From Methylomonas fluvii (GTDB lineage: Bacteria; Pseudomonadota; Gammaproteobacteria; Methylococcales; Methylomonadaceae), in NCBI RefSeq assembly GCF_014850975.1, contig NZ_JACXST010000001.1, positions 558,001 through 622,000 on the forward strand: DNA of 64,000 bases. Direction: 5' to 3'. Of the stretch, positions 1-64,000 are shown in pieces. The notes below the pieces were generated by a model. It was not told the DNA's origin, did not search any database, and was given only the letters and a program-made list of their open reading frames with translations. The number at the start of each line of letters is the position of its first letter. The first letter of the stretch is position 1. A program made the translations under genes and the position numbers.

Positions 1-2530
1 CGTCGATCAACAGCGCAGAGTTCAACTCCTTGCCGTAAGTAATTTTTAGTGGCAAATATGGGCTGTTGTTAAAAATAAAGCTTAGATTCAATGCTTGCTC
101 TTGATCGGCCGATTTGGCCAGAGCATCCTGGGTGTTGATCGTTACGCCCTGTAAGTTGCTGTTAATGCTCAGGGTGGACGGCTTAGCCGCATCGTAAGGC
201 AGCGTCAATACGGTTTGATAGTTAAAACTGCCGTCGGCAACCTGATTTTTCAGGAAGCTGAATTGCTTTTCCAAGCGCTGGATGTCGGTGGTGCCGTCTA
301 TCAGGATTTGCGTGGCGCTGGCATCGCTTTGCAGGATGGCATGTATCGGATAACCCAGAGTACTGCCTTCCAGGCGGTTGCTGCTGACCCGGTCTTCGGT
401 AAAACGCAGCACACCGCTAATGTCGTTGACGGCCAGATCGACCGGCTTCACCATTAAGCGAGCCTTATCCAGATGCGCATCCACTTTAACGGTGGTCGGC
501 AGCGTTTCGTAGTAAGCGATTTTCAGATCCAGATCGACTTGGGTATGGCCATCCGGTGCCAACACTTTGGCCAGCGGATCGATTTTGGCGCGTAACGGGG
601 TTTTTTGCAGATACTGCAAACTCTGCGGTAACTTGCTCTGCACCTGGCCCAACACGTAAACGTAGTCGCTATTGGCTAGGTCAGGAATCGAGACCACGGC
701 TTGATTGATGTCGACGTTTTCGCTATGGCCGCCATTGATCGCCACTTTCAGGTCCGCGCCGAGAAATTGCACATCGGCATGTACCGCGCGCAAATGCGGC
801 CACAGGGCATTGAACTGAATTTCGCCGTCGTCTATCTCAAACACTACTTCAAATAGGCCGGGACCGTTGGTAAACGGGAAGTCCGCCAATTTGCCATTCA
901 AGCGCATTTCGCCCTTGTCGATATGCCCGCCGATAAAAGCATCGTCCAGCCAGGCGACCGCATCCTTACCCATGATTTTGGCCGGCAGGTATTGCGGTAC
1001 GTTACTGATGTCTTTGAAATTGTCGAAACGGGTGCACATATCAATGACAGCGCTGTCGTCATTCTTGGGGATGCTGAGTTGCAGATGGGTTTGCGTGCGA
1101 AAGGCCGCGCTGTCCAGTTGCAGATTTTCGCTGGAGATTTGCCATTCGCTGTCGGTCTGCCGCCAGTTGACTCGGCCTTGCAAGCGCGGGACGTCCAGGC
1201 TACTCCTAAACATTTGTGGCGCATTGAATTTGGCGTTTGTGCTGTCGAATATCAGTTGCCCGCCCTGGTCGCCGGCAACGATTGAGCCGCTTAGCTCTTG
1301 TATTTGCGGCACGTCGTCTTGCGCATCGTTACCAAGGTGGCTGAAATGGCCGTTGAGTGCATAGCGTTGCTGATTACTCTCAGCGTAAAACGACAGATCG
1401 TGCAAAGTGCCGCGTGGATTGAGTTCCAGCCATTTAGCCCAATCGGTTTGCTCTGCCGGCAGAAACGGCGGTATCAAATGCATCAAGGCTTGCAAATTCA
1501 ACTGTTTGATCACGCCGCTGAGGTTGCCTTGCGCATCCTGCTGTAGATAGAGCTCGCCATCCCGCCAGCGCTGATGATTGGCGAAGACATTGACGTCGTA
1601 GGCGCTCCAGCGTTGCCGACCATTTTGTTCAGCCCAGGCCAGATTGCCTTCAAAGGTGTCGAGTTGCAGCGGTTTGCCTTGCTGTCTGCTGAGTTTAATC
1701 TGTTGGCCTTGCAGATAACCGCTTACTTGGTAGGGCATCGATTCGCGCCATTGGCTCCAGATCCGTATATCGCCTGAGCCGGATTCCAAATGCAAGCCCA
1801 GCGGTAAATCCTCGATCAGCCAAGCCGGCCCTTGCAGATTGCTGCCTTCCACATAAATTTGGCCGTTTATGCCATTGGCCTGGAAGATATTGCCGTCAAG
1901 TCGGGCGGAAATGCGCAAGCTGTCACCGTATTGCTCCGGCAAACTACTTATTAGATGAAGCTCGTGGCTTTGATCCAGATAGTGGTTTTTGATCAGCAAA
2001 TCGAAGTGTTCGACAGTCACCGGCGGCCGATGCCGCTTCAGATCCTGCCACGTCACCTGGCTTTGCAGAATCTCGTATTTGCCGCCCTGTAACAGCCACA
2101 ACGGTTGCCCGTCGCTGCTTTGCAAACCTTTGATGCTGAGGCTGCCGTCCTCATTACGCAGAATATCCAGTTTGGCGCCCACCAGCGTCACCCAACTCGC
2201 AGCCATGGGGTCCTGGGTCAATAGCCATTCCAGCAAATCGATGCCGATCCGTACTTCTTGCAGGCGGATAGCCGGCTTGGCCCCGGCTTCGGTGGCTTCG
2301 ATAGCGATTTCCCGCAACAATAATTCCGGGCTGAAGCCGCGCATATTCGCGCCCAGCCTGCCGATATGCAGCGGAATACCGGTGGTCTCGCGGACTTTTT
2401 GCTCCAGCGCGCTGCGGTAATCGGCGATATCGATCAAAAAAACCCGTACCGCGCTCAAGACGAGGGCAATCGTGATCAGCGACCAGAACAACAGGTGTCG
2501 GGTAGCCCGGGTAACGTGATGAATAACCAA
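1..2530 (-). CDS. yhdP: YhdP/AsmA-like envelope protein (3' end beyond window)
   Basis: This is an open minus-strand frame from about 2530 to the left edge (more than 840 residues) with no stop. The N-terminus has one hydrophobic segment (around HLLFWSLITIALVL), followed by a long polar, beta-rich periplasmic region of the DUF3971/AsmA-like type. YhdP-family proteins are inner-membrane-anchored bridges implicated in phospholipid transport to the outer membrane. The family call rests on layout, size and position directly after rng, as in enterobacteria. The only start near the membrane segment is a TTG at 2530, because the TAG that ends rng lies in frame just upstream. The gene probably shares the rng transcript. 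The C-terminus is missing from the window. Confidence 0.8.
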   Translation of the reverse strand, partial: MVIHHVTRATRHLLFWSLITIALVLSAVRVFLIDIADYRSALEQKVRETTGIPLHIGRLGANMRGFSPELLLREIAIEATEAGAKPAIRLQEVRIGIDLLEWLLTQDPMAASWVTLVGAKLDILRNEDGSLSIKGLQSSDGQPLWLLQGGKYEILQSQVTWQDLKRHRPPVTVEHFDLLIKNHYLDQSHELHLISSLPEQYGDSLRISARLDGNIFQANGINGQIYVEGSNLQGPAWLIEDLPLGLHLESGSGDIRIWSQWRESMPYQVSGYLQGQQIKLSRQQGKPLQLDTFEGNLAWAEQNGRQRWSAYDVNVFANHQRWRDGELYLQQDAQGNLSGVIKQLNLQALMHLIPPFLPAEQTDWAKWLELNPRGTLHDLSFYAESNQQRYALNGHFSHLGNDAQDDVPQIQELSGSIVAGDQGGQLIFDSTNAKFNAPQMFRSSLDVPRLQGRVNWRQTDSEWQISSENLQLDSAAFRTQTHLQLSIPKNDDSAVIDMCTRFDNFKDISNVPQYLPAKIMGKDAVAWLDDAFIGGHIDKGEMRLNGKLADFPFTNGPGLFEVVFEIDDGEIQFNALWPHLRAVHADVQFLGADLKVAINGGHSENVDINQAVVSIPDLANSDYVYVLGQVQSKLPQSLQYLQKTPLRAKIDPLAKVLAPDGHTQVDLDLKIAYYETLPTTVKVDAHLDKARLMVKPVDLAVNDISGVLRFTEDRVSSNRLEGSTLGYPIHAILQSDASATQILIDGTTDIQRLEKQFSFLKNQVADGSFNYQTVLTLPYDAAKPSTLSINSNLQGVTINTQDALAKSADQEQALNLSFIFNNSPYLPLKITYGKELNSALLID

Positions 2531-2539
2531 AATAGCCGC

Positions 2540-3997
2540 CTATAACAACACCACGTCGTAGTGCTCCTGGTTATATTCGGCTTCGGCGCGGATTTTAATA
2601 CCGACTTTCAAGAACATTTCCAGCTCCGCCAGCATATCGGCTTCTTCGTCCAGCAGCATTTCCACGACTTGCTCGGACGCTAATACCAGGATCTGCTGGA
2701 CATTGTATTGCCTGACCACGCGAATAATTTCCCGAAAAATTTCCAGACAGATCGATTCGGCGGTTTTCAAGACGCCGCGGCCGCCGCAAGTCGAGCAAGG
2801 CTCGCAGAGGATATGCTCCAGACTCTCGCGGGTGCGTTTGCGGGTCATTTCTACCAGACCCAGTGCGGATACTTCGGTGATCTTGGTCTTGGCGTGATCC
2901 TTGTCCAGATTGCGCTGCAAGGCGGTCAACACCTGCTTTTTGTGATCCTCGCTTTGCATATCGATGAAATCGATAATGATGATACCGCCCAAATTGCGCA
3001 GCCGCAGCTGACGGGAAATGGTCTGGGCCGCCTCCAGATTGGTCTTGAAGATGGTTTCTTCCAGATTGCGGCCACCGACGTAGCCGCCGGTATTGACGTC
3101 AACGGTGGTCATCGATTCGGTCTGATCGAATACCAAATGGCCGCCGGATTTGAGTTTGACCTTACGGTCCAGCGCCTTGCTGATTTCGTCTTCGACGTTG
3201 TAAATATCGAACACCGGCCGTTCGCCGGAATAATGCTCGATCACCGAAACGATCTCCGGTACGAAGGTTTCGGCGAATTCGACCAGTCTGAGAAAGGTTT
3301 CCTTGGAATCGACCCGAATTTTTTCGATGCCGTCTTTGTACAAATCCCGCAAGGTGCGAATGCTGAGCGGCAGATCTTCGTGGATCAAGGTTTTGACCTT
3401 GGCCTTGCTGCTTTTTTCCAGGATGGATTCCCAGAGTTTGTGCAAAAAAGTCATGTCAGAATACAAAATCACGTCTTCCACACACTCGGCCGCAGTACGG
3501 GCGATGAAGCCGCCCGGCACCTGGTGTTTCAGCTGATAGGCTTCGATGCAAGCCCGCAAGCGGGTGCGCTCGGATTCGCATTCGATACGTTGCGACACGC
3601 CGGAGTTACCGGCATAGGGCATGTAAACTTGGTAGCGGGACGGGATGGAAATGTCGGTGGTCAGTCGCGCGCCCTTGTTGCCGAGCGGATCTTTGGTAAC
3701 TTGCACCACCAGTTTTTGGCCTTCCTTTAAATAATGCTCGATATTTTCCGAGGCTTTTTCGGCCAGTTCCTTGCTACTGAAATCGGATAAATGTAAAAAC
3801 GCCGCCTTTTCCAAACCAATATCGACAAAAGCCGCCTGCATGCCCGGCAACACGCGGCACACCTCGCCTTTGTAGATGTTGCCGACCAAACCTTTTTGCC
3901 GGACCCGTTCGATAATCAGTTCTTGCAGGACGCCGTTTTCGATCACCGCTACCCGAGTTTCCGGCGGCGTGACGTTGATTAATATTTCTTCGCTCAT
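2540..3997 (-). CDS. rng: Ribonuclease G
   Basis: This is a 485-residue endoribonuclease of the RNase E/G family, acting in 16S rRNA 5'-end maturation and mRNA turnover. It shows an N-terminal S1 domain (about residues 35-120, around GLVGNIYKGEV). The two metal-binding aspartate regions follow, in TTVDVNTGGYVGG and IIIIDFIDM. A Zn-link-type Cys motif, CEPCSTCGGRG, comes after them. The start is the ATG at 3997, which overlaps the maf stop (ATGA). A longer upstream reading in the same frame has no homology and runs inside maf. Length matches RNase G rather than the much longer RNase E. Confidence 0.95.
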   Translation of the reverse strand: MSEEILINVTPPETRVAVIENGVLQELIIERVRQKGLVGNIYKGEVCRVLPGMQAAFVDIGLEKAAFLHLSDFSSKELAEKASENIEHYLKEGQKLVVQVTKDPLGNKGARLTTDISIPSRYQVYMPYAGNSGVSQRIECESERTRLRACIEAYQLKHQVPGGFIARTAAECVEDVILYSDMTFLHKLWESILEKSSKAKVKTLIHEDLPLSIRTLRDLYKDGIEKIRVDSKETFLRLVEFAETFVPEIVSVIEHYSGERPVFDIYNVEDEISKALDRKVKLKSGGHLVFDQTESMTTVDVNTGGYVGGRNLEETIFKTNLEAAQTISRQLRLRNLGGIIIIDFIDMQSEDHKKQVLTALQRNLDKDHAKTKITEVSALGLVEMTRKRTRESLEHILCEPCSTCGGRGVLKTAESICLEIFREIIRVVRQYNVQQILVLASEQVVEMLLDEEADMLAELEMFLKVGIKIRAEAEYNQEHYDVVLL

Positions 3998-4569
3998 GGG
4001 ATGATGTCTATGCCTGCTAGGCTTAATATTTGCGCGGTTTCGAAGAGCGGTAAGCCCATCACGCCGGAAAAACTGCCGGTGATCGATTCGATAAATACGC
4101 TGGCCAAGCCTTGAATGGCATAGGCGCCAGCCTTGTCGCACGGTTCCCCGGTTTGCCAATAGGCGACGATTTCCTGATGGCTCAAGTGTCGGAAGCGTAC
4201 TTCGCTGACGCTAAGCGCTTGCCAGTGTTGCTCACCGCGTAAGGATACCGCGCTATAGACTTGATGGCTGCGACCAGACAGATGACTGAGCATTTCAATG
4301 GCGTGCTGCAAATCGTCCGGTTTGCCGAGGATGCGGCCGTCGCAAATCACGCTGGTATCCGCGGCCAGTACCGGTAAATCAGTGCCGACCGTCGCCAGGC
4401 AGAGCGCGGACTTTTCCGCTGCTACCCGTTCGACGTAAGCGGCCGGCGCTTCGCCCGGCCAAGGCGTTTCGTCAATATCGACCGCCATGATACTGTGACG
4501 GATGCCGATTTGCTTGAGCAATTCGCTGCGGCGTGGTGAGGCGGAGGCCAGGATCAGTTGTGGATACAT
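3994..4569 (-). CDS. maf: Maf-family nucleoside triphosphate pyrophosphatase
   Basis: This 191-residue protein begins with the Maf signature LILASASPRRSELL. It also has the conserved ADTSVICDGRILGKP and the C-terminal SFSGVMGLPL motifs. Maf/YhdE proteins hydrolyse dTTP, UTP and modified pyrimidine nucleotides to monophosphates, as house-cleaning enzymes linked to division arrest. The gene lies between rlmH (4-nt gap upstream) and rng (ATGA overlap downstream), the common gammaproteobacterial order, so co-translation with rng is likely. Confidence 0.95.
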   Translation of the reverse strand: MYPQLILASASPRRSELLKQIGIRHSIMAVDIDETPWPGEAPAAYVERVAAEKSALCLATVGTDLPVLAADTSVICDGRILGKPDDLQHAIEMLSHLSGRSHQVYSAVSLRGEQHWQALSVSEVRFRHLSHQEIVAYWQTGEPCDKAGAYAIQGLASVFIESITGSFSGVMGLPLFETAQILSLAGIDIIP

Positions 4570-4573
4570 GCGC

Positions 4574-5038
4574 TTAACGATGGTACGGGTGATTATTCAG
4601 CAGACTCCAGGCCCGGTAGATTTGTTCAGCGACAATTACTCGAACCAAAGGATGCGGGAAGGTCAGCGGTGAGAGGCTCCAGGATTCCTGCGCCAGGTCG
4701 CGCACTTGCTGAGACAAGCCTTCCGGTCCGCCTATCATCAGTGCCACCGGCTGGCCGTTACCCAGCCAGCGTTGCAGCGCTTGCGCCAGATTAGGCGTGG
4801 TCCAGGGCTTGCCGGGTATGTCCAGCGTCACCACGTGCGCCCTGCTGGGCAATGCCGCTATCATCCGTTCTCCTTCGTCCTTGGTTATCCGGGCAATGTC
4901 GCCGCTGCGGCGCTTGTCCGGGGCAATTTCCTTGAGCAGCAACTCGCATTCGCGCGGCAACCGCTTGGCATATTCATTATAACCTTGCTGTACCCAGTCC
5001 GGCATTTTGTTGCCGACGGCTATCATGTGGATTTGCAT
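4574..5038 (-). CDS. rlmH: 23S rRNA (pseudouridine1915-N3)-methyltransferase RlmH
   Basis: This 154-residue SPOUT methyltransferase modifies pseudouridine 1915 in helix 69 of 23S rRNA using S-adenosylmethionine. Characteristic stretches are the N-terminal MQIHMIAVGNKMPDW, the SAM-binding trefoil-knot glycine segment MIGGPEGLS and the C-terminal LVRVIVAEQIYRAWSLLNNHPYHR-type end. Length is exactly typical. It is the first gene of the minus-strand rlmH-maf-rng-yhdP block. In some genomes rsfS precedes it, but here the upstream region is non-coding. Confidence 0.96.
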   Translation of the reverse strand: MQIHMIAVGNKMPDWVQQGYNEYAKRLPRECELLLKEIAPDKRRSGDIARITKDEGERMIAALPSRAHVVTLDIPGKPWTTPNLAQALQRWLGNGQPVALMIGGPEGLSQQVRDLAQESWSLSPLTFPHPLVRVIVAEQIYRAWSLLNNHPYHR

Positions 5039-5362
5039 AGTTGTTACAGGCTATCAATTCGCGGGAAAACGGGACAAAGAACTTGGGTGGCATTCATGCG
5101 CACAGCGTTTACAAAAGTCGCAGAGTTATTGTCGCCAATCGCCAGCGTGACCTTATTAGGCATGTGTAGGATCCCCAAATCCCGATACTTTTTGCTGCGC
5201 TTAGGTTACACGAAGCGCCAGGCTTTGCGAAATCGGCTCTATCGCCCGAGGTGCGAAGTCTTAAGGATAGGGCTGGTTTATTTAAACCAATTTTTTCCCA
5301 AATTGGCTTTTTTCAACCAAATGTCGTTAGAATGCTTGTTGTATTGGACTTAAACGATAACA
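5039..5362. promoter_or_regulatory. Divergent intergenic region with two abutting palindromes
   Basis: This 324-bp stretch separates rlmH (minus) from the first carbon-uptake gene (plus), and no gene is recognised in it. Two dyads abut near the plus-strand gene: GGTTTA-TT-TAAACC at 5275-5288 and CCAATTT-N6-AAATTGG at 5287-5306. A weak -10-like TAGAAT is at 5328-5333 with TTGGCT 19 bp upstream (5303-5308). The dyads are plausible operator half-sites for a regulator of the carbon-uptake cluster. This is inference from symmetry and position only. Confidence 0.35.
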
Positions 5363-6835
5363 ATGGTGATGCTAAGCGCGCTGTTATGGACCCCGGCGCT
5401 GGGGGCAATATTGCTGGTAATGGTCTCCGGCCGGAATAGCCGATTGATCAGAATTGTAGCTAATGTATTCAGCTTGGCGGCGTTGTTGCTGGCCTGCTTG
5501 CTATTGGCCCGGTTCGACGCCGGCGACACGACACTGCAATTTAGCGAGTTCTATCCCCTTAACCCCAAGCTTGGCAGCGCCTACGCGCTCGGTGTAGACG
5601 GCCTGTCCATGCCGATGCTGGTACTGGCGACCTTGTTGACTAGTATTTCCCTGTTGGCTTCGTTTTCCCTGTCCGATAGCATCAAGGGCTATCACATCTC
5701 CATTCTCTTGCTGGAATTCGGCATGCTCGGCGTGTTTATGGCGCAAGACTGGGCGCTGTTTTACATCTTCTGGGAAGTCACCTTGATCCCGCTGTTTTTC
5801 CTGATCGACCGCTGGGGCGGCAAGCGCCGGCATGCCGCCAGCCTGAATTTCGTGTTGTACACGATGGGCGGCTCGGTATTCATGTTGCTGAGTTTATTGG
5901 CGATCAGTCAATACGATCTGGAAAACCAGGGCTCATTGATGGCCTCAATGGGCCAAGCCGCGCAAAACATGCCGGAGATCGAACAGGTTTTGGTTCTGCT
6001 GGGTTTCCTGATTGGCTTTGGCGTGAAAATGCCGATATTTCCCTTGCATGGCTGGCTACCGTTGGCTCACGTTGAAGCACCCAGCCCGATTAGTATTTTG
6101 CTATCCGGTATTTTGCTGAAAATGGGCGCCTATGGCTTGCTGCGCTGCGTGGTGATGTTGCCGGTTGCCGCCAAACTCATCCAACCGTTGCTGGTATTTC
6201 TGGCTCTATTCGGCATGCTTTACGGTGGCTTGCTGGCCTGGCGGCAACGCGATCTGAAAGCCATGGTGGCTTACTCCTCATTGAGTCATATGGGCGTGGT
6301 CCTGCTGGGCATTGCCGCGCTGAATCAAACCGGCTTCACCGGCGCAATTCTACAAATGACTGCGCACGGCTTGATCGCCGGCGCGTTATTTTTATTGGTG
6401 GGCCTGCTTTACGAGCGCACGCATACCCGCAACATTCAAGATTACAGTTCGCTGGTGCAGGTCATGCCGCGCTTCGCCACCTTAACCACCTTGACTTTGC
6501 TGGCGGCCATGGGCTTGCCCGGCTCCGTGGGATTTATTGCGGAACTGCATACCCTAATCGGCGGCTTTCAGGAATGGGGAGGTTTGATGGTGTTTTTTAG
6601 CCTCAGTATTCTGATCAGCGCTGCCTATGCGATGCGCACCATCGGCTTACTGTTTACCGGGCCGGTGAAACCGCAGATGCGCGAGATTGCCGACCTGAAA
6701 TCTTTGGAACTGATGGCTTCCGGCGTGTTGGTTGGCGGCATTGTGTTGTTTGGTTTGCTGCCGGCGCCGTTGATTGATTTGTCGACCGCGACGGTGGGGA
6801 AGATGTTGGCGGTGATGGGGGAGAGGTTGCCGTGA
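5363..6835 (+). CDS. NuoM-like proton-translocating subunit, first of the inorganic-carbon cluster
   Basis: This is a 490-residue polytopic membrane protein of the complex I/Mrp antiporter (proton_antipo_M) family. The TM5 glutamate is E138 (FYIFWEVTLIP) and the TM7 lysine is K222 (GFGVKMPIFPLHGWLP); both are the residues proton-pumping subunits need. No other complex I genes are nearby. It sits instead upstream of dabA and three further subunits of the same superfamily, so it probably belongs to a DAB-like inorganic-carbon transporter, not to NADH dehydrogenase. The ATG at 5363 or the one at 5369 could be the start; neither has a strong ribosome-binding site. A 361-bp repeat-bearing gap separates it from dabA. 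Confidence 0.85.
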   Translation: MVMLSALLWTPALGAILLVMVSGRNSRLIRIVANVFSLAALLLACLLLARFDAGDTTLQFSEFYPLNPKLGSAYALGVDGLSMPMLVLATLLTSISLLASFSLSDSIKGYHISILLLEFGMLGVFMAQDWALFYIFWEVTLIPLFFLIDRWGGKRRHAASLNFVLYTMGGSVFMLLSLLAISQYDLENQGSLMASMGQAAQNMPEIEQVLVLLGFLIGFGVKMPIFPLHGWLPLAHVEAPSPISILLSGILLKMGAYGLLRCVVMLPVAAKLIQPLLVFLALFGMLYGGLLAWRQRDLKAMVAYSSLSHMGVVLLGIAALNQTGFTGAILQMTAHGLIAGALFLLVGLLYERTHTRNIQDYSSLVQVMPRFATLTTLTLLAAMGLPGSVGFIAELHTLIGGFQEWGGLMVFFSLSILISAAYAMRTIGLLFTGPVKPQMREIADLKSLELMASGVLVGGIVLFGLLPAPLIDLSTATVGKMLAVMGERLP

Positions 6836-7196
6836 TGTTGTTTTTTGTTGCACATGCGGTCGCTTGGATAATGATGTGTCGCTATCGCGACGGCATTTTA
6901 ATGTCGGTTCTCGGACCGACAGCCGAGCTACTTTCTTTTGCTCCGCCAAAAGAAAGTAGCCAAAGAAAAGGCGGCCCGGATGCAGCTCATTTCCTGCGCT
7001 CCTCGCTTTTGGCAGGGGTTGCCGAAAGGGGCTTCCTGCCCCTTCGGCAACGCGATGCATCCCTGCATCGCCCCTACGGGCTGATCCTGCCAAAAGCTCC
7101 GGTGCTCGGCGCAGCATACGGGATAAACACCCTTACCAACTTCAACGGACGACCCCAATTGTTCGGCGTGTCAATGAATATGGAATTGATTTGATC
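6836..7196. repeat. Structured intergenic repeat region, nested inverted repeats
   Basis: This 361-bp gap holds several hairpins. They are GTCGGT-N6-ACCGAC (6903-6920); a perfect 13-bp dyad GCTACTTTCTTTT-N8-AAAAGAAAGTAGC (6927-6960); a near-perfect TTGCCGAAAGGGGC/GCCCCTTCGGCAA stem starting near 7019; and an outer CTTTTGGCAGG (about 7009) paired with CCTGCCAAAAG (about 7088). The composition resembles dispersed intergenic repeats of many gammaproteobacterial genomes (motif AAAGAAAGTAGCCAAAGAAAAGGC). No other copy was noticed in this window. It may attenuate or stabilise the transcript between the NuoM-like gene and dabA. No protein is supported here. Confidence 0.6.
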
Positions 7197-10100
7197 ATGC
7201 ACGATTCCATATCAAACATCGCTTCTCCGCGCGACATCATCATAGGCGCGATCCATCACCTAGATCATCTGCTGCCGGGGCAAGCGCCGATTCACGACTT
7301 CGTGCATCACAACACCTTGCATGGCTTTCAGCATTTGCCGTTCGAACAAGCGCTGGCGGAATTTACCGAATTGACGGGTGTCAGTTGTTATCTGCCTGCC
7401 GAACAGTTTCGCGAGTTTTATGCGCAGGGCCGGATAGCCGATGACGACATCGATGCCGCGTTGGCGCAGCAATTTGCGGATGCGCTAGACGCCGAAATTT
7501 GCACAATTAATGGCAAAATCATCACGCGAGACATGCTTTACCGACTGTCATTGCTGCACGATTTGGCGGCCCTGACGCCCGCGCAATTCGATTGGCAGGT
7601 GCGTGAGCTCGGGGTCTTGGAGAACATGTCAAGCAACGGCGAAAAGGCTTCAGAGTTATGGGATGGCTTGCTCGCCAAGCTTGGTTTGCAAATGCCGGAT
7701 TTGCATCCGGAAGATTTGCTCGATCTGTCCGTCGAGCAAATCCGGCAATGGCTGCCGAATGCGGCGAATGCCGGCGCAGAACAGCAGATGCGCCAATCCG
7801 GCATGGAGAGCCTCGAAAGCCTTTTTGCACGGGTCGGCGGCAGTTTGACCTTACGCGGATTGCTGCTGGCGTTGACCGGCAAGGATATTCTGGACACGGT
7901 GCGGCGGCAATTGATTCGCCTGTGCGCATCCTTATTGGATGAAGGATTGGCGGCCTGGCGTTTACCCAAGCGGGAAGAATTGGGTTTGTATCAAGCTTGG
8001 CGGGAGAGTTTGATCTACGATGCCCAACCGATTTTTCATGAATTGCATGATTGGCAAGCAGTGACCGCGGCGCTGCCCGCCGACGCCATCGACGCCATCG
8101 CCCAACAACTGACGGCGCTGGCAGTCCCGGAATCACGCTGGGCAGACTATTTGCAAAGACTGGCGCTTGAGCTGCCTGGTTGGTCGGGTTTGATCAACTG
8201 GCGGCAAACTCATCCCGATTATCAAGCGGGCGACGCCACCCAACCTCTATTGGCGGATTACCTGGCGATACGCTTAACCCTGGATCGGGTTTACGCGGAA
8301 CAGCTATGTCGGCGGCAATGGAGTTGCGAGGCGCAACTGGACAAACTCCGCGGTTATTTTTTGAAAAACCTGGCTGAGTTTTCGGTCAGGCATACTTTGT
8401 TTCAAGGTCAATTGCCGGAGTATTTGGCGCTGGCGGCGCAGGCTTTGCTTAACGATGCGGCGCGGGACAAGCAGGCCTGGCAGACTTTGGCCGAACGAAT
8501 TTGGACCTGGCAACTCAGTCCATTGGCACCCCCATCCTCAAATCTCAATGTTTATAACCAGGGTTGGCGGCTGTTTCGATTCTGCCAGTTACTCGGCTTA
8601 ACTGCCCGCGACGTGCAGCATATCGAATCCGCCCAATTATTGAATTGCTTGGCCAGCATCGACGCTTTCAGCGAAGCCGATCGCAATACTGTCTGGCTTA
8701 GCGCTTACGAGCGCCACTATCAGCAAGCGCTGCTGCACGCCTTGCATGCCAATCACAATAGAGGTCGTTGGGCGCAGCGCGACAGCCGACCCGAAGCACA
8801 AATCGTGTTTTGCATGGACGACCGCGAGGAAGGCATCCGCCGGCATTTGGAAGAACTCAATCCGGCTATCGAAACGCTGGGAGCCGCCGGTTTTTTTGGC
8901 GTACCGATGAATTATCAAGGCCTGGACGACAGCAAATTAACGGCCCTTTGTCCGGTAGTGGTCGTGCCTGCCCACAATGTTCAAGAGTGCAGCCATCCCG
9001 GCCAGGAACAAGCACTGGCTCGCCACCGGCAAGGCCGCAATCTGAAACAACGGATCGTCAATTTGCTCCAGCACGGTTTGCGCCGCGATGCGCTACTAGC
9101 GTATCCGGTGATTAATGCCATGGCGCCGTTTACTTTGCTCGGTTTGCTGGCGAAAAGTTTCATTCCCAAAGCGCAGCATCAGTTGCTGACTGCGGTGGCG
9201 AAAGGAATCGCGCCCGACGTGCCATCGCAATTACATTTTACCGCTGGCAACCCCGAGACGCCGGCCTCGCCCCAACAACCCAGATTTGGCTTTACCGACC
9301 AGGAGCAAGCCGAGCGCATAGCCGGATTTTTGCGTAATACCGGTCTGACTTACGGCTTTGCCGAATTGGTCGTATTGATGGGCCACGGCTCGATGAGCCA
9401 AAACAATCCGCATTTATCTGCATACGATTGCGGCGCCTGCAGCGGCCGACACGGCGGACCGAACGCCCGGCTGTTCGCGGCAATGGCAAACCGGCCAGAA
9501 GTCAGGCAATTACTGGCCGAACGCGGCATCGTTATCCCTGCCGACACCTGGTTCATCGGCGCCGAACACAACACCTGCGACGAAGACATCATCTGGTATG
9601 ACAGCAGCGCCGTACCGCAGGAGCGCCAACTGGCTTTCAACAAATTTAAGCAGCAGATGCAACACGCGCAGCGCATGTCGGCACACGAACGTTGCCGGCG
9701 TTTGGCGTCGGCGCCGCGCCGGCCACAGCCCAAACAGGCCTTGCGACATTTTCTAAATCGCGCTGCCGATTTTTCCCAGGCTCGACCGGAGCTGGGCCAT
9801 GCCACCAACGCGGCTGCGTTGGTCGGCAGGCGCTCGTTAACGCAAGGTGCGTTTTTTGACCGCCGCCTGTTTTTGATTTCCTACGATCCTAGCCAGGACC
9901 CGGAGGGGACAGTGCTGGAAGGCATCTTGCTGGCGGTCGGTCCGGTCGGCGCCGGCATCAATCTGGAATATTATTTTTCCACCGTGAATAACGAGCGGCT
10001 GGGTTGCGGCTCGAAAGTGCCGCACAATCTGACCGGTTTTTGCGCGGTGATGGAAGGCGCCGGCAGCGATTTGCGCACCGGTTTGCCCCGGCAGATGATA

Positions 10101-10403
10101 GAAATTCACGAGGCCATGCGTTTACAAATCATCGTCGAGGCTAAAACCGCGGTGTTGGAGCAAATTTACGGCCGGCAGGAAAGCCTGCGGGAACTGATCG
10201 GCGGCGGCTGGGTGCATCTCAGTGCCAAAGACCCGGACAGCGGCGAGATTTTTGTGTTTCAGCGCGGTGTCGGCTTTGGGCCTTGGCAACCGGACAACAG
10301 CGATCTGCCGCTGCGGGACAACTCGCCGGATTGTTACCGGGACGAAACCCAGCCGGTGGCGCCTATGTTGATCAAGCAACCCGAGTTTGGAGCGGCGGCG
10401 TGA
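7197..10403 (+). CDS. dabA: DabA-type inorganic carbon transporter subunit (DUF2309)
   Basis: This 1068-residue cytoplasmic protein of the DUF2309/UPF0753 family matches the beta-carbonic-anhydrase-like subunit of DAB complexes, which hydrate CO2 vectorially using the ion gradient. Candidate zinc and catalytic residues are C539 and D541 in VFCMDDREEG, H730 in MGHGSMSQNNP and C745 in YDCGACSGRHGG, the C/D/H/C pattern known for DabA. The N-terminal PIHDFVHHNTLHGF motif is also typical. The ATG at 7197 is preferred over a TTG two codons upstream. It is followed at once by a NuoL-like dabB candidate, the standard dabAB pairing. Confidence 0.92.
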   Translation: MHDSISNIASPRDIIIGAIHHLDHLLPGQAPIHDFVHHNTLHGFQHLPFEQALAEFTELTGVSCYLPAEQFREFYAQGRIADDDIDAALAQQFADALDAEICTINGKIITRDMLYRLSLLHDLAALTPAQFDWQVRELGVLENMSSNGEKASELWDGLLAKLGLQMPDLHPEDLLDLSVEQIRQWLPNAANAGAEQQMRQSGMESLESLFARVGGSLTLRGLLLALTGKDILDTVRRQLIRLCASLLDEGLAAWRLPKREELGLYQAWRESLIYDAQPIFHELHDWQAVTAALPADAIDAIAQQLTALAVPESRWADYLQRLALELPGWSGLINWRQTHPDYQAGDATQPLLADYLAIRLTLDRVYAEQLCRRQWSCEAQLDKLRGYFLKNLAEFSVRHTLFQGQLPEYLALAAQALLNDAARDKQAWQTLAERIWTWQLSPLAPPSSNLNVYNQGWRLFRFCQLLGLTARDVQHIESAQLLNCLASIDAFSEADRNTVWLSAYERHYQQALLHALHANHNRGRWAQRDSRPEAQIVFCMDDREEGIRRHLEELNPAIETLGAAGFFGVPMNYQGLDDSKLTALCPVVVVPAHNVQECSHPGQEQALARHRQGRNLKQRIVNLLQHGLRRDALLAYPVINAMAPFTLLGLLAKSFIPKAQHQLLTAVAKGIAPDVPSQLHFTAGNPETPASPQQPRFGFTDQEQAERIAGFLRNTGLTYGFAELVVLMGHGSMSQNNPHLSAYDCGACSGRHGGPNARLFAAMANRPEVRQLLAERGIVIPADTWFIGAEHNTCDEDIIWYDSSAVPQERQLAFNKFKQQMQHAQRMSAHERCRRLASAPRRPQPKQALRHFLNRAADFSQARPELGHATNAAALVGRRSLTQGAFFDRRLFLISYDPSQDPEGTVLEGILLAVGPVGAGINLEYYFSTVNNERLGCGSKVPHNLTGFCAVMEGAGSDLRTGLPRQMIEIHEAMRLQIIVEAKTAVLEQIYGRQESLRELIGGGWVHLSAKDPDSGEIFVFQRGVGFGPWQPDNSDLPLRDNSPDCYRDETQPVAPMLIKQPEFGAAA

Positions 10404-10405
10404 GT

Positions 10406-11977
10406 ATGGATACCTCTGCAACCCTGATTCCCTTGTTTCCGCTATTGGCTGCGCTATTGATTGGCGGCCTGCATTTTTGCCGAATAGTCGATGGCGAGGC
10501 CGGCGAGAAAACCACGGCCCGGCTGGGCGTGACAGCCATTAGCCTATCGGTACTGACGGCTTTGGCTTTATTAGCCGGCGATTTGTCCGGCCAACTGGCC
10601 GACTCGGTGTCGTACGGCACCTGGCTGCGTAGCGGCTCGCTGAGCATAGACTACACACTCAGCACCGGCGGTTTTAATCTGGCCTTGGCCGGTTTGTTCT
10701 CGCTGTTACTGCTGGTCGTGATGCGCTTTTCGGTGAATTACCTGCACCGCGAGGCCGGCTTTCACCGCTTTTTTTTCATCCTGAATTTATTCGCGGCGGC
10801 GATGCTGTTGTTGGTGTTGTCCGGCAACGCGGTGTTTACCTTTGTCGCCTGGGAGATGGCCGGGGTTTGTTCTTACTGGCTGATTGCTTACGCCTACGAC
10901 CGGCCCATCGCCGCGCATAACGCCACCCGTGTATTTGTCTCCAATCGCATCGGCGACGGCGGTTTTATTTTGGCGATTGGCCTGTCCCTAGCTTGGCTGG
11001 AGAATGCCGATTGGCAAACCATCAACCTCAGTGCGGCCGATCTGGAAGCGGGCGATGCTACCTTGCTGGCCCTGAGTTTTGCCGTGGCGGCATTTGCCAA
11101 ATCCGCGCAGATTCCGTTCACACCCTGGCTGGCGCGGGCAATGGAAGGGCCAACGCCGTCCAGCGCGATTTTCTATGGTGGGGCCATGATCCATGCCGGC
11201 GTGTTCTTGATGATTCAATTGCAACCTTTGTTCATGCAAGCACCGCTGGCCATGCTGGTACTGGCGGTGGTCGGCGCACTGACCTCAATTTACAGTTACT
11301 GGGTAGGCTTGAGCCAGACCGACATTAAAAGCTCGCAAATCTTCGCCACCTCCGCGCAACTGGGCCTGATGTTTGTCGAATGCGGCTTGGGATTTTGGAC
11401 ATTGGCGGCCTGGCATCTGGCCGCGCATGCCGTGGTACGTTGTTATTTGCTGCTAACCGCGCCGTCCATTTTGCACAACACCCACGGAGAACCGATTCAA
11501 ACGGTGTCACCGGTTCTGGCAAATTGCCGCTGGGCCTTTATCGCCTCCTTGCAGCGCGGCTGGTTGGAGCCGGCCATGGATTGGTTGCTGGTCAAACCGG
11601 TTTTGCGCTTGGCCAAGGATGCGCGCTTTATCGACGAACACATTGTGGATAAGGCCTTGGGTGCGCCGGCACCGGCTATCAAAGCGGTGTCGTCCTTGGC
11701 GCAGTGGGAAGAGCAAAAAATGGGCGCCAACCTGGATAGCCAGGAAGACAGCTTCGCCCAAGGCAGCGGTCTGGCCGGCAAACTGGCGCAATGGACCGCC
11801 GCCTTGCTGAACTGGTTTGAATATCACTTCATTCTGCGCGGCATCGGCCGCGATTCGATTCGATTTGGCCGGCGCCTGGGCCAGGCTGCCAACCGTTTTG
11901 AGCAATTATTGTTACAGCCGCGCTATCTGGCGTTGTTTGTGTTGATCACCTTGATGGTGGCGCTGGGATACCGATGA
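10406..11977 (+). CDS. dabB: NuoL-like membrane subunit, DabB candidate
   Basis: This 523-residue proton_antipo_M protein carries the NuoL signature VAWEMAGVCSYWLIAYAYDRP and NATRVFVSNRIGDGGF. E150 is the TM5 glutamate and AAFAKSAQIPFTPWL holds the TM7 lysine. It is shorter than complex I NuoL (about 610 residues) and lacks the long lateral helix, as DabB does. The ATG at 10406 is used here. A GTG at 10400 overlaps the dabA stop (GTGA) and has GGAG seven bases upstream, so it is an equally good start. Direct coupling to dabA supports a DabAB complex. The next gene overlaps its stop by 4 bp. Confidence 0.87.
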   Translation: MDTSATLIPLFPLLAALLIGGLHFCRIVDGEAGEKTTARLGVTAISLSVLTALALLAGDLSGQLADSVSYGTWLRSGSLSIDYTLSTGGFNLALAGLFSLLLLVVMRFSVNYLHREAGFHRFFFILNLFAAAMLLLVLSGNAVFTFVAWEMAGVCSYWLIAYAYDRPIAAHNATRVFVSNRIGDGGFILAIGLSLAWLENADWQTINLSAADLEAGDATLLALSFAVAAFAKSAQIPFTPWLARAMEGPTPSSAIFYGGAMIHAGVFLMIQLQPLFMQAPLAMLVLAVVGALTSIYSYWVGLSQTDIKSSQIFATSAQLGLMFVECGLGFWTLAAWHLAAHAVVRCYLLLTAPSILHNTHGEPIQTVSPVLANCRWAFIASLQRGWLEPAMDWLLVKPVLRLAKDARFIDEHIVDKALGAPAPAIKAVSSLAQWEEQKMGANLDSQEDSFAQGSGLAGKLAQWTAALLNWFEYHFILRGIGRDSIRFGRRLGQAANRFEQLLLQPRYLALFVLITLMVALGYR

Positions 11978-13515
11978 ATACCCCTATTGTTTTCTGGCAC
12001 GTCGTGGCGGCGGTGCCGCTGTTAACGGTGTTGACGCTGGTGCCTTTGCTGACCATGCTGGCGGTGGTGTTCGCCAAGCCGATTTACAGCGTACGGCTGG
12101 CCTTTGCCGGCGCATTGCTGAACGTATTGCTGAGCATTTATCTATTGCTGATATTCGACGCGGAAACGCCCGGGCTCCATCTTGCCGAACATTTTCAATT
12201 ATTGGGGATGCACTATCGGGTTGGCGTGGACGGCACCAATATTCTGTTTATTCCGCTGACGGCGATTTTAGGCTTGCTGGCACTGATCTATACCTTGATC
12301 ACCCGCCATCGTAGCGACCGCCTGTTCATCGCCTGCCTGCTGGCCTACCAAGGCATTTTAATCGGCGCGTTCGCGGCGCTGAATACGCTGCAATTCTGGT
12401 TCTGGTGCTTGCTGGAGCTGGTGCCGGTGGTGTTATTGACGGTATTTGCCGGTACCGGTAAGCAGCGCAATCAGGTGGTGAAATCGGTCTTGCAATACTG
12501 GCTGTCCGGTTTGGCGATGAGTCTGGCCGGCTTTGTATTGCTGAGCTATGGTTTAGCGCAAAACGGCTTGGATTTGAGCTTTGATTGGTTGACCTTAAAA
12601 CATCACAATCTGGCGATTCCCAACGAAACCCTAATCTTTATCCTGCTGTTTTTCGGCTTTGCCATCCGCATGCCGTTGTTTCCGTTTCATGCCTGGTTGC
12701 CCTTGCTGGCGGAGCACGGCACCGCCGCCAGCGCGGCGATTTTTCTCACCGGTTTGAAGCTGGGCATCTACGCCTTGATCCGCTTCATCCTGCCGCTAGT
12801 GCCGGGTGCAGCCGAGCAATGGGTGCATTTTGTCGTCGATTTGGGCTTGATCGGGATTTTTTACGGCGCCCTGCTGGCGCTGATGCAAATCAATATGCGC
12901 CGGCTGTTGGCGTTTGCGGTGATCAGTCATACCGGCATGTTGGCGATAGGCGTGTTTTCCTTCAACGATTTTGCCTTGGAAGGCAGCATTTTGCTGTCGA
13001 TAGCTTATGGGTTGGCGACAGCCGGCATGCTGTTCAGCATCGGTTTGATTTACGAGCGCACCCGCACCTCGTTCCTGCCCCGTTTGGGCGGACTGTTCGA
13101 GACCAATTCGACGATAGCCTTGTTGTTTTTGATTTCCGCGCTCAGCACCATGGTTATGCCCGGCACACCGGGTTTCGATGCCGCGCATCTATTAATCGAA
13201 GGCACCATAGAGGAACACGGCTGGTATATCGCCATTGCGATTTTGTTGGGCAACGTGCTGGGCGCCGCTTTTCTGCTGTGGGCATTTCAAAGGCTGTTTA
13301 TTGCTCATGCCAAGCGCATTGTTCAGCCTTACGGCAGCCTTCACCATCCGGTGCTTAAGGAGCGGATTATCGCTGTGACCATCTGCGGCCTGCTGATCGG
13401 CACCGGTTTTTACACTACGCCCTGGCTGAAATTTATCGATCAGGAAGCCAAGGAAATCGGCGAACATTACCCGGAACATCACAGCCACCACATGAACGGC
13501 CCGCACCATGACTGA
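11974..13515 (+). CDS. NuoM-like subunit with Lys-to-Arg change and His-rich tail
   Basis: This is a 513-residue polytopic protein of the antiporter-subunit superfamily. The TM5-type glutamate aligns with E148 (FWCLLELVPVVLL). The usual TM7 lysine is replaced by R232 in GFAIRMPLFPFHAWLP, and a second lysine is kept in GLKLGIYALIR. The C-terminus ends in a histidine-rich tail (HYPEHHSHHMNGPHHD), possibly metal-binding. ATGA overlap with the gene before and an 8-bp overlap with the gene after indicate translational coupling. It probably forms part of an enlarged membrane arm with the DabB candidate. Whether it pumps protons is uncertain. Confidence 0.85.
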   Translation: MNTPIVFWHVVAAVPLLTVLTLVPLLTMLAVVFAKPIYSVRLAFAGALLNVLLSIYLLLIFDAETPGLHLAEHFQLLGMHYRVGVDGTNILFIPLTAILGLLALIYTLITRHRSDRLFIACLLAYQGILIGAFAALNTLQFWFWCLLELVPVVLLTVFAGTGKQRNQVVKSVLQYWLSGLAMSLAGFVLLSYGLAQNGLDLSFDWLTLKHHNLAIPNETLIFILLFFGFAIRMPLFPFHAWLPLLAEHGTAASAAIFLTGLKLGIYALIRFILPLVPGAAEQWVHFVVDLGLIGIFYGALLALMQINMRRLLAFAVISHTGMLAIGVFSFNDFALEGSILLSIAYGLATAGMLFSIGLIYERTRTSFLPRLGGLFETNSTIALLFLISALSTMVMPGTPGFDAAHLLIEGTIEEHGWYIAIAILLGNVLGAAFLLWAFQRLFIAHAKRIVQPYGSLHHPVLKERIIAVTICGLLIGTGFYTTPWLKFIDQEAKEIGEHYPEHHSHHMNGPHHD

Positions 13516-15079
13516 TAGTTTTCCCTTACTGTCCCTCTGTCTGGCCTGGCCTTTGTTGGGGGCCTTATCGCTGGCGTTCATCCAGGATACCCAGTTAGCC
13601 AAGCGCGGCGCTTTGTTGGTGGCCGTTGTGGAATTGCTGTTTACCGTCGCTGCGGCTGGGGTTTTCGATAGCGCACGCGGCGATTTTCAGTTGCTGGAAG
13701 ACTATGCCTGGATACCGGGCCTGAATATTCACTATCAGCTCGGTGTGGACGGCATCTCGATCCCGTTTTTGCCGATGACGGCCTTGCTGACCCTGATGGC
13801 TTTGTTGGCCGGCTGGAACAGCGTGCGGCAGTTAAATCGCTTTCAGTTGGCGTTGATGTTAGCGCTGGAGAGCGTGACTATCGGTGTGTTTACCGCATTG
13901 GATTTGGCTTTGTTCTTCCTGTTTTGGGAGCTGACCTTGCCGCCGATTTTTTTCTTGATCGGTTTATGGGGCATAGGCGCGGAGCGACGGTACGCGGCGA
14001 TGAAATATACCTTGTATATGTTATTCGGCGGCGTGCCGCTGTTGTTCGGGATCATTTTGCTGGCGATGAATCACGCGCAGGCTAGCGGGGGGGCAATTCC
14101 GCAGGATTTGGCTTTCAGTTTGCCGGTTTTACTCAACACGCCGATACCCGAGCCGGCGCAAGGCCTGATCTTTCTGCTGCTGTTTTTGGGGTTTGCGGTG
14201 AAAGCGCCGCTGCTACCGTTTCATACCTGGCTGCCGACCACGGCCATTGAGGCCCCGACTTTTCTGAGCGCGTTGCTGGTTGGTTTGAAACTGGGCGTTT
14301 ACGGCATCATCCGTTTTGCGATACCGCTGGCGCCGCAAGCGGCCTTGGAACATCGCTGGTTGTTGGCGATACTCGGTGCGGTGACGCTAGTTTACGGCGC
14401 CTTGATCGCGTTGCGGCAAACCAATCTGCGTCGCTTGCTGGCTTATTCCAGCATTAGCCATGTCGGCCTGGTCATCGTTGGCATCGCCGCTTTTAATTTG
14501 CAAGGTTTGCAGGGCGCGGTCATGCAGTTGTTGAATTTCGGCATCGTCGCCGGCAGCCTGATGTTGATCGCCGGCATGATCCAGCAACGCTTGGGTAGCA
14601 ACGATCTGGTTCATCTCGGCGGCTTGGCCAAACCCATGCCGCGCTTAACTACGCTATTTTTCGTGTTTGCGCTGTCCAGTATCGGCGTGCCCGGCACCAA
14701 TGGCTTCCCGGCGGAATTGCTGATGATACTCGGCGCGTTGCAGGCTTATCCGGCACTGGCAATGGTGGCTTTGTTTGGCGCGGTATTGGGCGCGGCGTAT
14801 TTGTTGGGTTTTGTCAGACGGGCATTCTTTGGCCCGGTTGTGCATGACAGCGTAGCCAGAACCCAGGACCTGCGCCCACGCGAGTTGGCATTGCTGGTCG
14901 TGCCGGCGCTGCTGGTATTGGTGATAGGCCTGTATCCGCAATGGCTGTTGTCCTGGCAAGAAACCAGTGTGCAGTCCTGGTGGCAGCGGATAAGCGTGGC
15001 GGTTCCGCAGGCGGCAACGGCATCGAAACTCCCGCAGAGACCCACAATTTCAGGCGTGCCGAGCGATGGTTCAATATAA
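13508..15079 (+). CDS. NuoM-like proton-translocating subunit
   Basis: This 523-residue membrane protein shows the standard NuoM features: the amphipathic GVDGISIPF entry, E141 in LFFLFWELTLPPIFFLIGLWG and K232 in GFAVKAPLLPFHTWLP. The C-terminal part has YSSISHVGLV and a polar final 40 residues. It overlaps the preceding gene by 8 bp and is the last antiporter-type gene of the module. A 148-bp gap with a likely promoter separates it from the carbonic anhydrase gene. Assignment to inorganic-carbon uptake rather than respiration rests on context. Confidence 0.86.
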   Translation: MTDSFPLLSLCLAWPLLGALSLAFIQDTQLAKRGALLVAVVELLFTVAAAGVFDSARGDFQLLEDYAWIPGLNIHYQLGVDGISIPFLPMTALLTLMALLAGWNSVRQLNRFQLALMLALESVTIGVFTALDLALFFLFWELTLPPIFFLIGLWGIGAERRYAAMKYTLYMLFGGVPLLFGIILLAMNHAQASGGAIPQDLAFSLPVLLNTPIPEPAQGLIFLLLFLGFAVKAPLLPFHTWLPTTAIEAPTFLSALLVGLKLGVYGIIRFAIPLAPQAALEHRWLLAILGAVTLVYGALIALRQTNLRRLLAYSSISHVGLVIVGIAAFNLQGLQGAVMQLLNFGIVAGSLMLIAGMIQQRLGSNDLVHLGGLAKPMPRLTTLFFVFALSSIGVPGTNGFPAELLMILGALQAYPALAMVALFGAVLGAAYLLGFVRRAFFGPVVHDSVARTQDLRPRELALLVVPALLVLVIGLYPQWLLSWQETSVQSWWQRISVAVPQAATASKLPQRPTISGVPSDGSI

Positions 15080-15111
15080 CTTTTGATTTAGCCCAGATTT
15101 AGGTCGCAAAG

Positions 15112-15146
15112 CAATTGCTATATAGTTTCGATTCGATATAGTATTG
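15112..15146 (+). promoter_or_regulatory. Sigma70-like promoter within an imperfect dyad upstream of carbonic anhydrase
   Basis: TTGCTA (15115-15120), a 16-bp spacer and TATAGT (15137-15142) form a good -35/-10 pair about 85 bp before the carbonic anhydrase start. The same segment is an imperfect dyad: CAATTGCTATAT at the left mirrors ATATAGTATTG at the right. A regulator could therefore bind over the promoter. This would let the carbonic anhydrase and SulP genes be transcribed separately from the dab part. Confidence 0.45.
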
Positions 15147-15227
15147 CCCATAAAGACACATTCTTTTGAACAACCCGTTCCGGATCCGCTCCAGAACGCA
15201 TAGTGATAGAAAATAAGGACACCCATT

Positions 15228-15860
15228 ATGATTACACCCACGAAATTACTGCTTGAAAACAAAGCCTGGTCGGAAGAAGTCAGCGGGAAAGACCCGGATT
15301 TTTTCGTCCAGTTGGCCAAAGAGCAAAAGCCCGACTTTTTGTGGATAGGCTGCTCGGATAGCCGGGTGCCTGCGGAGACAGTCGTCAACGCCAAGCCCGG
15401 CGAAATTTTTGTGCATCGCAATATTGCCAATCAGGTCATCGTCACCGATTTCAATTGCCTGAGCGTCTTGCAATATGCCATTTCGGTCTTAAAAGTTAAG
15501 CACGTTATCGTTTGCGGCCATTACGGCTGCGGCGGCGTGAAAGCGGCCTTGCAGCCGCAAAAATCCGATCTGGTTATCACCAATAAATGGTTGCTGCATA
15601 TTAAAGATGTCTACCGTTTGCATCAGGAAGAGCTTGAGTCTATTCCGCCGGAGAAAAAAACCGATCGCCTGATCGAGCTGAATATCATCGAGCAAGTTTA
15701 TCGTCTGGCGCATACCTCGATTATTCAGTCCGCCTGGAAACACGGACACAAGCCCACTTTACATGGTTGGGTATACGGCCTGAACGACGGTTTGATCAAT
15801 GAATTGATCAAACTCGACCATAACACGCAAATCAATCCGATTTACCGCTATGCCGACTAA
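15228..15860 (+). CDS. Beta-class carbonic anhydrase
   Basis: This 210-residue zinc enzyme interconverts CO2 and bicarbonate. Zinc ligands and catalytic dyad are clear: C42 and D44 in WIGCSDSRVPAE, and H98 and C101 in CGHYGCGGV. That is the clade-B layout of E. coli Can. AAGGA about ten bases upstream supports the ATG. It lies between the DAB-type genes and a SulP transporter (32-nt gap), so a role in balancing cytosolic bicarbonate supplied by those transporters is likely. No signal peptide is seen, so it should be cytoplasmic. Confidence 0.95.
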   Translation: MITPTKLLLENKAWSEEVSGKDPDFFVQLAKEQKPDFLWIGCSDSRVPAETVVNAKPGEIFVHRNIANQVIVTDFNCLSVLQYAISVLKVKHVIVCGHYGCGGVKAALQPQKSDLVITNKWLLHIKDVYRLHQEELESIPPEKKTDRLIELNIIEQVYRLAHTSIIQSAWKHGHKPTLHGWVYGLNDGLINELIKLDHNTQINPIYRYAD

Positions 15861-15892
15861 CATCCGGATTTTCGCAACAACTGGGTAAACCA

Positions 15893-17452
15893 ATGACATC
15901 GCAATTGAATTCTTATATGAAACATCTGCACCAGGACTTACCGGCCGGTATCGTGGTCTTTCTGGTGGCTTTACCGTTATGCCTGGGGGTTGCATTAGCC
16001 TCCGGTGCGCCGTTGTTCTCCGGCATTATCGCCGGCTTGGTGGGCGGTATTCTGGTTTCCTGGGCCAGCGGCTCGCAATTGAGCGTTTCGGGACCGGCAG
16101 CCGGATTGACGGTTATCGTTTTCGAAGCCATCGAAACCTTGGGTGGCTTTGGCGGATTTTTGCTGAGTTTGGTGCTGGCCGGCGGCTTGCAAATAATTCT
16201 GGGTTTTTTGAAAGCCGGGGTAATCGGCGCATTTTTTCCGGCTTCGGTAATTAAAGGCATGCTGGCGGCGATTGGCTTGATTTTGATTATCAAACAAACG
16301 CCGCATGCCACCGGTTACGACGCCAGTTTCGAAGGCGATGAAAGTTATATGCAGGAGAGCGCCGAATCAAGCTTCTTTGAATTGTCCGAGGCCTTGGAAG
16401 CAATTACCCCCGGCGTTACCATCGTCAGCGCCGTGGCACTATTAATTTTGGTGATCTGGGATTCCGGGTTTATCAAGCAATTCAAGCTTTTAAAGCTGAT
16501 TCCCGGTCCGTTACTAGCGGTGATTTGGGGTGTCAGTTTCAACACTCTGGCAGTGCATTTTGCCCCGGAAATGATGATAGGCGAAAAGCACTTGGTGTCG
16601 CTTCCCGAGTTGGGCAGCACCGCCAATTTTATCAACCAATTGCGTCTGCCGGATTTCACTGCTTTCAGCAATCCGAAAATTTACGGCGTTGCGATGACCA
16701 TTGCGATTATCGCCAGTCTGGAAACCTTGCTGAGCATAGAGGCGGTCGATAAATTGGACCCGCACAAACGCGTTGCGCCGACCAATCGGGAGCTGAAAGC
16801 GCAGGGTTTGGGCAACATGGTCAGCGGCTTGATGGGTGGCCTGCCGATTACCGCCGTAATCGTGCGTAGTTCGGCCAATATCAATGCCGGCGGCCAAACC
16901 AAAATAGCGTCTTTCTTACACGGCGTTTTGCTATTGGTCAGCGTGCTGTTTTTTGCGAAATATTTGAATATGATTCCGTTGGCCTGTTTGGCGGCGATTT
17001 TGCTGCAAACCGGCTACAAACTGGCCAAGCCGGCTTTGTTCGTGGAGTTTTATCGGAAGGGCTGGAATCAGTTTGCGCCGTTTGCGATTACCGTTGTGGC
17101 GATTTTATTCACTGACCTGTTGCTAGGCATTGCCATTGGTATGGCGGCCGGATTCTACTTTGTATTGAAAGCCAACTTCCATGCGGCGATTACCTTGACC
17201 CAGCACGGCGATCATTATTTGTTGCGCTTACATAAAGATGTCTCCTTCTTGAATAAGGCCTTGCTACGTAAGCATCTATCCGCCGTATCCGATGACTGTG
17301 AATTGCTGATTGACGGCTCCAAAGCGTTGTTCATCGATCAAGACATCATTGAAACCATCGCGGATTTTCTACTAGCCGCGCCGGATCGCGGTATTAATGT
17401 GGAAATCCAGGGTTTTAGCGTCTCTGCTGAGATGTCTTCGTCGCCTCACTAA
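15893..17452 (+). CDS. SulP-family anion (probable bicarbonate) transporter
   Basis: This 519-residue polytopic transporter of the SLC26/SulP family opens with the typical DLPAGIVVFLVALPLCLGVALASGAP segment. It also has GPAAGLTVIVF and GLPITAVIVRSSANINAGGQT. The last 90 residues (LRLHKDVSFLNKALL to the end) form a short STAS-like domain. SulP proteins paired with a beta carbonic anhydrase often carry bicarbonate. The adjacent carbonic anhydrase and dab genes favour that substrate over sulfate, but it is not proven by sequence. A strong terminator follows. Confidence 0.88.
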   Translation: MTSQLNSYMKHLHQDLPAGIVVFLVALPLCLGVALASGAPLFSGIIAGLVGGILVSWASGSQLSVSGPAAGLTVIVFEAIETLGGFGGFLLSLVLAGGLQIILGFLKAGVIGAFFPASVIKGMLAAIGLILIIKQTPHATGYDASFEGDESYMQESAESSFFELSEALEAITPGVTIVSAVALLILVIWDSGFIKQFKLLKLIPGPLLAVIWGVSFNTLAVHFAPEMMIGEKHLVSLPELGSTANFINQLRLPDFTAFSNPKIYGVAMTIAIIASLETLLSIEAVDKLDPHKRVAPTNRELKAQGLGNMVSGLMGGLPITAVIVRSSANINAGGQTKIASFLHGVLLLVSVLFFAKYLNMIPLACLAAILLQTGYKLAKPALFVEFYRKGWNQFAPFAITVVAILFTDLLLGIAIGMAAGFYFVLKANFHAAITLTQHGDHYLLRLHKDVSFLNKALLRKHLSAVSDDCELLIDGSKALFIDQDIIETIADFLLAAPDRGINVEIQGFSVSAEMSSSPH

Positions 17453-17495
17453 AGCAAACCGGCGACTTTAAGCCGCTACAAATAGAAAGTTGCTC

Positions 17496-17533
17496 ATCGG
17501 TTTCGGAAAAAGCCGCACCGAAACCGATTTTTT
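17496..17533 (+). terminator. Rho-independent terminator after the carbon-uptake cluster
   Basis: A perfect 11-bp stem ATCGGTTTCGG / CCGAAACCGAT (17496-17506 and 17518-17528) with an 11-nt loop is followed by a run of T. It ends the long plus-strand transcript that includes the SulP gene. Confidence 0.9.
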
Positions 17534-17698
17534 GACGCATGAATTTCGAATGTTTTTGCTAGCGGAGTCTAATTGCTAAACTCCGCTTTTCTAAAAATCC
17601 CAGCAGTCACCTTTTAAATTCTTAGCCCTATAATAGCCGGGGCGGTTGGCGACTTTCGCCGTGCCAATTTTTCCAAGCTCCCCAAGGCTATATCAACC

Positions 17699-20065
17699 AT
17701 GTCCAAAATGCGCGTTGCCTCCTTGTCGATTGCCGGTGTTATTTTCGGTGGAATTGCTTTGGTAGCAGGACTATTGCTGGCATCGCTACCCGCCGAAAAT
17801 GGCAAAGTGGTTTTACCCGGCCTTTCCAGTCAAGCCAGCGTCAAAAGCGATACATTCGGTGTGCCGGAAATCGAAGCAACCCAGCGGGAAGACACCTATC
17901 GCGTGCTGGGCTACTTGCATGCCCGCGACCGCTTGTTTCAGATGGAATTGATGCGCCGCAGAAGCGCCGGACGCCTAGCCGAGCTGTTTGGCGCCAAGGC
18001 ATTGGAAGCCGACCGCAAGCAACGTGTTTATCAAATGGACCGCGCGGCGCAACGCATCGTTGCCGATTTGCCCCCCGCTCAGCGCTTGGCGCTGCAAGCT
18101 TATGTCGATGGCGTGAATCAATTTATCGGCAATACTCGCATTCTGCCGCCGGAGTTTCTGGCGCTGCGCCACCACCCCGAGCCTTGGCGTCCCGAAGACA
18201 GTATCTTGGTCGAGTTGGCGATGTTTCAAACCCTGAACGGTCAGGAACAGGACGAGCGCATGGTCAGCGTCATGGCTCGCGCGCTGCCTCAGGAATTGGT
18301 GACCTTCTTGACGCCGGATACCGATCTCTACGCCAAGGCATTAATCGGCGGCAGCCTGCCGCGCCGCTTTAATCCGTCAATTCCGCTTGAGGCCCTGGCC
18401 AGCCTGCCCGGCAGCAAGTCAACGCTGGCGCTTAACCAAGCAGTGGATGCCGAAAACGTGGTGTCCGGCTCCAACAACTGGGTGGTTGCCGGCAGCAAAA
18501 CCCGCGATGGTCGGGCGATGATCGCCAGCGATATGCACTTGGCGCTGAATGTGCCCAACATCTGGTATCGCGCCGATCTGAGCTACGGCAACCGCCATAT
18601 CTACGGCGTGACCTTACCTGGCGCTCCCGCCGTGATCCTGGGTGGCAACGATGATGTGGCCTGGGGCTTTACCAATGTCACAGGCGACTTTCTGGATTTG
18701 ATTCGCCTGGAAACTGATCCGGCCCATCCCGGCCAATATCGCACACCGCAAGGCTGGCAAGCGTTTAGCGAACACCGGGAAACCATTCGGGTTAAAGGCG
18801 AACCTGACGTGATGCTGACCTTACGCGACAGCGAGTGGGGTCCAGTGTCAGATCAGGACCTGCTGGGCCAACCCGTGGCGATCAAATGGATTGCGCTTGA
18901 GCCGCACTTTGTGGACCTGGGCCTGATGGATATGGACCAAGCCCGCAATACCCAGCAAGCCATGGCGGTGATGAATCGCTTCGGCGGGCCGCCGCAGAAT
19001 GTGGTGATTGCTGATCGTGATGGCCATATCGCCTGGACTTACATGGGCCGCTTCCCCAAACGCCGCGGATTCGACGGCCTGATCAGCCAGTCCTGGGCCG
19101 ACGGCAACTTTGCTTGGGACGGCTCTATCCCTCCCGATGAATTGCCACGGCTGTTGGACCCGGCCGAGGGTTTTATCGTCACCGCCAACAATCGCACCCT
19201 AGGCCGGGATTACCCGTATGTGATCGGCCACAACTGGTCCTTGAGCTACCGGGCGTACCGCATTGAAGAGTTGCTGAAAAATCGCAGTGGTTTAAACGAA
19301 CAGGACTTGCTGGCAATTCAGTTGGATACCCGCAGCGAAATTCTGGCGTTTTACCAGCAATTGGCGCTGGACGCTTTGGACCATCTGAACGAGGCGGACG
19401 ACAATTTGCAAAAAGCCCGCAACGCCATCGCCGCCTGGGACGGTTATATGCAAACCGGCAGCATCGGCGCGCCAATCTTGAGTGAATTCCGCACCCGCCT
19501 GGCCGGCGCAGTGTTTGAGAAAGTGGTCGCGGCAGGCCAAACACTGGACCCGCAATTTCGTTACGCCTGGCGGGAAATGGAAACGCCGCTGCGGCAATTG
19601 CTGACGCAACGGCCCAAAGGCGTGCTGAACCCGCGTTATCAAGACGATTGGCAGGCCATGATCGTGGCGACCTTGCGGCAAACCGTACAAGCATTGCGCG
19701 AGAAATACCCCACTGTCGAACCCGATCAACTGACCTGGGGCATGACCCACCCGGTTAATTTGCGCCACCCGTTCAGCAAAGTGGCGTCTGCGTTGAGCGG
19801 CGTGCTGGATATGCCGGCCTTCGACAGCGACGGCTGCGCCAGCGTTTGCGTCAAGGTCATGGACAACGCCCATGGTGCCAGCGAACGGCTGGTCTTGTCA
19901 CCGTCACACTCGGAAAACGCCCTGTTCCACATGCCGGGCGGCCAGTCCGGCCACCCTTTATCGGCACATTACCGCGACCAGCAGAATTTTTGGCGGGATG
20001 GAGTGGCCTTGCCGATGCGGTCGGCGAAGGCTGGAGATGTGTTGCAGTTTGTACCACGGTTATAG
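17699..20065 (+). CDS. Penicillin acylase family protein (Ntn hydrolase)
   Basis: This is a 788-residue precursor of the penicillin/acyl-homoserine-lactone acylase family. An N-terminal hydrophobic segment (residues 5-30) suggests export or a membrane anchor. The self-processing site is visible as VVSGSNNWVVAG, with S258 as the expected N-terminal nucleophile of the beta chain after cleavage. Residues typical of the beta subunit (GAPAVILGGNDDVAWGFTN) follow. Family members hydrolyse amide bonds of beta-lactams, N-acyl-homoserine lactones or other acyl compounds; the substrate here cannot be read from sequence. A TATAAT at 17629-17634 may be its -10 element. It is monocistronic. Confidence 0.9.
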   Translation: MSKMRVASLSIAGVIFGGIALVAGLLLASLPAENGKVVLPGLSSQASVKSDTFGVPEIEATQREDTYRVLGYLHARDRLFQMELMRRRSAGRLAELFGAKALEADRKQRVYQMDRAAQRIVADLPPAQRLALQAYVDGVNQFIGNTRILPPEFLALRHHPEPWRPEDSILVELAMFQTLNGQEQDERMVSVMARALPQELVTFLTPDTDLYAKALIGGSLPRRFNPSIPLEALASLPGSKSTLALNQAVDAENVVSGSNNWVVAGSKTRDGRAMIASDMHLALNVPNIWYRADLSYGNRHIYGVTLPGAPAVILGGNDDVAWGFTNVTGDFLDLIRLETDPAHPGQYRTPQGWQAFSEHRETIRVKGEPDVMLTLRDSEWGPVSDQDLLGQPVAIKWIALEPHFVDLGLMDMDQARNTQQAMAVMNRFGGPPQNVVIADRDGHIAWTYMGRFPKRRGFDGLISQSWADGNFAWDGSIPPDELPRLLDPAEGFIVTANNRTLGRDYPYVIGHNWSLSYRAYRIEELLKNRSGLNEQDLLAIQLDTRSEILAFYQQLALDALDHLNEADDNLQKARNAIAAWDGYMQTGSIGAPILSEFRTRLAGAVFEKVVAAGQTLDPQFRYAWREMETPLRQLLTQRPKGVLNPRYQDDWQAMIVATLRQTVQALREKYPTVEPDQLTWGMTHPVNLRHPFSKVASALSGVLDMPAFDSDGCASVCVKVMDNAHGASERLVLSPSHSENALFHMPGGQSGHPLSAHYRDQQNFWRDGVALPMRSAKAGDVLQFVPRL

Positions 20066-20218
20066 AGCCAATGTGGGCGCTCTGTCCCTCATACTTACAT
20101 TATTAACCTGGCTGCCCCTGTCACTGGTGTTCTCTGATGCTCAAGCGGTGATGAACGGCTTTTTCAAAAATCTGTAAAAAATGTGTCAGAGTTGTTGCTT
20201 CCTGGACATTGAACGTCG

Positions 20219-21067
20219 TCACGACAAATCGCCCAACTCCTGCTCAATCTGTTCAATACTCGGCAAATTTTTGGTTAGCTCAACTGGCAGAGATTCAACA
20301 AGCTGATACTCTGCCACACCGATCGGCTTGTTGGTGTCACGCAAAGCATATTCGGCAACGATCCGGTTTTGCGTCTTGCACAGCAACAGGCCAATGGTTG
20401 GCTGGTCGTGCTCGGATTTCAGTTGCACATCTACCGCCGTCAGGTAAAAGCTCAATTGCCCCGTGTGTTCCGGCTTGAAAGCACCGGTTTTGAGCTCCAC
20501 CACCACGTAGCAGCGCAGCTTCAGGTGGTAAAACAACAAGTCGATGAAAAAATCGTCGCCACCCACTTCCAGATGATACTGCCGGCCGACAAAGGCAAAG
20601 CCAGCGCCAAGTTCGATCAGAAAACGTGTGATGTGCTGGACCAGCGCGTTTTCAATTTCTCGTTCATCGGCTTCCTGGCCGATGCCGAGAAAATCGAACA
20701 AGTAAGGGTCTTTCAAAGATTCGCGGGCCAAATCCGAATGGGGTTTTGGCAAATTGGCTTCGAAATTGGTGACAGCATTACCTTCCCGTTCCAACAAACG
20801 GGTTTCGATGTGGATGTTCAGCACATTGCGCGACCAAGCGTATTCGATAGCCCGCTCGGCGTAGCGCTTACGGTTTTCAGCGTCTTTTAGCTTGCTGAGT
20901 AACACCAAGTTATGGCCCCAGGGTAATCGTCCAACAAGCTGTTGGACAATTTCGGCATCGGGCCAGGCTTCCGCGAAAGCGCGCATGTACATCAGATTGG
21001 CTCGCGAAAAGCCTTTCATATCCGGAAACGCGGTGCGCAAATCGTGTGCAAGGACTTGCTGACCGCG
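20219..21067 (-). pseudogene. yhcG: YhcG-like PDDEXK nuclease, 5'-truncated
   Basis: The frame encodes the C-terminal part of a DUF1016/YhcG nuclease. Motifs are FPDMKGFSRANLMYMRAFAEAWPD and the PDDEXK core GGDDFFIDLLFYHLKL with CYVVVELKTGAF. The family normally has about 350 residues; here only about 280 remain. The N-terminal DUF1016 domain is replaced at about 21060 by an IS21-type istA remnant in another frame, and an in-frame stop lies just upstream. The first usable start is a TTG near 21040. YhcG-type genes often sit with restriction-modification loci, but no partner is present. It is probably a dead fragment. Confidence 0.8.
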
Positions 21068-21395
21068 AGGCTTTCCACGCCTTCACATAACGCTGCACTG
21101 CACTATAGCCACCGATATAACCTTCCACCTGTAAGCATTCGTACAAGCGCTGGGCGGTACGCTTACGCTTTTTGCCCGGCAAGGCCGCATCGGTCTCCAG
21201 CCACGTCGTCAATTGCTCGATAAAGTCGCCCAGTTTCAAATGGGGTTGATGCTGACGGGGCGGATAGACCGGCTCTTCGATCGTTTTGAGGTGTTTACGA
21301 ATCGTGGGACGGGACAACTTGAACTGCTTCGCCAAGTCGCTGATGGTGACGTTTTCAACAAAATGCAGTCGCCTGATTTCGGGTATGACATCCAT
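21060..21395 (-). pseudogene. istA: IS21-family istA transposase, N-terminal remnant
   Basis: From the ATG at 21395 the frame reads like the IstA N-terminus: a helix-turn-helix (IRRLHFVENVTISDLAKQFKLSRPTIRKHL) and the EGYIGGYSAVQRYVKAW segment. Homology stops at about 21060, where the sequence joins yhcG; the frame then continues as nonsense to 20910. The DDE catalytic region and istB are absent. The junction therefore records an IS21 insertion followed by loss of most of the element, or insertion-mediated deletion. Confidence 0.8.
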
Positions 21396-21434
21396 TTTTA
21401 TCACTCCAGGTTTCTCCGGCAAAAAGCCGGTCAT

Positions 21435-21615
21435 TGAACTACCTGGGGTGGAAACTTTTCAACGCTCTTTTCCCCAGGACCCTGGAAAGTTTTGCACGCC
21501 GTTTTGCAACCAACGCTCGTCGATTTCGTTTTTCGCCGCAGTCTCAGGGCTTCTAAGAATGATGCCCAAGACGGCTTCTTCGAATCTATCTTGTTTAGTC
21601 TGTGTGCTCATTTTT
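21435..21615. repeat. Putative IS21 end with repeated TGGAAA-type sites
   Basis: Upstream of the istA remnant are two related sites, TGGAAACTTTTCAACGC (near 21449) and TGGAAAGTTTTGCACGCC (near 21484). They are enclosed in part by an inverted pair CCTGGGG (21442-21448) and CCCCAGG (21472-21478). IS21 ends usually carry several transposase-binding repeats, so this is probably the element's left end. The exact terminus and target duplication could not be fixed. Confidence 0.45.
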
Positions 21616-21969
21616 TTAGTAAACCTTGCGTCTGGATTTGGGTAGCGGTTCTGGTTCGGTTGTCGCGTATTTCAGGAAAAGTGGAAGCGTAGGCGGGTAC
21701 CTTTCTCCCGAATCAATGCAGCCTTGCACCCCTCTCTCGACCTGAGTTGAGGAAAGCCGGTCGATTTGCCTTGCCCATTCAATTTTGGCTAACCGAAGCG
21801 CGTCCAACGACGAGAAACTGTCCGTCCAAAGCCTCTGGTAGATTGCCATCATCCTCGCGAACAAATAGTCCGTTTGTTCCATCGCCTCGTTGCTCGGGGT
21901 TATAGCGCTGCGCAACTGCTCCAATGATTTCGGAAGAGATGTTTGTTGATTGCTGGTACTTGTTCGCAT
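21616..21969 (-). CDS. Lambda P-like replication protein
   Basis: This 117-residue protein contains LFARMMAIYQRLWTDSF, WARQIDRLSSTQVERG and YPPTLPLFLKYA. That layout fits phage replication protein P-type helicase loaders. The start is the ATG at 21969 with CGGAG nine bases upstream. Longer frames would run deeper into the neighbouring gene. It overlaps the end of the O-like gene by about 190 bp in a different frame, an unusually long overlap. With the O-like gene it probably formed the replication module of a phage-derived integrative element. Function is inferred from motif resemblance and pairing. Confidence 0.65.
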   Translation of the reverse strand: MRTSTSNQQTSLPKSLEQLRSAITPSNEAMEQTDYLFARMMAIYQRLWTDSFSSLDALRLAKIEWARQIDRLSSTQVERGVQGCIDSGERYPPTLPLFLKYATTEPEPLPKSRRKVY

Positions 21970-22795
21970 AAGAATTTGCTCCGGTTTTGGGTGTGATGGT
22001 TGAGTCCTGGATAAAGCCTTCGGTCTTGTCCGCATTGCGGAATATCAGACCTAGCGAGTCATAAACCTTGCCATCTTTGTTCTGGCCCATATGCCAGGCC
22101 GATTTTGCACAGCCGTTTATGGCTGCCTTTAGCCTCTCTGGTGTGTAATTTTTTAGAGCCTTGGTGATAACTAATTTTCTTTTGTCATCTAACACTGCTC
22201 CAGGGTGATTCATTGTTTTCTGCCAATAATTGAAAACATCGCTCACTGGATCGACTTGAATTTCATCCTCATTTTTTTGAGGTGGTGAAGTGATGTTTAT
22301 ATTATTGGGGGTTAATAAGGGGGGTTCTATTGGGGGTTCATGTACACGGTGTGGACTTTTCGGGTTCGAGGTGTGTACTTTTCGAGGTTCGAGGTGTGTA
22401 CTTATCGCGCGTCTTTTAATGTCACGTAGGTTGTTGATTTTCTCGATAAGTTCGAGGCGTGTACTATTGAAAAGTACAAACCGCGGACTTTTCGCCGGAT
22501 CGTAGATAATTTTTTCAAACCAACTTTCATCAAAAGTTATTTGATATGTGTTTACTTTTCGTCCCTCCCCAATTTCTGCATGGGCTCTAATTTCAATTAG
22601 GCCAGCGCCACTTAGAACGTGAAGGCATTTTGAAATGGTGGATTTCGACTTAATTGAAGTTTCAAACATCAGCGCTTGATAGCCCACGAAGCAAAACCCA
22701 TTGTCATTTGCGTGATCGCAAAGCACGATAAGAACGAGTTTCTCCATTGCGTCGAGTGGCATGTGATAAGCCATATTGATATGTTTATTACTCAT
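21779..22795 (-). CDS. Phage O-like replication protein with winged-helix N-terminus
   Basis: This is a 338-residue protein. The N-terminal 100 residues form a winged-helix domain (MPLDAMEKLVLIVLCDHAND, TSIKSKSTISKCLHVLSGAGLIEIR). A proline-rich linker follows. The C-terminal region (LVITKALKNYTPERLKAAINGC, SAWHMGQNKDGKVYDSLGLIFRN) is common in phage replication initiators of the O/DnaD-like type. Its ATG overlaps the stop of the upstream 55-residue gene (ATGA). The last 190 bp overlap the P-like gene. It probably binds an origin, which was not located. Its short repetitive stretch of AAGTACACA-like sequence (about 22370-22470) is a candidate place to look. Confidence 0.7.
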   Translation of the reverse strand: MSNKHINMAYHMPLDAMEKLVLIVLCDHANDNGFCFVGYQALMFETSIKSKSTISKCLHVLSGAGLIEIRAHAEIGEGRKVNTYQITFDESWFEKIIYDPAKSPRFVLFNSTRLELIEKINNLRDIKRRAISTHLEPRKVHTSNPKSPHRVHEPPIEPPLLTPNNINITSPPQKNEDEIQVDPVSDVFNYWQKTMNHPGAVLDDKRKLVITKALKNYTPERLKAAINGCAKSAWHMGQNKDGKVYDSLGLIFRNADKTEGFIQDSTITPKTGANSYANKYQQSTNISSEIIGAVAQRYNPEQRGDGTNGLFVREDDGNLPEALDGQFLVVGRASVSQN

Positions 22796-22959
22796 TTCCT
22801 ACCGTCCTGTCTGGCTACAGCAGCTAACGCCTTGTATGATGCAAGACCGGCATATAGCTTGTCGTAAGCCTGGCAGGTGGGGCTGGCGTGGTATTCGCCG
22901 GCCCGTAACGGGGTACCGCAGCCACGACACAGGCGGATAGTGTTGTTATTGGTCGGCAT
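22792..22959 (-). CDS. 55-residue Cys-motif protein of the integrative element
   Basis: This short gene starts at the ATG at 22959. The product has LCRGCGTPLRAGEYHASPTC, a CxxC plus a distal Cys, typical of small phage-type zinc-ribbon proteins. Its TGA overlaps the ATG of the O-like gene. It ends 8 bp after the AlpA-like gene and runs the same way, so all are probably co-translated. Function is unknown; support is the operon fit and the Cys spacing. Confidence 0.55.
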   Translation of the reverse strand: MPTNNNTIRLCRGCGTPLRAGEYHASPTCQAYDKLYAGLASYKALAAVARQDGRK

Positions 22960-22967
22960 GACGCCAC

Positions 22968-23219
22968 CTACGCCGCGTAAGAGCGCGCTGCTACCAAATC
23001 AGATACTAATTTTTTAATATCTGTTTCTGATTTTCCCGCGATTAGGGCTTTATTAACTAAATCAATTTCGTTGTCCGGCCAGGCTGATGCCTCACCTATT
23101 TTGATCGGTGGTGGGAGTAACCCGGCTTTGATTGCCCGGTAAAATGAAGTGCGCGGTCTGCCGGTTGCCTCGCTGGCAGCGGAGAATCGCAATAACTTGA
23201 TTATGTTTTGGTTTGCCAC
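22968..23219 (-). CDS. AlpA-family phage regulator
   Basis: This 83-residue protein has the AlpA/Prophage_AlpA helix-turn-helix pattern: LLRFSAASEATGRPRTSFYRAIKAGLLPPPIKIGEASAWPDNEID. AlpA-type proteins activate excision or satellite genes from their own element. It sits between the integrase side and the replication genes, as in phage satellites. The ATG at 23219 is used; a 136-bp AT-rich gap separates it from the upstream gene. Confidence 0.85.
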   Translation of the reverse strand: MANQNIIKLLRFSAASEATGRPRTSFYRAIKAGLLPPPIKIGEASAWPDNEIDLVNKALIAGKSETDIKKLVSDLVAARSYAA

Positions 23220-23355
23220 TTTTAACCCCTTTTTGCTTGGGTCAGCGCGGAATGCGCTGGAACATGTGTGGCGTAGTTTTATTGTTTTGTAATTCTCAAA
23301 TAAGGCAGCATATTTATTTTAATTTATATTCACCTGCCTATGCCATTGAATTTGT

Positions 23356-23904
23356 TTATATTTTTAACTCTCCATACCCGTCAATTGCTTCATCATCCCC
23401 TTGTTTCCAAGTCCACATCCGCCCATTATAAATAAGCTCGCCATTACTGATTTTAATGCCCCGCTTATCTAGCAAAACAATAATCCCAAGCGGCTCGGAA
23501 TTCACAATAACTTTTGCATCACTTGGTATTTTGTGCATGTTCCGAGCCTTACGAATACTGCTATCATTTTCCAAGCCAAGTAACTCTGCTGCTAAATCCG
23601 TAGCTTTATTACTGAACTGGCCTTTTGCATTACCATTATTTGATTCAACAGTTTGAATTATGCGTTTCGATAAATGATAGGCAAGTGCGTAAGCTAGCAT
23701 TTTATTGCCGGCCCTTTTCTTTCGCTGTTTTTTAAAAAATGCAACTGGAAGCACAATAGTTGCATTGCATGCTTTTTTCCCGTCAAAAAATACTTGACCA
23801 AAAGAAGTAACATCATCCTGATCACTATAATTTGTCATCAAGTCGAATTTTATCCGCTGGTCGTCAGATTCAATCTTCCATTTGATACTATCTAGCTTAG
23901 CCAT
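23356..23904 (-). CDS. Hypothetical protein of the integrative element
   Basis: This 182-residue soluble, lysine-rich protein has no motif I recognise. Its ATG lies at 23904, inside the last codons of the integrase gene (8-bp overlap), so translation is coupled. The upstream half is basic (FFKKQRKKRAG) and the C-terminus is Trp/Gly-rich (NGRMWTWKQGDDEAIDGYG). Codon use is more AT-rich than the host genes around it. It may be a regulatory or accessory factor of the element. Confidence 0.65.
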   Translation of the reverse strand: MAKLDSIKWKIESDDQRIKFDLMTNYSDQDDVTSFGQVFFDGKKACNATIVLPVAFFKKQRKKRAGNKMLAYALAYHLSKRIIQTVESNNGNAKGQFSNKATDLAAELLGLENDSSIRKARNMHKIPSDAKVIVNSEPLGIIVLLDKRGIKISNGELIYNGRMWTWKQGDDEAIDGYGELKI

Positions 23905-25158
23905 TTTTCACCTTCCTGATGGGAGTGACATTCCATGACTTGCCTTTGTCACAAGCCTCCAGCAAGTTCGCCAGCTTTTGCAAAGCCGATTTACGTTCGT
24001 CAAAGTAATCATGGCGGTTGTAGATACCCTCGACGCCTTTGATTTTATGGTTAAGGCAACGCTCGGCAATATGAGAATCGACGCCAAGTGCGGCCAGGTG
24101 GGTACGGGCTGTGCGCCTAAAGTCGTGGATCGTGAAAGGTTCGACGCCGGGCATATTGGCTTTCACTTTGGACAGGGCCACATTCAATGTGTTTTCATGG
24201 ATATACGGTAATCGCTGTTCCTGGTATTTCCGGGCCGGGAACAGGTATTCACCATCGGACAGCCGGATAATATCCCGCAGTAACTCAACCGCCTGTTTGG
24301 GTAGTGGGATAGTAATTTCAGCCTTGGTTTTGGTGTCGCTGGTGGTGAGTCGCCACGTAGCGTTATCCAGGTCGAACTGGTCGACACGCGCCGTTATCAG
24401 TTCGCCTTTTCTTACGGCCAACATCAATAAGAGCTTCATCGTCATTTCATTCATTGATGAAAAGCCCTTGGTTTTGCGCATGGCCTCGAACAGCGTAACC
24501 AATTCATCACGGGATAGCGCTCTATCCCTTGCTTCTTCCTTGCCGCCAGCGTCGGACAAGTCAAAAGCCGACGCCGGATTGAATTGGTGATATGGCGCTT
24601 GATGGCGAAATCGAACATACGCTTAGTCCATCGCAACACGTCGTTTGCGATGGTGGGCGCCCCACGCTCGACAATGGTTTCCAGCATCCTGGAAATATCC
24701 ATCGGCTTTACATCCTCGACCGGAATTTTGCCGATATTCGGTTTAATGTCCTTCTCGATCCTAGCCCGGACAATGTTGGGATGCTTCCAACGGCCAAGAA
24801 TAGTCTTGTTGAAATACTCCTCCGCCAGCTCCGCCACGGTGTAAGCGTTTTTAGCGGCTTCGATCTTGGCTAAGGCTTCCGCTTTGCGTTCCTGCTTTTC
24901 GCCTGCCACGTCATAACCTAGCGCCACACGTGCCCGCAGTTTTTTGGCTTGGCGGCGAGCTTCTGCCAAGGATAGGTCGGCGTATGTGCCAAGGTTCATG
25001 ACTCGACGGACACCAGCGAACCGATAACGAAACCGCCAAACCGGTGTTGCCATGTCTTTACGAAAGCTCATAAACAAACCGCCACCGTCGCCGCGTTGTT
25101 CAAAACGTTCGCCGCTTTTAATCCATGCCCTGATTTGAATGTCTGTTAGTTCACGCAT
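23897..25158 (-). pseudogene. int: Tyrosine recombinase (integrase), frameshifted
   Basis: The N-terminal half (from the ATG at 25158, GGAGG six bases upstream) has the P4-type DUF4102 arm-binding region and a SAM-like core-binding domain (YTVAELAEEYFNKTILGRW). The catalytic half continues in another frame (ALSRDELVTLFEAM, HDFRRTARTHLAALGVDSHIAERCLNH, YNRHDYFDER), showing H-x-x-R and the final Tyr. The shift is caused by a 5-bp tandem duplication (minus-strand TCAAT) at 24578-24587. Removing it restores HITNPASAFDLSDAGG. Without readthrough the integrase is inactive. Confidence 0.88.
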
Positions 25159-25270
25159 AGTAGCCTCCAGTGGTGGGCACCAGTAAAAGTGAAGGTTTTT
25201 GGTTGCTGGTGCCCTCACTGGTGCACGGGTATTATGCGCTTCCCTGGGACAATATGAAACTAATAGGCAC

Positions 25271-25293
25271 AAAAAAGCCGCGAATTACGCGGC
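25271..25293 (-). terminator. Terminator downstream of yicC
   Basis: On the minus strand GCCGCG-TAATT-CGCGGC is followed by six T. It lies 42 bp past the yicC stop and also marks the edge of the integrative element. Confidence 0.8.
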
Positions 25294-25309
25294 CTGTAGT
25301 GGGTTAGTG

Positions 25310-25328
25310 AGACTGTCCGGGACAGTCT
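25310..25328. other. Perfect 19-bp palindrome between yicC and the integrase (att candidate)
   Basis: AGACTGTCC-G-GGACAGTCT is a perfect 9+1+9 dyad located 7 bp from the yicC stop, on the integrase side. Its position fits an attachment core or a recombinase/regulator site. No second copy was found at the left side of the element, so the attachment role is open. Confidence 0.35.
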
Positions 25329-25334
25329 GAAACT

Positions 25335-26198
25335 TCATTCAATATTTTGTATTTGCTCACGCATCTGTTCGATAAGCACTTTCAAATCGATGGAAATCTG
25401 CGTCATTTCCCGGTCGGCGGATTTGGAGCCCAAGGTGTTAGCCTCGCGGTTCATTTCCTGCATTAAAAAATCCAGGCGGCGGCCGGTGGGTTCCGGTTGT
25501 TTCAGGGTGCGCTGTACTTCGGCGACATGGGTTTCCAAGCGATCCAATTCTTCGGCCACATCCAGCTTTTGCGCCAGCAACACCAACTCCTGCTCCAAGC
25601 GATCAAAATTCGGCTCTGCGACCATCTCCAGCACCCGGCTGGTAAGCTTGCTACGCAGGTTATGCAGCACATCGGGCATACGTTTGTGGGCCGCTTCGAC
25701 CAACAAATTAATCTTTTGACAGCGGTCTTCCAGAAGTTGCGCCAGTTGCGCACCTTCACGGGCGCGGGTTTCCAGCATTTTGTCCAGCGTTAAGTCCAGC
25801 AACCGGACGATTTTTTCGCGTAGCGCTTCCTTGTCGGTTTCGGTTTCTTGTTGCACCCCCGGAAACGCCAACACCTCCAGTGCGGAAAACGGCTGCGGAT
25901 TGCTCATCAAGGTTTCGATACCGGCAGTAGCGGACAGCAGTTTTTCGATTATTTCCCGATTCACATTAAAGCTGTTGTCGCTGGCTTGTTTTTTGTAACT
26001 CAAGGCGCATTCGATTTTGCCGCGCTTGAGTTTGTCGGCAATCAGGCGGCGGGCATCGGCTTCGACAAAGCGCAGTCGCTCCGGCAACTTGACGCTAACA
26101 TCGCTGTAACGATGGTTAACCGAACGTAATTCGCAAAGGATGGTCAGATTGTCGGCGCTTATTTCGCCGTCCGCGAAAGCGGTCATGCTTCTTATCAT
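25335..26198 (-). CDS. yicC: YicC-family endoribonuclease
   Basis: This 287-residue protein starts with the YicC signature MIRSMTAFADGE and SVNHRYSDVSVKLPERLR. It ends with LDFLMQEMNREANTLGSKSAD and the helical tail typical of the family (about 287 residues in E. coli). YicC proteins are RNA endonucleases linked to sRNA decay and stationary-phase stress. It is divergent from the kinase gene at 26241 with only 42 bp between starts. The integrative element ends just downstream. Confidence 0.95.
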   Translation of the reverse strand: MIRSMTAFADGEISADNLTILCELRSVNHRYSDVSVKLPERLRFVEADARRLIADKLKRGKIECALSYKKQASDNSFNVNREIIEKLLSATAGIETLMSNPQPFSALEVLAFPGVQQETETDKEALREKIVRLLDLTLDKMLETRAREGAQLAQLLEDRCQKINLLVEAAHKRMPDVLHNLRSKLTSRVLEMVAEPNFDRLEQELVLLAQKLDVAEELDRLETHVAEVQRTLKQPEPTGRRLDFLMQEMNREANTLGSKSADREMTQISIDLKVLIEQMREQIQNIE

Positions 26199-26240
26199 TT
26201 TTCACCTATAATCGTTACGCTTAACCCGCGCAGCTTGCAC

Positions 26241-27146
26241 ATGGCCGAATACTACGATCCAGAAACTTATCCCAAGGAATGGAATTACCTTCAATCGGGA
26301 ACCATTATAGATCAGTACATGATCGAGCGGGAATTGGCGCACGGCGGTTTCAGCTCGGTGTATCTGGCCAGACAGTTGGCCGATCAAATTCAGGTGGCGA
26401 TCAAGGAGTATCTACCGCGCAAACTGGCGCACCGCACCTGGAACAATCTAGTCGTACCCAATAATGAGGAGGCCAAGACGCTGTTCATGCGCGGCCGGGC
26501 GTTGTTTTTTGAGGAAGCCAAAGTGCTGGCGATGTTGAAGCACCACAATATCGTCGATGTGATTAATTTCTTCCAGGCCAACGACACCGTATATATGGTG
26601 ATGACTTACGATTACGGCATCACGCTGGACAAAATCCTGCATAAACGCAGCCTGCCGATCAACGAAGCCTTCCTGCTGACGGTATTCAAGCTGTTGCTGA
26701 CCGGCGTGGAAGCGGTGCACGAAAAAGGTCTGGTACATCTGGACATCAAACCCGCGAATATTCTGATCCGCAGTGAAAACGACCCCTTGCTGCTGGATTT
26801 TGGCGCCATCCGCAAAATCACGCTGGACCCGCAACGCAACCGCGCCAAGGTGTTGACCAACGGTTATTCACCTATCGAACAATACGATAACAATGGTAAT
26901 CTCGGGCCGTGGTCGGACCTTTATGCGGTGGGCGCCAGCATGCGCGCCTGTCTGGATTATAAAATCCCGCAGCCCTCGCCGGATCGCATCAAACAGGACG
27001 ATTTAGCACCGGCCGTGAAGGCGCATAAACGGCATTTTCCGGAGTATTTACTAAAAGCCATCGATTGGGCTATGGCGGTTTTTCCGGAGAACAGACCGCA
27101 AAGCGTGGCGGAGTTACAGCAGGCCCTCAGTCTCGGCAATAGTTAA
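26241..27146 (+). CDS. Ser/Thr protein kinase
   Basis: This 301-residue soluble protein is a single Hanks-type kinase domain. The glycine loop region is ELAHGGFSSVYLAR, the ATP lysine lies in VAIKEY, and the catalytic loop is HLDIKPANIL (HLD in place of HRD). DFG is in LLDFGAIRKI, and the activation segment runs to GYSPIEQYD. There is no transmembrane or sensor domain. The start is the ATG at 26241; TTG at 26235 is a weaker alternative. A TATAAT at 26207-26212 is a likely -10. Position between yicC and rph is shared with related gammaproteobacteria; targets are unknown. Confidence 0.9.
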   Translation: MAEYYDPETYPKEWNYLQSGTIIDQYMIERELAHGGFSSVYLARQLADQIQVAIKEYLPRKLAHRTWNNLVVPNNEEAKTLFMRGRALFFEEAKVLAMLKHHNIVDVINFFQANDTVYMVMTYDYGITLDKILHKRSLPINEAFLLTVFKLLLTGVEAVHEKGLVHLDIKPANILIRSENDPLLLDFGAIRKITLDPQRNRAKVLTNGYSPIEQYDNNGNLGPWSDLYAVGASMRACLDYKIPQPSPDRIKQDDLAPAVKAHKRHFPEYLLKAIDWAMAVFPENRPQSVAELQQALSLGNS

Positions 27147-27197
27147 AAATCCGCCCGGTAAAGCCAGTATAATGCCGGCAATTTATAGACCAGCGAG

Positions 27198-27953
27198 ATG
27201 AATATGAGACCAAGCGGACGCAACCCCGATCAACTGCGCGAAATACGCTTTACCTGCAATTACACCAAACACGCCGAAGGTTCGGTGTTAGTGGAATTTG
27301 GCGATACTCGGGTTCTGTGCACCGCCAGCGTCGATAATAGCGTCCCGCGTTTTCTAAAAGGCAAAGGCGAAGGCTGGGTCACCGCCGAATACGGCATGTT
27401 GCCGCGTTCCACTCACAGCCGGATGGACCGCGAAGCCGGCCGCGGCAAACAAGGTGGCCGCACCCTGGAAATTCAACGCCTGATCGGCCGCTCCTTACGC
27501 GCCGCGATCGATCTGAAAGCCTTGGGTGAAAACACCATCACCATCGATTGCGACGTGATCCAGGCCGACGGCGGCACCCGCACCGCATCCATCACCGGCG
27601 GCTTTGTCGCGCTGTCGATTGCGATCGAACATCTGTTAAAAACCCACAAAATCAAGAAAAATCCGTTACACGGCCAGGTCGCTTCGGTATCGGTCGGTAT
27701 TTACAACGGCGTGCCGGTGTTGGACTTGGACTATGCCGAAGATCACCAAGCCGAAACCGATATGAACGTGGTGATGAACGAAGCCGGCCACTTCATCGAA
27801 GTGCAAGGTACTGCCGAAGGCCATGCATTTAGAAAAGACGAACTTAACGCGATGCTGGAGTTGGCAGAGTTGGGTATCAATCAGCTGCTGGAAAAACAGC
27901 AAGCCGCATTGCGGGAAGCCAAAAAGCCCGCGCCGCTGCGAGTCGTGCTGTAA
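27198..27953 (+). CDS. rph: Ribonuclease PH
   Basis: This is a 251-residue phosphorolytic 3'-5' exoribonuclease that trims tRNA 3' ends. Hallmarks are [34 protein letters not shown] and [21 protein letters not shown]. An ATG at 27204 two codons in is an equally good start. A TATAAT at 27168-27173 suggests its own promoter. The gene is followed after 5 nt by rdgB, the usual pairing. Confidence 0.96.
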
Positions 27954-27958
27954 AAGAA

Positions 27959-28546
27959 ATGAGTTCGATCGTTTTAGCCAGCGGTAATGCCGGCAAGATT
28001 CGGGAAATTCAGGCCATCCTGCAAAACGACCAAATCCTGCCGCAATCGCAATTCAACGTGGTCGAACCGGAAGAAACCGGCGCGACCTTCATCGAAAATG
28101 CCATCATCAAGGCCCGCAACGCCGCCGCACATTGCAACTTGCCGGCCATCGCCGACGATTCCGGTTTGGCGGTTGATGCGCTGGGCGGCGCGCCGGGGGT
28201 GATTTCGGCGCGTTATGCCGGCTTCGGCGCTTCGGACCAAGCGAATCTGGACAAGCTGCTGGAAGAAATGCGCGACGTGCCGGACGCAGAACGCAGCGCG
28301 CGTTTCATCTGCGTGATGGTCTATTTGCGCCACGCGTTGGACCCAACGCCCATCGTCGCTCAAGGTGTTTGGGAAGGCCGGATTCTGCGGCAGGCTGTCG
28401 GTGAAAACGGCTTTGGCTACGACCCGGTGTTCTGGGTCGAGCAATACCAATGCTCGTCGGCGCAACTAGCCCCGGAATTAAAAAACGCCCTCAGCCATCG
28501 CGGCCAAGCTTTGCGGGCGCTTAGCCAACAACTTGCCGGACTGTGA
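27959..28546 (+). CDS. rdgB: XTP/dITP diphosphatase (RdgB/HAM1)
   Basis: This 195-residue protein has the HAM1 substrate signature [18 protein letters not shown], together with [33 protein letters not shown] and GFGYDPVFW. It hydrolyses non-canonical purine triphosphates (dITP, XTP) to monophosphates and keeps them out of DNA. The stop overlaps the GTG start of the next gene, so the three genes rph-rdgB-kinase form one operon. Confidence 0.96.
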
Positions 28547-29604
28547 ATCGGCTACAGCAGATAGCCGAACAATTTACCGGCCTCGGCAGCGACCCGCAGA
28601 TCAGCCCGCTGGGTAACGGCTTGATCAACGACACCTATCTCGTCACCTCAAATAACGGCAGCCGCTTTGTGTTGCAAGGCCTGAACGGCCGAGTGTTTCC
28701 AGAACCGGAACGGGTTATCGCCAATCTGCAACGGCTGAATCGGCACATCGGCTCTCAGCGTGCCGCCGATGTGCATTTGCAAATTCCGGTCATGCTACCC
28801 ACCTTGGAAGGTTCAGCGAGTTACCGGGACGACAGCGGCCAAGTCTGGCGGGCGTTGCAGTTAATCGAGCCCGCCGAGAGTCGCGAGCACATCAGCAACT
28901 CGGCGGAAGCCAGCCAGGTAGGTTTTGCCCTGGCGCACTTCCACAAACTATGCGCCAATCTGCCCGCCACTGAACTGCACGACACCCTGCCGGGCTTTCA
29001 TATCACGCCAAGCTATTTTGAAACTTATCGGCAACGGCTGGCGCAGCCATTGCAAGTCATCGTCGATGCGGCATTTAACCAATGCCGGGATTTTATCGAC
29101 CGGATGCAGCAACAAATCCCCGTCCTGGAACACGCAAAGCAGCGCGGCGAACTGCGCGAACGGGTAATCCACGGCGATCCGAAACTGAACAATTTTCTAT
29201 TCGAACCCGGCAGCGACCGCATCGTCAGCCTGATTGATCTGGACACCGTCAAACCCGGCCTGGTGCACTACGACATCGGCGACTGCCTGCGCTCCTGCTG
29301 CCACAATCCCAGCAACAACGAATTCGACCTGGCCCGCTGCCAGACCATACTGGAAAGCTACCTGCAAGAAGCCGGCGAGTTTTTCACCGCCAACGACTAC
29401 GACTATCTCTACCCGGCCATTTGGCTGATTCCGTTCGAACTGGGCCTGCGCTTTTTCAGCGATTACCTGGACGGTAACCAATACTTCAAAGTCAGCACAC
29501 CCCGGCAAAACCTGGAACGGGCGCAGGCGCTATTTGACTTGTGCGGGAGTATTGAGCGGCAAAAAGGGGATTTACAGCAATTGTTAGCCAAGCGTACAGG
29601 TTGA
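28543..29604 (+). CDS. APH-fold phosphotransferase (NahK-like)
   Basis: This 353-residue kinase has the aminoglycoside/choline phosphotransferase fold. It shows [14 protein letters not shown] at the nucleotide loop, the catalytic [13 protein letters not shown] (Brenner motif HGD-x4-N) and the metal site [11 protein letters not shown]. Overall it resembles N-acetylhexosamine 1-kinase-like proteins rather than antibiotic resistance kinases. It starts at GTG 28543, which overlaps the rdgB TGA (GTGA). The substrate is unknown; an amino sugar or related alcohol is likely from the family. Confidence 0.82.
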
Positions 29605-29977
29605 TGGCCTAGCCGCCTTGAGTTTTTAAAATTCCGAAGGGCGAATTTCCGTCGAAGGCTTGTTGCTGAACAATCAAAGTCACCAAGCCACTTGAATTTG
29701 CAACCCGACATAACGATGCCAGAATTGAGTGGCTGAATTCAGCAACTTCCAGTCGTCCGTCATGTGGTTATGACTATTTTATCTCCAGTGTAAGTCATGA
29801 TTTGGCCGGCGAAGAGGCCGTGTCAACATGCTGGTTTAAATTAGGAACTGCATGGTCCTAGGGATCGCCTAGGTGATCTAGGATATGACCCGGGAGCAAG
29901 ATAGCTTATGCAGGAATTAGATCTAAGAAGAGTCACTTATCGCAAACATAACCTCGATTCAATTTGAATTAACGCTT
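29605..29977. other. Intergenic stretch, no gene recognised
   Basis: This 373-bp stretch lies between the APH-fold kinase (plus) and the nuclease part (minus), where the two transcripts converge. It holds short dyads such as CCTAGGGATCGCCTAGG-type sequence near 29862 and ATTCAATTTGAAT near 29958. No convincing terminator or coding frame is visible. It marks one border of the isolated helicase-nuclease insert. Confidence 0.4.
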
Positions 29978-30778
29978 TCACTCTTGATAGGTGGGCTTAC
30001 CACCTAGACGTTGCAAGTCACTCAAGCCAGGCTGTCCTAACCATTCCAAAAAAGACTGCGCAGATAATGAGCCTAGCAGCACACGCAAAACCCCCTCAAT
30101 GAACACAGTATGTTCGATGAGGGTTATGTCATGCGCACCAGCGACCTTCTTCTTACAGGTTTCATCAAATTGGGGCTTACCAAGCGTCACACGCTTATAA
30201 CTCCGGTCGTAATCTGCCGCTTTCTGAAGTACTGCCCAAGCCTCCTCCTTTCCAATCAACGGCACCTTCTTTTGAGTTGTTTTGCATTCTATTATGATCG
30301 TGATTGTGCCCAGTTGTACCATCAGGTCAGGATCGTTCTGGCGTTTGCCATCATCTATTTCAGTGACGACCCAAGAAGGCTCCTCTCTCAAGAGAGCTGC
30401 TATAGCGGCCTCATAGGGGGTGCCAAGCTGCGCGTTACATTCATTTACCAACTCGTCGACCCCAACGGATTTTGCGACTCGCGAATGTGCGTGTTTTAGT
30501 CGATCCTCTGTTATGCCGGATACCGAGGAGACTGCTTGAACCAGTGCCTCGGCACGTGTTTGATGACGTAAGATTGAAGTCAGTTTGTCAATGCTGATTG
30601 TCAACACGTCTTTGAGCGTTGTAATTCCTTGCGCTACTAGAGCCATAGCGCGCTGTCTTCCCAAACCGGGAACCTGGTGTTTCTGGGCGATACGCAAAAC
30701 ATCTAATGCTTCAGGGGGGCACCCCAACGAACCATTCGCGACAACATTGCCAAATGGTTCGTCACATTCTGTGAACAT
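29978..30778 (-). CDS. HhH plus PD-(D/E)XK nuclease part of a split helicase-nuclease
   Basis: This frame encodes the C-terminal region of the helicase immediately upstream. A helix-hairpin-helix segment (VPGLGRQRAMALVAQGITTLKDVL) resembles the terminal domain of Hel308-type helicases. A PD-(D/E)XK core follows, with D in NDPDLMVQLG and ECK in IIIECKTTQKK. The first 20 residues of the frame (from the ATG at 30778) overlap the helicase gene and are probably not native. One extra C in the homopolymer at 30714-30719 joins both parts as WGAPPEALDVLRIAQ. As drawn, it may be a separately translated nuclease subunit or the product of a frameshift. Confidence 0.75.
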   Translation of the reverse strand: MFTECDEPFGNVVANGSLGCPPEALDVLRIAQKHQVPGLGRQRAMALVAQGITTLKDVLTISIDKLTSILRHQTRAEALVQAVSSVSGITEDRLKHAHSRVAKSVGVDELVNECNAQLGTPYEAAIAALLREEPSWVVTEIDDGKRQNDPDLMVQLGTITIIIECKTTQKKVPLIGKEEAWAVLQKAADYDRSYKRVTLGKPQFDETCKKKVAGAHDITLIEHTVFIEGVLRVLLGSLSAQSFLEWLGQPGLSDLQRLGGKPTYQE

Positions 30779-32700
30779 TGGAATTCAGGCACGCATGAGA
30801 GCTTTTGAAAACCTTCTAGTACCCACGCAACATCATTTGAGAGTCGGTGCAAATTCCCGGAAGTGACGTTAGTCCGGTGAGCGATCTTTCTTTCCTGTTC
30901 TCCTTGAGAAAATAGCAGAATCGCATGTGCGCACTGAGCTAACTGCAAATTTGCAGGGTCCAATCTTACAAGCAGATCTAAGCCTCGCAAGAACGACAGC
31001 GACTCATATTCCTCTCTTTGAAAAGTTAGAAAGCGAGTTCGGTGTTCACCTATAAATTCTTCGCTGGACACGGCAGCATGGATTAATCCTGGAATTGCAT
31101 TCTCAAACGCGTCTTCCAAGCGATTTCGGTGTAAATCTAAGAGTTTTGCAAATTGAACTGCTGTAGAGGGTAATAGCCCTGTTGTTGCAGTTACTGCACC
31201 AAATGGCGTTACCAAAAGCTCCGTTCCTTCACTGGTAATCAAACCGTGATCCAACAGCCAGTTGATTGCATCGACCGTCTTCGCTTCCAATGCTTGAAGT
31301 TTTATTGGATTGGTTTCAAGTGTTTGGTACCAATACAGCGTATTTCTGAAGAAGCCCATGACGGACTCAAGACTGCCCACAAGACCAGCGGCAAGTAGAG
31401 CCAAAATCGTTTTTCTCAATCCGACTGAGAAGTATCGGGATTCGAGCCGGTCATTCTCAGGAAGGACAAGTTGTTTCGCGTGTTCAAGTTCAACATTATT
31501 TCTCGGAAGAATGACCGAGTATCCGACTTCATGCATCCCTAAGCGACCGGCTCGTCCAGACATGTTTCGATAATCCCATCTGGCGATGCGCGTACCGCTT
31601 CTGTCACCCCACTGGTACGTTAACTTCCAGAACAAAATAGTGCGAAAAGGAAAATTCACACCCGCTGCTAGAGTCGTCGTAGCGAAGCATACATCTATAT
31701 CACCCTCGCCGATTCCACGCTCAATTACCTGTCTTTCCTGAGGCGAAAGGTCAGCCGTGTGAAACGTAACGTGGCGCTCCGCATTTGCACGAAGACTATT
31801 GGATGATTCGGTAGGCTCAGAGAAAAGCTCTAGCTGATTCGATAGCTCGATGCCCCGACTCTGCTTAGGCCGCCTCTGAGAAAAAGATTCCGCTAATTGT
31901 GTCGCTTCCCGGCGAGATTCAGTGAACACAAGAATGGGTCCTCGATCAAGCTCCAAAAGCTTAGAAACCACATCTTCTATATTAAAAGGCGCTCTGCCAC
32001 CAACATCGACTATCTCACCTTGTTCTTGACCAAAAGTCGTTGCGTATGCTTCACCGTTGAACCAAATTTCCTGATGCAGCGGAATATCACGATGAATACT
32101 CGAAACCAGATTACATTCCATCCATCCAGCCAAATCTTCCGCATTTTCCACAGTAGCTGTTAACGCAATGAACTGACCGATACCACGTTGCCGGAGCGCT
32201 GAACACAAGGTCTCGATTTCGGGTCCTCTGCCATCCTCACGAAGGATCTGAAGTTCGTCCGCAATGACAACTGAATCATTGGGTCGAAGCTGTCCAGCCA
32301 ACAATAAACCCAACGCTTTTTCATAAGTCGCGATCATGAACTGAGCATCAATATCGCCCTCCTCACGATCACCAGTACTTAGGCCAACCGGAGCCAAAGG
32401 TATTGGCGCTTCATCCCCAAAGCGTTGACGAAAATCGAGATACTTTTGATCGGCAAGTGCTTTATGTGAGACCAGATAAATGATTCGCCTACCATTCCGA
32501 AGACCGGCGAGAGCCGCAATTTCACCAACGAGTGTTTTTCCAGAAGATGTCGGTGCGCTAACGATTATGCTCTCTCCCTGTATTACGCCAGCCTCTAATG
32601 CTCGCTGTTGAATAACAGTAAGCGACTGAATTCCCCAACTCGTTAATATTCCCTTGATGAAATCATCAAATCCGTTTGCTACTACTGACTGAATTTCCAT
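30703..32700 (-). CDS. Ski2/Hel308-like SF2 helicase, N-terminal part of a split helicase-nuclease
   Basis: From the ATG at 32700 (AAGGA upstream) 665 residues are encoded. Walker A is SAPTSSGKT (residues 48-56), motif II is ADELQIL (DELQ 147-150), motif III is ALTATVEN, and motif VI is NMSGRAGRLG. A winged-helix-like region follows. These are SF2 Ski2/Hel308 features. The frame ends in APLKH just after a C6 run; a +1 repair gives a protein of about 907 residues with a C-terminal nuclease. Single-gene helicase-nucleases of this plan (for example Hna) defend against phage. The gene stands alone, with host genes on both sides. Role and family membership are inference. Confidence 0.82.
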   Translation of the reverse strand: MEIQSVVANGFDDFIKGILTSWGIQSLTVIQQRALEAGVIQGESIIVSAPTSSGKTLVGEIAALAGLRNGRRIIYLVSHKALADQKYLDFRQRFGDEAPIPLAPVGLSTGDREEGDIDAQFMIATYEKALGLLLAGQLRPNDSVVIADELQILREDGRGPEIETLCSALRQRGIGQFIALTATVENAEDLAGWMECNLVSSIHRDIPLHQEIWFNGEAYATTFGQEQGEIVDVGGRAPFNIEDVVSKLLELDRGPILVFTESRREATQLAESFSQRRPKQSRGIELSNQLELFSEPTESSNSLRANAERHVTFHTADLSPQERQVIERGIGEGDIDVCFATTTLAAGVNFPFRTILFWKLTYQWGDRSGTRIARWDYRNMSGRAGRLGMHEVGYSVILPRNNVELEHAKQLVLPENDRLESRYFSVGLRKTILALLAAGLVGSLESVMGFFRNTLYWYQTLETNPIKLQALEAKTVDAINWLLDHGLITSEGTELLVTPFGAVTATTGLLPSTAVQFAKLLDLHRNRLEDAFENAIPGLIHAAVSSEEFIGEHRTRFLTFQREEYESLSFLRGLDLLVRLDPANLQLAQCAHAILLFSQGEQERKIAHRTNVTSGNLHRLSNDVAWVLEGFQKLSCVPEFQCSQNVTNHLAMLSRMVRWGAPLKH

Positions 32701-33244
32701 TGTTTTCCTTAGAATCTTTCTGATGCTATTAGTAACAGCCAATCTACTTCATTGTTTTACGTTCCAAAGCTGCACCCAAACGCCACCAATCGACGATTGG
32801 TTTATTCATTCTGACCATCTATACCATTTGTTCCAACTCAAAAAAAACCAGATTCCCATAGGGTTACCTGGTTTTCTAAGGTGTTATTGAGAATTTAGCA
32901 GTAGGTGAAATTGCCGCATTATTTCACTATCTATGTCACTATTTTTTCACTAACTTGGCACACTTTTCACTAATTGTGGCATCCGACTGTCAGATCTCAT
33001 AATTGATGAAAAATTGACCTTCATAAAAATCAACCAGTTGCATAAATTATGAGATTTTCATTTCTTTAAAAAATCTCACAATTAGAGGTTAAAGGCTAAC
33101 AAAATCTCACAATTTATGAAATGCTGGCCGGCAAGTCCCGGCCAAAACCAGACATCCAAAATAACTCAAAATCAATCTGTTGAATGGCTGCATTTGAGTC
33201 AAGTTCGGTCTTTCAAGATCTAACACTCTCTTTTCGACAAATTT
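32701..33244. repeat. AT-rich repeat-dense region beside the helicase-nuclease gene
   Basis: This 544-bp region has no gene. Four copies of a motif AATCTCAYAATTKATG occur: plus at about 32992-33011, minus at 33037-33058, plus at 33071-33088 (partly degenerate) and plus at 33101-33122. Copies 1 and 2 face each other; copies 3 and 4 are 30 bp apart. Before them are four TTTCACTA/TGTCACTA sites (32922, 32934, 32945, 32964). The 5' part must contain the helicase promoter. Such clustered sites fit binding arrays, a replication or recombination site, or an element end. Confidence 0.6.
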
Positions 33245-34120
33245 CTAAACGCGTCTAAATGTGCCGGGTGCAACTCCAATATGGCGTTTGAAGGCCTTGC
33301 TGAAGGCCGGCACCGACTCGTAACCGCTTCGTTCAGCTACGCGCTCCACGGTCATGTTCGGCTCCAGCAACCAGTGCGCAGCGATTTGCAAGCGCCATAT
33401 GGTTAGATATTCGATGGGAGAATGGCCGATCAAGGCGGCAAATTTCTCCGACAACACTGACTTGGAAACACCAGCTTGGGCGCATAATGTGTTGAGAGTC
33501 CATGCTTGCCAAGGCTGTTCGTGAATCAAGCCCAGCGCTTTGGCCAAGCGCTTATCCTGCATGGCCGCAAATACGCCCTTCCGCACCAAGTCTTGCTCGA
33601 TGCAATGACGAATCGCCAATACGAACAAACTATCGCACAAGCGCTCCACGACTGAATCGCTGCCAAAACGCGGCGTTGAGGTTTCGCTAATCACCAGTTC
33701 GAGCAATCGCGTCAAGATTGTTCCGGCCTCGGTTTGCCGAATCACGATTTCGGCCGGTAGCGCTTGCCACAACAGGGATTTTGGGGCGGCCAGTCGAATT
33801 TCGCCGCAAACGAAACCGGCTTCGCCATCCTGCCAAGCTGTCATCCTATTGTCGCATTCATCGGCGGGCAAATCCTCGGCGCTATACGACAGAAAATGCC
33901 GGGCAGCGTGCGGCAAAAACAGGATCAAATCGCCGGTGTCCAGCGTCAATGGATCAGGCCAACTTGGTGAGTGGACAAAACCTCGTCCCTTGCTGACCAA
34001 GTGAAACCAGACCGAGGTTTCCGAATTATGGTCCATCAACCAACGTCCGCACACCCCACCCGAATAGACCAATTTGGCGTGCAGATTCAAGCCGTTGATC
34101 AACGGCGTCAAGGCATCCAT
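33245..34120 (-). CDS. AraC-family transcriptional regulator
   Basis: This 291-residue protein has an N-terminal cupin-type (AraC_binding/cupin_6) region (residues 10-170, with GDLILFLPHAARHFL). The C-terminal AraC double helix-turn-helix shows LNTLCAQAGVSKSVLSEKFAALIGHSPIEYLTIWRL and VERVAERSGYESVPAFSKAFKRHIGVAPGTFRR. It is divergent from the AhpD-like/isochorismatase/tautomerase genes (139-bp gap). It therefore probably controls them in response to a small electrophilic or aromatic compound. Confidence 0.92.
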   Translation of the reverse strand: MDALTPLINGLNLHAKLVYSGGVCGRWLMDHNSETSVWFHLVSKGRGFVHSPSWPDPLTLDTGDLILFLPHAARHFLSYSAEDLPADECDNRMTAWQDGEAGFVCGEIRLAAPKSLLWQALPAEIVIRQTEAGTILTRLLELVISETSTPRFGSDSVVERLCDSLFVLAIRHCIEQDLVRKGVFAAMQDKRLAKALGLIHEQPWQAWTLNTLCAQAGVSKSVLSEKFAALIGHSPIEYLTIWRLQIAAHWLLEPNMTVERVAERSGYESVPAFSKAFKRHIGVAPGTFRRV

Positions 34121-34259
34121 CGTTTACTCCCGGAATATCGGACAAGTACGCCGGAAGCGTGCGCATGGGATGAAGCAATGGTTTTTCTTAACCTATTCCC
34201 GTCGAAACGAATTCGCATCGGCATTACACCTCATGTTTTTAAATTAAAGGAGAGACAGC

Positions 34260-34841
34260 ATGTCCCAATTTCAAATTCATTCCATCCTGACCGCCAATGC
34301 TACGGCAAAACCTTTACTGGAAGGCTCGCTGAAAAAATACGGCTTCGTGCCCAATTTGCACGGCGGCTTGGCCGAAGCGCCGGCGGCACTGACAGCCTAT
34401 ATCGAATTAACGGCCTTGTTCGATCAAACCTCGTTTAGTCCGACAGAACGGCAAGTCATTTTGCTGGCCGTTAGCGTCGAAAACCATTGCACTTATTGTG
34501 TCGCCGCGCACTCGATGATCGCCAAACACATGGCCAAGGCAGATCGGGCGATCGTCGAAGCCCTGCGCAACGGCAAACCGCTGCCGGATAGCAAATTAGA
34601 AGCCTTGGCCGGCTTTACCCGCTCGGTGGTGAAAAATCGCGGCGTAGTTTGCGGGCAAACCTTGGACAAATTTATCACGGCGGGCTACAGCCGGGCGCAG
34701 GTATTGGAAGTGTTGCTGGGCGTGGCGTTCAAAACCTTGAGCAATTACACCAACCATATTATCCATGCTCCGCTGGATACCGCTTTTCAGGCCGAAGCCT
34801 GGGAAGAGCCCGCGCAATGCAGCAGTCGGCAGTGTGCTTGA
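34260..34841 (+). CDS. AhpD-like carboxymuconolactone decarboxylase family protein
   Basis: This 193-residue alkylhydroperoxidase-like protein has the redox Cys pair in VENHCTYCVAAHSMIAKHM (CxxC followed by HxxxxK-type context), as in AhpD. Such proteins act as peroxidase partners or in detoxification, using thiol chemistry. GGAGA about 10 bases upstream supports the ATG. It leads a three-gene plus-strand set divergent from the AraC gene. The last residues are Cys-rich (CSSRQCA). Confidence 0.88.
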   Translation: MSQFQIHSILTANATAKPLLEGSLKKYGFVPNLHGGLAEAPAALTAYIELTALFDQTSFSPTERQVILLAVSVENHCTYCVAAHSMIAKHMAKADRAIVEALRNGKPLPDSKLEALAGFTRSVVKNRGVVCGQTLDKFITAGYSRAQVLEVLLGVAFKTLSNYTNHIIHAPLDTAFQAEAWEEPAQCSSRQCA

Positions 34842-34869
34842 TCGTTTGACTCATCAATAGGCAAACACC

Positions 34870-35472
34870 ATGAACTCAAAACAAACCGCAGTGGTTTTAT
34901 TAGAACTGCAAAACGACTTTCTAACTGAAGGCGGCAAACTTTACCCGTTATTGAAGTCGGTATTAGAAACCTACGATGTCAAAGCCCACCAAAATCTGTT
35001 GATTCGGGCGGCACGGGCTAGCGGTATGCTGATCGTGCATGTGCCTATCGGCTTCTCGGCCGATTACCGGGAAATGGGCGATGCGCCATACGGCATTCTG
35101 CAGGCGGTAAAAAATGCCGGTGCCTTGATCAAGGATACCTGGGGCAGTGCGATTGCCGACGGTGTCGATATTCAATCCGGCGATATTGTGATCGAGGGCA
35201 AATCAGGCATCGACGCCTTCGCCGGCACGCATCTGGATTTTGTTTTGCGAACGCATGGCATCACCACCATCGCACTGGCAGGACAACTAACCAATATTTG
35301 TATCGAATCCACGATGCGCGCCGCTTACGACAAGGGCTATCGCGCGATCGGGATTACCGATGCAACCGCAACCATCGGCTTGGAGCAGTACGATGCTTCG
35401 ATCGAACATAACTGGCCGATGTTCAGCGAGCCCATGACTCATCGCCAATTTCTGGATCGGGTCGCGGCATAA
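34870..35472 (+). CDS. Isochorismatase-family cysteine hydrolase
   Basis: This 200-residue cytosolic hydrolase has the catalytic triad positions of the family: the Asp in LLELQNDF, the Lys in IEGKSGIDAFAGT and the nucleophile Cys in LAGQLTNICIESTMRAAYDKGY. Family members hydrolyse amides or ethers such as nicotinamide, carbamoylsarcosine or isochorismate. The exact substrate is not deducible. It is 28 bp after the AhpD-like gene and 84 bp before the tautomerase gene, in one likely operon. Confidence 0.9.
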   Translation: MNSKQTAVVLLELQNDFLTEGGKLYPLLKSVLETYDVKAHQNLLIRAARASGMLIVHVPIGFSADYREMGDAPYGILQAVKNAGALIKDTWGSAIADGVDIQSGDIVIEGKSGIDAFAGTHLDFVLRTHGITTIALAGQLTNICIESTMRAAYDKGYRAIGITDATATIGLEQYDASIEHNWPMFSEPMTHRQFLDRVAA

Positions 35473-35556
35473 GCGCATGCCAGGATGCGTCGCTTCTTTC
35501 GAGTTGGCGCATCCTGACTTCTTTAAATACTTAGACATTAAATCAGGAGTTACACC

Positions 35557-35778
35557 ATGCCACTCGTACAAATCAAAGGCATCAGCGGCTATTTGTCGCT
35601 ACAACAAAAACAGGACATCATCAGCAAAGTCACCGATGCTATCGTCTCGGTTGAAGGCGAAGGACTGCGTCCGGTCACCTGGGTATTGATCGAAGATGTC
35701 GCGTCAGGCGAATGGGGCGTTGGCGGACAACCCGTGACCACCGACGCAATAAGGTCAATGAGTCAAGGTAATCCGTAA
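35557..35778 (+). CDS. 4-oxalocrotonate tautomerase family protein
   Basis: This is a 73-residue tautomerase. After removal of Met, Pro1 would be the catalytic base (MPLVQIKGISGYLSLQQK). The middle contains VTDAIVSVEGEGLRPVTWVLIEDVASGEWGVGG, close to the tautomerase_2 / YusQ-like pattern. It sits last in the AraC-controlled set, whose other members are a thiol peroxidase-like and a cysteine hydrolase. GGAG upstream (ATCAGGAGTTACACC) sets the start. Confidence 0.88.
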   Translation: MPLVQIKGISGYLSLQQKQDIISKVTDAIVSVEGEGLRPVTWVLIEDVASGEWGVGGQPVTTDAIRSMSQGNP

Positions 35779-35815
35779 ATTCAAGGTTTTGGGCGCGGCG
35801 GAGCTTTCTGCCGCC

Positions 35816-36442
35816 TCAGTCATTTACCAACAGTAAATAGCGTTGCCAATCTTGGTAAGTATCTACATCCCATTGACTGTCCAGTTCGTACAGGTTCAAA
35901 CCGATGTCCTTTACCCGGCTACGGGTAATGGTCATCACCTGGTCATGTCCCCAGCTCATGTCGCTAAACAATCGCGATTGCACCTGGTTTAAGCCGATCA
36001 TGACGTAACCGCCATCGTCCGCCGGCGCGATGACTGCGTCATAACCTGCGCGTAACTTTAGCAATGCCCGATGCAAATCGTCGGCGGAAAGACTGGGGCA
36101 GTCGCAACCCATCAGCACGGCGTGCTGGTATCTGCTCAATGCATCCGAGAAGGCTTGCTGCATACGTTCGCCCAAGTCGGTGCCGTGTTGTACCTTCAGA
36201 GCCAGCGGATAACGTCGCGCGCAATCCTGAAAAAAGTCATGGCCGGTGTCCGGCGCACAGTGTAGTTCCACCGCGCAGAAAGGCTGCTGAAAAGCCCGCT
36301 GCAAGGTCATGTCGGTCAACCGCCTATGGGCATGAGCCGCTTGCTCCGCGCTTAAGGCCGGTTGTAGACGGGTTTTGACTTGGCCAGGGATTGGGGCTTT
36401 GCAAAAAATCAGTAGCACGCTGTCGGGAAATGGATAAGCCAT
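35816..36442 (-). CDS. TIGR04282-type glycosyltransferase (arsenosugar-associated, DUF2064)
   Basis: This 208-residue GT-A-like nucleotidyl/glycosyl transferase has an N-terminal LLIFCKAPIPGQVKTRLQPALS and the acidic metal motif MGCDCPSLSADDL, with PADDGGYVMIGL. The family is annotated as an arsenosugar biosynthesis glycosyltransferase because it co-occurs with ArsM/ArsS. It ends a minus-strand block with a desaturase-like gene and a second glycosyltransferase (4-nt gap upstream). The role in glycosylating dimethylarsinoyl ribosides is inferred from co-occurrence. Confidence 0.85.
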   Translation of the reverse strand: MAYPFPDSVLLIFCKAPIPGQVKTRLQPALSAEQAAHAHRRLTDMTLQRAFQQPFCAVELHCAPDTGHDFFQDCARRYPLALKVQHGTDLGERMQQAFSDALSRYQHAVLMGCDCPSLSADDLHRALLKLRAGYDAVIAPADDGGYVMIGLNQVQSRLFSDMSWGHDQVMTITRSRVKDIGLNLYELDSQWDVDTYQDWQRYLLLVND

Positions 36443-36445
36443 GGC

Positions 36446-37240
36446 TCAGTGCTTGCGCAAAGGTCGAAACGGCATGGCTAATAACTGAAAGAAACCCAGC
36501 TCATGTCGGTCGCGAAATCCGTTCAAGCCAATAGTCATCTCAGCTTGTGGTTGCTGCGATTGATGGCAGTAGGTCTTGAACAGGCGGTCCCAGCACGACA
36601 AGGAAAATCCAAAATTGCTGTCGGTTTCCTGTTGCCGGGCGGAATGATGAATCCGGTGCATGTTCGGCGTGACCAACAGATAACGCAGCATCCGCTCGAC
36701 CAGCGGCGGCAGGCTGACATTACCGTGGTTGAACAACGCGCAGCCATTCAGGATGATTTCGAACGCGATGACGGCCATAGGATCGGCACCGAGTACTATC
36801 ACTAGCAATACTTTGTAAGCCATGGACAGCATGATCTCGATCGGATGAAAGCGCACCGCGGTGGAGGTGTCGAAATCAAGGTCGCTGTGGTGGACTTGAT
36901 GCAAACGCCAAAACCATTGCCAACGATGGGCTGCGACATGTTGTGCGTAAATCGCCAGATCCAGTAATAGCAGGCTGAGCAAAATATTTAGCCAACCGGG
37001 TACGGCCAGGTGATTTAACAGGCCAAGATGTTGCACCACGGCCCAGTTCGCTGCCGACCAGGCCGCCGCGCCGATGCTGATCCGCATCACGCCGACATTC
37101 AATGCCGCCAAACCGAGATTGATCAGCCAGCGTTGACGGCGAGGGATGCGCAAATGCCGCGTGGGACTTAGCGCTTCCCAAATCGCCATCAACAACAAAA
37201 TGCCGATAAACACGCCAAAGCGCAGCATGGCTTCCATCAT
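36446..37240 (-). CDS. Fatty acid hydroxylase/sterol desaturase superfamily protein
   Basis: This is a 264-residue membrane di-iron oxygenase with about four hydrophobic segments. The histidine boxes are visible: HVAAHRWQWFWRLHQVHHSDLDFD and PNMHRIHHSARQ. It is translated between the two arsenosugar-type glycosyltransferases, overlapping the upstream one by 4 bp (ATGA-like). It may modify a lipid or glycolipid, perhaps an arsenolipid precursor; the substrate cannot be read from sequence. Confidence 0.88.
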   Translation of the reverse strand: MMEAMLRFGVFIGILLLMAIWEALSPTRHLRIPRRQRWLINLGLAALNVGVMRISIGAAAWSAANWAVVQHLGLLNHLAVPGWLNILLSLLLLDLAIYAQHVAAHRWQWFWRLHQVHHSDLDFDTSTAVRFHPIEIMLSMAYKVLLVIVLGADPMAVIAFEIILNGCALFNHGNVSLPPLVERMLRYLLVTPNMHRIHHSARQQETDSNFGFSLSCWDRLFKTYCHQSQQPQAEMTIGLNGFRDRHELGFFQLLAMPFRPLRKH

Positions 37241-37920
37241 CGTCTCCCGTAATAACGCATCGCCAGATCATCTGGATCGGCACCGAAAAAATAGGCTAAG
37301 CGTAGCCGCCACATCAGTAGGATGGTTTTGCATATACCCTGCTGGAGCCAGCGCCGTTCCGAAGTCTGCACCTTGGCTTTTAAGCAACAGGGTTTACCGA
37401 GTTTTTTCAGCTTGTTGCTGATCGCAATATCTTCCATCAACGCAATCGCCGGAAATCCACCTACCGCTACAAATGCTGGTCGGGTCATGAACACCGCTTG
37501 GTCACCGGTGGCAATGCCGGTTAGCCGCGAGCGCTGATTCATCATGAAGGCAATCAATTTGAAGATGGGTTTGGGATTGTCGAATGCCACGTCGAAACGT
37601 CCCCAGTGGAATCCTTCGGCTATGGCTTGGCTAATCAAATCCATCGCATTATTCGGCAATCGGGTATCGGCATGTAAAAACAGCAGAATCTCCGCCTCAG
37701 CTTGTAAAGCGCCCGCATTCATTTGCATGGCCCGGCCGCGAGGGCCGAGTATAACCTTGTCGACCAGAGACTTCGCAATTTCCGGGCTGTCATCGTGACT
37801 GCCGCCGTCGACCAGCAGCAGTTGGCAACGATCACGAAATCCCTGCAAAGCTTGTAGTTTGCCGGCGAGATGTCCTGCCTCGTTGAGTACCGGGACAACG
37901 ATAGTGGCTTGATAAGTCAT
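37237..37920 (-). CDS. TIGR04283-type family 2 glycosyltransferase (arsenosugar-associated)
   Basis: This is a 227-residue GT2 enzyme. It has TIVVPVLNEAGHLAGKLQAL at the nucleotide site, LLLVDGGSHDDSPEIA with the first Asp motif, LFLHADTRLPNNAM as the DxD-like HADT motif and TGDQAVFMTR. It is a partner of the TIGR04282 protein at 35816 in the same transcript. The family marks arsenosugar-type loci together with ArsM and ArsS, both encoded 5-13 kb away in this window. Confidence 0.86.
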   Translation of the reverse strand: MTYQATIVVPVLNEAGHLAGKLQALQGFRDRCQLLLVDGGSHDDSPEIAKSLVDKVILGPRGRAMQMNAGALQAEAEILLFLHADTRLPNNAMDLISQAIAEGFHWGRFDVAFDNPKPIFKLIAFMMNQRSRLTGIATGDQAVFMTRPAFVAVGGFPAIALMEDIAISNKLKKLGKPCCLKAKVQTSERRWLQQGICKTILLMWRLRLAYFFGADPDDLAMRYYGRR

Positions 37921-37933
37921 TCTAATTCATCCC

Positions 37934-40084
37934 TCAGGCGTTGCGCCGCCAAGTATGATAACGGCCCAGCCATGCCAGTACGCGCTGGGGCGCGTGATTG
38001 CGCTTCCAGACGCCGGCCGCATATTTATTGGCTTCCGCCAGGGTCGGATAGATATGGATGGTGCCGAGGATTTTATTCAAGCCGATGCCGTGTTTCATCG
38101 CCAGCACGAATTCGGCCAGCAAATCGCCGGCATGTGCGCCGACAATCGTGACACCGAGAATTTTATCCTTGCCCGGCACGGTCAGCACTTTGACGGAGCC
38201 ATGAGCTTCGCCGTCGGCAATCGCCCGATCCAGGTCGGCTATGCCATAGGTAGAGACTTCATAAGCGACGTTCTGCGCTTGCGCCTCCAGTTCGTTCAAA
38301 CCGACGCGAGCGACTTCCGGATCGGTAAAGGTCGACCAGGGAATCACTGAATAATCGGTGCGAAACTTTTTGAAGGGGGCAAACAGGGCATTCACCGCCG
38401 CATACCAAGCTTGATGGGCCGCTGTGTGGGTAAACTGGTATGGCCCCGCTACATCGCCGACCGCATAAATGTTGAGGTAATTGGTTTGCTGGAATGGATT
38501 GGTGTCCAAGGTTTTGCGCGGCGACAAGGCGATGCCCAGTTCTTCCACGCCGTATCCCTGCACATTGGCCGCGCGGCCAAGCGCTACCAATACCTTGTCA
38601 AAGGCAATCCTGACCGTCTGGCCGGCATGTTCGGCCAGCAGAATATGTTCGCCGTTGTCGATGACAAAATGCTTGGCGGTGTGATTCAGCCTGACATCTA
38701 CGCCTTCCTGGCGAAACCGCGTTTGTACCGATTCGGATACGTCGACGTCTTCCCGAGCCATGAGGCGTGGCGCCATTTCCACTTGGGTGACCTGGCAACC
38801 CAGGCGATTGAAAGTTTGCGCCAGTTCGCAGCCAATCGGGCCGCCGCCCAGCACTAATAAGCACTTCGGTTTTTTTCGCAGTTGCCAGACCGTGTCGGAG
38901 GTCAGATAGTCGATATCGGCCAATCCCGGAATCGGCGGCACGAAGGGCCGGGCGCCTGCGGCGATGACGATAGCGAGGCTGGTGATAGTTTTGACGCCGT
39001 CTGTTGTCGTGACTTCCACCGCCCAGGGCGAAACGATTTTGGCCGAGCCTTCGATGACCTCCACACCCAGTTTGGTATACCGTTCGACGGAATCATGATG
39101 CGCTACGGTGTTGATCACCTGTTGCACCCGCTCCATCACGACAGCAAAATCAAATTCAACCTCGGCTTTGGCGATGCCGAACTCGGATGCACGTTTGATA
39201 TGCGACAGCAACTTGGCCGAACGAATTAGCGCCTTGGATGGCACACAGCCGGTATTCAAACAGTCGCCGCCCATTTTGTGCTTTTCGATCAGCGTGACTT
39301 TGGCTTTGACAGCAGCAGCGATATAAGCCGACACCAAACCGCCGGCGCCCGCGCCGATGACAATTAGGTTATTGTCGAAACGCGCCGGTTTGGTCCAGCG
39401 CGGGTAGACTTTGCGTTTTTGAATGACTTCTAGCATTTTCTTCGCCCCTAATGGAAACACACCAAGCAAGGCAAACGAACCCAACAAAGCCGGTGAGAGA
39501 ATAGCGGACAGGGAGTCGATTTTCGCCAACTGGGTACCGGCATTGACGTAAACCAAGGTGCCTGCCAGCATACCGACTTGGCTGACCCAGTAAAACGTTC
39601 TGGTCTTAATGGGCGTCAAACCCATCGCCAGATTGATCATGAAGAACGGGAACAACGGCACCAAACGCAAGGTAAACAAATAAAACGCGCCGTCGCGTCT
39701 TACGCCCTCGTCTATAACCTGCAAACGGGGGCCGAAGTGGGATTTGACCCAGTCGCGTAATAAAAACCGTGCAGCCAAAAATGCCAGCGTTGCACCAATG
39801 CTGGAAGCAAATGAGACGATCAGTGTCCCCCAGAGCAAACCGAACACTGCGCCACCGGCCAGCGTCAATATCGTCGCCCCTGGCAGCGACAATCCAGTGA
39901 CCGCGATATACAACGTGGCATAAGTGGCTGCCGCCAGCAATGGGTGAACCTGGCCGTAATTGGCAATGCCGGTTTGCCGGGCTTTTAAATTTTCCAGTGT
40001 CAGATAGTGCGGCAAATCCAGTGCAAAAAAAGCCGCCATCAACGCAGCAATACCCAGCAATAACAAGATTTTGGAGGTTTTCAT
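37934..40084 (-). CDS. VTT/TVP38 membrane domain fused to mercuric reductase-like flavoprotein
   Basis: This is a 716-residue fusion. Residues 1-230 form a polytopic TVP38/TMEM64 (VTT, DedA-like) domain (GLSLPGATILTLAGGAVFGLLWG). Residues about 240-716 form a pyridine nucleotide-disulfide oxidoreductase: an FAD site IVIGAGAGGLVSAYIAA, the redox pair in MGGDCLNTGCVPSKALIRSAK, the NAD site LVLGGGPIGCELAQTF and a C-terminal dimerisation domain (HIYPTLAEANKYAAG). No HMA mercury-binding domain or C-terminal vicinal Cys pair is seen, so mercury reduction is unlikely. It is divergent from the merR-type gene. The reaction is unknown; membrane-bound disulfide or quinone redox is plausible. Confidence 0.88.
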   Translation of the reverse strand: MKTSKILLLLGIAALMAAFFALDLPHYLTLENLKARQTGIANYGQVHPLLAAATYATLYIAVTGLSLPGATILTLAGGAVFGLLWGTLIVSFASSIGATLAFLAARFLLRDWVKSHFGPRLQVIDEGVRRDGAFYLFTLRLVPLFPFFMINLAMGLTPIKTRTFYWVSQVGMLAGTLVYVNAGTQLAKIDSLSAILSPALLGSFALLGVFPLGAKKMLEVIQKRKVYPRWTKPARFDNNLIVIGAGAGGLVSAYIAAAVKAKVTLIEKHKMGGDCLNTGCVPSKALIRSAKLLSHIKRASEFGIAKAEVEFDFAVVMERVQQVINTVAHHDSVERYTKLGVEVIEGSAKIVSPWAVEVTTTDGVKTITSLAIVIAAGARPFVPPIPGLADIDYLTSDTVWQLRKKPKCLLVLGGGPIGCELAQTFNRLGCQVTQVEMAPRLMAREDVDVSESVQTRFRQEGVDVRLNHTAKHFVIDNGEHILLAEHAGQTVRIAFDKVLVALGRAANVQGYGVEELGIALSPRKTLDTNPFQQTNYLNIYAVGDVAGPYQFTHTAAHQAWYAAVNALFAPFKKFRTDYSVIPWSTFTDPEVARVGLNELEAQAQNVAYEVSTYGIADLDRAIADGEAHGSVKVLTVPGKDKILGVTIVGAHAGDLLAEFVLAMKHGIGLNKILGTIHIYPTLAEANKYAAGVWKRNHAPQRVLAWLGRYHTWRRNA

Positions 40085-40364
40085 GCAAACTTACCGCTTC
40101 TGAGTGGGTGAGGCTTCAATGGGTGTTTGCATGTTGTCTGGGTAAACATCTACGTTCCTTAAATACTGTTGGGCTTGCCTGTTAGTCGTGTTTGTCTGTC
40201 ATTCCTGACAACGATCTCAGCAAATCTAATTTCACCAGCTTAATAAACATCATCGCCGCTTAGTAGATAAAGATGTTTGCAGGCATTTCAGGTAGGCAAA
40301 ATTTGTGTTCGGTTGATGCAATACCTACACTATGTGACGTCTACTTTATATTTTGTCACCCATT

Positions 40365-40859
40365 ATGCGCCTGCCGCCTAAACACCAGCGCGATGTTCTT
40401 AAAATCGGTGAAGTGGCCGACGAACTCGGCACTACGCCAAGAACGATTCGCCTGTACGAGGAACTAGGACTGATCGTCCCCGACCGCACCGAAGGCGGCA
40501 CACGTCTTTATGCCCGGAAAGATTTGAAGCGCATGGCTATCGCGTTGCAGCTTGGTCGTGTCGGTATCGAATTGGAATCAGTACAAAAGCTAGCTCAAAC
40601 CCGGCAGCTATGTGCTTCCGGGAAAGAAGCATCAGCCGCGATGCAGCCACTCCTGCATGATTTGCGCAGCAGAATACGGGGATTGTTGGATGATCTGGAG
40701 GAACTGGATCGCGATCTGGAGCGGGCGGACATGTTGATCCGCCAATGCGGGAATTGCGCCAATCGCCCCAATCGCCAGGATTGCCCGGAATGTCCGGTGA
40801 ATAAAAACGTCGATTTGACAAGCATAGGGCGCCTGGTTTGGGATCCCAGTTGTCCGTAA
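40365..40859 (+). CDS. MerR-family regulator with Cys-rich C-terminus
   Basis: This 164-residue regulator has the MerR winged helix (VLKIGEVADELGTTPRTIRLYEELGLIVPDRTEGGTRLYARKDL), a coiled-coil dimerisation region and a Cys-rich end (QCGNCANRPNRQDCPECPV). The end has two CxxC pairs that could bind a metal or sense redox state. It is divergent from the VTT-reductase fusion (280-bp gap) and is the natural candidate to control it. The ATG at 40365 is chosen over a TTG at 40353. Confidence 0.88.
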   Translation: MRLPPKHQRDVLKIGEVADELGTTPRTIRLYEELGLIVPDRTEGGTRLYARKDLKRMAIALQLGRVGIELESVQKLAQTRQLCASGKEASAAMQPLLHDLRSRIRGLLDDLEELDRDLERADMLIRQCGNCANRPNRQDCPECPVNKNVDLTSIGRLVWDPSCP

Positions 40860-41036
40860 CCGGGTTGCCGGGCCATTTCAAATATTACGTTAATGCAGCT
40901 TATTGGTGTAGGTCGTAATCCGATGGAACTTAATTATCGTAGCCTTATTACGTCGCATGCATTCGATTAACATTTGGTGCATTACCCGTTAGTCATTGCA
41001 CCTTGTAGCCTGTTCAAACCACAAATCGCACCGCTT

Positions 41037-42101
41037 TCAGCTATTCAAGACCTTAGCAGCCAGTTCCGTGCCGATAACGCGGGCCTTGATTTTGGCGAAT
41101 GCCGTGTCCCGGCCGGTCGATGTGTCGTCTTCGAAAGGCGAAAAGCCGCAGTCGTCGGTGGAGCCGAGCTGATGCAGCGGGATGTACTCAGCGGCGCGCA
41201 ATACGCGGTCCCGCACCAATTCCGGTTCTTCCACGTCGGGATTCAGCACGTCGATCACGCCGACAAACACCCGCTGGTTGGGACGAAGATTGTCCTTGAC
41301 GATAGCCAACACGTGCTCTGGCTCTTTTTCGTTAGCCATCTGCATGTAGAAATTACCGGCGTTGAGCTGGAACAAATTCGGTAGCAGCTCGGCGTAATCG
41401 ACATCGGCGCTGTGGGTGGAATCATGGTCGCCGCCGGGACAGGTATGCACGCCGATGCGTTGGCGTTGTTCCGGGGTAAAGTGTGCCAATACCCGGTTGT
41501 TCAAGTCGATAAACTGCCGCAGCAATTGCTTGGATGGATCGAGTTTGACCGACAATCGCCCTTCGGTGAAATCGATTTGCACATGGTGTGCGCCTTGGTC
41601 CAAACAGCCGCGAATATCCGCTACCGTTTCCTTGACCAAGTCATCGATGAACACTTCTCGTGAGTAACCGGTTATGCCTTCTGGCGGATAAAGCAGGCTC
41701 AAGGCGGAAGCCGAAATCACCGCCTGTTTGAGCGGGCGCGTGGTATAGCGTTTGGCGGCCTGCACAAATGCGCCGGCATAGACGCCGTAGCGAAACGGTC
41801 CCGTGGTTAATCGGGGCAATTGCCGGGTATGGCCATCGGCAAATGGAATCACGATGCCGTCTTCGGCGATATTGTGTAAACCTTGCAACGGGTAGGTGGC
41901 GAAGCTGGACTTGGTCTGTTCACCATCTGAGATCACCAGCGAACCCGTGTCCGCAAAACGTTGTAAAGTGTCGCGCACCGCTTCGTCGTAGCAGGCATCG
42001 AGTCGTTGTTGCGATAGTCGGCCCGCGCGAAACTCCCGCAGTGCTTCGAGCAATTGCGGCGGACGGGGAATACTGCCTATGGATTCGGTGGGTATGGACA
42101 T
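41037..42101 (-). CDS. MetE C-terminal-like cobalamin-independent methyltransferase
   Basis: This 354-residue protein is related to the catalytic half of cobalamin-independent methionine synthase. It keeps TGSLVISDGEQTKSSFATYPL and the zinc site HTCPGGDHDST. It lacks the MetE N-terminal domain, so a different methyl donor or partner is likely. The ATG at 42101 with AGGA upstream is preferred over one in the same frame at 42146. A separate small gene (nrtS-like) lies upstream. Confidence 0.85.
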   Translation of the reverse strand: MSIPTESIGSIPRPPQLLEALREFRAGRLSQQRLDACYDEAVRDTLQRFADTGSLVISDGEQTKSSFATYPLQGLHNIAEDGIVIPFADGHTRQLPRLTTGPFRYGVYAGAFVQAAKRYTTRPLKQAVISASALSLLYPPEGITGYSREVFIDDLVKETVADIRGCLDQGAHHVQIDFTEGRLSVKLDPSKQLLRQFIDLNNRVLAHFTPEQRQRIGVHTCPGGDHDSTHSADVDYAELLPNLFQLNAGNFYMQMANEKEPEHVLAIVKDNLRPNQRVFVGVIDVLNPDVEEPELVRDRVLRAAEYIPLHQLGSTDDCGFSPFEDDTSTGRDTAFAKIKARVIGTELAAKVLNS

Positions 42102-42161
42102 GGAGTGTTCCTGTATAGCGTTAAGTGGTTGCGGGGCTAAGGTCAAGGGAATGGGCTGGCT

Positions 42162-42461
42162 TTACGGGTCTGTCCGTTGATGAGCAATCGTGGTTAATGC
42201 GCCGTAAGTAGACACCAGAAAAGGCACGTTATAGGTTAATAGCGCCTTGACCACATCGAGACTCTGCATCGCCGGGTAATCGAAAGACAACAGACCGAGC
42301 ACGGCTTGCGGTTGATTGATCAGATTCAACAGAGTGCCAACGACAAAGGCGACCTTGCCGGAGCGGCGGTATATGTCTAGCCGGGTGGCCGTGCGATGCA
42401 GATCAAGTAATTTTGCAAAGCAATTTCCTACTGCGTCATTGCAACCCATCCACTTAAACAT
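42162..42461 (-). CDS. nrtS: NrtS-like small membrane transporter
   Basis: This is a 99-residue protein with two hydrophobic helices, GKVAFVVGTLLNLINQPQAVLGLL and VVKALLTYNVPFLVSTYGAL. The VVGTxLNLINQ and LTYxVPFxVS patterns match the NrtS family of small nitrate/nitrite transporters. The first 30 residues are polar and may be over-extended; an internal start is possible. It is 60 bp upstream of the MetE-like gene on the same strand. Confidence 0.7.
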   Translation of the reverse strand: MFKWMGCNDAVGNCFAKLLDLHRTATRLDIYRRSGKVAFVVGTLLNLINQPQAVLGLLSFDYPAMQSLDVVKALLTYNVPFLVSTYGALTTIAHQRTDP

Positions 42462-42578
42462 CCAGGATCACCTCTAACAAAAATGTAGATTTGGAGCGCG
42501 CTGTATGGCAAAAATCAATGCGCATAAATCCATGCAATTAAGCGCTGGCGATAAAAAGGATAGGTCACGCTCTTTGTT

Positions 42579-42606
42579 CAAAATATACCATTAAGGTTAT
42601 ATTTTG
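42579..42606. promoter_or_regulatory. Perfect 9-bp-arm AT-rich dyad upstream of nrtS
   Basis: CAAAATATA-N10-TATATTTTG lies 118 bp upstream of the nrtS-like start, between it and the arsS gene. It is a candidate operator or promoter element; no regulator can be named. Confidence 0.35.
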
Positions 42607-42645
42607 CAAAATCTCGCACGTTTTATTCAATGCACAAAACCATCC

Positions 42646-42672
42646 AAGCAAGCGCTTTTGCATTGCTTGCTT
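42646..42672 (-). terminator. Hairpin after arsS
   Basis: On the minus strand AAGCAAGC-N11-GCTTGCTT forms a perfect 8-bp stem about 20 bp past the arsS stop. It is followed by GGATGGTTTTG, so the T-run is weak. It probably ends the six-gene buf-arsS transcript. Confidence 0.45.
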
Positions 42673-42693
42673 AAGCGCGGATAAGGACAAAGT

Positions 42694-43656
42694 TCAGGCC
42701 AAGGCCCCGCCGCAACTGCTGCCTTGGCCGGCGGTACAACCGTAACAATGGGCGGCGGTGGCGATCGGTGCGTCTTGCAGTTGTGCGAGCGACAACTCGC
42801 TGATATGTAGTCTGGGTTTGGCTACGGCGCCTAATGGCAAATCCAGCATCTGATTGAAATCACAGTCGTAGACGTAGCCTTGCCAGTCGATGCTGAGGGT
42901 ATTTAGGCACATCAGGTTTTCAAGGTTGTCGGCGCGAAAGCTGCTTTTCAGTAAAGTCAGATAAGATTCGAAGCGGCCATGGCTGATCAAGGTGCTGCCG
43001 AAACGCTGAATCGGCATGTTGGCGATGGCAAACAGGCGGTTGAAGACGATGCCGTAGTGTTGCTGCAAGTGCTGTTTGTATGCTTGTTCCAGTTGCTGCT
43101 GGTCAGGCGGCAACACGGCGTCTTGTGGGTTGAAAACCAAATTCAACTCCAACCCGCTGTCAGGCTGACCATAACCCAAGCGATTCAGGCGCTGCAAGGC
43201 TGCCAGACTGTCTTTGAACACGCCTTTGCCGCGTTGTTTGTCGACATTGTCTTCCAAATAACATGGTAAGGAAGCCACAATCTGTACCTGCTGCAGAGCT
43301 AAAAAATCTGCCAAGTCTTCGTAACCGGGCGCTTCCAGAATAGTCAGATTGCAACGGTCAATTACCTCGATGCCAAGATCACGCGCGGCTCGCACCAGAT
43401 ACCGAAAATCGGCATGCATTTCCGGTGCGCCGCCGGTCAAATCCAGCGTGTGAATGTTAGCGGCTTCGGCCAAAGCCAGTACCTGATCAACGGTCTCCCG
43501 TCTCATCATCTCGGTGCGATTGGGGCCGGCATTGACATGGCAATGCACGCAACTCAGATTGCACAAATAGCCCAGATTGACTTGCAAGACTTCCAACGGC
43601 TTGCGGAATAGGGCCGGAAAGTCGCTGTCGATCAGCAGAGGTTTGGTGTCGTGCAT
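42694..43656 (-). CDS. arsS: Arsenosugar biosynthesis radical SAM protein ArsS
   Basis: This is a 320-residue radical SAM enzyme. The cluster motif is CNLSCVHCHV (CxxxCxxC), followed by LTGGAPEMH. The C-terminal Cys-rich region (MCLNTLSIDWQGYVYDCDF, CYGCTAGQGSSCGG) would bind an auxiliary cluster. ArsS adds a 5'-deoxyadenosyl unit to dimethylarsenite on the way to arsenosugars. It is the last gene of the operon that begins with bufA, with 2 nt between its ATG and the previous stop. That placement ties arsenosugar synthesis to the bufferin genes. Confidence 0.92.
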   Translation of the reverse strand: MHDTKPLLIDSDFPALFRKPLEVLQVNLGYLCNLSCVHCHVNAGPNRTEMMRRETVDQVLALAEAANIHTLDLTGGAPEMHADFRYLVRAARDLGIEVIDRCNLTILEAPGYEDLADFLALQQVQIVASLPCYLEDNVDKQRGKGVFKDSLAALQRLNRLGYGQPDSGLELNLVFNPQDAVLPPDQQQLEQAYKQHLQQHYGIVFNRLFAIANMPIQRFGSTLISHGRFESYLTLLKSSFRADNLENLMCLNTLSIDWQGYVYDCDFNQMLDLPLGAVAKPRLHISELSLAQLQDAPIATAAHCYGCTAGQGSSCGGALA

Positions 43657-43658
43657 GC

Positions 43659-44306
43659 TTAGTCCTTGGAAAACCAGATGTCGCCGTAAACAGCAGACAC
43701 CGAGCCATTGCTATTGTCGGTATCGGTCATGATGGCGACGGCATCGATAGTGCTGATGTCTTCACCGAATAGTTTCTTGAAATCGGCCCGGACATTGCGT
43801 TTTTCGGCTTGCCAAACATTTAGTGAGGCTTCCGGCCCGTGTAAAGCCATCATCATCGCATGATCACCGGCAAAAGCATTAGGCCAGACTGTATCCTTTT
43901 TTGTGTTACCGGCCCAAACATAATTGATGGCCTTGGTTTGCCAAAACGCCAGCCCGCCTTTGACCACCACATACACCCGCGCCGCGTAATCGTCGCCTGC
44001 CTTGCTTTGTTCATTCAAGCCGGTCAAACGATTGCCGATGCGCCACGACCAGTTCAGGAACGGGGTTTGTTCCAGGTCGATGACTTGCTCTTTGAACATG
44101 CCGGAACCGGCGGCACGACTATCGGCCGTCAATACCGTCACGCCATCGACAGCTTGTAGACGGTATTGAGTTTCGCCTTTGAAGCTTTTATGCTCCCAAC
44201 CCTCCAGGCGATTTTGGCTGAATTCGCCGATAGGCAATTTGTTATCGGCAACCGCCGCGTGATTTAGCGAGAGCATCGTTAAAAATATCCACCAGAATTT
44301 TTTCAT
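43659..44306 (-). CDS. DUF3047 exported protein
   Basis: This 215-residue protein has an N-terminal signal peptide (MKKFWWIFLTMLSLNHAAVA). A beta-rich periplasmic domain typical of DUF3047 follows (PFLNWSWRIGN, DYAARVYVVVKGG, VWPNAFAGDHAM). The function of the family is unknown. It lies between the doxX-type gene (2-nt gap) and arsS (2-nt gap), so it is made with the bufferin and arsenosugar proteins and may bind a carbohydrate or metal ligand in the periplasm. Confidence 0.85.
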   Translation of the reverse strand: MKKFWWIFLTMLSLNHAAVADNKLPIGEFSQNRLEGWEHKSFKGETQYRLQAVDGVTVLTADSRAAGSGMFKEQVIDLEQTPFLNWSWRIGNRLTGLNEQSKAGDDYAARVYVVVKGGLAFWQTKAINYVWAGNTKKDTVWPNAFAGDHAMMMALHGPEASLNVWQAEKRNVRADFKKLFGEDISTIDAVAIMTDTDNSNGSVSAVYGDIWFSKD

Positions 44307-44308
44307 GT

Positions 44309-44863
44309 TTAATCTGCTGTGCGTTGTTTCAACCCATTATCAATAGCCAAGCCGCCACTGCCACTCAGCATCAGCGAACCGAGCATGAACAAATAAACCA
44401 ACGGCAATTTGTAATTGCCATAACCTTGATCGGTGATGGCATAGCCTTTCCATAATTCGGCCAGCGTGTGCCATTCGGCTGGCCAATGCACGGCGGCGAT
44501 GGCAACCACGGTCAACACCATCAACGCCGCACTGAAAAAGCGGGTCATGAATCCCAGTATCAACGCAATTGGGGCGATGATTTCTATACCGGTTGCCAAG
44601 GTCCAACTAAAGTCCGTGGGCAATATGCTGAACGGAAATGGGAAGCTCAGGTCGGCAAACCAATTCTCGCCATGGAGTTTTTCCAGGCCGGCTTCGCCGA
44701 ACTCGTAAGCCAGCAACAGACGAAGAAAAATTGGCGCCAGGCCCTGTAAGTTTCTGTCGAAATAGCCAGAAAGCCAGTTTGGCATAGTACATAGCCGTTC
44801 GATACAGGAAGGAATCAAACAGGCTTTACAAGGGGCTTGGACGGATTTAGCGAGGTCGTTCAT
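44309..44863 (-). CDS. DoxX-family membrane protein of the bufferin operon
   Basis: This 184-residue protein has about four transmembrane helices of the DoxX type (IFLRLLLAYEFGEAGLEKLHGENWF, ALILGFMTRFFSAALMVLTVVAI). The N-terminal 40 residues carry four Cys (CKACLIPSCIERLC), an unusual addition. DoxX genes are standard members of hvf/buf clusters. The ATG at 44863 overlaps the bufC stop (ATGA); a longer in-frame start at 44884 would lie inside bufC. It may supply electrons or help move the modified peptide. Confidence 0.85.
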   Translation of the reverse strand: MNDLAKSVQAPCKACLIPSCIERLCTMPNWLSGYFDRNLQGLAPIFLRLLLAYEFGEAGLEKLHGENWFADLSFPFPFSILPTDFSWTLATGIEIIAPIALILGFMTRFFSAALMVLTVVAIAAVHWPAEWHTLAELWKGYAITDQGYGNYKLPLVYLFMLGSLMLSGSGGLAIDNGLKQRTAD

Positions 44864-45642
44864 GAGTGAGGCTCCAAAGTCCAAACCGGGCGAATGTCGA
44901 TAATCGCGCCCTGGCTATGTAGATCGACCAGAATCTGCTGACCGAATTGCGTGAGTTCTAAAAATGGCGCGTCTGGGAGTTCGCCGCCACTCATGGCTTG
45001 CAAGGCCTGTTGCCCGGTCAAGCCGTTATTTAACAACAGGATCAGCTTGGCTGTGGCCATATTCAGGGTTACAAACTGCACTTGATCATCGCTATCGCGA
45101 AAACCCAGGATATGAATTGCCGTGGTCTGTGGTTCGCTAGGCAAAAAGTTTGGTCCAATGTCCTGCACCGGCCATTGGTAGCACAGCAATTGCATGACCG
45201 GTGCAAACACAGGCACATTGGCCAGTAATTCGGCATCGGACAACTGCTTTCGCGTGACCGGCTCCGCCTCGGCAATTGACAGCTGTAATTCGATCCATTC
45301 GAACTGCGCCAGTTCGGCCAGAAACGGCCAATCATCCAGATGCTCACGTTCCTGTTGCAGATACTGCAAAAATTCGTCGGGAATCTGCCGGTAATACGGC
45401 GTCAGGCAGCGATGTTTTGCGATGAAATTCAGCAGCAACGCCCGCCATTTATCTTTAGATAATATGCTGCAGATGACCGGAAAGCAGGCCGTCAGGCTCT
45501 CGTCGAATTTGTTATAGAGCAGATCGACATACACGGCCAGTCTCTCAGGGGCGAAGCCTGCAGGTAGCTGCGCTGTTTGCGGTTGCCGCAAGTAATGCAG
45601 AAACTGCCGTTGCTGCTGTTGAAAAGCCGGTGTTGGGTTCAT
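44860..45642 (-). CDS. bufC: BufC/HvfC-type DUF2063 partner protein
   Basis: This 260-residue protein starts with the DUF2063 segment FLHYLRQPQTAQLPAGFAPERLAVYVDLLYNKFDESL. It also has FLQYLQQEREHLDDWPFLAELAQFEWIEL. DUF2063 proteins bind the RiPP precursor and present it to the MNIO enzyme. Its ATG overlaps the bufB stop (ATGA), matching the usual A-B-C order of bufferin loci. Confidence 0.92.
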   Translation of the reverse strand: MNPTPAFQQQQRQFLHYLRQPQTAQLPAGFAPERLAVYVDLLYNKFDESLTACFPVICSILSKDKWRALLLNFIAKHRCLTPYYRQIPDEFLQYLQQEREHLDDWPFLAELAQFEWIELQLSIAEAEPVTRKQLSDAELLANVPVFAPVMQLLCYQWPVQDIGPNFLPSEPQTTAIHILGFRDSDDQVQFVTLNMATAKLILLLNNGLTGQQALQAMSGGELPDAPFLELTQFGQQILVDLHSQGAIIDIRPVWTLEPHS

Positions 45643-46511
45643 GCCGCCTCCTCGCTGAGGACATGTGCGTTGCGGCAGAGCCGATGAGTATTTTGCAAGT
45701 CACGAATCCGTTCTACTTCGACCAATAACTCGGCCAAGGGTGGAATATTGCTATCCCGTTCCACTAAGGTCGGAAACACGCCAAAACTTCGATAAGCCTC
45801 GGCCAGCAAGTCCCAAACCGGTGCTATGGTATTCTGGCCGTGGGTGTCGATGATCAAGCCGGATGGCTCCAGGTCGTGACCGGCCACATGCCCATAAACG
45901 ATGCGCTCGCCGGGCAAGCCGCGTAAAAACGCCACCGGATCGTAGCCGTGGTTAACGCTGTTGACATAAATATTGTTCACATCCAGATGCAGGTAACAGT
46001 CGGCTTCGGCCAATACCGCATTGATGAAAGTCAGTTCGTCCATCTCCGCCTGTGGCGGCTGCACGTAGTAAGAGGCGTTTTCCAAAGCAATCGGTCGTTC
46101 CAGAATCTCCTGAGTCTGGCGAATCCGGTCGGCGACATGTTTGACCGCCTGTTCGGTAAACGGGATCGGGTATAAGTCGTAAAAATGGCCTTCGTCGCTG
46201 CAAAAACTCAAGTGTTCGGTGTACAGGGCAAAATCGTGACGATCGAGAAATTGTTTCAGTTCGCCTAAAAAGCCGGTATCGAGCGGCGCGGGGCCGCCCA
46301 ACGACAAGGCCAAACCGTGCGCCACGAAACGGTGACGCTCGGTCAGACTGCGAAATTGCTTGCCGAGCTGACCGCCGACGCCCACCCAGTTTTCCGGCGA
46401 GACTTCAAAAAAATCGATGCCGTTCGGTACGCCGGTTTGCAACGCGGGCAACAGCGCCCGGCGCAAACCCAAACCGGAACCCGCAAGGCCGAAAGGATAG
46501 TCAGTGGTCAT
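45639..46511 (-). CDS. bufB: BufB/HvfB multinuclear non-heme iron oxidase (DUF692)
   Basis: This 290-residue TIM-barrel enzyme of the MNIO (DUF692) family modifies cysteines of the precursor peptide, forming thioamide, oxazolone or thiooxazole groups. Iron ligands are seen in FFEVSPENWVG, RFVAHGLALSLGG, YTEHLSF, ALENASYYV, HLDVNNIYVNSVNHG, GHVAGH and LVERDSNIPP. The start is the ATG at 46511, 16 bp after the bufA stop; a longer frame to 46610 runs into bufA and is discounted. Confidence 0.94.
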   Translation of the reverse strand: MTTDYPFGLAGSGLGLRRALLPALQTGVPNGIDFFEVSPENWVGVGGQLGKQFRSLTERHRFVAHGLALSLGGPAPLDTGFLGELKQFLDRHDFALYTEHLSFCSDEGHFYDLYPIPFTEQAVKHVADRIRQTQEILERPIALENASYYVQPPQAEMDELTFINAVLAEADCYLHLDVNNIYVNSVNHGYDPVAFLRGLPGERIVYGHVAGHDLEPSGLIIDTHGQNTIAPVWDLLAEAYRSFGVFPTLVERDSNIPPLAELLVEVERIRDLQNTHRLCRNAHVLSEEAA

Positions 46512-46527
46512 CGGCGCTTCCTCCGGC

Positions 46528-46854
46528 TTATTTCGCGGTTTTACCGCTGCAACCCCCTTCAAGCATCTTGCCGCTACAACCGGCTTCCGGCATTTTGGCA
46601 CTGCAACCACCCTCGGCGCCTTTCATGTCTTTCATTTTGTTGGCGCCGCATTTGCCTTCACCACATTTACCTTCCTTCATCTTTGCGCTGCAACCGGCTT
46701 CGGCAGACTTGCCGTCCGCCGCAGCCAATTGTTGAGAGGGATTGATGCTGGACATCGCAAACGGATTTTCGCCGGCTTGAATGACGGGCGCCGCGCTCAT
46801 CAATGTTGAAGCCAACGCGCTGCTTAATGTCAAAGACAAGGTTTTTTTGTTCAT
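46528..46854 (-). CDS. bufA: Bufferin/HvfA-type RiPP precursor
   Basis: This is a 108-residue precursor with a signal peptide (residues 1-27, MNKKTLSLTLSSALASTLMS). The core has six Cys (55, 64, 69, 84, 93, 102). EGKCGEGKCG (61-70) is the modification motif of HvfA-like peptides. Four GCS(A/G)K units surround it (54-58, 83-87, 92-96, 101-105). MNIO-modified bufferins bind copper in the periplasm. It is transcribed from an ECF-type promoter at 46917-46943 and heads the bufA-B-C-doxX-DUF3047-arsS operon. Confidence 0.9.
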   Translation of the reverse strand: MNKKTLSLTLSSALASTLMSAAPVIQAGENPFAMSSINPSQQLAAADGKSAEAGCSAKMKEGKCGEGKCGANKMKDMKGAEGGCSAKMPEAGCSGKMLEGGCSGKTAK

Positions 46855-46916
46855 GGTGTTCTCTCCGGTAGGTTAATGAATGATCAGGACAAGCAACAAT
46901 GCTTTCCTACCTCATC

Positions 46917-46943
46917 AGTCGGAGTCGGTTTGGATTCCTTACA
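46917..46943 (-). promoter_or_regulatory. ECF-type promoter for bufA
   Basis: Minus strand: TGTAAGGAA (46943-46935), 13 nt, CGACT (46921-46917), about 60 bp before the bufA ATG. The same pair precedes the HD-GYP gene and the PiT gene. The likely reader is the ECF sigma factor encoded at 48976-49581. Confidence 0.7.
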
Positions 46944-46998
46944 AAATGTTTCGTCCTGTGTACGCATGAAGTCAGCGTTAAGAAACTTCAAAGCATAT

Positions 46999-47026
46999 TG
47001 TAAGGAAAATCGGTTAAGTTGCGACT
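46999..47026 (+). promoter_or_regulatory. ECF-type promoter for the HD-GYP gene
   Basis: Plus strand: TGTAAGGAA (46999-47007), 14 nt, CGACT (47022-47026), 55 bp before the ATG at 47082. It is divergent from, and matches, the bufA promoter. Confidence 0.65.
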
Positions 47027-47081
47027 TAATCAATGGTCAAGCCCCATCCATTCAGATTGATTCATCGAACAAGGACAAGCC

Positions 47082-47978
47082 ATGAAAAATATCCATACAC
47101 AGGATTTATTGCATACGCTCTACAGCATGGCCTTTCTGGTTGAAGCCCGCGATCCTTATACCGGTGGGCATCTATGGCGAGTGTCGCAGTATTCGACGCG
47201 GCTGGCTTTGGCGTGTGGATTTTCTAAACAGGACGCCGTGGTTGCCGGGCTGGGCGGCTTTTTACATGACTTGGGCAAGGTTGGCGTACCGGACAGCATT
47301 CTCAACCATACCGGCAAGCTTAGCGATGCGGAATATGCTGTAATGAAAACCCATCCGGCCCTGGGGGCGCAGGTATTACAAGGGCATCCCTTGGCGCCGT
47401 TGGCGATGGATGCTGTGTTAAGCCACCATGAGCGCATTGATGGCCGGGGCTATCCGTCCGGTTTAAGCGGCCGAAAGATTGCAGAAACCGCTCGCATCGT
47501 CGGTATCGCCGATGCCTTCGATGCGATGACCAGCACTCGGCCTTATCGTAAGGGTATGCCGTTGGCGGCGGCCATTGAGCAGATCGAGGCAAATTTGGAT
47601 AAACAATTTGATCTGCATTTCGGCCGCCGCTTCATCGAATTGGCACAAGCCAATGAGCTGGATGGCATCATCGGACATAGCGATACTGGTATACCGATGC
47701 ACGAATGCCCGATGTGCGGCCCAGTAGTGACGGTGCATAAACACCAGAAAGCCGGCGACAAGGTCTTCTGCCGGGTGTGTGGCAATGGCTTTGCTCTGGA
47801 AAAGCAGCAAGGCAAACTGGCACTGAAACCAACGATGCAAAAAGGCAGCGCGCAGGATTTACAAGCGCTGATTGATCATGATTTGCTGGCAAGATTGCTG
47901 GAGGAATCGCTGCCGTATTTACCGGTCGAAAGTGGCAACGGCAAAAGCTGGCTGCGGCGACTGCGGGACAGGCTCTGA
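47082..47978 (+). CDS. HD-GYP domain phosphodiesterase with zinc ribbon
   Basis: This 298-residue cytosolic protein has an HD-GYP domain with FLHDLGKVGVPDSILNH, HHERIDGRGYPSGLSG and ADAFDAMTSTRPYRK, predicted to hydrolyse cyclic-di-GMP. Residues about 205-235 add a zinc-ribbon pattern (HECPMCGP and FCRVCGNG). It has no receiver or sensor domain. Its promoter shares the ECF motif of bufA and the PiT operon, so it may lower c-di-GMP during the same stress response. Confidence 0.9.
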   Translation: MKNIHTQDLLHTLYSMAFLVEARDPYTGGHLWRVSQYSTRLALACGFSKQDAVVAGLGGFLHDLGKVGVPDSILNHTGKLSDAEYAVMKTHPALGAQVLQGHPLAPLAMDAVLSHHERIDGRGYPSGLSGRKIAETARIVGIADAFDAMTSTRPYRKGMPLAAAIEQIEANLDKQFDLHFGRRFIELAQANELDGIIGHSDTGIPMHECPMCGPVVTVHKHQKAGDKVFCRVCGNGFALEKQQGKLALKPTMQKGSAQDLQALIDHDLLARLLEESLPYLPVESGNGKSWLRRLRDRL

Positions 47979-48137
47979 ATCAGGCTCCGCAGCAACACCC
48001 GGCCTGTTTGCCATGCAACTGCATCGGCGGACATGAGAATGCTTCCATCGCTACATAAGGAGGTACCTTAACGGCTGACCGCTAGCCCGTTGCCGTAAAC
48101 TCGCAAGGGTCTGTCGCTTTCGAAACGGGGAGTTGGT

Positions 48138-48656
48138 TTAGTGTTTAACTGGCGGAGGCGGTGTATAGCGATGGTCGAGAATGTTATCAATCTTGACTGT
48201 CAAGCTTTCAACTGCTTTTATCGTCAATTCAGCATTAGGCCCTTTCGATTCTGAAATGAATTTGCCCACTAGCTGAGCGTCTTTAACTCGTACTAAATTC
48301 CCCATTAGGTAAGCAAACAAAAAACTTGGTTTGTGCAATCTTCCTACTAGCACATAGTCGGCATCAAATTTTTTACCTAACTGGGCCGCGACATCGGCAT
48401 GATCAAACAGATAACCCACTCCACTATCGGCTTCTTGTTGTGCGGGTAAAGGAATATTGACGATCTGATACCCGGCAGATCGCAATTCACCTTCTAGCAA
48501 TGGTTTTATGGAGGTGGTGCGCTTGATTTCCGCTGGGACACCGGGCTTCAATGTTAAATCTTTTAACTCAAACTCAAGTACGGCAAGGCTTGGAGCCGCC
48601 TGTAAATTAATACTCATTAAGCCAAAAGACAGAAAAACAATAAGATTTTGTCTCAT
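48138..48656 (-). CDS. DUF2380-type exported protein
   Basis: This 172-residue protein has a signal peptide (MRQNLIVFLSFGLMSINLQAA). The following domain (LAVLEFELKDLTL, PLLEGELRSAGYQIVNIP, AAQLGKKFDADYVLVGRLHKPSFLFAYLM) resembles DUF2380. The C-terminus ends in PPPPVKH. The fold resembles outer-membrane-associated lipoproteins of the CsgG type, but there is no lipobox. It stands alone with no obvious partner; function is unknown. Confidence 0.75.
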   Translation of the reverse strand: MRQNLIVFLSFGLMSINLQAAPSLAVLEFELKDLTLKPGVPAEIKRTTSIKPLLEGELRSAGYQIVNIPLPAQQEADSGVGYLFDHADVAAQLGKKFDADYVLVGRLHKPSFLFAYLMGNLVRVKDAQLVGKFISESKGPNAELTIKAVESLTVKIDNILDHRYTPPPPVKH

Positions 48657-48776
48657 AAACAGTTACTCAATAGTCATGTGGGGGGGCTCTACTCTAATTT
48701 TAATGGCTACAACTCGTTAGCAAGATTTGAGCACAATCGGACATTATCGGTAAAACATGAGTAACTTCAATGGTTG

Positions 48777-48983
48777 TTATGTTTCGGTTTTGTTATCCGG
48801 CTGATGATGCAAATTTTTGATATAGCCTTTTGCTGCTCGACGGATAAATTGGGATTGGCTCTGGAAGTTACGGCAGCTGGAACACATCATCACATGCAAG
48901 CCTATCGCCAGGCGTTCGCCCAAGCTAAGTTTCTTGTCCAAGCCCTGAGACACCAGGGCAGTAATATCGCGACAACTACGCAT
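48777..48983 (-). CDS. Zinc-finger anti-sigma factor (zf-HC2-like)
   Basis: This 68-residue protein has the zinc-binding anti-sigma motif HVMMCSSC (H-x3-C-x2-C) preceded by DITALVSQGLDKKLSLGERLAIGL. There is no transmembrane segment, so it should bind the sigma factor in the cytosol and release it on metal or thiol stress. Its ATG lies 8 bp inside the sigma gene. Confidence 0.85.
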   Translation of the reverse strand: MRSCRDITALVSQGLDKKLSLGERLAIGLHVMMCSSCRNFQSQSQFIRRAAKGYIKNLHHQPDNKTET

Positions 48984-49581
48984 GGTTGTTCTCCTTTTTT
49001 GTTTTCGGTTGATTGAACCAGCGAATTTCCAGGCACTCCCGCAATCGCAAGCGGGCGCGGTGCATGGTGACCCAGTAATTGGCGTCGCTGATGCCCGCTT
49101 CCTGGCAGACTTCGTCGGTGTCCAGGCCGACCAATTCCCTAAGCATGAACACCTGGGCCATTTTGGCGGGTAGATTGTTATGGCAGGTTTCGTAAATGGT
49201 CCAAAATTCCTGCTGCTTGAATGCCGCTTCGGGATCGTTCCAGGTGCTGGGGCCGCCGTTCCAATGGCCATTGCTCATGAAAAACGCATCTTCATCGGAT
49301 TCGTCCTCATCGTTATCGATTTGATCGAACTCGGCGGTGACGACTTCACGCGCACTGCGCCGCCAGTGATCGGCGATCTTGTGCTTCAGAATGCCGATCA
49401 GCCAGGTCCGCAAGCCGGCCCTGCCTTCGAAATTCGCGGACGCTTGCCAAGCGGCCAATAACGTTTCCTGCACCGCGTCGTCGGCCAGTTCGCTATCTTT
49501 GAGTTGCAGCAATGCATAGCGAAACAGCACGGGGCGATGCTCGGCCAGCAAGGCTTCGTTCAATTGATCGGGTGGGTTCAT
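48976..49581 (-). CDS. ECF RNA polymerase sigma factor
   Basis: This 201-residue sigma-70 of ECF type has region 2 (LFRYALLQLKDSELADDAVQETLLAAWQ, GRAGLRTWLIGILKHKIADHWRR) and region 4 (LPAKMAQVFMLRELVGLDTDEVCQEAGISDANYWVTMHRARLRLRE). A linker of acidic residues separates the regions. The ATG at 49581 is used; one at 49599 is possible. It begins inside the end of arsM (about 10-bp staggered region) and is followed by its zinc anti-sigma, so it is read from the PiT promoter, which carries its own motif (autoregulation). Confidence 0.93.
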   Translation of the reverse strand: MNPPDQLNEALLAEHRPVLFRYALLQLKDSELADDAVQETLLAAWQASANFEGRAGLRTWLIGILKHKIADHWRRSAREVVTAEFDQIDNDEDESDEDAFFMSNGHWNGGPSTWNDPEAAFKQQEFWTIYETCHNNLPAKMAQVFMLRELVGLDTDEVCQEAGISDANYWVTMHRARLRLRECLEIRWFNQPKTKKENNHA

Positions 49582-49589
49582 CTCGGCGC

Positions 49590-50633
49590 TCAGCAACATG
49601 GGCTATCGGATTTTCCACCTTCATGGTCAGGTCCGGGCGTGCAATCGAACAACCCGAAATGTCGGGATTTATCGCCCATTACTTGAAAGTGAGCACTATA
49701 TCGGCTGCTCGCCAGCATATCGGCGGTATTGCCGCAGACCCTTAACGGCCGGCCGGTTTCGAAATGATGATGATCGTCCAGATCGAAGCTGTGCGGATGT
49801 TGGTCAACAGTGCCCAAATAGACGGCGACTTGGCCGAAGTCTTCGCAACGGTCCTCCAAAGGCATTTTGAATGCGCGCACCGTGACCGAATCGAATTTGA
49901 CCATGCCGATTTTGGCGAACACCTCGGGATCGTCAATGCTGATAGCATTTTGCTTGACCTTACGAACATCGGGGCAGCCCAAATTCTGCAAAATACGTCG
50001 GAAGTCTTCCCAGTACAAAGCGCCGCCCAAACACTCGCCTAGCAACACCGGATCCTGGCGCAGTTCAGCCGGGATACGACGATCGGCAAATACATCGGAA
50101 AAATACAGCTCACCGCCTGGTTTCAGCACTCGAAATATTTCCGCGAGCACCTTGGGCTTTTCCGGCGAGAGGTTGATCACGCAATTGGAAACTACGACAT
50201 CGATGCTGTTATCGGCAATACCCACGGTGTGCAAATTTTCAATATGGCCGAGCAGAAACTCCACATTGGCAAAGCCAAACTGTTCGGCATGCCAGTCGCG
50301 ATGACGCATGGCGACTTCCAGCTGTTCTGGGGTCATATCGACGCCGATCACCCGGCCTTTCGGTCCGACCAGTTTCGACAGTAAATAACAATCCCGGCCG
50401 CTTCCGCAGCCCAAATCCAGCACGGTCTTACCTTCCAAGGCTGGCGGCAACGGCGAGCCGCAGCCGTAAAAGCGTTCCAGCACTTCCGGATGCAAGCCGG
50501 CCAGCAGCGCTTTTAAATAAGTCGGCATAGCATCGATGCTGCAACAGGCGCTGGTTTTCAGGTCGCTGCTGGATTGCAGCACCTGCCCGTAATAGTGCTG
50601 GACGGATTCGCTGATTTCGAGGGTGGTGGTCAT
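49590..50633 (-). CDS. arsM: Arsenite methyltransferase ArsM
   Basis: This 347-residue SAM methyltransferase has VLDLGCGSGRDCYLLSKLVGPKG at motif I. The arsenic-binding Cys are seen in RFYGCGSPLP, VSNCVINLSPEK and LGECLGGALYWEDF, the ArsM pattern, and SACCSID adds an N-terminal pair. It converts As(III) to methylated species that can be volatilised or passed to ArsS. It follows the PiT gene by 19 nt and overlaps the sigma gene. A C-terminal CC ends the protein. Confidence 0.94.
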   Translation of the reverse strand: MTTTLEISESVQHYYGQVLQSSSDLKTSACCSIDAMPTYLKALLAGLHPEVLERFYGCGSPLPPALEGKTVLDLGCGSGRDCYLLSKLVGPKGRVIGVDMTPEQLEVAMRHRDWHAEQFGFANVEFLLGHIENLHTVGIADNSIDVVVSNCVINLSPEKPKVLAEIFRVLKPGGELYFSDVFADRRIPAELRQDPVLLGECLGGALYWEDFRRILQNLGCPDVRKVKQNAISIDDPEVFAKIGMVKFDSVTVRAFKMPLEDRCEDFGQVAVYLGTVDQHPHSFDLDDHHHFETGRPLRVCGNTADMLASSRYSAHFQVMGDKSRHFGLFDCTPGPDHEGGKSDSPCC

Positions 50634-50652
50634 GAGAGCGCTCGTATTTTTA

Positions 50653-51777
50653 TTATTGAAGATAGGCGTTTAGGTAGTATGAGATTGCGGCAGAACAGAT
50701 AGCCGCACACGGCAAGGTCAGCAACCAGGATAAGGCAATCGACGTGATCACGCCTGAATTGGCCCTGCCGCTGACTAAACCAATACCGAATAATGAACCC
50801 ACCGAAACATGGGTAGTGGAAACCGGCATGCCAAGCTTGCTGGCAAAAATGACTAACAGTGCCGTAACCAGATTAGCCGATAAACCTTGTTCATGCGTGA
50901 TGGTGGTGATTTTATGACTCATGGTTTCCGCTACCCGCCGTGCATTGAACACCCCACCCAACATCATCGCCGTCGCAACCAGGATAATGATCCAATGCAA
51001 ATCAAAACCGGGGGCCAGCAATAACAAGGCGGCAATTTTCGGTGTGTCGTTCAGGCCGCGCGCAAAACAAACCGCACCGGCGCTGCAAAAATGCAGGCCG
51101 TCACGCAGACGCTCCAGATTAAAGCCCAAAGCTAGGCTAGATTGTCGCTCGACGCAAGCCTCTTTACTATCAAGGCTTAAAGATGGAACGATTGCCGAAT
51201 CGATTGCCAGGGTCATATGGGCGTTACTGGCCAGCGCCAGACTTTCCGGATTTTCAATGCATAAACAGAGGTTGTTAGTGAGTTGGCTACGGTTACGCCA
51301 ACTACTCAGACCTCGATACAATAAGCCGGCGAACAATAACGCCACAAACGGACTCAATAGTAATGGCAGCACGAAGTTGCTCAGCAACGGTGCCAGACTG
51401 ATATTGCCGGATGTCGCTAATAGTGTGCTACCCGCCATGGCGCCTAATAAAGCATGGGTCGTGGAAATCGGAAAGCCGTAACGCGTCGCTAGAATCACTG
51501 TCATTCCAGCACCACCTGCGACGGCAATCATGAACGGTAACGTGTGTATCAATTCGTCCGGCGCCAAGCCTTTACCGGAAAACTTGACCAGCAAAGTCTG
51601 AGCTAAAAACAATGCTGTAATCGAACCGGCCAAGGTTGTCAACGACGCCCAGGTCAATGCCTGACGAAAATTGGCGGTGTCGCTGCCGAACAAACTCGCC
51701 ACACCCTTGAAGTTGTCATTGGCGCCGTTGGCATAGGCCAGAAAGCAAACGCTGATAAATAATATGCTGGTGAGCAT
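50653..51777 (-). CDS. PiT-family inorganic phosphate transporter
   Basis: This 374-residue polytopic protein starts with YANGANDNFKGVASLFGS, the PiT signature. It has a second copy of the motif (ARGLNDTPKIAALLLLAPG), TTHALLGA and STTHVSVG. It imports phosphate with cations and can also take up arsenate. Its place upstream of arsM and the sigma factor suggests a link to arsenic or phosphate stress. An ECF-type promoter precedes it. Confidence 0.93.
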   Translation of the reverse strand: MLTSILFISVCFLAYANGANDNFKGVASLFGSDTANFRQALTWASLTTLAGSITALFLAQTLLVKFSGKGLAPDELIHTLPFMIAVAGGAGMTVILATRYGFPISTTHALLGAMAGSTLLATSGNISLAPLLSNFVLPLLLSPFVALLFAGLLYRGLSSWRNRSQLTNNLCLCIENPESLALASNAHMTLAIDSAIVPSLSLDSKEACVERQSSLALGFNLERLRDGLHFCSAGAVCFARGLNDTPKIAALLLLAPGFDLHWIIILVATAMMLGGVFNARRVAETMSHKITTITHEQGLSANLVTALLVIFASKLGMPVSTTHVSVGSLFGIGLVSGRANSGVITSIALSWLLTLPCAAICSAAISYYLNAYLQ

Positions 51778-52094
51778 GAAAAATATCCTGGATTGGGTCG
51801 ACTATTTGTTCTAAGTCGTTAGGAGAGGATCAAACCTTACATAAAATATTCTGTATTCGGGAAATCGATAATATGCCCTGATGTTAAGCAACATCGTAAG
51901 TTGCATGATGGGTTGTTTTTCCGAAATTGGCTAGACCTAGCCAATGACGGCGTTACAGAGCCACTGTTAAAAATGCCTAACTGTCCGATTTCAATGCCCT
52001 AAGCACGTTAAATCTTGGTTTCACCCACGAGCATTCTTGTTATGCATGCCGAAAGCAATCTCGTCAGGATTTTCAAGGGATGCCAATCTGCTGT
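51778..52094. promoter_or_regulatory. Intergenic region: ECF promoter for PiT operon plus 20-bp palindrome
   Basis: This 317-bp region lies upstream of the PiT gene. Minus strand: TGTAAGGTT (51841-51833), 14 nt, CGACT (51818-51814), 37 bp before the PiT ATG; it matches the bufA and HD-GYP promoters. Further away is a perfect dyad ATTGGCTAG-AC-CTAGCCAAT (51926-51945), of unknown binder. No gene is seen here. Confidence 0.65.
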
Positions 52095-52568
52095 TTACAA
52101 CCCCAAATCGCTCAAACTGGCATGATCGTCGGGACGACGTCCCAGCGACCAGTGGAACAAACGCTGCTCTTCTTTGATCGGCAAGTCGTTGATGCTGGCA
52201 AAGCGCCGTTGCATGAAACCTTGCGGGTTGAATTCCCAGTTCTCGTTGCCGTAGCTGCGGAACCACTGGCCGGAATCGTCGCGCCATTCGTAGGCAAAGC
52301 GTACGGCAATGCGGTGGTCGGTAAACGCCCACAATTCCTTGATCAAGCGGTAATCCAGTTCCCTGGCCCATTTGCGTTGCAAAAACTGGCGGACTTGTTC
52401 GCGGCCTTGTGGAAATTCGGCGCGATTACGCCAGAGGGTGTCTTCGGTATAAACCAGAGCCACGCGGTCCGGGTCGCGCGAGTTCCAGGCGTCTTCGGCC
52501 ATGCGCACTTTTTGCGCGGCGGTTTCAGCGGTAAAGGGTGGAACGGGGGCTTTGATTTCTTGGGTCAT
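52095..52568 (-). CDS. DUF1348 NTF2-like protein
   Basis: This 157-residue protein has the DUF1348 core [46 protein letters not shown] and [24 protein letters not shown]. The NTF2 fold often forms small-molecule enzymes or binding proteins; the role here is unknown. It is the last gene of the LysR-linked redox set, 30 bp after the GST gene. Confidence 0.88.
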
Positions 52569-52598
52569 GCTATTTCTCCGTGATGAAAAGGAATCGAT

Positions 52599-53204
52599 TT
52601 ACGCTTGCCACATGCCGGGCATGGCCACGTAACCGGGCAAGGCACGAAGGCGTTGGAACCAGGCGAGGGTGTTGCTGTAAGTCTCAATGTCCAAACCGCC
52701 TTCCGGAGCCAACGCCAAATAGGGATAGACGGCAATGTCGGCGATGGATACCGAATCACCGACCAGCCAGTCTTGGTTTTGCAGATGGCGGTCGATAATG
52801 CCCAGCACCTTGTCGGCGGTGTGCCCGGCGGCTGCCGTATCGATAGGGCTGCCGAATTTGTGGTGTACCCGCAGTTTGGCAGGACCGTTGGCAACTTCAT
52901 TGGCGGCGGTCGATAGCCAGGCGGCAATCTGCGCGAGCTGATAGGCATCGTCCGGCCACCATTTTTCGCCACCATAGCGTTTGGCCAGATACACCAAAAT
53001 GGCCTGGCTGTCGCGGATGATCAGCCCCTCGTCATCCAGTACCGGCACTTGGCCGAAGGGATTGCGTTGCAAATGCTCCGGGCTGCGTTGCTCGCCGCCG
53101 CGTAAATCCACGGCTTGGATTTGATAGGGCAAGACCAGCAAACCGAGCAATAAGCGCACTTTGTGGCAGTTGCCGGATAACGACATATCGTAGAGGGTAA
53201 TCAT
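52599..53204 (-). CDS. Glutathione S-transferase
   Basis: This 201-residue GST has a thioredoxin-like N-terminal domain (MITLYDMSLSGNCHKVRLLLGLL, NPFGQVPVLDDEGLIIRDSQAILVYLAKRYG) and an alpha-helical C-domain with SIADIAVYPYLALAPEGG. It conjugates or reduces electrophiles with glutathione. It is read with the flavoreductase fusion (15-nt gap) and the DUF1348 gene. Confidence 0.93.
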   Translation of the reverse strand: MITLYDMSLSGNCHKVRLLLGLLVLPYQIQAVDLRGGEQRSPEHLQRNPFGQVPVLDDEGLIIRDSQAILVYLAKRYGGEKWWPDDAYQLAQIAAWLSTAANEVANGPAKLRVHHKFGSPIDTAAAGHTADKVLGIIDRHLQNQDWLVGDSVSIADIAVYPYLALAPEGGLDIETYSNTLAWFQRLRALPGYVAMPGMWQA

Positions 53205-53219
53205 GTTGGACTCCTTCGG

Positions 53220-54509
53220 TTAATTAAAGCTTTCGAATTGCACCCGGTCGTCGGTAATGCCGAGCTGGCGGGCGGTTTGGCGCACGCTGTCGATCAAACG
53301 GCTTGGGCCGCAGACATAGATGACGGTATCGGACGCTGCGTTACTGAGTATGTCCGGTACGTCCAATCGGGTCGGACTTTGTGCTTGGCTGAAATAAAAC
53401 CGGCATTGATCGGGAAACCGGCGTTGCAAATCTTTGCTAAAAGCCATGTCTTGCGGCGTGCGGCCGGTGTAATGCAGTTGAAATGCCGTACCGCGCGCGG
53501 CCAAGGTTTCGGCCATGGCTTTGATGGGCGTGATGCCGATGCCGCCGGCGATCAACAGCGCCGGACTTTCGTCGTGGTGCAATGGAAAATAATTGTCCGG
53601 CGTGTCGATGTTGAGGCGGGTGCCGATCTGCCAGCCATCGTGCAATGCCGACGAGCCGCCTTCGCCATCCTCTACCCGCAACACCGCGATACGGTAGCAA
53701 TCCTGGTCACCCGCTACAGCCGTCAGCGAATAGGCCCGACTGGTGATCGTACCGTCGGGCAGCGCTATCGGCACACGCAGATGTGCGCCGGCTTGGTAAG
53801 CGGGCAACGACTCACCATCGACATGGCGCAATTCGTAAGCGCGAATCTGTGGCGTCAACTGGCGAATTCCGCTTATGGTCAAGGGCAACACGCCATTTCC
53901 CAAAACGATGGGGGCTTGCGGTGCTACCGGATTGATTTGTTGTTGAGATCGAGTTTGCTCCAAGAGCGTTTCGACTTCGCGTTGGCTGTAGCGTGGCGTG
54001 ATGTATTTCGGGCAATTCCAGTCGAAAGCTTCGACGCGAATGACGATACCGCGCTCGACCGGGGCGCGAAAGTCGGCCAGCTCAAGTTGAGACAGCAATT
54101 CCGGTTCTCTACGTTCGTCCACCACCCGCGCCCGTCCCCAGATTTTCAGGCGCTGCCGTCCCGGATAGTCCATTAACAGCAAGCTGACCCGGTCGTCGCC
54201 GCGCAAATTGCCCACCGAAAGGTATTGGCGGTTGCCGCTGAAATCGGCATAGCCGATGGTTTGTTCATCCAATATTTTCAGAAATCCCGCCGGGCCACCG
54301 CGATGCTGTACATAAGGCCAACCGGTCTGGCTGACGGTGGCTTGATAAAAGCTGTCGCGCTCGGCGATGAAGGCTTGTTCGAACTCCGTAAGCGCCACTG
54401 TTTCGGTATCGCCGAGTTCGGCTGACCGGTAAGCCGTTCGGCTGCCCATTTCGGTCTGCACCATTTGGACATCGGGTGTGAAGCTGATCTTGGCAAATGC
54501 ACGGGCCAT
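53220..54509 (-). CDS. PNPOx-like domain fused to ferredoxin-NADP reductase-type flavoprotein
   Basis: This is a 429-residue fusion. Residues about 35-175 form a pyridoxamine-phosphate-oxidase-like FMN domain (FYQATVSQTGWPYVQHRGGPAGFLKIL, GNRQYLSVGNLRGDDRVSLLLMDYPG). Residues about 205-429 form a flavoprotein reductase: FAD site TSRAYSLTAV, NAD site ALLIAGGIGITPIKAMAETL and VIYVCGPSRLID. Unlike related fusions it lacks the C-terminal 2Fe-2S ferredoxin domain. The ATG at 54509 gives the start. It is preceded by a LysR-type site at 54597-54613. Confidence 0.9.
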   Translation of the reverse strand: MARAFAKISFTPDVQMVQTEMGSRTAYRSAELGDTETVALTEFEQAFIAERDSFYQATVSQTGWPYVQHRGGPAGFLKILDEQTIGYADFSGNRQYLSVGNLRGDDRVSLLLMDYPGRQRLKIWGRARVVDERREPELLSQLELADFRAPVERGIVIRVEAFDWNCPKYITPRYSQREVETLLEQTRSQQQINPVAPQAPIVLGNGVLPLTISGIRQLTPQIRAYELRHVDGESLPAYQAGAHLRVPIALPDGTITSRAYSLTAVAGDQDCYRIAVLRVEDGEGGSSALHDGWQIGTRLNIDTPDNYFPLHHDESPALLIAGGIGITPIKAMAETLAARGTAFQLHYTGRTPQDMAFSKDLQRRFPDQCRFYFSQAQSPTRLDVPDILSNAASDTVIYVCGPSRLIDSVRQTARQLGITDDRVQFESFN

Positions 54510-54596
54510 GGTCTTTACTCCGGACGGGGTGAAATGTTTAGGGCTACTCTGGCACAATCACTAGTCGTGATGAATAGCCATAATTTGCAATACCGT

Positions 54597-54613
54597 ATTC
54601 CATTCAGCGGAAT
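54597..54613. promoter_or_regulatory. LysR-type site ATTCC-N7-GGAAT before the flavoreductase fusion
   Basis: This is a dyad ATTCC-N7-GGAAT containing a T-N11-A box. The same pattern occurs at 55318-55334 beside the LysR start. It probably is a binding site of the regulator encoded at 55340. Confidence 0.5.
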
Positions 54614-54656
54614 AAACCGGGCCAAACGCAATCCCTGCGCTTTGCCCGGTTAGGGT

Positions 54657-55202
54657 TTAGGCGGCTAGTTTTAACGCCACTTTCGGGAAGTCGATGTCGA
54701 CCCGGCTGGCTTTGCCCAGGATGTTGGTCATGATGTTCATGCCGACGTGAGTAATCACCTCGACGATGTCGGCCTCACTGAAACCGGCATCGCGCATGGC
54801 TTGCAACTCGGTATTGGTCACCTCACCCTTATGCTCGACCAGGGCGCGGGCGAACTTGACCGCCACCGCTGCTTTGGCGTCCTGGCTGGTGCCGGCGCGG
54901 TTGGCTTCGATTTCCGAGCCATTCAAACCGGCTTTGCGGCCGATAGCGGTATGGGCGGACAGGCAGTATTCACATTGATTCTGCTGCGCCAAGGCCAGCG
55001 CGATGCGTTCGCGGGTGCTGGCATCCAGCGAGCCATGATTGGCGATGTGGTGCAAGCCGAGGAAGGCTTTCAAGGCATCCGGCGAGTGGGCGAATACCCG
55101 CAGAAAATTGGGCACCATACCCAATTGACCCTGGATGGCTTCGAACAGGGCGCGTTGTTCTATATTGGCGGTTTCGTTGCTGACGCTAGTAATACGGCTC
55201 AT
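54657..55202 (-). CDS. AhpD-like carboxymuconolactone decarboxylase family protein
   Basis: This 181-residue protein has the AhpD core: GLHHIANHGSLDASTRERIALALAQQNQCEYCLSAHTAIGRKAGL, with the redox pair CEYC and its His. It is thought to act as a peroxidase/disulfide partner. It is divergent from the LysR gene and precedes the flavoreductase set on the minus strand. It is a distant paralog of the protein at 34260. Confidence 0.92.
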   Translation of the reverse strand: MSRITSVSNETANIEQRALFEAIQGQLGMVPNFLRVFAHSPDALKAFLGLHHIANHGSLDASTRERIALALAQQNQCEYCLSAHTAIGRKAGLNGSEIEANRAGTSQDAKAAVAVKFARALVEHKGEVTNTELQAMRDAGFSEADIVEVITHVGMNIMTNILGKASRVDIDFPKVALKLAA

Positions 55203-55317
55203 GAGTGTTCTCCAAAATAATGAAAGGGGTTTTCGTAGGCCTGAAGGAAATTCAACAGGCGGGTACAGTGTGATCTATTGCGAAATAATAAAGAATGCCT
55301 AAAATATTCAATTAACT

Positions 55318-55334
55318 ATTCCTATAAGTGGAAT
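55318..55334. promoter_or_regulatory. LysR-type site ATTCC-N7-GGAAT in the divergent promoter region
   Basis: This T-N11-A dyad lies just before the LysR ATG at 55340, in the 137-bp gap with the AhpD-like gene. It resembles the site at 54597, which supports autoregulation and control of the redox operon. Confidence 0.5.
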
Positions 55335-55339
55335 TAAAA

Positions 55340-56239
55340 ATGGACAGATTACATTTGATGAGCGTTTATGTAGCGGTGGTCGAAGCCGAAGGCTTTGCTG
55401 GCGGAGCGCGCAAATTACACATGTCGCCGCCCGCCGTGACGCGGGCAGTAGCGGCATTGGAAGAACGCTTGGGGGTTAAGTTGCTGAACCGTACCACCCG
55501 CTATGTGCGCATGACCGAGGCCGGTCAGAAGTATTACGAGGATGCCAAACGTATCATTGCCTTGGCTGATGAAGCCGATGACGCGGCGTTGGGCATCAAC
55601 GCCGAACCGCGTGGCCAACTCACGGTGACCGCCTCGGTATTGTTTGGGCGCTTGTTCATCATGCCGGGCATTGTCGAGTATTTACGCCGCTATCCGGTGG
55701 TGGAAGTCAATGCTCTGTTTGTCGACCGCATCGTCAATATGCTGGAAGAAGGCATTGACGTAGCGATCCGTATCGGCGATTTGCCCGATTCGTCTTACCG
55801 GGCGTTGCGGGTGGGTTCGGTCAGGAGGGTGCTGTGCGCATCGCCGGATTATCTGGCCGAACACGGTATCCCGCAGATACCCGATGATTTAACCCAACAT
55901 CACATCATTCTGGCGCGTGGTCTGAATCCGAACAATGACATGCGCTTTCAATACGACGGACAGGCGCAGACGGTCAAATTGCAACCGCTTTTGAGCGTCA
56001 GCGACAACGACTCCGCCGCCAGCGCGGCCATGGCCGGACTGGGCATCACTCGCCTGCTGAACTATCAAATTGCCGAACCGTTGCGAACTGGCCAATTGCA
56101 AATTGTCCTGGGTGAATACGAAAGCCCGCCGGTTCCCGTGCATATTCTGCACCGCGAGGGCCGCCACTCGTCGGCGAAAATTCGTTCGTTCGTCGATTTG
56201 ATGGCTATCCGTTTACGTGCCGAGTTGTCGCTGAATTAA
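55340..56239 (+). CDS. LysR-family transcriptional regulator
   Basis: This 299-residue regulator has an N-terminal winged helix (MSVYVAVVEAEGFAGGARKLHMSPPAVTRAVAALEERLGVKLLNRTTR). The C-terminal effector domain starts at about residue 90 (RGQLTVTASVLFGRLFIMPGIVEYLRRYP). It is divergent from the AhpD-like gene and probably governs that gene and the flavoreductase-GST-DUF1348 operon. The ATG at 55340 is favoured over a GTG at 55328. Confidence 0.94.
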   Translation: MDRLHLMSVYVAVVEAEGFAGGARKLHMSPPAVTRAVAALEERLGVKLLNRTTRYVRMTEAGQKYYEDAKRIIALADEADDAALGINAEPRGQLTVTASVLFGRLFIMPGIVEYLRRYPVVEVNALFVDRIVNMLEEGIDVAIRIGDLPDSSYRALRVGSVRRVLCASPDYLAEHGIPQIPDDLTQHHIILARGLNPNNDMRFQYDGQAQTVKLQPLLSVSDNDSAASAAMAGLGITRLLNYQIAEPLRTGQLQIVLGEYESPPVPVHILHREGRHSSAKIRSFVDLMAIRLRAELSLN

Positions 56240-56540
56240 GCAACTGAATTATTGCTGTTAGCGATACCGGAGAGGTAAAACAAGATGATCACTTTAGTGG
56301 GCTTGATCATTCACTAAATCGGCTTTAATGAGAAGCTGGGCTTGTAGCCAGACTTTGTGAGTTTAATCGGCGGTGGCAATACCGCCAGGACTAATTAGCC
56401 ATTTGCAAAATTTCCAGAATGTCAGCTTTAGGAAAATCTTGAGACATTCAACTAGGTGAAGAGCGTCAGACAGCTAAGGGTCGATAGGACCAATTCGCTA
56501 GATACCGAAACCAACATTCATCTACGACATAATCAAAATG
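56240..56540. other. Intergenic stretch, nothing recognised
   Basis: This 301-bp region between the LysR gene and the MNT gene shows no coding frame with support and no clear terminator. A HEPN (HepT) partner expected next to the MNT gene is not found here. Confidence 0.4.
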
Positions 56541-56831
56541 TTATATCGGTTGGGCTTCGGATAGTATCTGATGGCGCCATTTGGGCGGAAGGTCGCCAGG
56601 AGTCACAAGATCGACTCTTACAGTAAGTAAGTCTTGCAATTCGACCTGCAGGCCGCCAAGATCAAATAAAGTCGTACCGTCCAAGGTATCGACCAATAAA
56701 TCGAGATCACTGTCGTTGCGGTCAGTTCCATGTAATACCGAGCCAAAAACGCGTGGATTGGTCGCGCGAAAGCTTTCAACCAAACGGCGTATCTCGATGC
56801 GATGCAATTCCAGCGCTTCTGATGGTCTCAC
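56541..56831 (-). CDS. MNT-type nucleotidyltransferase (MntA-like antitoxin), orphan
   Basis: The frame reads SFRATNPRVFGSVLHGTDRNDSDLDLLVDTLDGTTLFDLGGLQ, with the GSxxxG...DxD core of minimal nucleotidyltransferases. MntA-like proteins AMPylate and silence HepT (HEPN) toxins. The GTG at 56831 fits the usual family start (RPSEALELHRIEIRRLV). An ATG at 56873 gives a 14-residue longer version. No HepT gene follows, so it looks orphaned. Confidence 0.75.
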   Translation of the reverse strand: MRPSEALELHRIEIRRLVESFRATNPRVFGSVLHGTDRNDSDLDLLVDTLDGTTLFDLGGLQVELQDLLTVRVDLVTPGDLPPKWRHQILSEAQPI

Positions 56832-57073
56832 TAGTATATCTTTGTCATGCAAAACGCCACATCGCTGGGTCATTCAATTCAAATGGGTTGCTCATCTTCA
56901 ATGTCGCAGCCCATTGTAAAGTGGTCTTAGAAAATGAAAAAATTTCATTGGAAATTCCAGTCCCATACAGGGATGAATTGAAAAATCAGCTCAGCCAGGT
57001 AGCTTTCTGTGGCGCCAATTACTCGAAGATTAGGAAATATTACATTCCATGATCGAAAACCTAAGGAGTAGTG

Positions 57074-57187
57074 ATGAACTCGATTTATGCCACCAAGCTA
57101 CGTCAGCTCTTACCGGATTGGCTTAGACAAGCGCAGCAAGGCGAAGAAATTGTCATACTGATCGTGGCAAAACCATCGCTCGAATGA
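57074..57187 (+). pseudogene. Phd-like antitoxin, truncated
   Basis: A strong AAGGAG and the ATG at 57074 lead into MNSIYATKLRQLLPDWLRQAQQG-type sequence with EEIVI, resembling the N-terminus of Phd/YefM antitoxins. It then stops after 37 codons. The C-terminal toxin-binding part and a toxin gene are missing, so it is a remnant of a toxin-antitoxin locus. Confidence 0.5.
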
Positions 57188-57356
57188 TTCCCACTAAGGC
57201 TACGAGCTTTAAAAATTGCCTTCAGTGAAAAATCTCCGCACTAATTGCGAACGGTAAAAACAGAGAATCCAAAGCAAAACTGAATGGTAGGTCAACCAAC
57301 GGATAGCTCGGGGGTTCAGCCTTGAACTTTCGGATAGTCACATCATCGTTTTCTAA

Positions 57357-58766
57357 GAGTTATAACTAAATCTGGTGTACAGCCGGACTTGAAGAAAGGT
57401 GGCGCCCTCTGCTGAAATGAGATTGTCGAGATCGAATACCAGCAAAATGAGAGACGCCATGAGTAAAGATAATGCAAAAGAGTGGGATAGCGCTAGTGCG
57501 CTCAACGACCCTTTGACAGATTTGTTGAAGATGGGCGCTAAGGCCTTGATCCAACAGGCCGTTGAGTCGGAGTTACAAGCGTTTCTGGGCGAATATGCCA
57601 AGGTGACCGATTTACGGGGCCGACAAACGGTGGTGTGTAATGGCTATTTGCCGGAGCGGGAAATCGTGACGGGTGTGGGTAACGTGACGGTCAAAATCCC
57701 CAAGGTTCGAGATCGTTCTGGCGGCGGGGTCAAGTTCAACTCGTCGCTAGTGCCGCCGTATGTTCGCAAGGCCAAGCGGGTGGAAGCGGCATTGCCCTGG
57801 CTGTATTTGCGCGGTATATCGACGGGTGACATGCAGGACGCCTTGTCGGTCCTGCTGGGCACAGAGGCGAAAGGCTTGTCGCCAGCGGTGGTCAGTCGTT
57901 TGAAAGCGCAATGGGCCGAGGATTATCAAGCCTGGCATCGGCGGGATTTGTCGAATCAGCGCTATGTGTATGTGTGGGCCGACGGTATTTATTCGACCCT
58001 GCGCGGCGAAGATGACCGCTTGTGTCTGTTGGTGATCATTGGTGTCAATGAGCACGGTGAAAAGCGGCTTTTGGCGCTCTCGGATGGCTATCGAGAATCC
58101 AAGGCATCCTGGCTGAGCGTGTTGCAAGATTTGCAGACTCGCGGTTTACAGGACGCGCCGAAACTGGCCACCGGCGATGGGGCTCTGGGTTTCTGGGCGG
58201 CGGTGAATGAAACCTGGCCGCAGACACGGACGCAACGCTGCTGGGTGCATAAAACGGCGAATGTGCTGGCTGCATTACCGGATTCGATTCAGGCTAAAGC
58301 CAAGGCTGGCTTGAAAAATATCTGGCTGGCAGAAACCAAAGACCATGCCAGCAAAGCCTTTGACAGCTTCCGGCGTGACTTTGAGGCCAAATACCCCAAA
58401 GCGGTCAATATTCTGGAAAAAGACCGTGAATCGTTACTGGCGTTTTACGATTTTCCCGCTGAACACTGGGTACACATCCGCACCACCAATCCGATCGAAT
58501 CGAGCTTTGCGACCATTCGCCATCGGACAACGCGGACCAAGAACTGCGTGTCACGGCATTCGCTGCTAGGCCTAGTGTTCCAGTTGGCACTGACCGCCGA
58601 AAAAAGTTGGCGCAAGATACGCGGATTTAAACAACTACCGGATGTGATCAACGGCATTCGATTTCAGGATGGCATTGCTGTCATTACTGAGTCGGATAAA
58701 GCCGCAGAAAATCAGCAGATCGCCGCCTGATTCAATTTGCCTATACACCAGATTTGACTATTTCTC
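57357..58766 (+). mobile_element. IS256-family insertion sequence, intact
   Basis: This 1410-bp element has imperfect terminal inverted repeats (left from GAGTTATAACTAAATCTGGT at 57357, right mirrored at 58739-58766). The shared core is AAATCTGGTGTA. It is bounded by a perfect 9-bp target duplication, GTTTTCTAA, at 57348-57356 and 58767-58775. The intact duplication implies a recent insertion. Confidence 0.95.
57459..58730 (+). CDS. IS256-family (mutator-type) transposase
   Basis: This 423-residue DDE transposase has the pattern VKIPKVRDRSGG, the first Asp in YVYVWADGIYSTLR, the second in LATGDGALGFWAA and the Glu in TTNPIESSFATIRHRTTRTKNCVSR. C-terminal residues fit the mutator family. The ATG at 57459 is chosen; upstream in-frame Mets at 57417 and 57447 are possible. 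The gene is complete, so the element is probably active. Confidence 0.95.
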   Translation: MSKDNAKEWDSASALNDPLTDLLKMGAKALIQQAVESELQAFLGEYAKVTDLRGRQTVVCNGYLPEREIVTGVGNVTVKIPKVRDRSGGGVKFNSSLVPPYVRKAKRVEAALPWLYLRGISTGDMQDALSVLLGTEAKGLSPAVVSRLKAQWAEDYQAWHRRDLSNQRYVYVWADGIYSTLRGEDDRLCLLVIIGVNEHGEKRLLALSDGYRESKASWLSVLQDLQTRGLQDAPKLATGDGALGFWAAVNETWPQTRTQRCWVHKTANVLAALPDSIQAKAKAGLKNIWLAETKDHASKAFDSFRRDFEAKYPKAVNILEKDRESLLAFYDFPAEHWVHIRTTNPIESSFATIRHRTTRTKNCVSRHSLLGLVFQLALTAEKSWRKIRGFKQLPDVINGIRFQDGIAVITESDKAAENQQIAA

Positions 58767-58962
58767 GTTTTCTAACGCTGCCCAATTTAGCCTGGTTCCG
58801 CTGAAGACAAAAACACGCTCATACAAGGGCACCTCGGCGTTTAAGCTTTTGAACGTTGCGCATCCCGATAGAACGAAGACACAAACAATTCCACCTATGA
58901 GCTTCTTCAACCTTATCCCCTCCTTTAGCGACAAATATGCGAATTGCGTGGCTTGCTATGGG

Positions 58963-59553
58963 CTAGAACTGTTGTTCGCAAGGAATGCCGTCATTGTCAC
59001 CATCCATCTTCGTACCAGGGCAATTTTGTAGATAAAATTCAGCTTCTTCATACGAGGTCATTTCAGAGCAATATACCTTGCCACGACACTGAAAAATCTG
59101 AGTCGGTTTTGGTGGTTCAGCTATTGGTAATACTGGCTGACCACTAGATACATTTTGATTACCAAACTTGCTGAGGATCGAAACCACAGCAACTACCAGC
59201 AGCACCGGAATAAATCGATATCCAGATTTCTTATACGGTGGTCTATAGGTGTTGTAGTCTCTGTGAGGCCTTTGTTGCGGAAAACTTGATGGCTGTGTTT
59301 TTCGCTTTCTGTCTATCGGTGCAACTGTCAGAACCTGAGCTACACCTTCGATTTTTGCGTTGATCGCGCGTAGCTTGCCTTTATCGTCAAGGCTGGTTTC
59401 GTAAAAAATAATGTCCCCGACTAAAGGCGGACGACTCATAGTTTTTAACGCCGATATATGGATAAAAATATCGGCTCCGCCAGACTCGGGTTTTATGAAT
59501 CCAAATCCTTTATCGTCTATCCAACGAACCAGTTGGCCTTTTTCGGTTTCCAT
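58963..59553 (-). CDS. Membrane-anchored cold-shock domain plus excalibur protein
   Basis: This is a 196-residue protein. Residues 1-70 form a cold-shock (OB) domain with KGQLVRWIDDKGFGFIKPESGGADIFIHISAL. A basic linker follows, then one transmembrane helix (YRFIPVLLVVAVVSILSKFG, about 111-130). The C-terminal excalibur calcium-binding motif is EFYLQNCPGTKMDGDNDGIPCEQQF. The first domain would be cytosolic and the last periplasmic. The combination occurs in several gammaproteobacteria; the role is unknown. Confidence 0.9.
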   Translation of the reverse strand: METEKGQLVRWIDDKGFGFIKPESGGADIFIHISALKTMSRPPLVGDIIFYETSLDDKGKLRAINAKIEGVAQVLTVAPIDRKRKTQPSSFPQQRPHRDYNTYRPPYKKSGYRFIPVLLVVAVVSILSKFGNQNVSSGQPVLPIAEPPKPTQIFQCRGKVYCSEMTSYEEAEFYLQNCPGTKMDGDNDGIPCEQQF

Positions 59554-59663
59554 AGCCTAGTTATTTAACATGATAGGGTTAACTAGCCTAGTCAAATGCC
59601 TGCCAATTACAAATCACTAACTCTCCATCAAATCAAGCACCCCTTCGCAAACGCATAGCCACA

Positions 59664-60317
59664 CTAAATTAAGCACCGCTCGTCATCATGCCTTGGATTA
59701 TTCACATAGCCGCTGATCGGTGTTGTAGTCATATCAGCGTACGCATGATTATCCAGTAGTTGAAATAAGTCATCTTCCCCTGCTGATTTATTCAGCCAAT
59801 CCCGATAATGGTCTATAGGTATGATAACCGGCATACGCTCATGAATCGGTTGCATCAGTTGTGTTGCTGCGGTCGTGATGATGGTGCAGGAATAGAGCGT
59901 TTGCGCATCGTGCTCCCAATGTTCCCAGAGTCCAGCAAAGGCAAATAACTGATTGTCTTTATGATGGATATGAAAGGCTTGTTTGCCGTGTTCTAATTTT
60001 TGCCACTCATAAAATCCGTTTGCGACAATCAGGCAGCGGCGCTTATGAAAGGCAGTGCGAAAACTGGTTTTTTCTCTGATGGTTTCCGCTCGTGCGTTGA
60101 TCAGGTGATGGCTATTTTTATTGTCCTTAGACCATGACGGCACTAAGCCCCAAAACAGGTTTACCGATTTTAATGATTGGTCGTCTAGCTCAACGATGCA
60201 CAGGATTTTTTGCGCAGGGGTAATGTTGTAGCTGGGGTTAAAGCGCGGTAAACGTGGCAACTCAAAATGTTCAGCTATGCTTTCCGGGGCTGCCGTGAGG
60301 TTGTAGCGACCGCACAT
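59664..60317 (-). CDS. yedK: SOS response-associated peptidase-like protein (YedK/HMCES)
   Basis: This 217-residue protein has the SRAP pattern. Cys2 (MCGRYNL) is the residue that forms a thiazolidine crosslink to abasic sites. It also has NARAETIREKTSFRTAFHKRRCLIVANGFYEW and HERMPVII. It shields abasic sites in single-stranded DNA. Length is normal. It stands alone between the cold-shock and NERD genes. Confidence 0.94.
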   Translation of the reverse strand: MCGRYNLTAAPESIAEHFELPRLPRFNPSYNITPAQKILCIVELDDQSLKSVNLFWGLVPSWSKDNKNSHHLINARAETIREKTSFRTAFHKRRCLIVANGFYEWQKLEHGKQAFHIHHKDNQLFAFAGLWEHWEHDAQTLYSCTIITTAATQLMQPIHERMPVIIPIDHYRDWLNKSAGEDDLFQLLDNHAYADMTTTPISGYVNNPRHDDERCLI

Positions 60318-60383
60318 ACCGACAATTCCTTACCTGTAGTTCGTAAGACCCATACCGATTAAACCCACCATTGGACTCATTAA

Positions 60384-61175
60384 ATGGATATTAACCAAAT
60401 TTTGTTACAAGCGTTTGCGCCCATGATAGCAAGCTATGGGTGGCTGTTTGTCTTGTTGATCGTCATCGGTTTCTTGAAAACACCGTTCATGAAAGGTGTG
60501 ATCGGAGAAGCCCTGGTCAATTTGGCGGCAACGTTGTTTTTGGATAAAACCATCTATCGCTTGTTCAAAAACGTCACGCTACCCACCGAAGACGGTACGA
60601 CGCAAGTAGATCATGTCATCGTATCGCCTTATGGCATTTTCGTCATTGAAACCAAGAATCTGAAAGGCTGGATCTTTGGCAATGCGCAGCAGAAGATGTG
60701 GACGCAACAAATCTACAAGCACAAAAACCAGTTCCAAAATCCCTTACATCAAAACTATAAGCACACGCAAACGCTGCAATCGGCATTGGAGATTGAACCT
60801 AGCAAACTATTTTCGCTAGTGGTGTTTGTTGGTGATAGTGAATTTAAAACCCCGATGCCGGAGAATGTCGTGTATGCCGGTGGTTACATTCGCTTTATCA
60901 AGAGCAAGCAACAACGCTTATTGACCGAAAACGAAGTTGCGGAGGTTTGCCGCAAAATCCAAGCGGGTCGTCTGAAGCCTTCTATCAAAACTCATATAGA
61001 GCACGTCAAGCATGTTAAGACCATCGTAGAGCAAAAGCAGCAGCAATCTGAAAACGCTTGTCCCAAATGCGGAAAACCAATGATCCTAAGAACAGCTAAA
61101 ACCGGAGACAACCAAGGCAATCAGTTTTGGGGCTGCAGCGCGTATCCTAGATGCAGGGCTGTGAAAGCTGTTTAA
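60384..61175 (+). CDS. NERD nuclease-related protein with topoisomerase-type zinc finger
   Basis: This is a 263-residue protein. One N-terminal hydrophobic segment (IASYGWLFVLLIVIGFL) is followed by a NERD domain, with KGVIGEALVNLAATLF, TTQVDHVIVSPYGIFVIETKNLKGWIFG. The D/ExK nuclease-like core is seen in VIETKN. The C-terminus is a topoisomerase I-type zinc finger (CPKCGKPMILRTAKTGDNQGNQFWGCSAYPRCR). It could be a DNA-processing or defence factor. It lies next to the transposon end. Confidence 0.9.
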   Translation: MDINQILLQAFAPMIASYGWLFVLLIVIGFLKTPFMKGVIGEALVNLAATLFLDKTIYRLFKNVTLPTEDGTTQVDHVIVSPYGIFVIETKNLKGWIFGNAQQKMWTQQIYKHKNQFQNPLHQNYKHTQTLQSALEIEPSKLFSLVVFVGDSEFKTPMPENVVYAGGYIRFIKSKQQRLLTENEVAEVCRKIQAGRLKPSIKTHIEHVKHVKTIVEQKQQQSENACPKCGKPMILRTAKTGDNQGNQFWGCSAYPRCRAVKAV

Positions 61176-61479
61176 CGTTAGATTTGATCAGGCGGATTTT
61201 ATCTATGACACTTTTTGCTCGATCTCAGACTTTAACATTGTGGTTCCTAATGTACGCGTTACACGCGTTTTTGAGTGTGATCATGGTCTTTTTCGGCCGT
61301 AAATGCCGAAGAATACGTACATTAGGAACCGGTCTGCGTACTTTAGGAATCACTAATATTTTTTAATTGATTTCCTACAAGGCAATCACCAATCTATTAC
61401 TCATCTGCCGGTAACCAACCTTGCGCAAGCTGAATCTGCATCAGCACCTTCATTCTCTGGAGTGCATCTAACTCGCCAG
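61176..61479. repeat. Putative Tn7-like transposon end with three related sites
   Basis: This 304-bp gap holds GGTTCCTAATGTACG (61242-61256), its inverted copy CGTACATTAGGAACC (61316-61330) and a near copy CGTACTTTAGGAATC (61337-61351). Copies 2 and 3 are 21 bp apart, about two helical turns. A hairpin TTCGGC-N7-GCCGAA lies between copies 1 and 2. These look like transposase-binding sites at a TniA/TnsB-type element end, perhaps starting at TGTGGTTCC (61240). The exact end and target duplication are not established. Confidence 0.55.
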
Positions 61480-63336
61480 TTATAGGCGAGTTTCCGGTAA
61501 ATGTTGTACGTAGCGAAACAAGAAACTGGATTTCAATAAATCTTCTCGTGCATACAGTATCTGTCGCAATTTTTTCCTATCGCCATGATCAACGGGATAA
61601 ATTTCGGCGTCTTCAAGTATGCTCATTATTCGACTCGAAGCGATCTCAGATGTTTCCGAGAGCTTGGATAAGATAACGAATTCCCGCCTAAATCGCCGAA
61701 TATGATCTGGAAATACCAACTTAGTGCCTCGAGGGCCGACGCTATGAATTAGATAGCCGCGATTGACTAACTGATAGGCAAATTCTTCGCTGATACGAAA
61801 CAGTTCTGCCACGTCAGTAATCGTCATAGCATTTGATTGAGGTTGCAGCCCTTTTATCCATTTGCAAAACTCCACTTTGTCTAACCAGAATTCCCGAAAT
61901 GTTCGAGACTTAGCATCGGGTTTTCGAACAATAATCTGCCCAGAGACAATCCCTCTGAAAACTTGTAAGAACGGCAGATCGATCCGCCCTTGGATGCGGT
62001 TTTTCATGGTTGGAGCCAGAAGTACGCAGTCTTCCGTAGGCGTTGCTGCGCTTTTGTTGATGGTTTCCATCAACGTTTCTAGTTCCAATTTGGAATATTG
62101 CCATGTTGTACAGTAGCCCCTACGCGGAGCCACTTCAAATTTAAAACAGCCATTATTTTGCAATTGTAGAAATTGCGCCTTGGTCACACCCAGGATGTTG
62201 GCAGCCTCGTACGCTGTCACAAGCCCCTTTAGATGTGGCAGAATCTTCTCCAAGTCAGGGCGATAAACCGAGCACATACTGTACTCGGTATTGGTTTGTT
62301 CAAGATGAACAGCGACTTGTTTATCTATAATCGCTCGATTTAGCTCCGATGGCGCTAGATTGTATTCCCTACATGCCCGGCTAAACGAATACCACCGTTG
62401 CATTTTCTTGGCATCAGGGCTGAATAAGGTATTCTTTTTCGTGATGTCGCGGATCAAATTTTCCGTGGCGTATTGTTCGACAATTTCCTTTAACCGCTGA
62501 AACAACGGTTCAGGAAATTCATTGAAAAATTGTCGGTAAAAATACACCAGCCTTTTTTGCTGAATGCCAATAAAACTGGCTCGGGCAAGATGTATCGTTT
62601 GCAAGTACCGCCAAAATCCGTTCTGGTCGGAAAACAAGGCATCAGCACATTGTTTTGTCCTCACGCTAAAGTCAGCCATGTGCTCGAAGGTCTGGCGACC
62701 AGGTTTAGCCGAATCCTCCCCGATTGCCAGCCAACTCATTAAGAACACCAATAATTCGTAACGTCGAGCCAATGGCAACCACTGCGATGTATCGAAGAAC
62801 GGATGGTCGCCGGTCAACATACCCGTCTCCAAAAACTGTTGCAACCGAATCACCGCTATCGGCGCAGGTTTGGTTTCGGCTCTGGCAAGATATTCCAAAC
62901 ACTTGCTGGAATTCTTGCGCGGACCATGAAAACGGTATGGCTTTTGGCAATGAGGGCACAAGTCCTTTAACCATATTCGATGCTGTATGCAGGCAACCGA
63001 TATTTTAAGTTGCCAGCTAATTCGCCAGTAGTTCTCTTCCTGTAAACAAATTGGGCAATAACGGAGCCACTTGGAATTCAGATGGGTTTTCGGTAATGCG
63101 CAGATCTGACTAAGATGGTAGGCTGTACTTTCAAACCCGGTCCATTCAGTGTCAAAACAGGCTTGATACAATTTTTCAAAATCGACAGTTTTTCCGCCTT
63201 TGCCCTCCAACAACCACCGGTACGACGAATAAGTATTCTTATCGGCCAATCGCGTTAGGTAACTAATCGGGTTTTCATCAAAATAGCAATTGGTCCGAAG
63301 AGGCGGGCAAATCAGAGATAATTGGGTATCGCTCAT
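61480..63336 (-). CDS. tniQ: TniQ-family target-selection protein (long form)
   Basis: This is a 618-residue TniQ/TnsD-like protein. The N-terminus has the TniQ pattern (ENPISYLTRLADKN), then zinc motifs YCPICLQEENYW and CIQHRIWLKDLCPHC. Two later helix-turn-helix units appear: VTAYEAANILGVTKAQFLQLQNNG and TITDVAELFRISEEFAYQLVNRGYLI. TniQ guides the transposase to its target. Its ATG overlaps the tniB stop (ATGA). The length is nearer to TnsD than to short TniQ, which suggests binding to a specific site. Confidence 0.92.
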   Translation of the reverse strand: MSDTQLSLICPPLRTNCYFDENPISYLTRLADKNTYSSYRWLLEGKGGKTVDFEKLYQACFDTEWTGFESTAYHLSQICALPKTHLNSKWLRYCPICLQEENYWRISWQLKISVACIQHRIWLKDLCPHCQKPYRFHGPRKNSSKCLEYLARAETKPAPIAVIRLQQFLETGMLTGDHPFFDTSQWLPLARRYELLVFLMSWLAIGEDSAKPGRQTFEHMADFSVRTKQCADALFSDQNGFWRYLQTIHLARASFIGIQQKRLVYFYRQFFNEFPEPLFQRLKEIVEQYATENLIRDITKKNTLFSPDAKKMQRWYSFSRACREYNLAPSELNRAIIDKQVAVHLEQTNTEYSMCSVYRPDLEKILPHLKGLVTAYEAANILGVTKAQFLQLQNNGCFKFEVAPRRGYCTTWQYSKLELETLMETINKSAATPTEDCVLLAPTMKNRIQGRIDLPFLQVFRGIVSGQIIVRKPDAKSRTFREFWLDKVEFCKWIKGLQPQSNAMTITDVAELFRISEEFAYQLVNRGYLIHSVGPRGTKLVFPDHIRRFRREFVILSKLSETSEIASSRIMSILEDAEIYPVDHGDRKKLRQILYAREDLLKSSFLFRYVQHLPETRL

Positions 63337-64000
63337 AGCCGCTCCTTTTTTCTCGCCTTTGCCAACTCCACAGCCGGCGCTTTGTAAAACACCATGCCGC
63401 GTTGGTCGAAGCGTTGACCAAAAAAGTCAGTATGAAAGGGATTCAATTTGCCGACGCCTTCCACCCAAATCGATTCGCTGAACGCTGCTTGCAAACAATG
63501 GTGGTCGATGCCCGACAACTCTAGGTTCACTGCAATTTGATAAGCGCCCAGCATCAACTTGACCATATAGTCCATGATGCCATTAGTCGCGAAATGCAAT
63601 TGCCGGGCAATCCCGTCCTGCTGCAAGTCCAGCGGCTTCGGTAAGCCGAGCGTGGCGTCGATCTTTTTAATGACGCCTAGAAAGTGACTGCGACTGGTAG
63701 GACATTCGAGATCAAAAGGTTTGAGGTCGATTCGCCGACTAAAGCGGCGGCGAAGCTGTTCGTTGGAATCGAGAATGATTTGGGTGCGCTCCAAGCCCAT
63801 GATCACGGTCGAAATCTGGGCTTTATCGATCAAGGTCTTAAGCCAATCGGCGACTTCGGCCGGCGCTCGCTTATTTCCTCGGTCGATGAAATGCTGCATC
63901 TCGTCGAACACAATCAGTTTGACGTCACAAACCTTGATAAGATGCAGAATGCGAGTGGTTTTATCTATCGCCGAGCCTCGATGAAACAGTGGATCGCCCA
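63333..64000 (-). CDS. tniB: TniB-family AAA ATPase (5' part beyond window)
   Basis: The visible frame shows GDPLFHRGSAIDKTTRIL, Walker B KLIVFDEMQHFIDRGN, sensor region STVIMGLERTQIILDSNEQLRRRF and a C-terminal helical part. TniB/TnsC-like ATPases couple target recognition by TniQ to the transposase. The N-terminus with Walker A lies past the right edge. Confidence 0.92.
   Translation of the reverse strand, partial: GDPLFHRGSAIDKTTRILHLIKVCDVKLIVFDEMQHFIDRGNKRAPAEVADWLKTLIDKAQISTVIMGLERTQIILDSNEQLRRRFSRRIDLKPFDLECPTSRSHFLGVIKKIDATLGLPKPLDLQQDGIARQLHFATNGIMDYMVKLMLGAYQIAVNLELSGIDHHCLQAAFSESIWVEGVGKLNPFHTDFFGQRFDQRGMVFYKAPAVELAKARKKERL

Follow-up and report, generated by a model that had tools for sequence, protein, structure and literature searches.

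The question raised by this locus, a 64,000-nt window of the Methylomonas fluvii genome, is which sigma factor reads a promoter-like motif that recurs before several of its genes, and which genes it would bring together. The initial annotation had noted TGTAAGG followed by CGACT a short distance upstream of three genes and had proposed an autoregulated ECF regulon joining a RiPP, an HD-GYP gene, PiT and arsM. Positions and strands were right for all three sites, the gaps measure 15, 16 and 16 nt and the distances to the genes are indeed short, as listed here together with a fourth site:

46917..46943, minus strand: predicted ECF promoter of the hvfA operon, TGTAAGG-N15-CGACT, 62 nt before hvfA
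46999..47026, plus strand: predicted ECF promoter of the HD-GYP gene, TGTAAGG-N16-CGACT, 55 nt before HD-GYP
51814..51841, minus strand: predicted ECF promoter of the PiT-arsM-sigma-anti-sigma operon, TGTAAGG-N16-CGACT, 36 nt before PiT
40184..40210, minus strand: fourth site, TGTCAGG-N15-CGACT, 99 nt before the TVP38-MerA gene

Taken as a whole, these sites are very probably promoters of the sigma factor encoded at 48976-49599, which would drive four units including its own operon. This explanation rests on sequence, conservation, gene linkage, sigma/promoter covariation and family membership; transcription, the inducer, the products and the roles of PiT and HD-GYP are inferred. The proposed regulon is thus supported, although not by transcripts, because a site is kept before each unit in relatives, and because sigma and promoter covary, sigma co-occurs with hvfB and the genes form collinear clusters with sigma.

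When the gap is relaxed to 10-22, the window contains three matches, where shuffles predict 0.03. The genome-wide search that had also been suggested did recover the three window sites before genes, but the total for the whole genome (5.59 Mb) was 5 matches (N14-17) versus 3 for a reversed control pattern, or 5 versus 4 with CGWCT as the -10 element. Across the genus, 27 of 37 genomes have a match, with no genome-wide enrichment (63 real versus 69 control matches summed over the 37). Raw genome-wide counts, not being above the reversed control, were therefore dropped as evidence, and the case rests on position, recurrence before the same genes and spacer divergence. The genome site C1:891165 was rejected as a promoter, as it lies opposite a coding ORF; it is repeated with near-identical letters in several genomes. 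Another, C2:707220, lies 514 nt before a second arsM. Scans allowing one mismatch gave, with the exact sites counted in, 26 and 11 matches versus 38 and 19 for the control; from these we retained only 40184-40210, because orthologues carry one too, and the remainder were not individually examined.

The operon behind the 51814..51841 site encodes the sigma factor and its putative partner:

50653..51777, minus strand: PiT-family transporter (PF01384)
49590..50633, minus strand: arsM-like methyltransferase (best match NF008823, 205.5 bits, cut-off 263)
48976..49599, minus strand: ECF sigma factor with W176 in the recognition helix (TIGR02943, 230.7 against a cut-off of 162.2)
48777..48983, minus strand: anti-sigma, 68 aa, zf-HC2, C4/H30/C34/C37 (NF052368, 78 against a cut-off of 50)

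The partner had been read as a zinc anti-sigma, and its small zf-HC2 make-up and above-cut-off NF052368 score bear this out; of the 95 loci searched, 92 gave a match, and all 92 have C4, H30, C34 and C37. In the arsM-like protein, which scores below the NF008823 cut-off, many cysteines are kept in 26-27 of 29 aligned copies. A search of solved structures returned only distant relatives (5) of the sigma factor and no relative of the anti-sigma. Among the 29 relative loci that could be tested, 24 have exact TGTAAGG-N15/16-CGACT upstream of the sigma operon, irrespective of which gene comes first (PiT 14/15, arsM 5/6, sigma 5/8), and 3 have a one-mismatch version; the site is absent before sigma in L094 and L095. 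That this operon is its own target is thus supported by motif conservation alone, in those 24 of 29 loci within the family, and its transcription is inferred.

The site at 46917..46943 precedes a longer operon than had been appreciated:

46528..46854, minus strand: hvfA, RiPP precursor with EGKCG repeat (NF050137, 24 bits against a cut-off of 19.5)
45639..46511, minus strand: hvfB, MNIO maturase (NF003818, 402.9 against 360)
44860..45642, minus strand: hvfC, maturation partner (NF050145, 245 against 142)
44309..44884, minus strand: hvfX, DoxX-family, start codon uncertain (NF050144, 120.7 against 80)
43659..44306, minus strand: DUF3047 protein (PF11249)
42694..43656, minus strand: arsS, arsenosugar radical SAM enzyme, at the end of this operon (TIGR04167, 464.3 against 300)

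All four Hvf proteins (HvfA, HvfB, HvfC and HvfX) score above their NCBIfam cut-offs. What had been described as a bufferin-like RiPP is a RiPP precursor, but of the HvfA/oxazolin type: it has no Pfam match at E 0.001, so no DUF2282, and we rejected a DUF2282 bufferin (Buf1), the HvfA/oxazolin families having matched instead. Similarly, the arsenic branch is not methylation alone; since the operon extends to DUF3047 and ArsS, it looks like arsenosugar biosynthesis, ArsS and the arsenosugar glycosyltransferase families having been overlooked initially. The site is found before hvfA in 17 of 18 relatives; L086 has hvfA without it. A second DUF3047-arsS-MerA operon, on contig 2, has no relaxed site upstream.

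The two remaining units lie behind the plus-strand site and the fourth site:

47082..47978, plus strand: HD-GYP protein with a C-terminal four-cysteine ribbon (PF13487)
37934..40084, minus strand: TVP38 (VTT) fused to a MerA-like disulfide reductase (PF09335, PF07992)
37237..37920, minus strand: arsenosugar glycosyltransferase family (TIGR04283, 262.6 against 182)
36446..37240, minus strand: fatty-acid hydroxylase family protein (PF04116)
35816..36442, minus strand: arsenosugar glycosyltransferase family (TIGR04282, 197.6 against 134)

HD, HH and the four cysteines of the HD-GYP protein are kept in 11 of 11 copies, and a site precedes its orthologues in 7 of 7 cases, window included (4 exact, 3 with one mismatch). 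The lists behind these HD-GYP counts contain loci chosen for holding the motif (L096-L123), which were excluded from the 24/29 sigma-operon, 17/18 hvfA and 10/11 TVP38-MerA counts. The last of these refers to TVP38-MerA orthologues without arsS just upstream, 10 of 11 of which (window included) have a one-mismatch site; L167, L075 and L091 have none near TVP38-MerA. The fourth site is itself imperfect, with one mismatch.

Could the similarity be inherited, functionless non-coding sequence, or chance? The whole-genome motif count, no higher than the reversed control, would fit such a reading, and C2:707220 before the second arsM may be a duplication relic. However, both motif halves are unchanged while the spacers between them diverge (8 and 13 distinct ones), exact sites persist at sigma identities as low as 70-75 percent (L089, L090, L091, L093), and the site precedes 0 of 20 copies of a second, widespread MNIO gene, which served as paralogue control (at least three mismatches); we find this reading scarcely credible. 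The reversed pattern has at least two mismatches everywhere in the sigma-operon/hvfA upstream set; in 350-nt upstreams it came within one mismatch once (L067 hvfA), and shuffles did so a few times. When dyads were counted without bias across the 29 sigma-operon upstream regions, GTAAG-N17-CGACT came top (22 of 29, against a maximum of 2 in one shuffle set), tied with the overlapping TAAGG-N16-CGACT. Over 15 hvfA upstreams, CGACT-N8-AGGAA, which is the -10 plus a leader element, ranked first (15/15), above AAGGA-N14-CGACT (11/15). The loci share kinship, and these counts are not independent.

If the motif were instead read by another sigma factor of the genome, the neighbouring one would be merely a co-regulated target; 33 sigma70-family matches in the genome score above cut-off, and two genomes (G581 and G567, 80 and 87 percent complete) have an hvfB orthologue without a sigma match. 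We consider this improbable: sigma is present in 35 of 37 genomes with an hvfB orthologue (a set we selected ourselves) versus 47 of 164 others (p 3.6e-14), and the -35 half tracks the neighbouring sigma itself. In one clade with a diverged sigma the promoter reads TGTAACA-CGACT, and recognition-helix residue 176 is W in 35 of 35 AAGG loci (window included) and R in 6 of 6 AACA loci, a partition that could be one single event. That shift of the -35 half along with the recognition helix also argues against TGTAAGG and CGACT being half-sites of an ordinary transcription factor, as does the nearness of letters and spacing to the Neisseria sigmaE promoter in the portion of PMC2893595 available to us; no transcript start has been mapped, which leaves the half-site reading in play but, in our judgement, very improbable. 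We retain the sites as probable promoters of the 48976-49599 sigma. In the TGTAACA clade, L378, L379 and partly L380 hold most of the regulon genes in one collinear cluster with sigma; in L378 and L379 it is on one strand, and in L379 hvfC and PiT overlap.

Outside the family, even the relaxed motif is found before sigma in only 1 of 44 loci, arsS in 1 of 12, PiT in 0 of 4, TVP38-MerA in 0 of 4 and HD-GYP in 0 of 2; before hvfA it is found in 3 of 4. In the single sigma match, L319, the key sigma position is occupied by H instead of W. Given this near-absence, autoregulation via the motif is supported within the family only. Relaxed dyads seen in many class-level loci, 72-155 nt upstream of the anti-sigma genes, were rejected as codon coincidence, lying by position within the sigma coding sequence; those of L384 and L385 were flagged as such.

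In the mechanism we propose, the small, apparently cytosolic ZAS anti-sigma would keep sigma inactive until thiol-reactive stress (inferred; the candidates are arsenite, copper(I) and oxidants, hypochlorite among them) disturbs its metal site. Released sigma would read TGTAAGG / CGACT and activate PiT-arsM-sigma-anti-sigma, a positive feedback, along with hvfABCX-DUF3047-arsS, HD-GYP and TVP38-MerA-glycosyltransferase-hydroxylase-glycosyltransferase, at least four units in all. The hvf products would yield a periplasmic oxazolin-type peptide (both product and Cu(I) binding being inferred), and arsenite might pass through methylated arsenic and an adenosyl-derived arsenosugar to a glycosylated one (products likewise inferred).

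We take the Neisseria sigmaE operon to contain an HvfC-type gene, and the Pfam name of the window's HvfC domain, NGO1945_C, points in the same direction. As far as the accessible part of PMC2893595 goes, Neisseria meningitidis sigmaE/MseR is likewise an autoregulated ECF operon, with a small anti-sigma that has Cys4, His30, Cys34 and Cys37 at matching positions; its -35, GTAAGGTT, and its spacing agree with part of the window's sites. Its consensus there is GTMAGBWTT / CGTCTAAH with a spacer of 12-13; in -35 and spacing the PiT site, GTAAGGTTT-N13-CGACT, conforms to it, and the -35 elements before hvfA and HD-GYP are off at one and two bases. The third base of the -10 is A, not T (CGACT in Methylomonas, CGTCT in Neisseria), and the direct target described beyond the Neisseria operon is msrAB, whereas those predicted here are arsenosugar genes, PiT and HD-GYP. 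That source, in the same part, leaves the meningococcal inducer open; a similar switch that controls arsenosugar genes together with a copper peptide would suggest a thiophilic metal or metalloid as candidate signal, and the methanotroph regulon, carried for example by the laboratory strain Methylomonas sp. LW13 (locus L074), offers a harmless, culturable test bed.

Haemophilus influenzae RpoE2/HrsE (PMC7907618, accessible in part) also pairs an ECF sigma with a cytoplasmic ZAS anti-sigma of 67 aa, but its trigger is hypochlorite, its targets are msrAB and a DMT transporter, and its autoregulation is only weak. In Caulobacter, according to the portion of PMC3511200 at hand, sigmaF drives DUF2282-DUF692-DUF2063-DoxX RiPP operons under metal stress, but with a six-membrane-helix anti-sigma, NrsF (DUF1109), and the site GTAACC-N16-CGAA; this ECF16 type was rejected for the window, whose anti-sigma is a zf-HC2 protein, not a membrane NrsF.

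All four families of the HvfABCX oxazolin / 5-thiooxazole metallophore clusters are present in the window, but here the operon runs on into DUF3047 and ArsS. The ArsM/ArsS arsenosugar pathway is represented by ArsS and two arsenosugar glycosyltransferase families above cut-off, differing in its ArsM, which is below the model cut-off, and in a predicted sigma control shared with a RiPP. The genes thus support a regulon that unites the HvfA peptide with arsenosugar genes, with transcription, inducer and product inferred. Such a link is not described in titles or abstracts among the matches listed, and the main texts of PMC13097082 and PMC12452194 (MNIO) contain no word starting with "arsen". It would connect copper-dependent methane oxidisers to possible organoarsenical production, and the promoter code with its matched sigma residue provides a tool for finding further members. 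A possible but doubtful extension is that peptide and arsenosugar pathway form one biosynthetic or detoxification system, in which the peptide handles arsenic or methylated intermediates, or carries an organoarsenical, and the anti-sigma senses arsenite directly; if so, the hvf-arsS operon and the one-strand L378/L379 cluster with its hvfC/PiT overlap would be its genetic trace.

The initial annotation had read a shared ECF promoter, TGTAAGG-N15/16-CGACT, before three transcription units, and all three sites are exact and at the coordinates it gave:

46943-46917, minus strand: site before hvfA (RiPP precursor)
46999-47026, plus strand: site before the HD-GYP gene
51841-51814, minus strand: site before the PiT-arsM-sigma operon
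48976-49599, minus strand: ECF sigma factor
48777-48983, minus strand: 68-aa zinc-type anti-sigma

The genome-wide search that it had proposed gave five matches in the 5.59-Mb, four-contig genome vs three for the reversed pattern. Of the two matches beyond the window's sites, one (C1:891165, on contig 1) lies opposite a coding ORF and the other, on contig 2, lies 514 nt before a second arsM, with an apparent remnant of the PiT end in between (read by eye). Nor is the motif enriched over 37 genomes of the genus (63 real vs 69 reversed-pattern matches, sums of our table). Because these counts do not exceed those for the reversed pattern, counting alone proves nothing. The contig 2 match belongs to a second arsenosugar locus (C2:704500-722000; our loci L006 and L322), which holds the arsM copy with its TGTAAGG site and the apparent PiT remnant; on the other strand lies DUF3047-arsS-TVP38MerA-glycosyltransferase, where no relaxed site was found.

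The case rests on position and conservation. The top seven named relatives of the sigma protein are Methylococcaceae/Methylomonas records at 83-89 percent identity, from which we infer a Methylomonas-like methanotroph as host. Of 30 loci picked by sigma protein alone, 29 can be tested (L069 stops at the edge of its contig): the exact motif occurs within 450 nt upstream of the sigma operon's first gene in 24 and with one mismatch in three; it is missing in L094 and L095. The site stands before whichever gene heads the operon, being exact in 14/15 operons that begin with PiT, 5/6 that begin with arsM and 5/8 with sigma alone. Before hvfA the motif is exact in 17 of 18 loci, L086 lacking it. The reversed pattern never came closer than two mismatches in the same test; with other upstream lengths it reached one mismatch once (L067 hvfA), and shuffles did so a few times. 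Between the fixed halves, spacers differ except in their first three letters (plus two more columns before PiT), which are TTT in eight distinct PiT spacers and AAT in the 13 distinct hvfA spacers scored; the L094/L120 hvfA site begins with TTT instead. When gapped 5-mer pairs were counted without reference to the motif in 29 sigma-operon upstreams, the window's included, GTAAG-N17-CGACT and the overlapping TAAGG-N16-CGACT came top (22/29; shuffled best, 2). In 15 hvfA upstreams a pair joining the -10 to the leader ranks first (15/15), and AAGGA-N14-CGACT is found in 11/15. That leader pair, CGACT-N8-AGGAA (window 46890-46920), is a conserved element reaching past the -10.

HD-GYP orthologues, the window's included, carry the site in 7/7 cases (four exact, three with one mismatch), back-to-back with that of hvfA, as in the window, in L068, L072, L089, L384 and L385; only 6 of the genus's 37 genomes have an orthologue that reaches 88 percent. 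The HD and HH residues are conserved in 11/11 of the proteins, as is a four-cysteine ribbon. This C-terminal CxxC...CxxC ribbon (gene at 47082-47978) is weakly similar to LysW.

The sigma factor and its promoter change together. Eight loci (L376-L383) whose sigma is 48-54 percent identical to the window's have no TGTAAGG site; six carry TGTAACA-N15-CGACT, and for the other two this form was found in separately fetched hvf loci of the same genomes (L342, L352). The first 30 loci have no TGTAACA form vs 52 TGTAAGG. Sigmas diverged to 38-45 percent (L384-L390, L393-L395) keep TGTAAGG sites in 7/10 loci; the short R-type loci L391 and L392 have neither form. Among 50 aligned sigma proteins, residue 176, which aligns with a recognition-helix Lys of two other sigmas, is W in 35/35 TGTAAGG loci (window included) and R in 6/6 TGTAACA loci; in the nine loci with neither form it is W in five and R in four. 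Any exact match in a locus counted for this typing, coding or not (one L385 site lies inside the sigma gene). Outside the family, L288, L290, L298 and L317, with TGTAAGG-type sites at hvf genes, all have W, and L319, with a relaxed site at sigma, has H; the 43 sigmas there divide into W 26, H 6, S 5, Y 5 and R 1. Kinship limits this evidence: the W/R change may be a single evolutionary event.

A second MNIO gene, widespread in the family and 55-60 percent identical to the maturase gene hvfB, has the site in 0/20 fetched loci (best score, three mismatches). By comparison, 17/30 hvfB orthologues have an exact site within 800 nt; among the remaining 13, TGTAAGG stands at a greater distance within the locus in L345, L348 and L350, the TGTAACA form is present in eight, and L351 (at a contig end) and L332 (only 800 nt searched) show neither. 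Of the family's 201 genomes, 82 contain sigma (E 1e-30) and 37 an hvfB orthologue (selected by hand from search results), and sigma occurs in 35/37 of the latter vs 47/164 others (Fisher p 3.6e-14, uncorrected for relatedness). As a small control, L324 and L325, arsenosugar loci of genomes in which no sigma matched, have no site except one relaxed L325 match on the strand opposite arsM.

Gene linkage is evidence independent of the motif. In L378 and L379 the units that the initial annotation had joined by promoter letters are physically united with sigma, all on one strand: hvfA, hvfB, hvfC, PiT, two arsenosugar glycosyltransferases and DUF3047, then TVP38-MerA (in two pieces), arsS, an arsM-like gene (a distant relative, 33-34 percent), HD-GYP, hvfX, sigma and anti-sigma. 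Some unrelated genes (AraC-type regulator, GST, others) interrupt the middle, no hydroxylase was seen in the cluster, and another TGTAACA site stands before a DUF547 gene. L380 keeps the order with several genes partial or undetected. In L379, hvfC overlaps PiT, and a single in-frame stop interrupts arsS (13479-14423) at a position that is Trp in the window protein; this may reflect decay, recoding or an assembly error. An hvfB-hvfC-TVP38MerA-arsS-sigma neighborhood also occurs in another family (L282).

Among 369 genomes of the class, 46 have sigma relatives (E 1e-20) and 180 an ArsS over cut-off. In 44 sigma neighborhoods (excluding the window's own and that of genome G374), arsS (at least 59 percent) lies within about 9 kb of sigma in 11, arsM without arsS in two more (L292; L313, weak) and hvfB, by our own count, in seven. 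The promoter reaches less far across the class than the gene neighborhood: a relaxed motif was found at sigma in 1/44, arsS in 1/12 and hvfA in 3/4.

The anti-sigma residues C4, H30, C34 and C37 are present in 92/92 relatives with a match (95 loci searched) and carry the numbering reported for MseR of N. meningitidis (PMC2893595). The promoter consensus given there is GTMAGBWTT / CGTCTAAH with 12-13 nt between; counted likewise, the window's spacers are 12 (hvfA) and 13 (PiT). From this likeness we infer a switch of known kind. A similar pair, RpoE2/HrsE of H. influenzae, shows only weak autoregulation (PMC7907618). In Caulobacter, sigmaF controls RiPP operons like this one, but its anti-sigma and site are different (PMC3511200). 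The arsenic targets appear to be new; no word beginning 'arsen' occurs in the main text of two MNIO papers, PMC12452194 and PMC13097082. Sequence comparison shows the shared promoter, an operon layout predicted to be autoregulated, the sigma/promoter covariation and the family assignments. A thiol-reactive agent would, we infer, disturb the anti-sigma's zinc site and free sigma; PiT, ArsM, ArsS and the glycosyltransferases would yield an arsenosugar, and the HvfA product may bind Cu(I), as PMC12452194 reports for oxazolin.

The hvf operon itself reads hvfA-hvfB-hvfC-hvfX-DUF3047-arsS; adjacent genes overlap or lie 2 to 16 nt apart. Further arsenic-related features are:

End of the hvf operon: arsS (ArsS family, 464.3 bits; cut-off 300)
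Within 35816-37920: two genes of arsenosugar glycosyltransferase families, both over cut-off
37934-40084: TVP38-MerA gene, head of its operon
40184-40210, minus strand: fourth site, TGTCAGG-N15-CGACT, 99 nt before TVP38-MerA

The fourth site has one mismatch, at a position where the Neisseria -35 consensus (PMC2893595) allows A or C. Of 18 testable TVP38-MerA orthologues, counting the window's, 11 have no arsS directly before them; 10 of these carry a one-mismatch site 99-117 nt upstream, vs 0/7 of those lying 3-53 nt after arsS. In most cases, then, the gene either belongs to the arsS operon or is preceded by a site of its own, which is exact in L080 and L384; L075, L091 and L167 have no site close by, and in L091 one precedes the DUF547-like gene before TVP38-MerA. 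A divergent MerR-family gene (40353-40859) beside this operon may be a co-regulator. By eye, the motif in relatives also precedes genes for a PstS-like phosphate-binding protein (L087 5262), a MerA-like disulfide reductase (L084 11111) and a DUF547-like protein (L091 15708).
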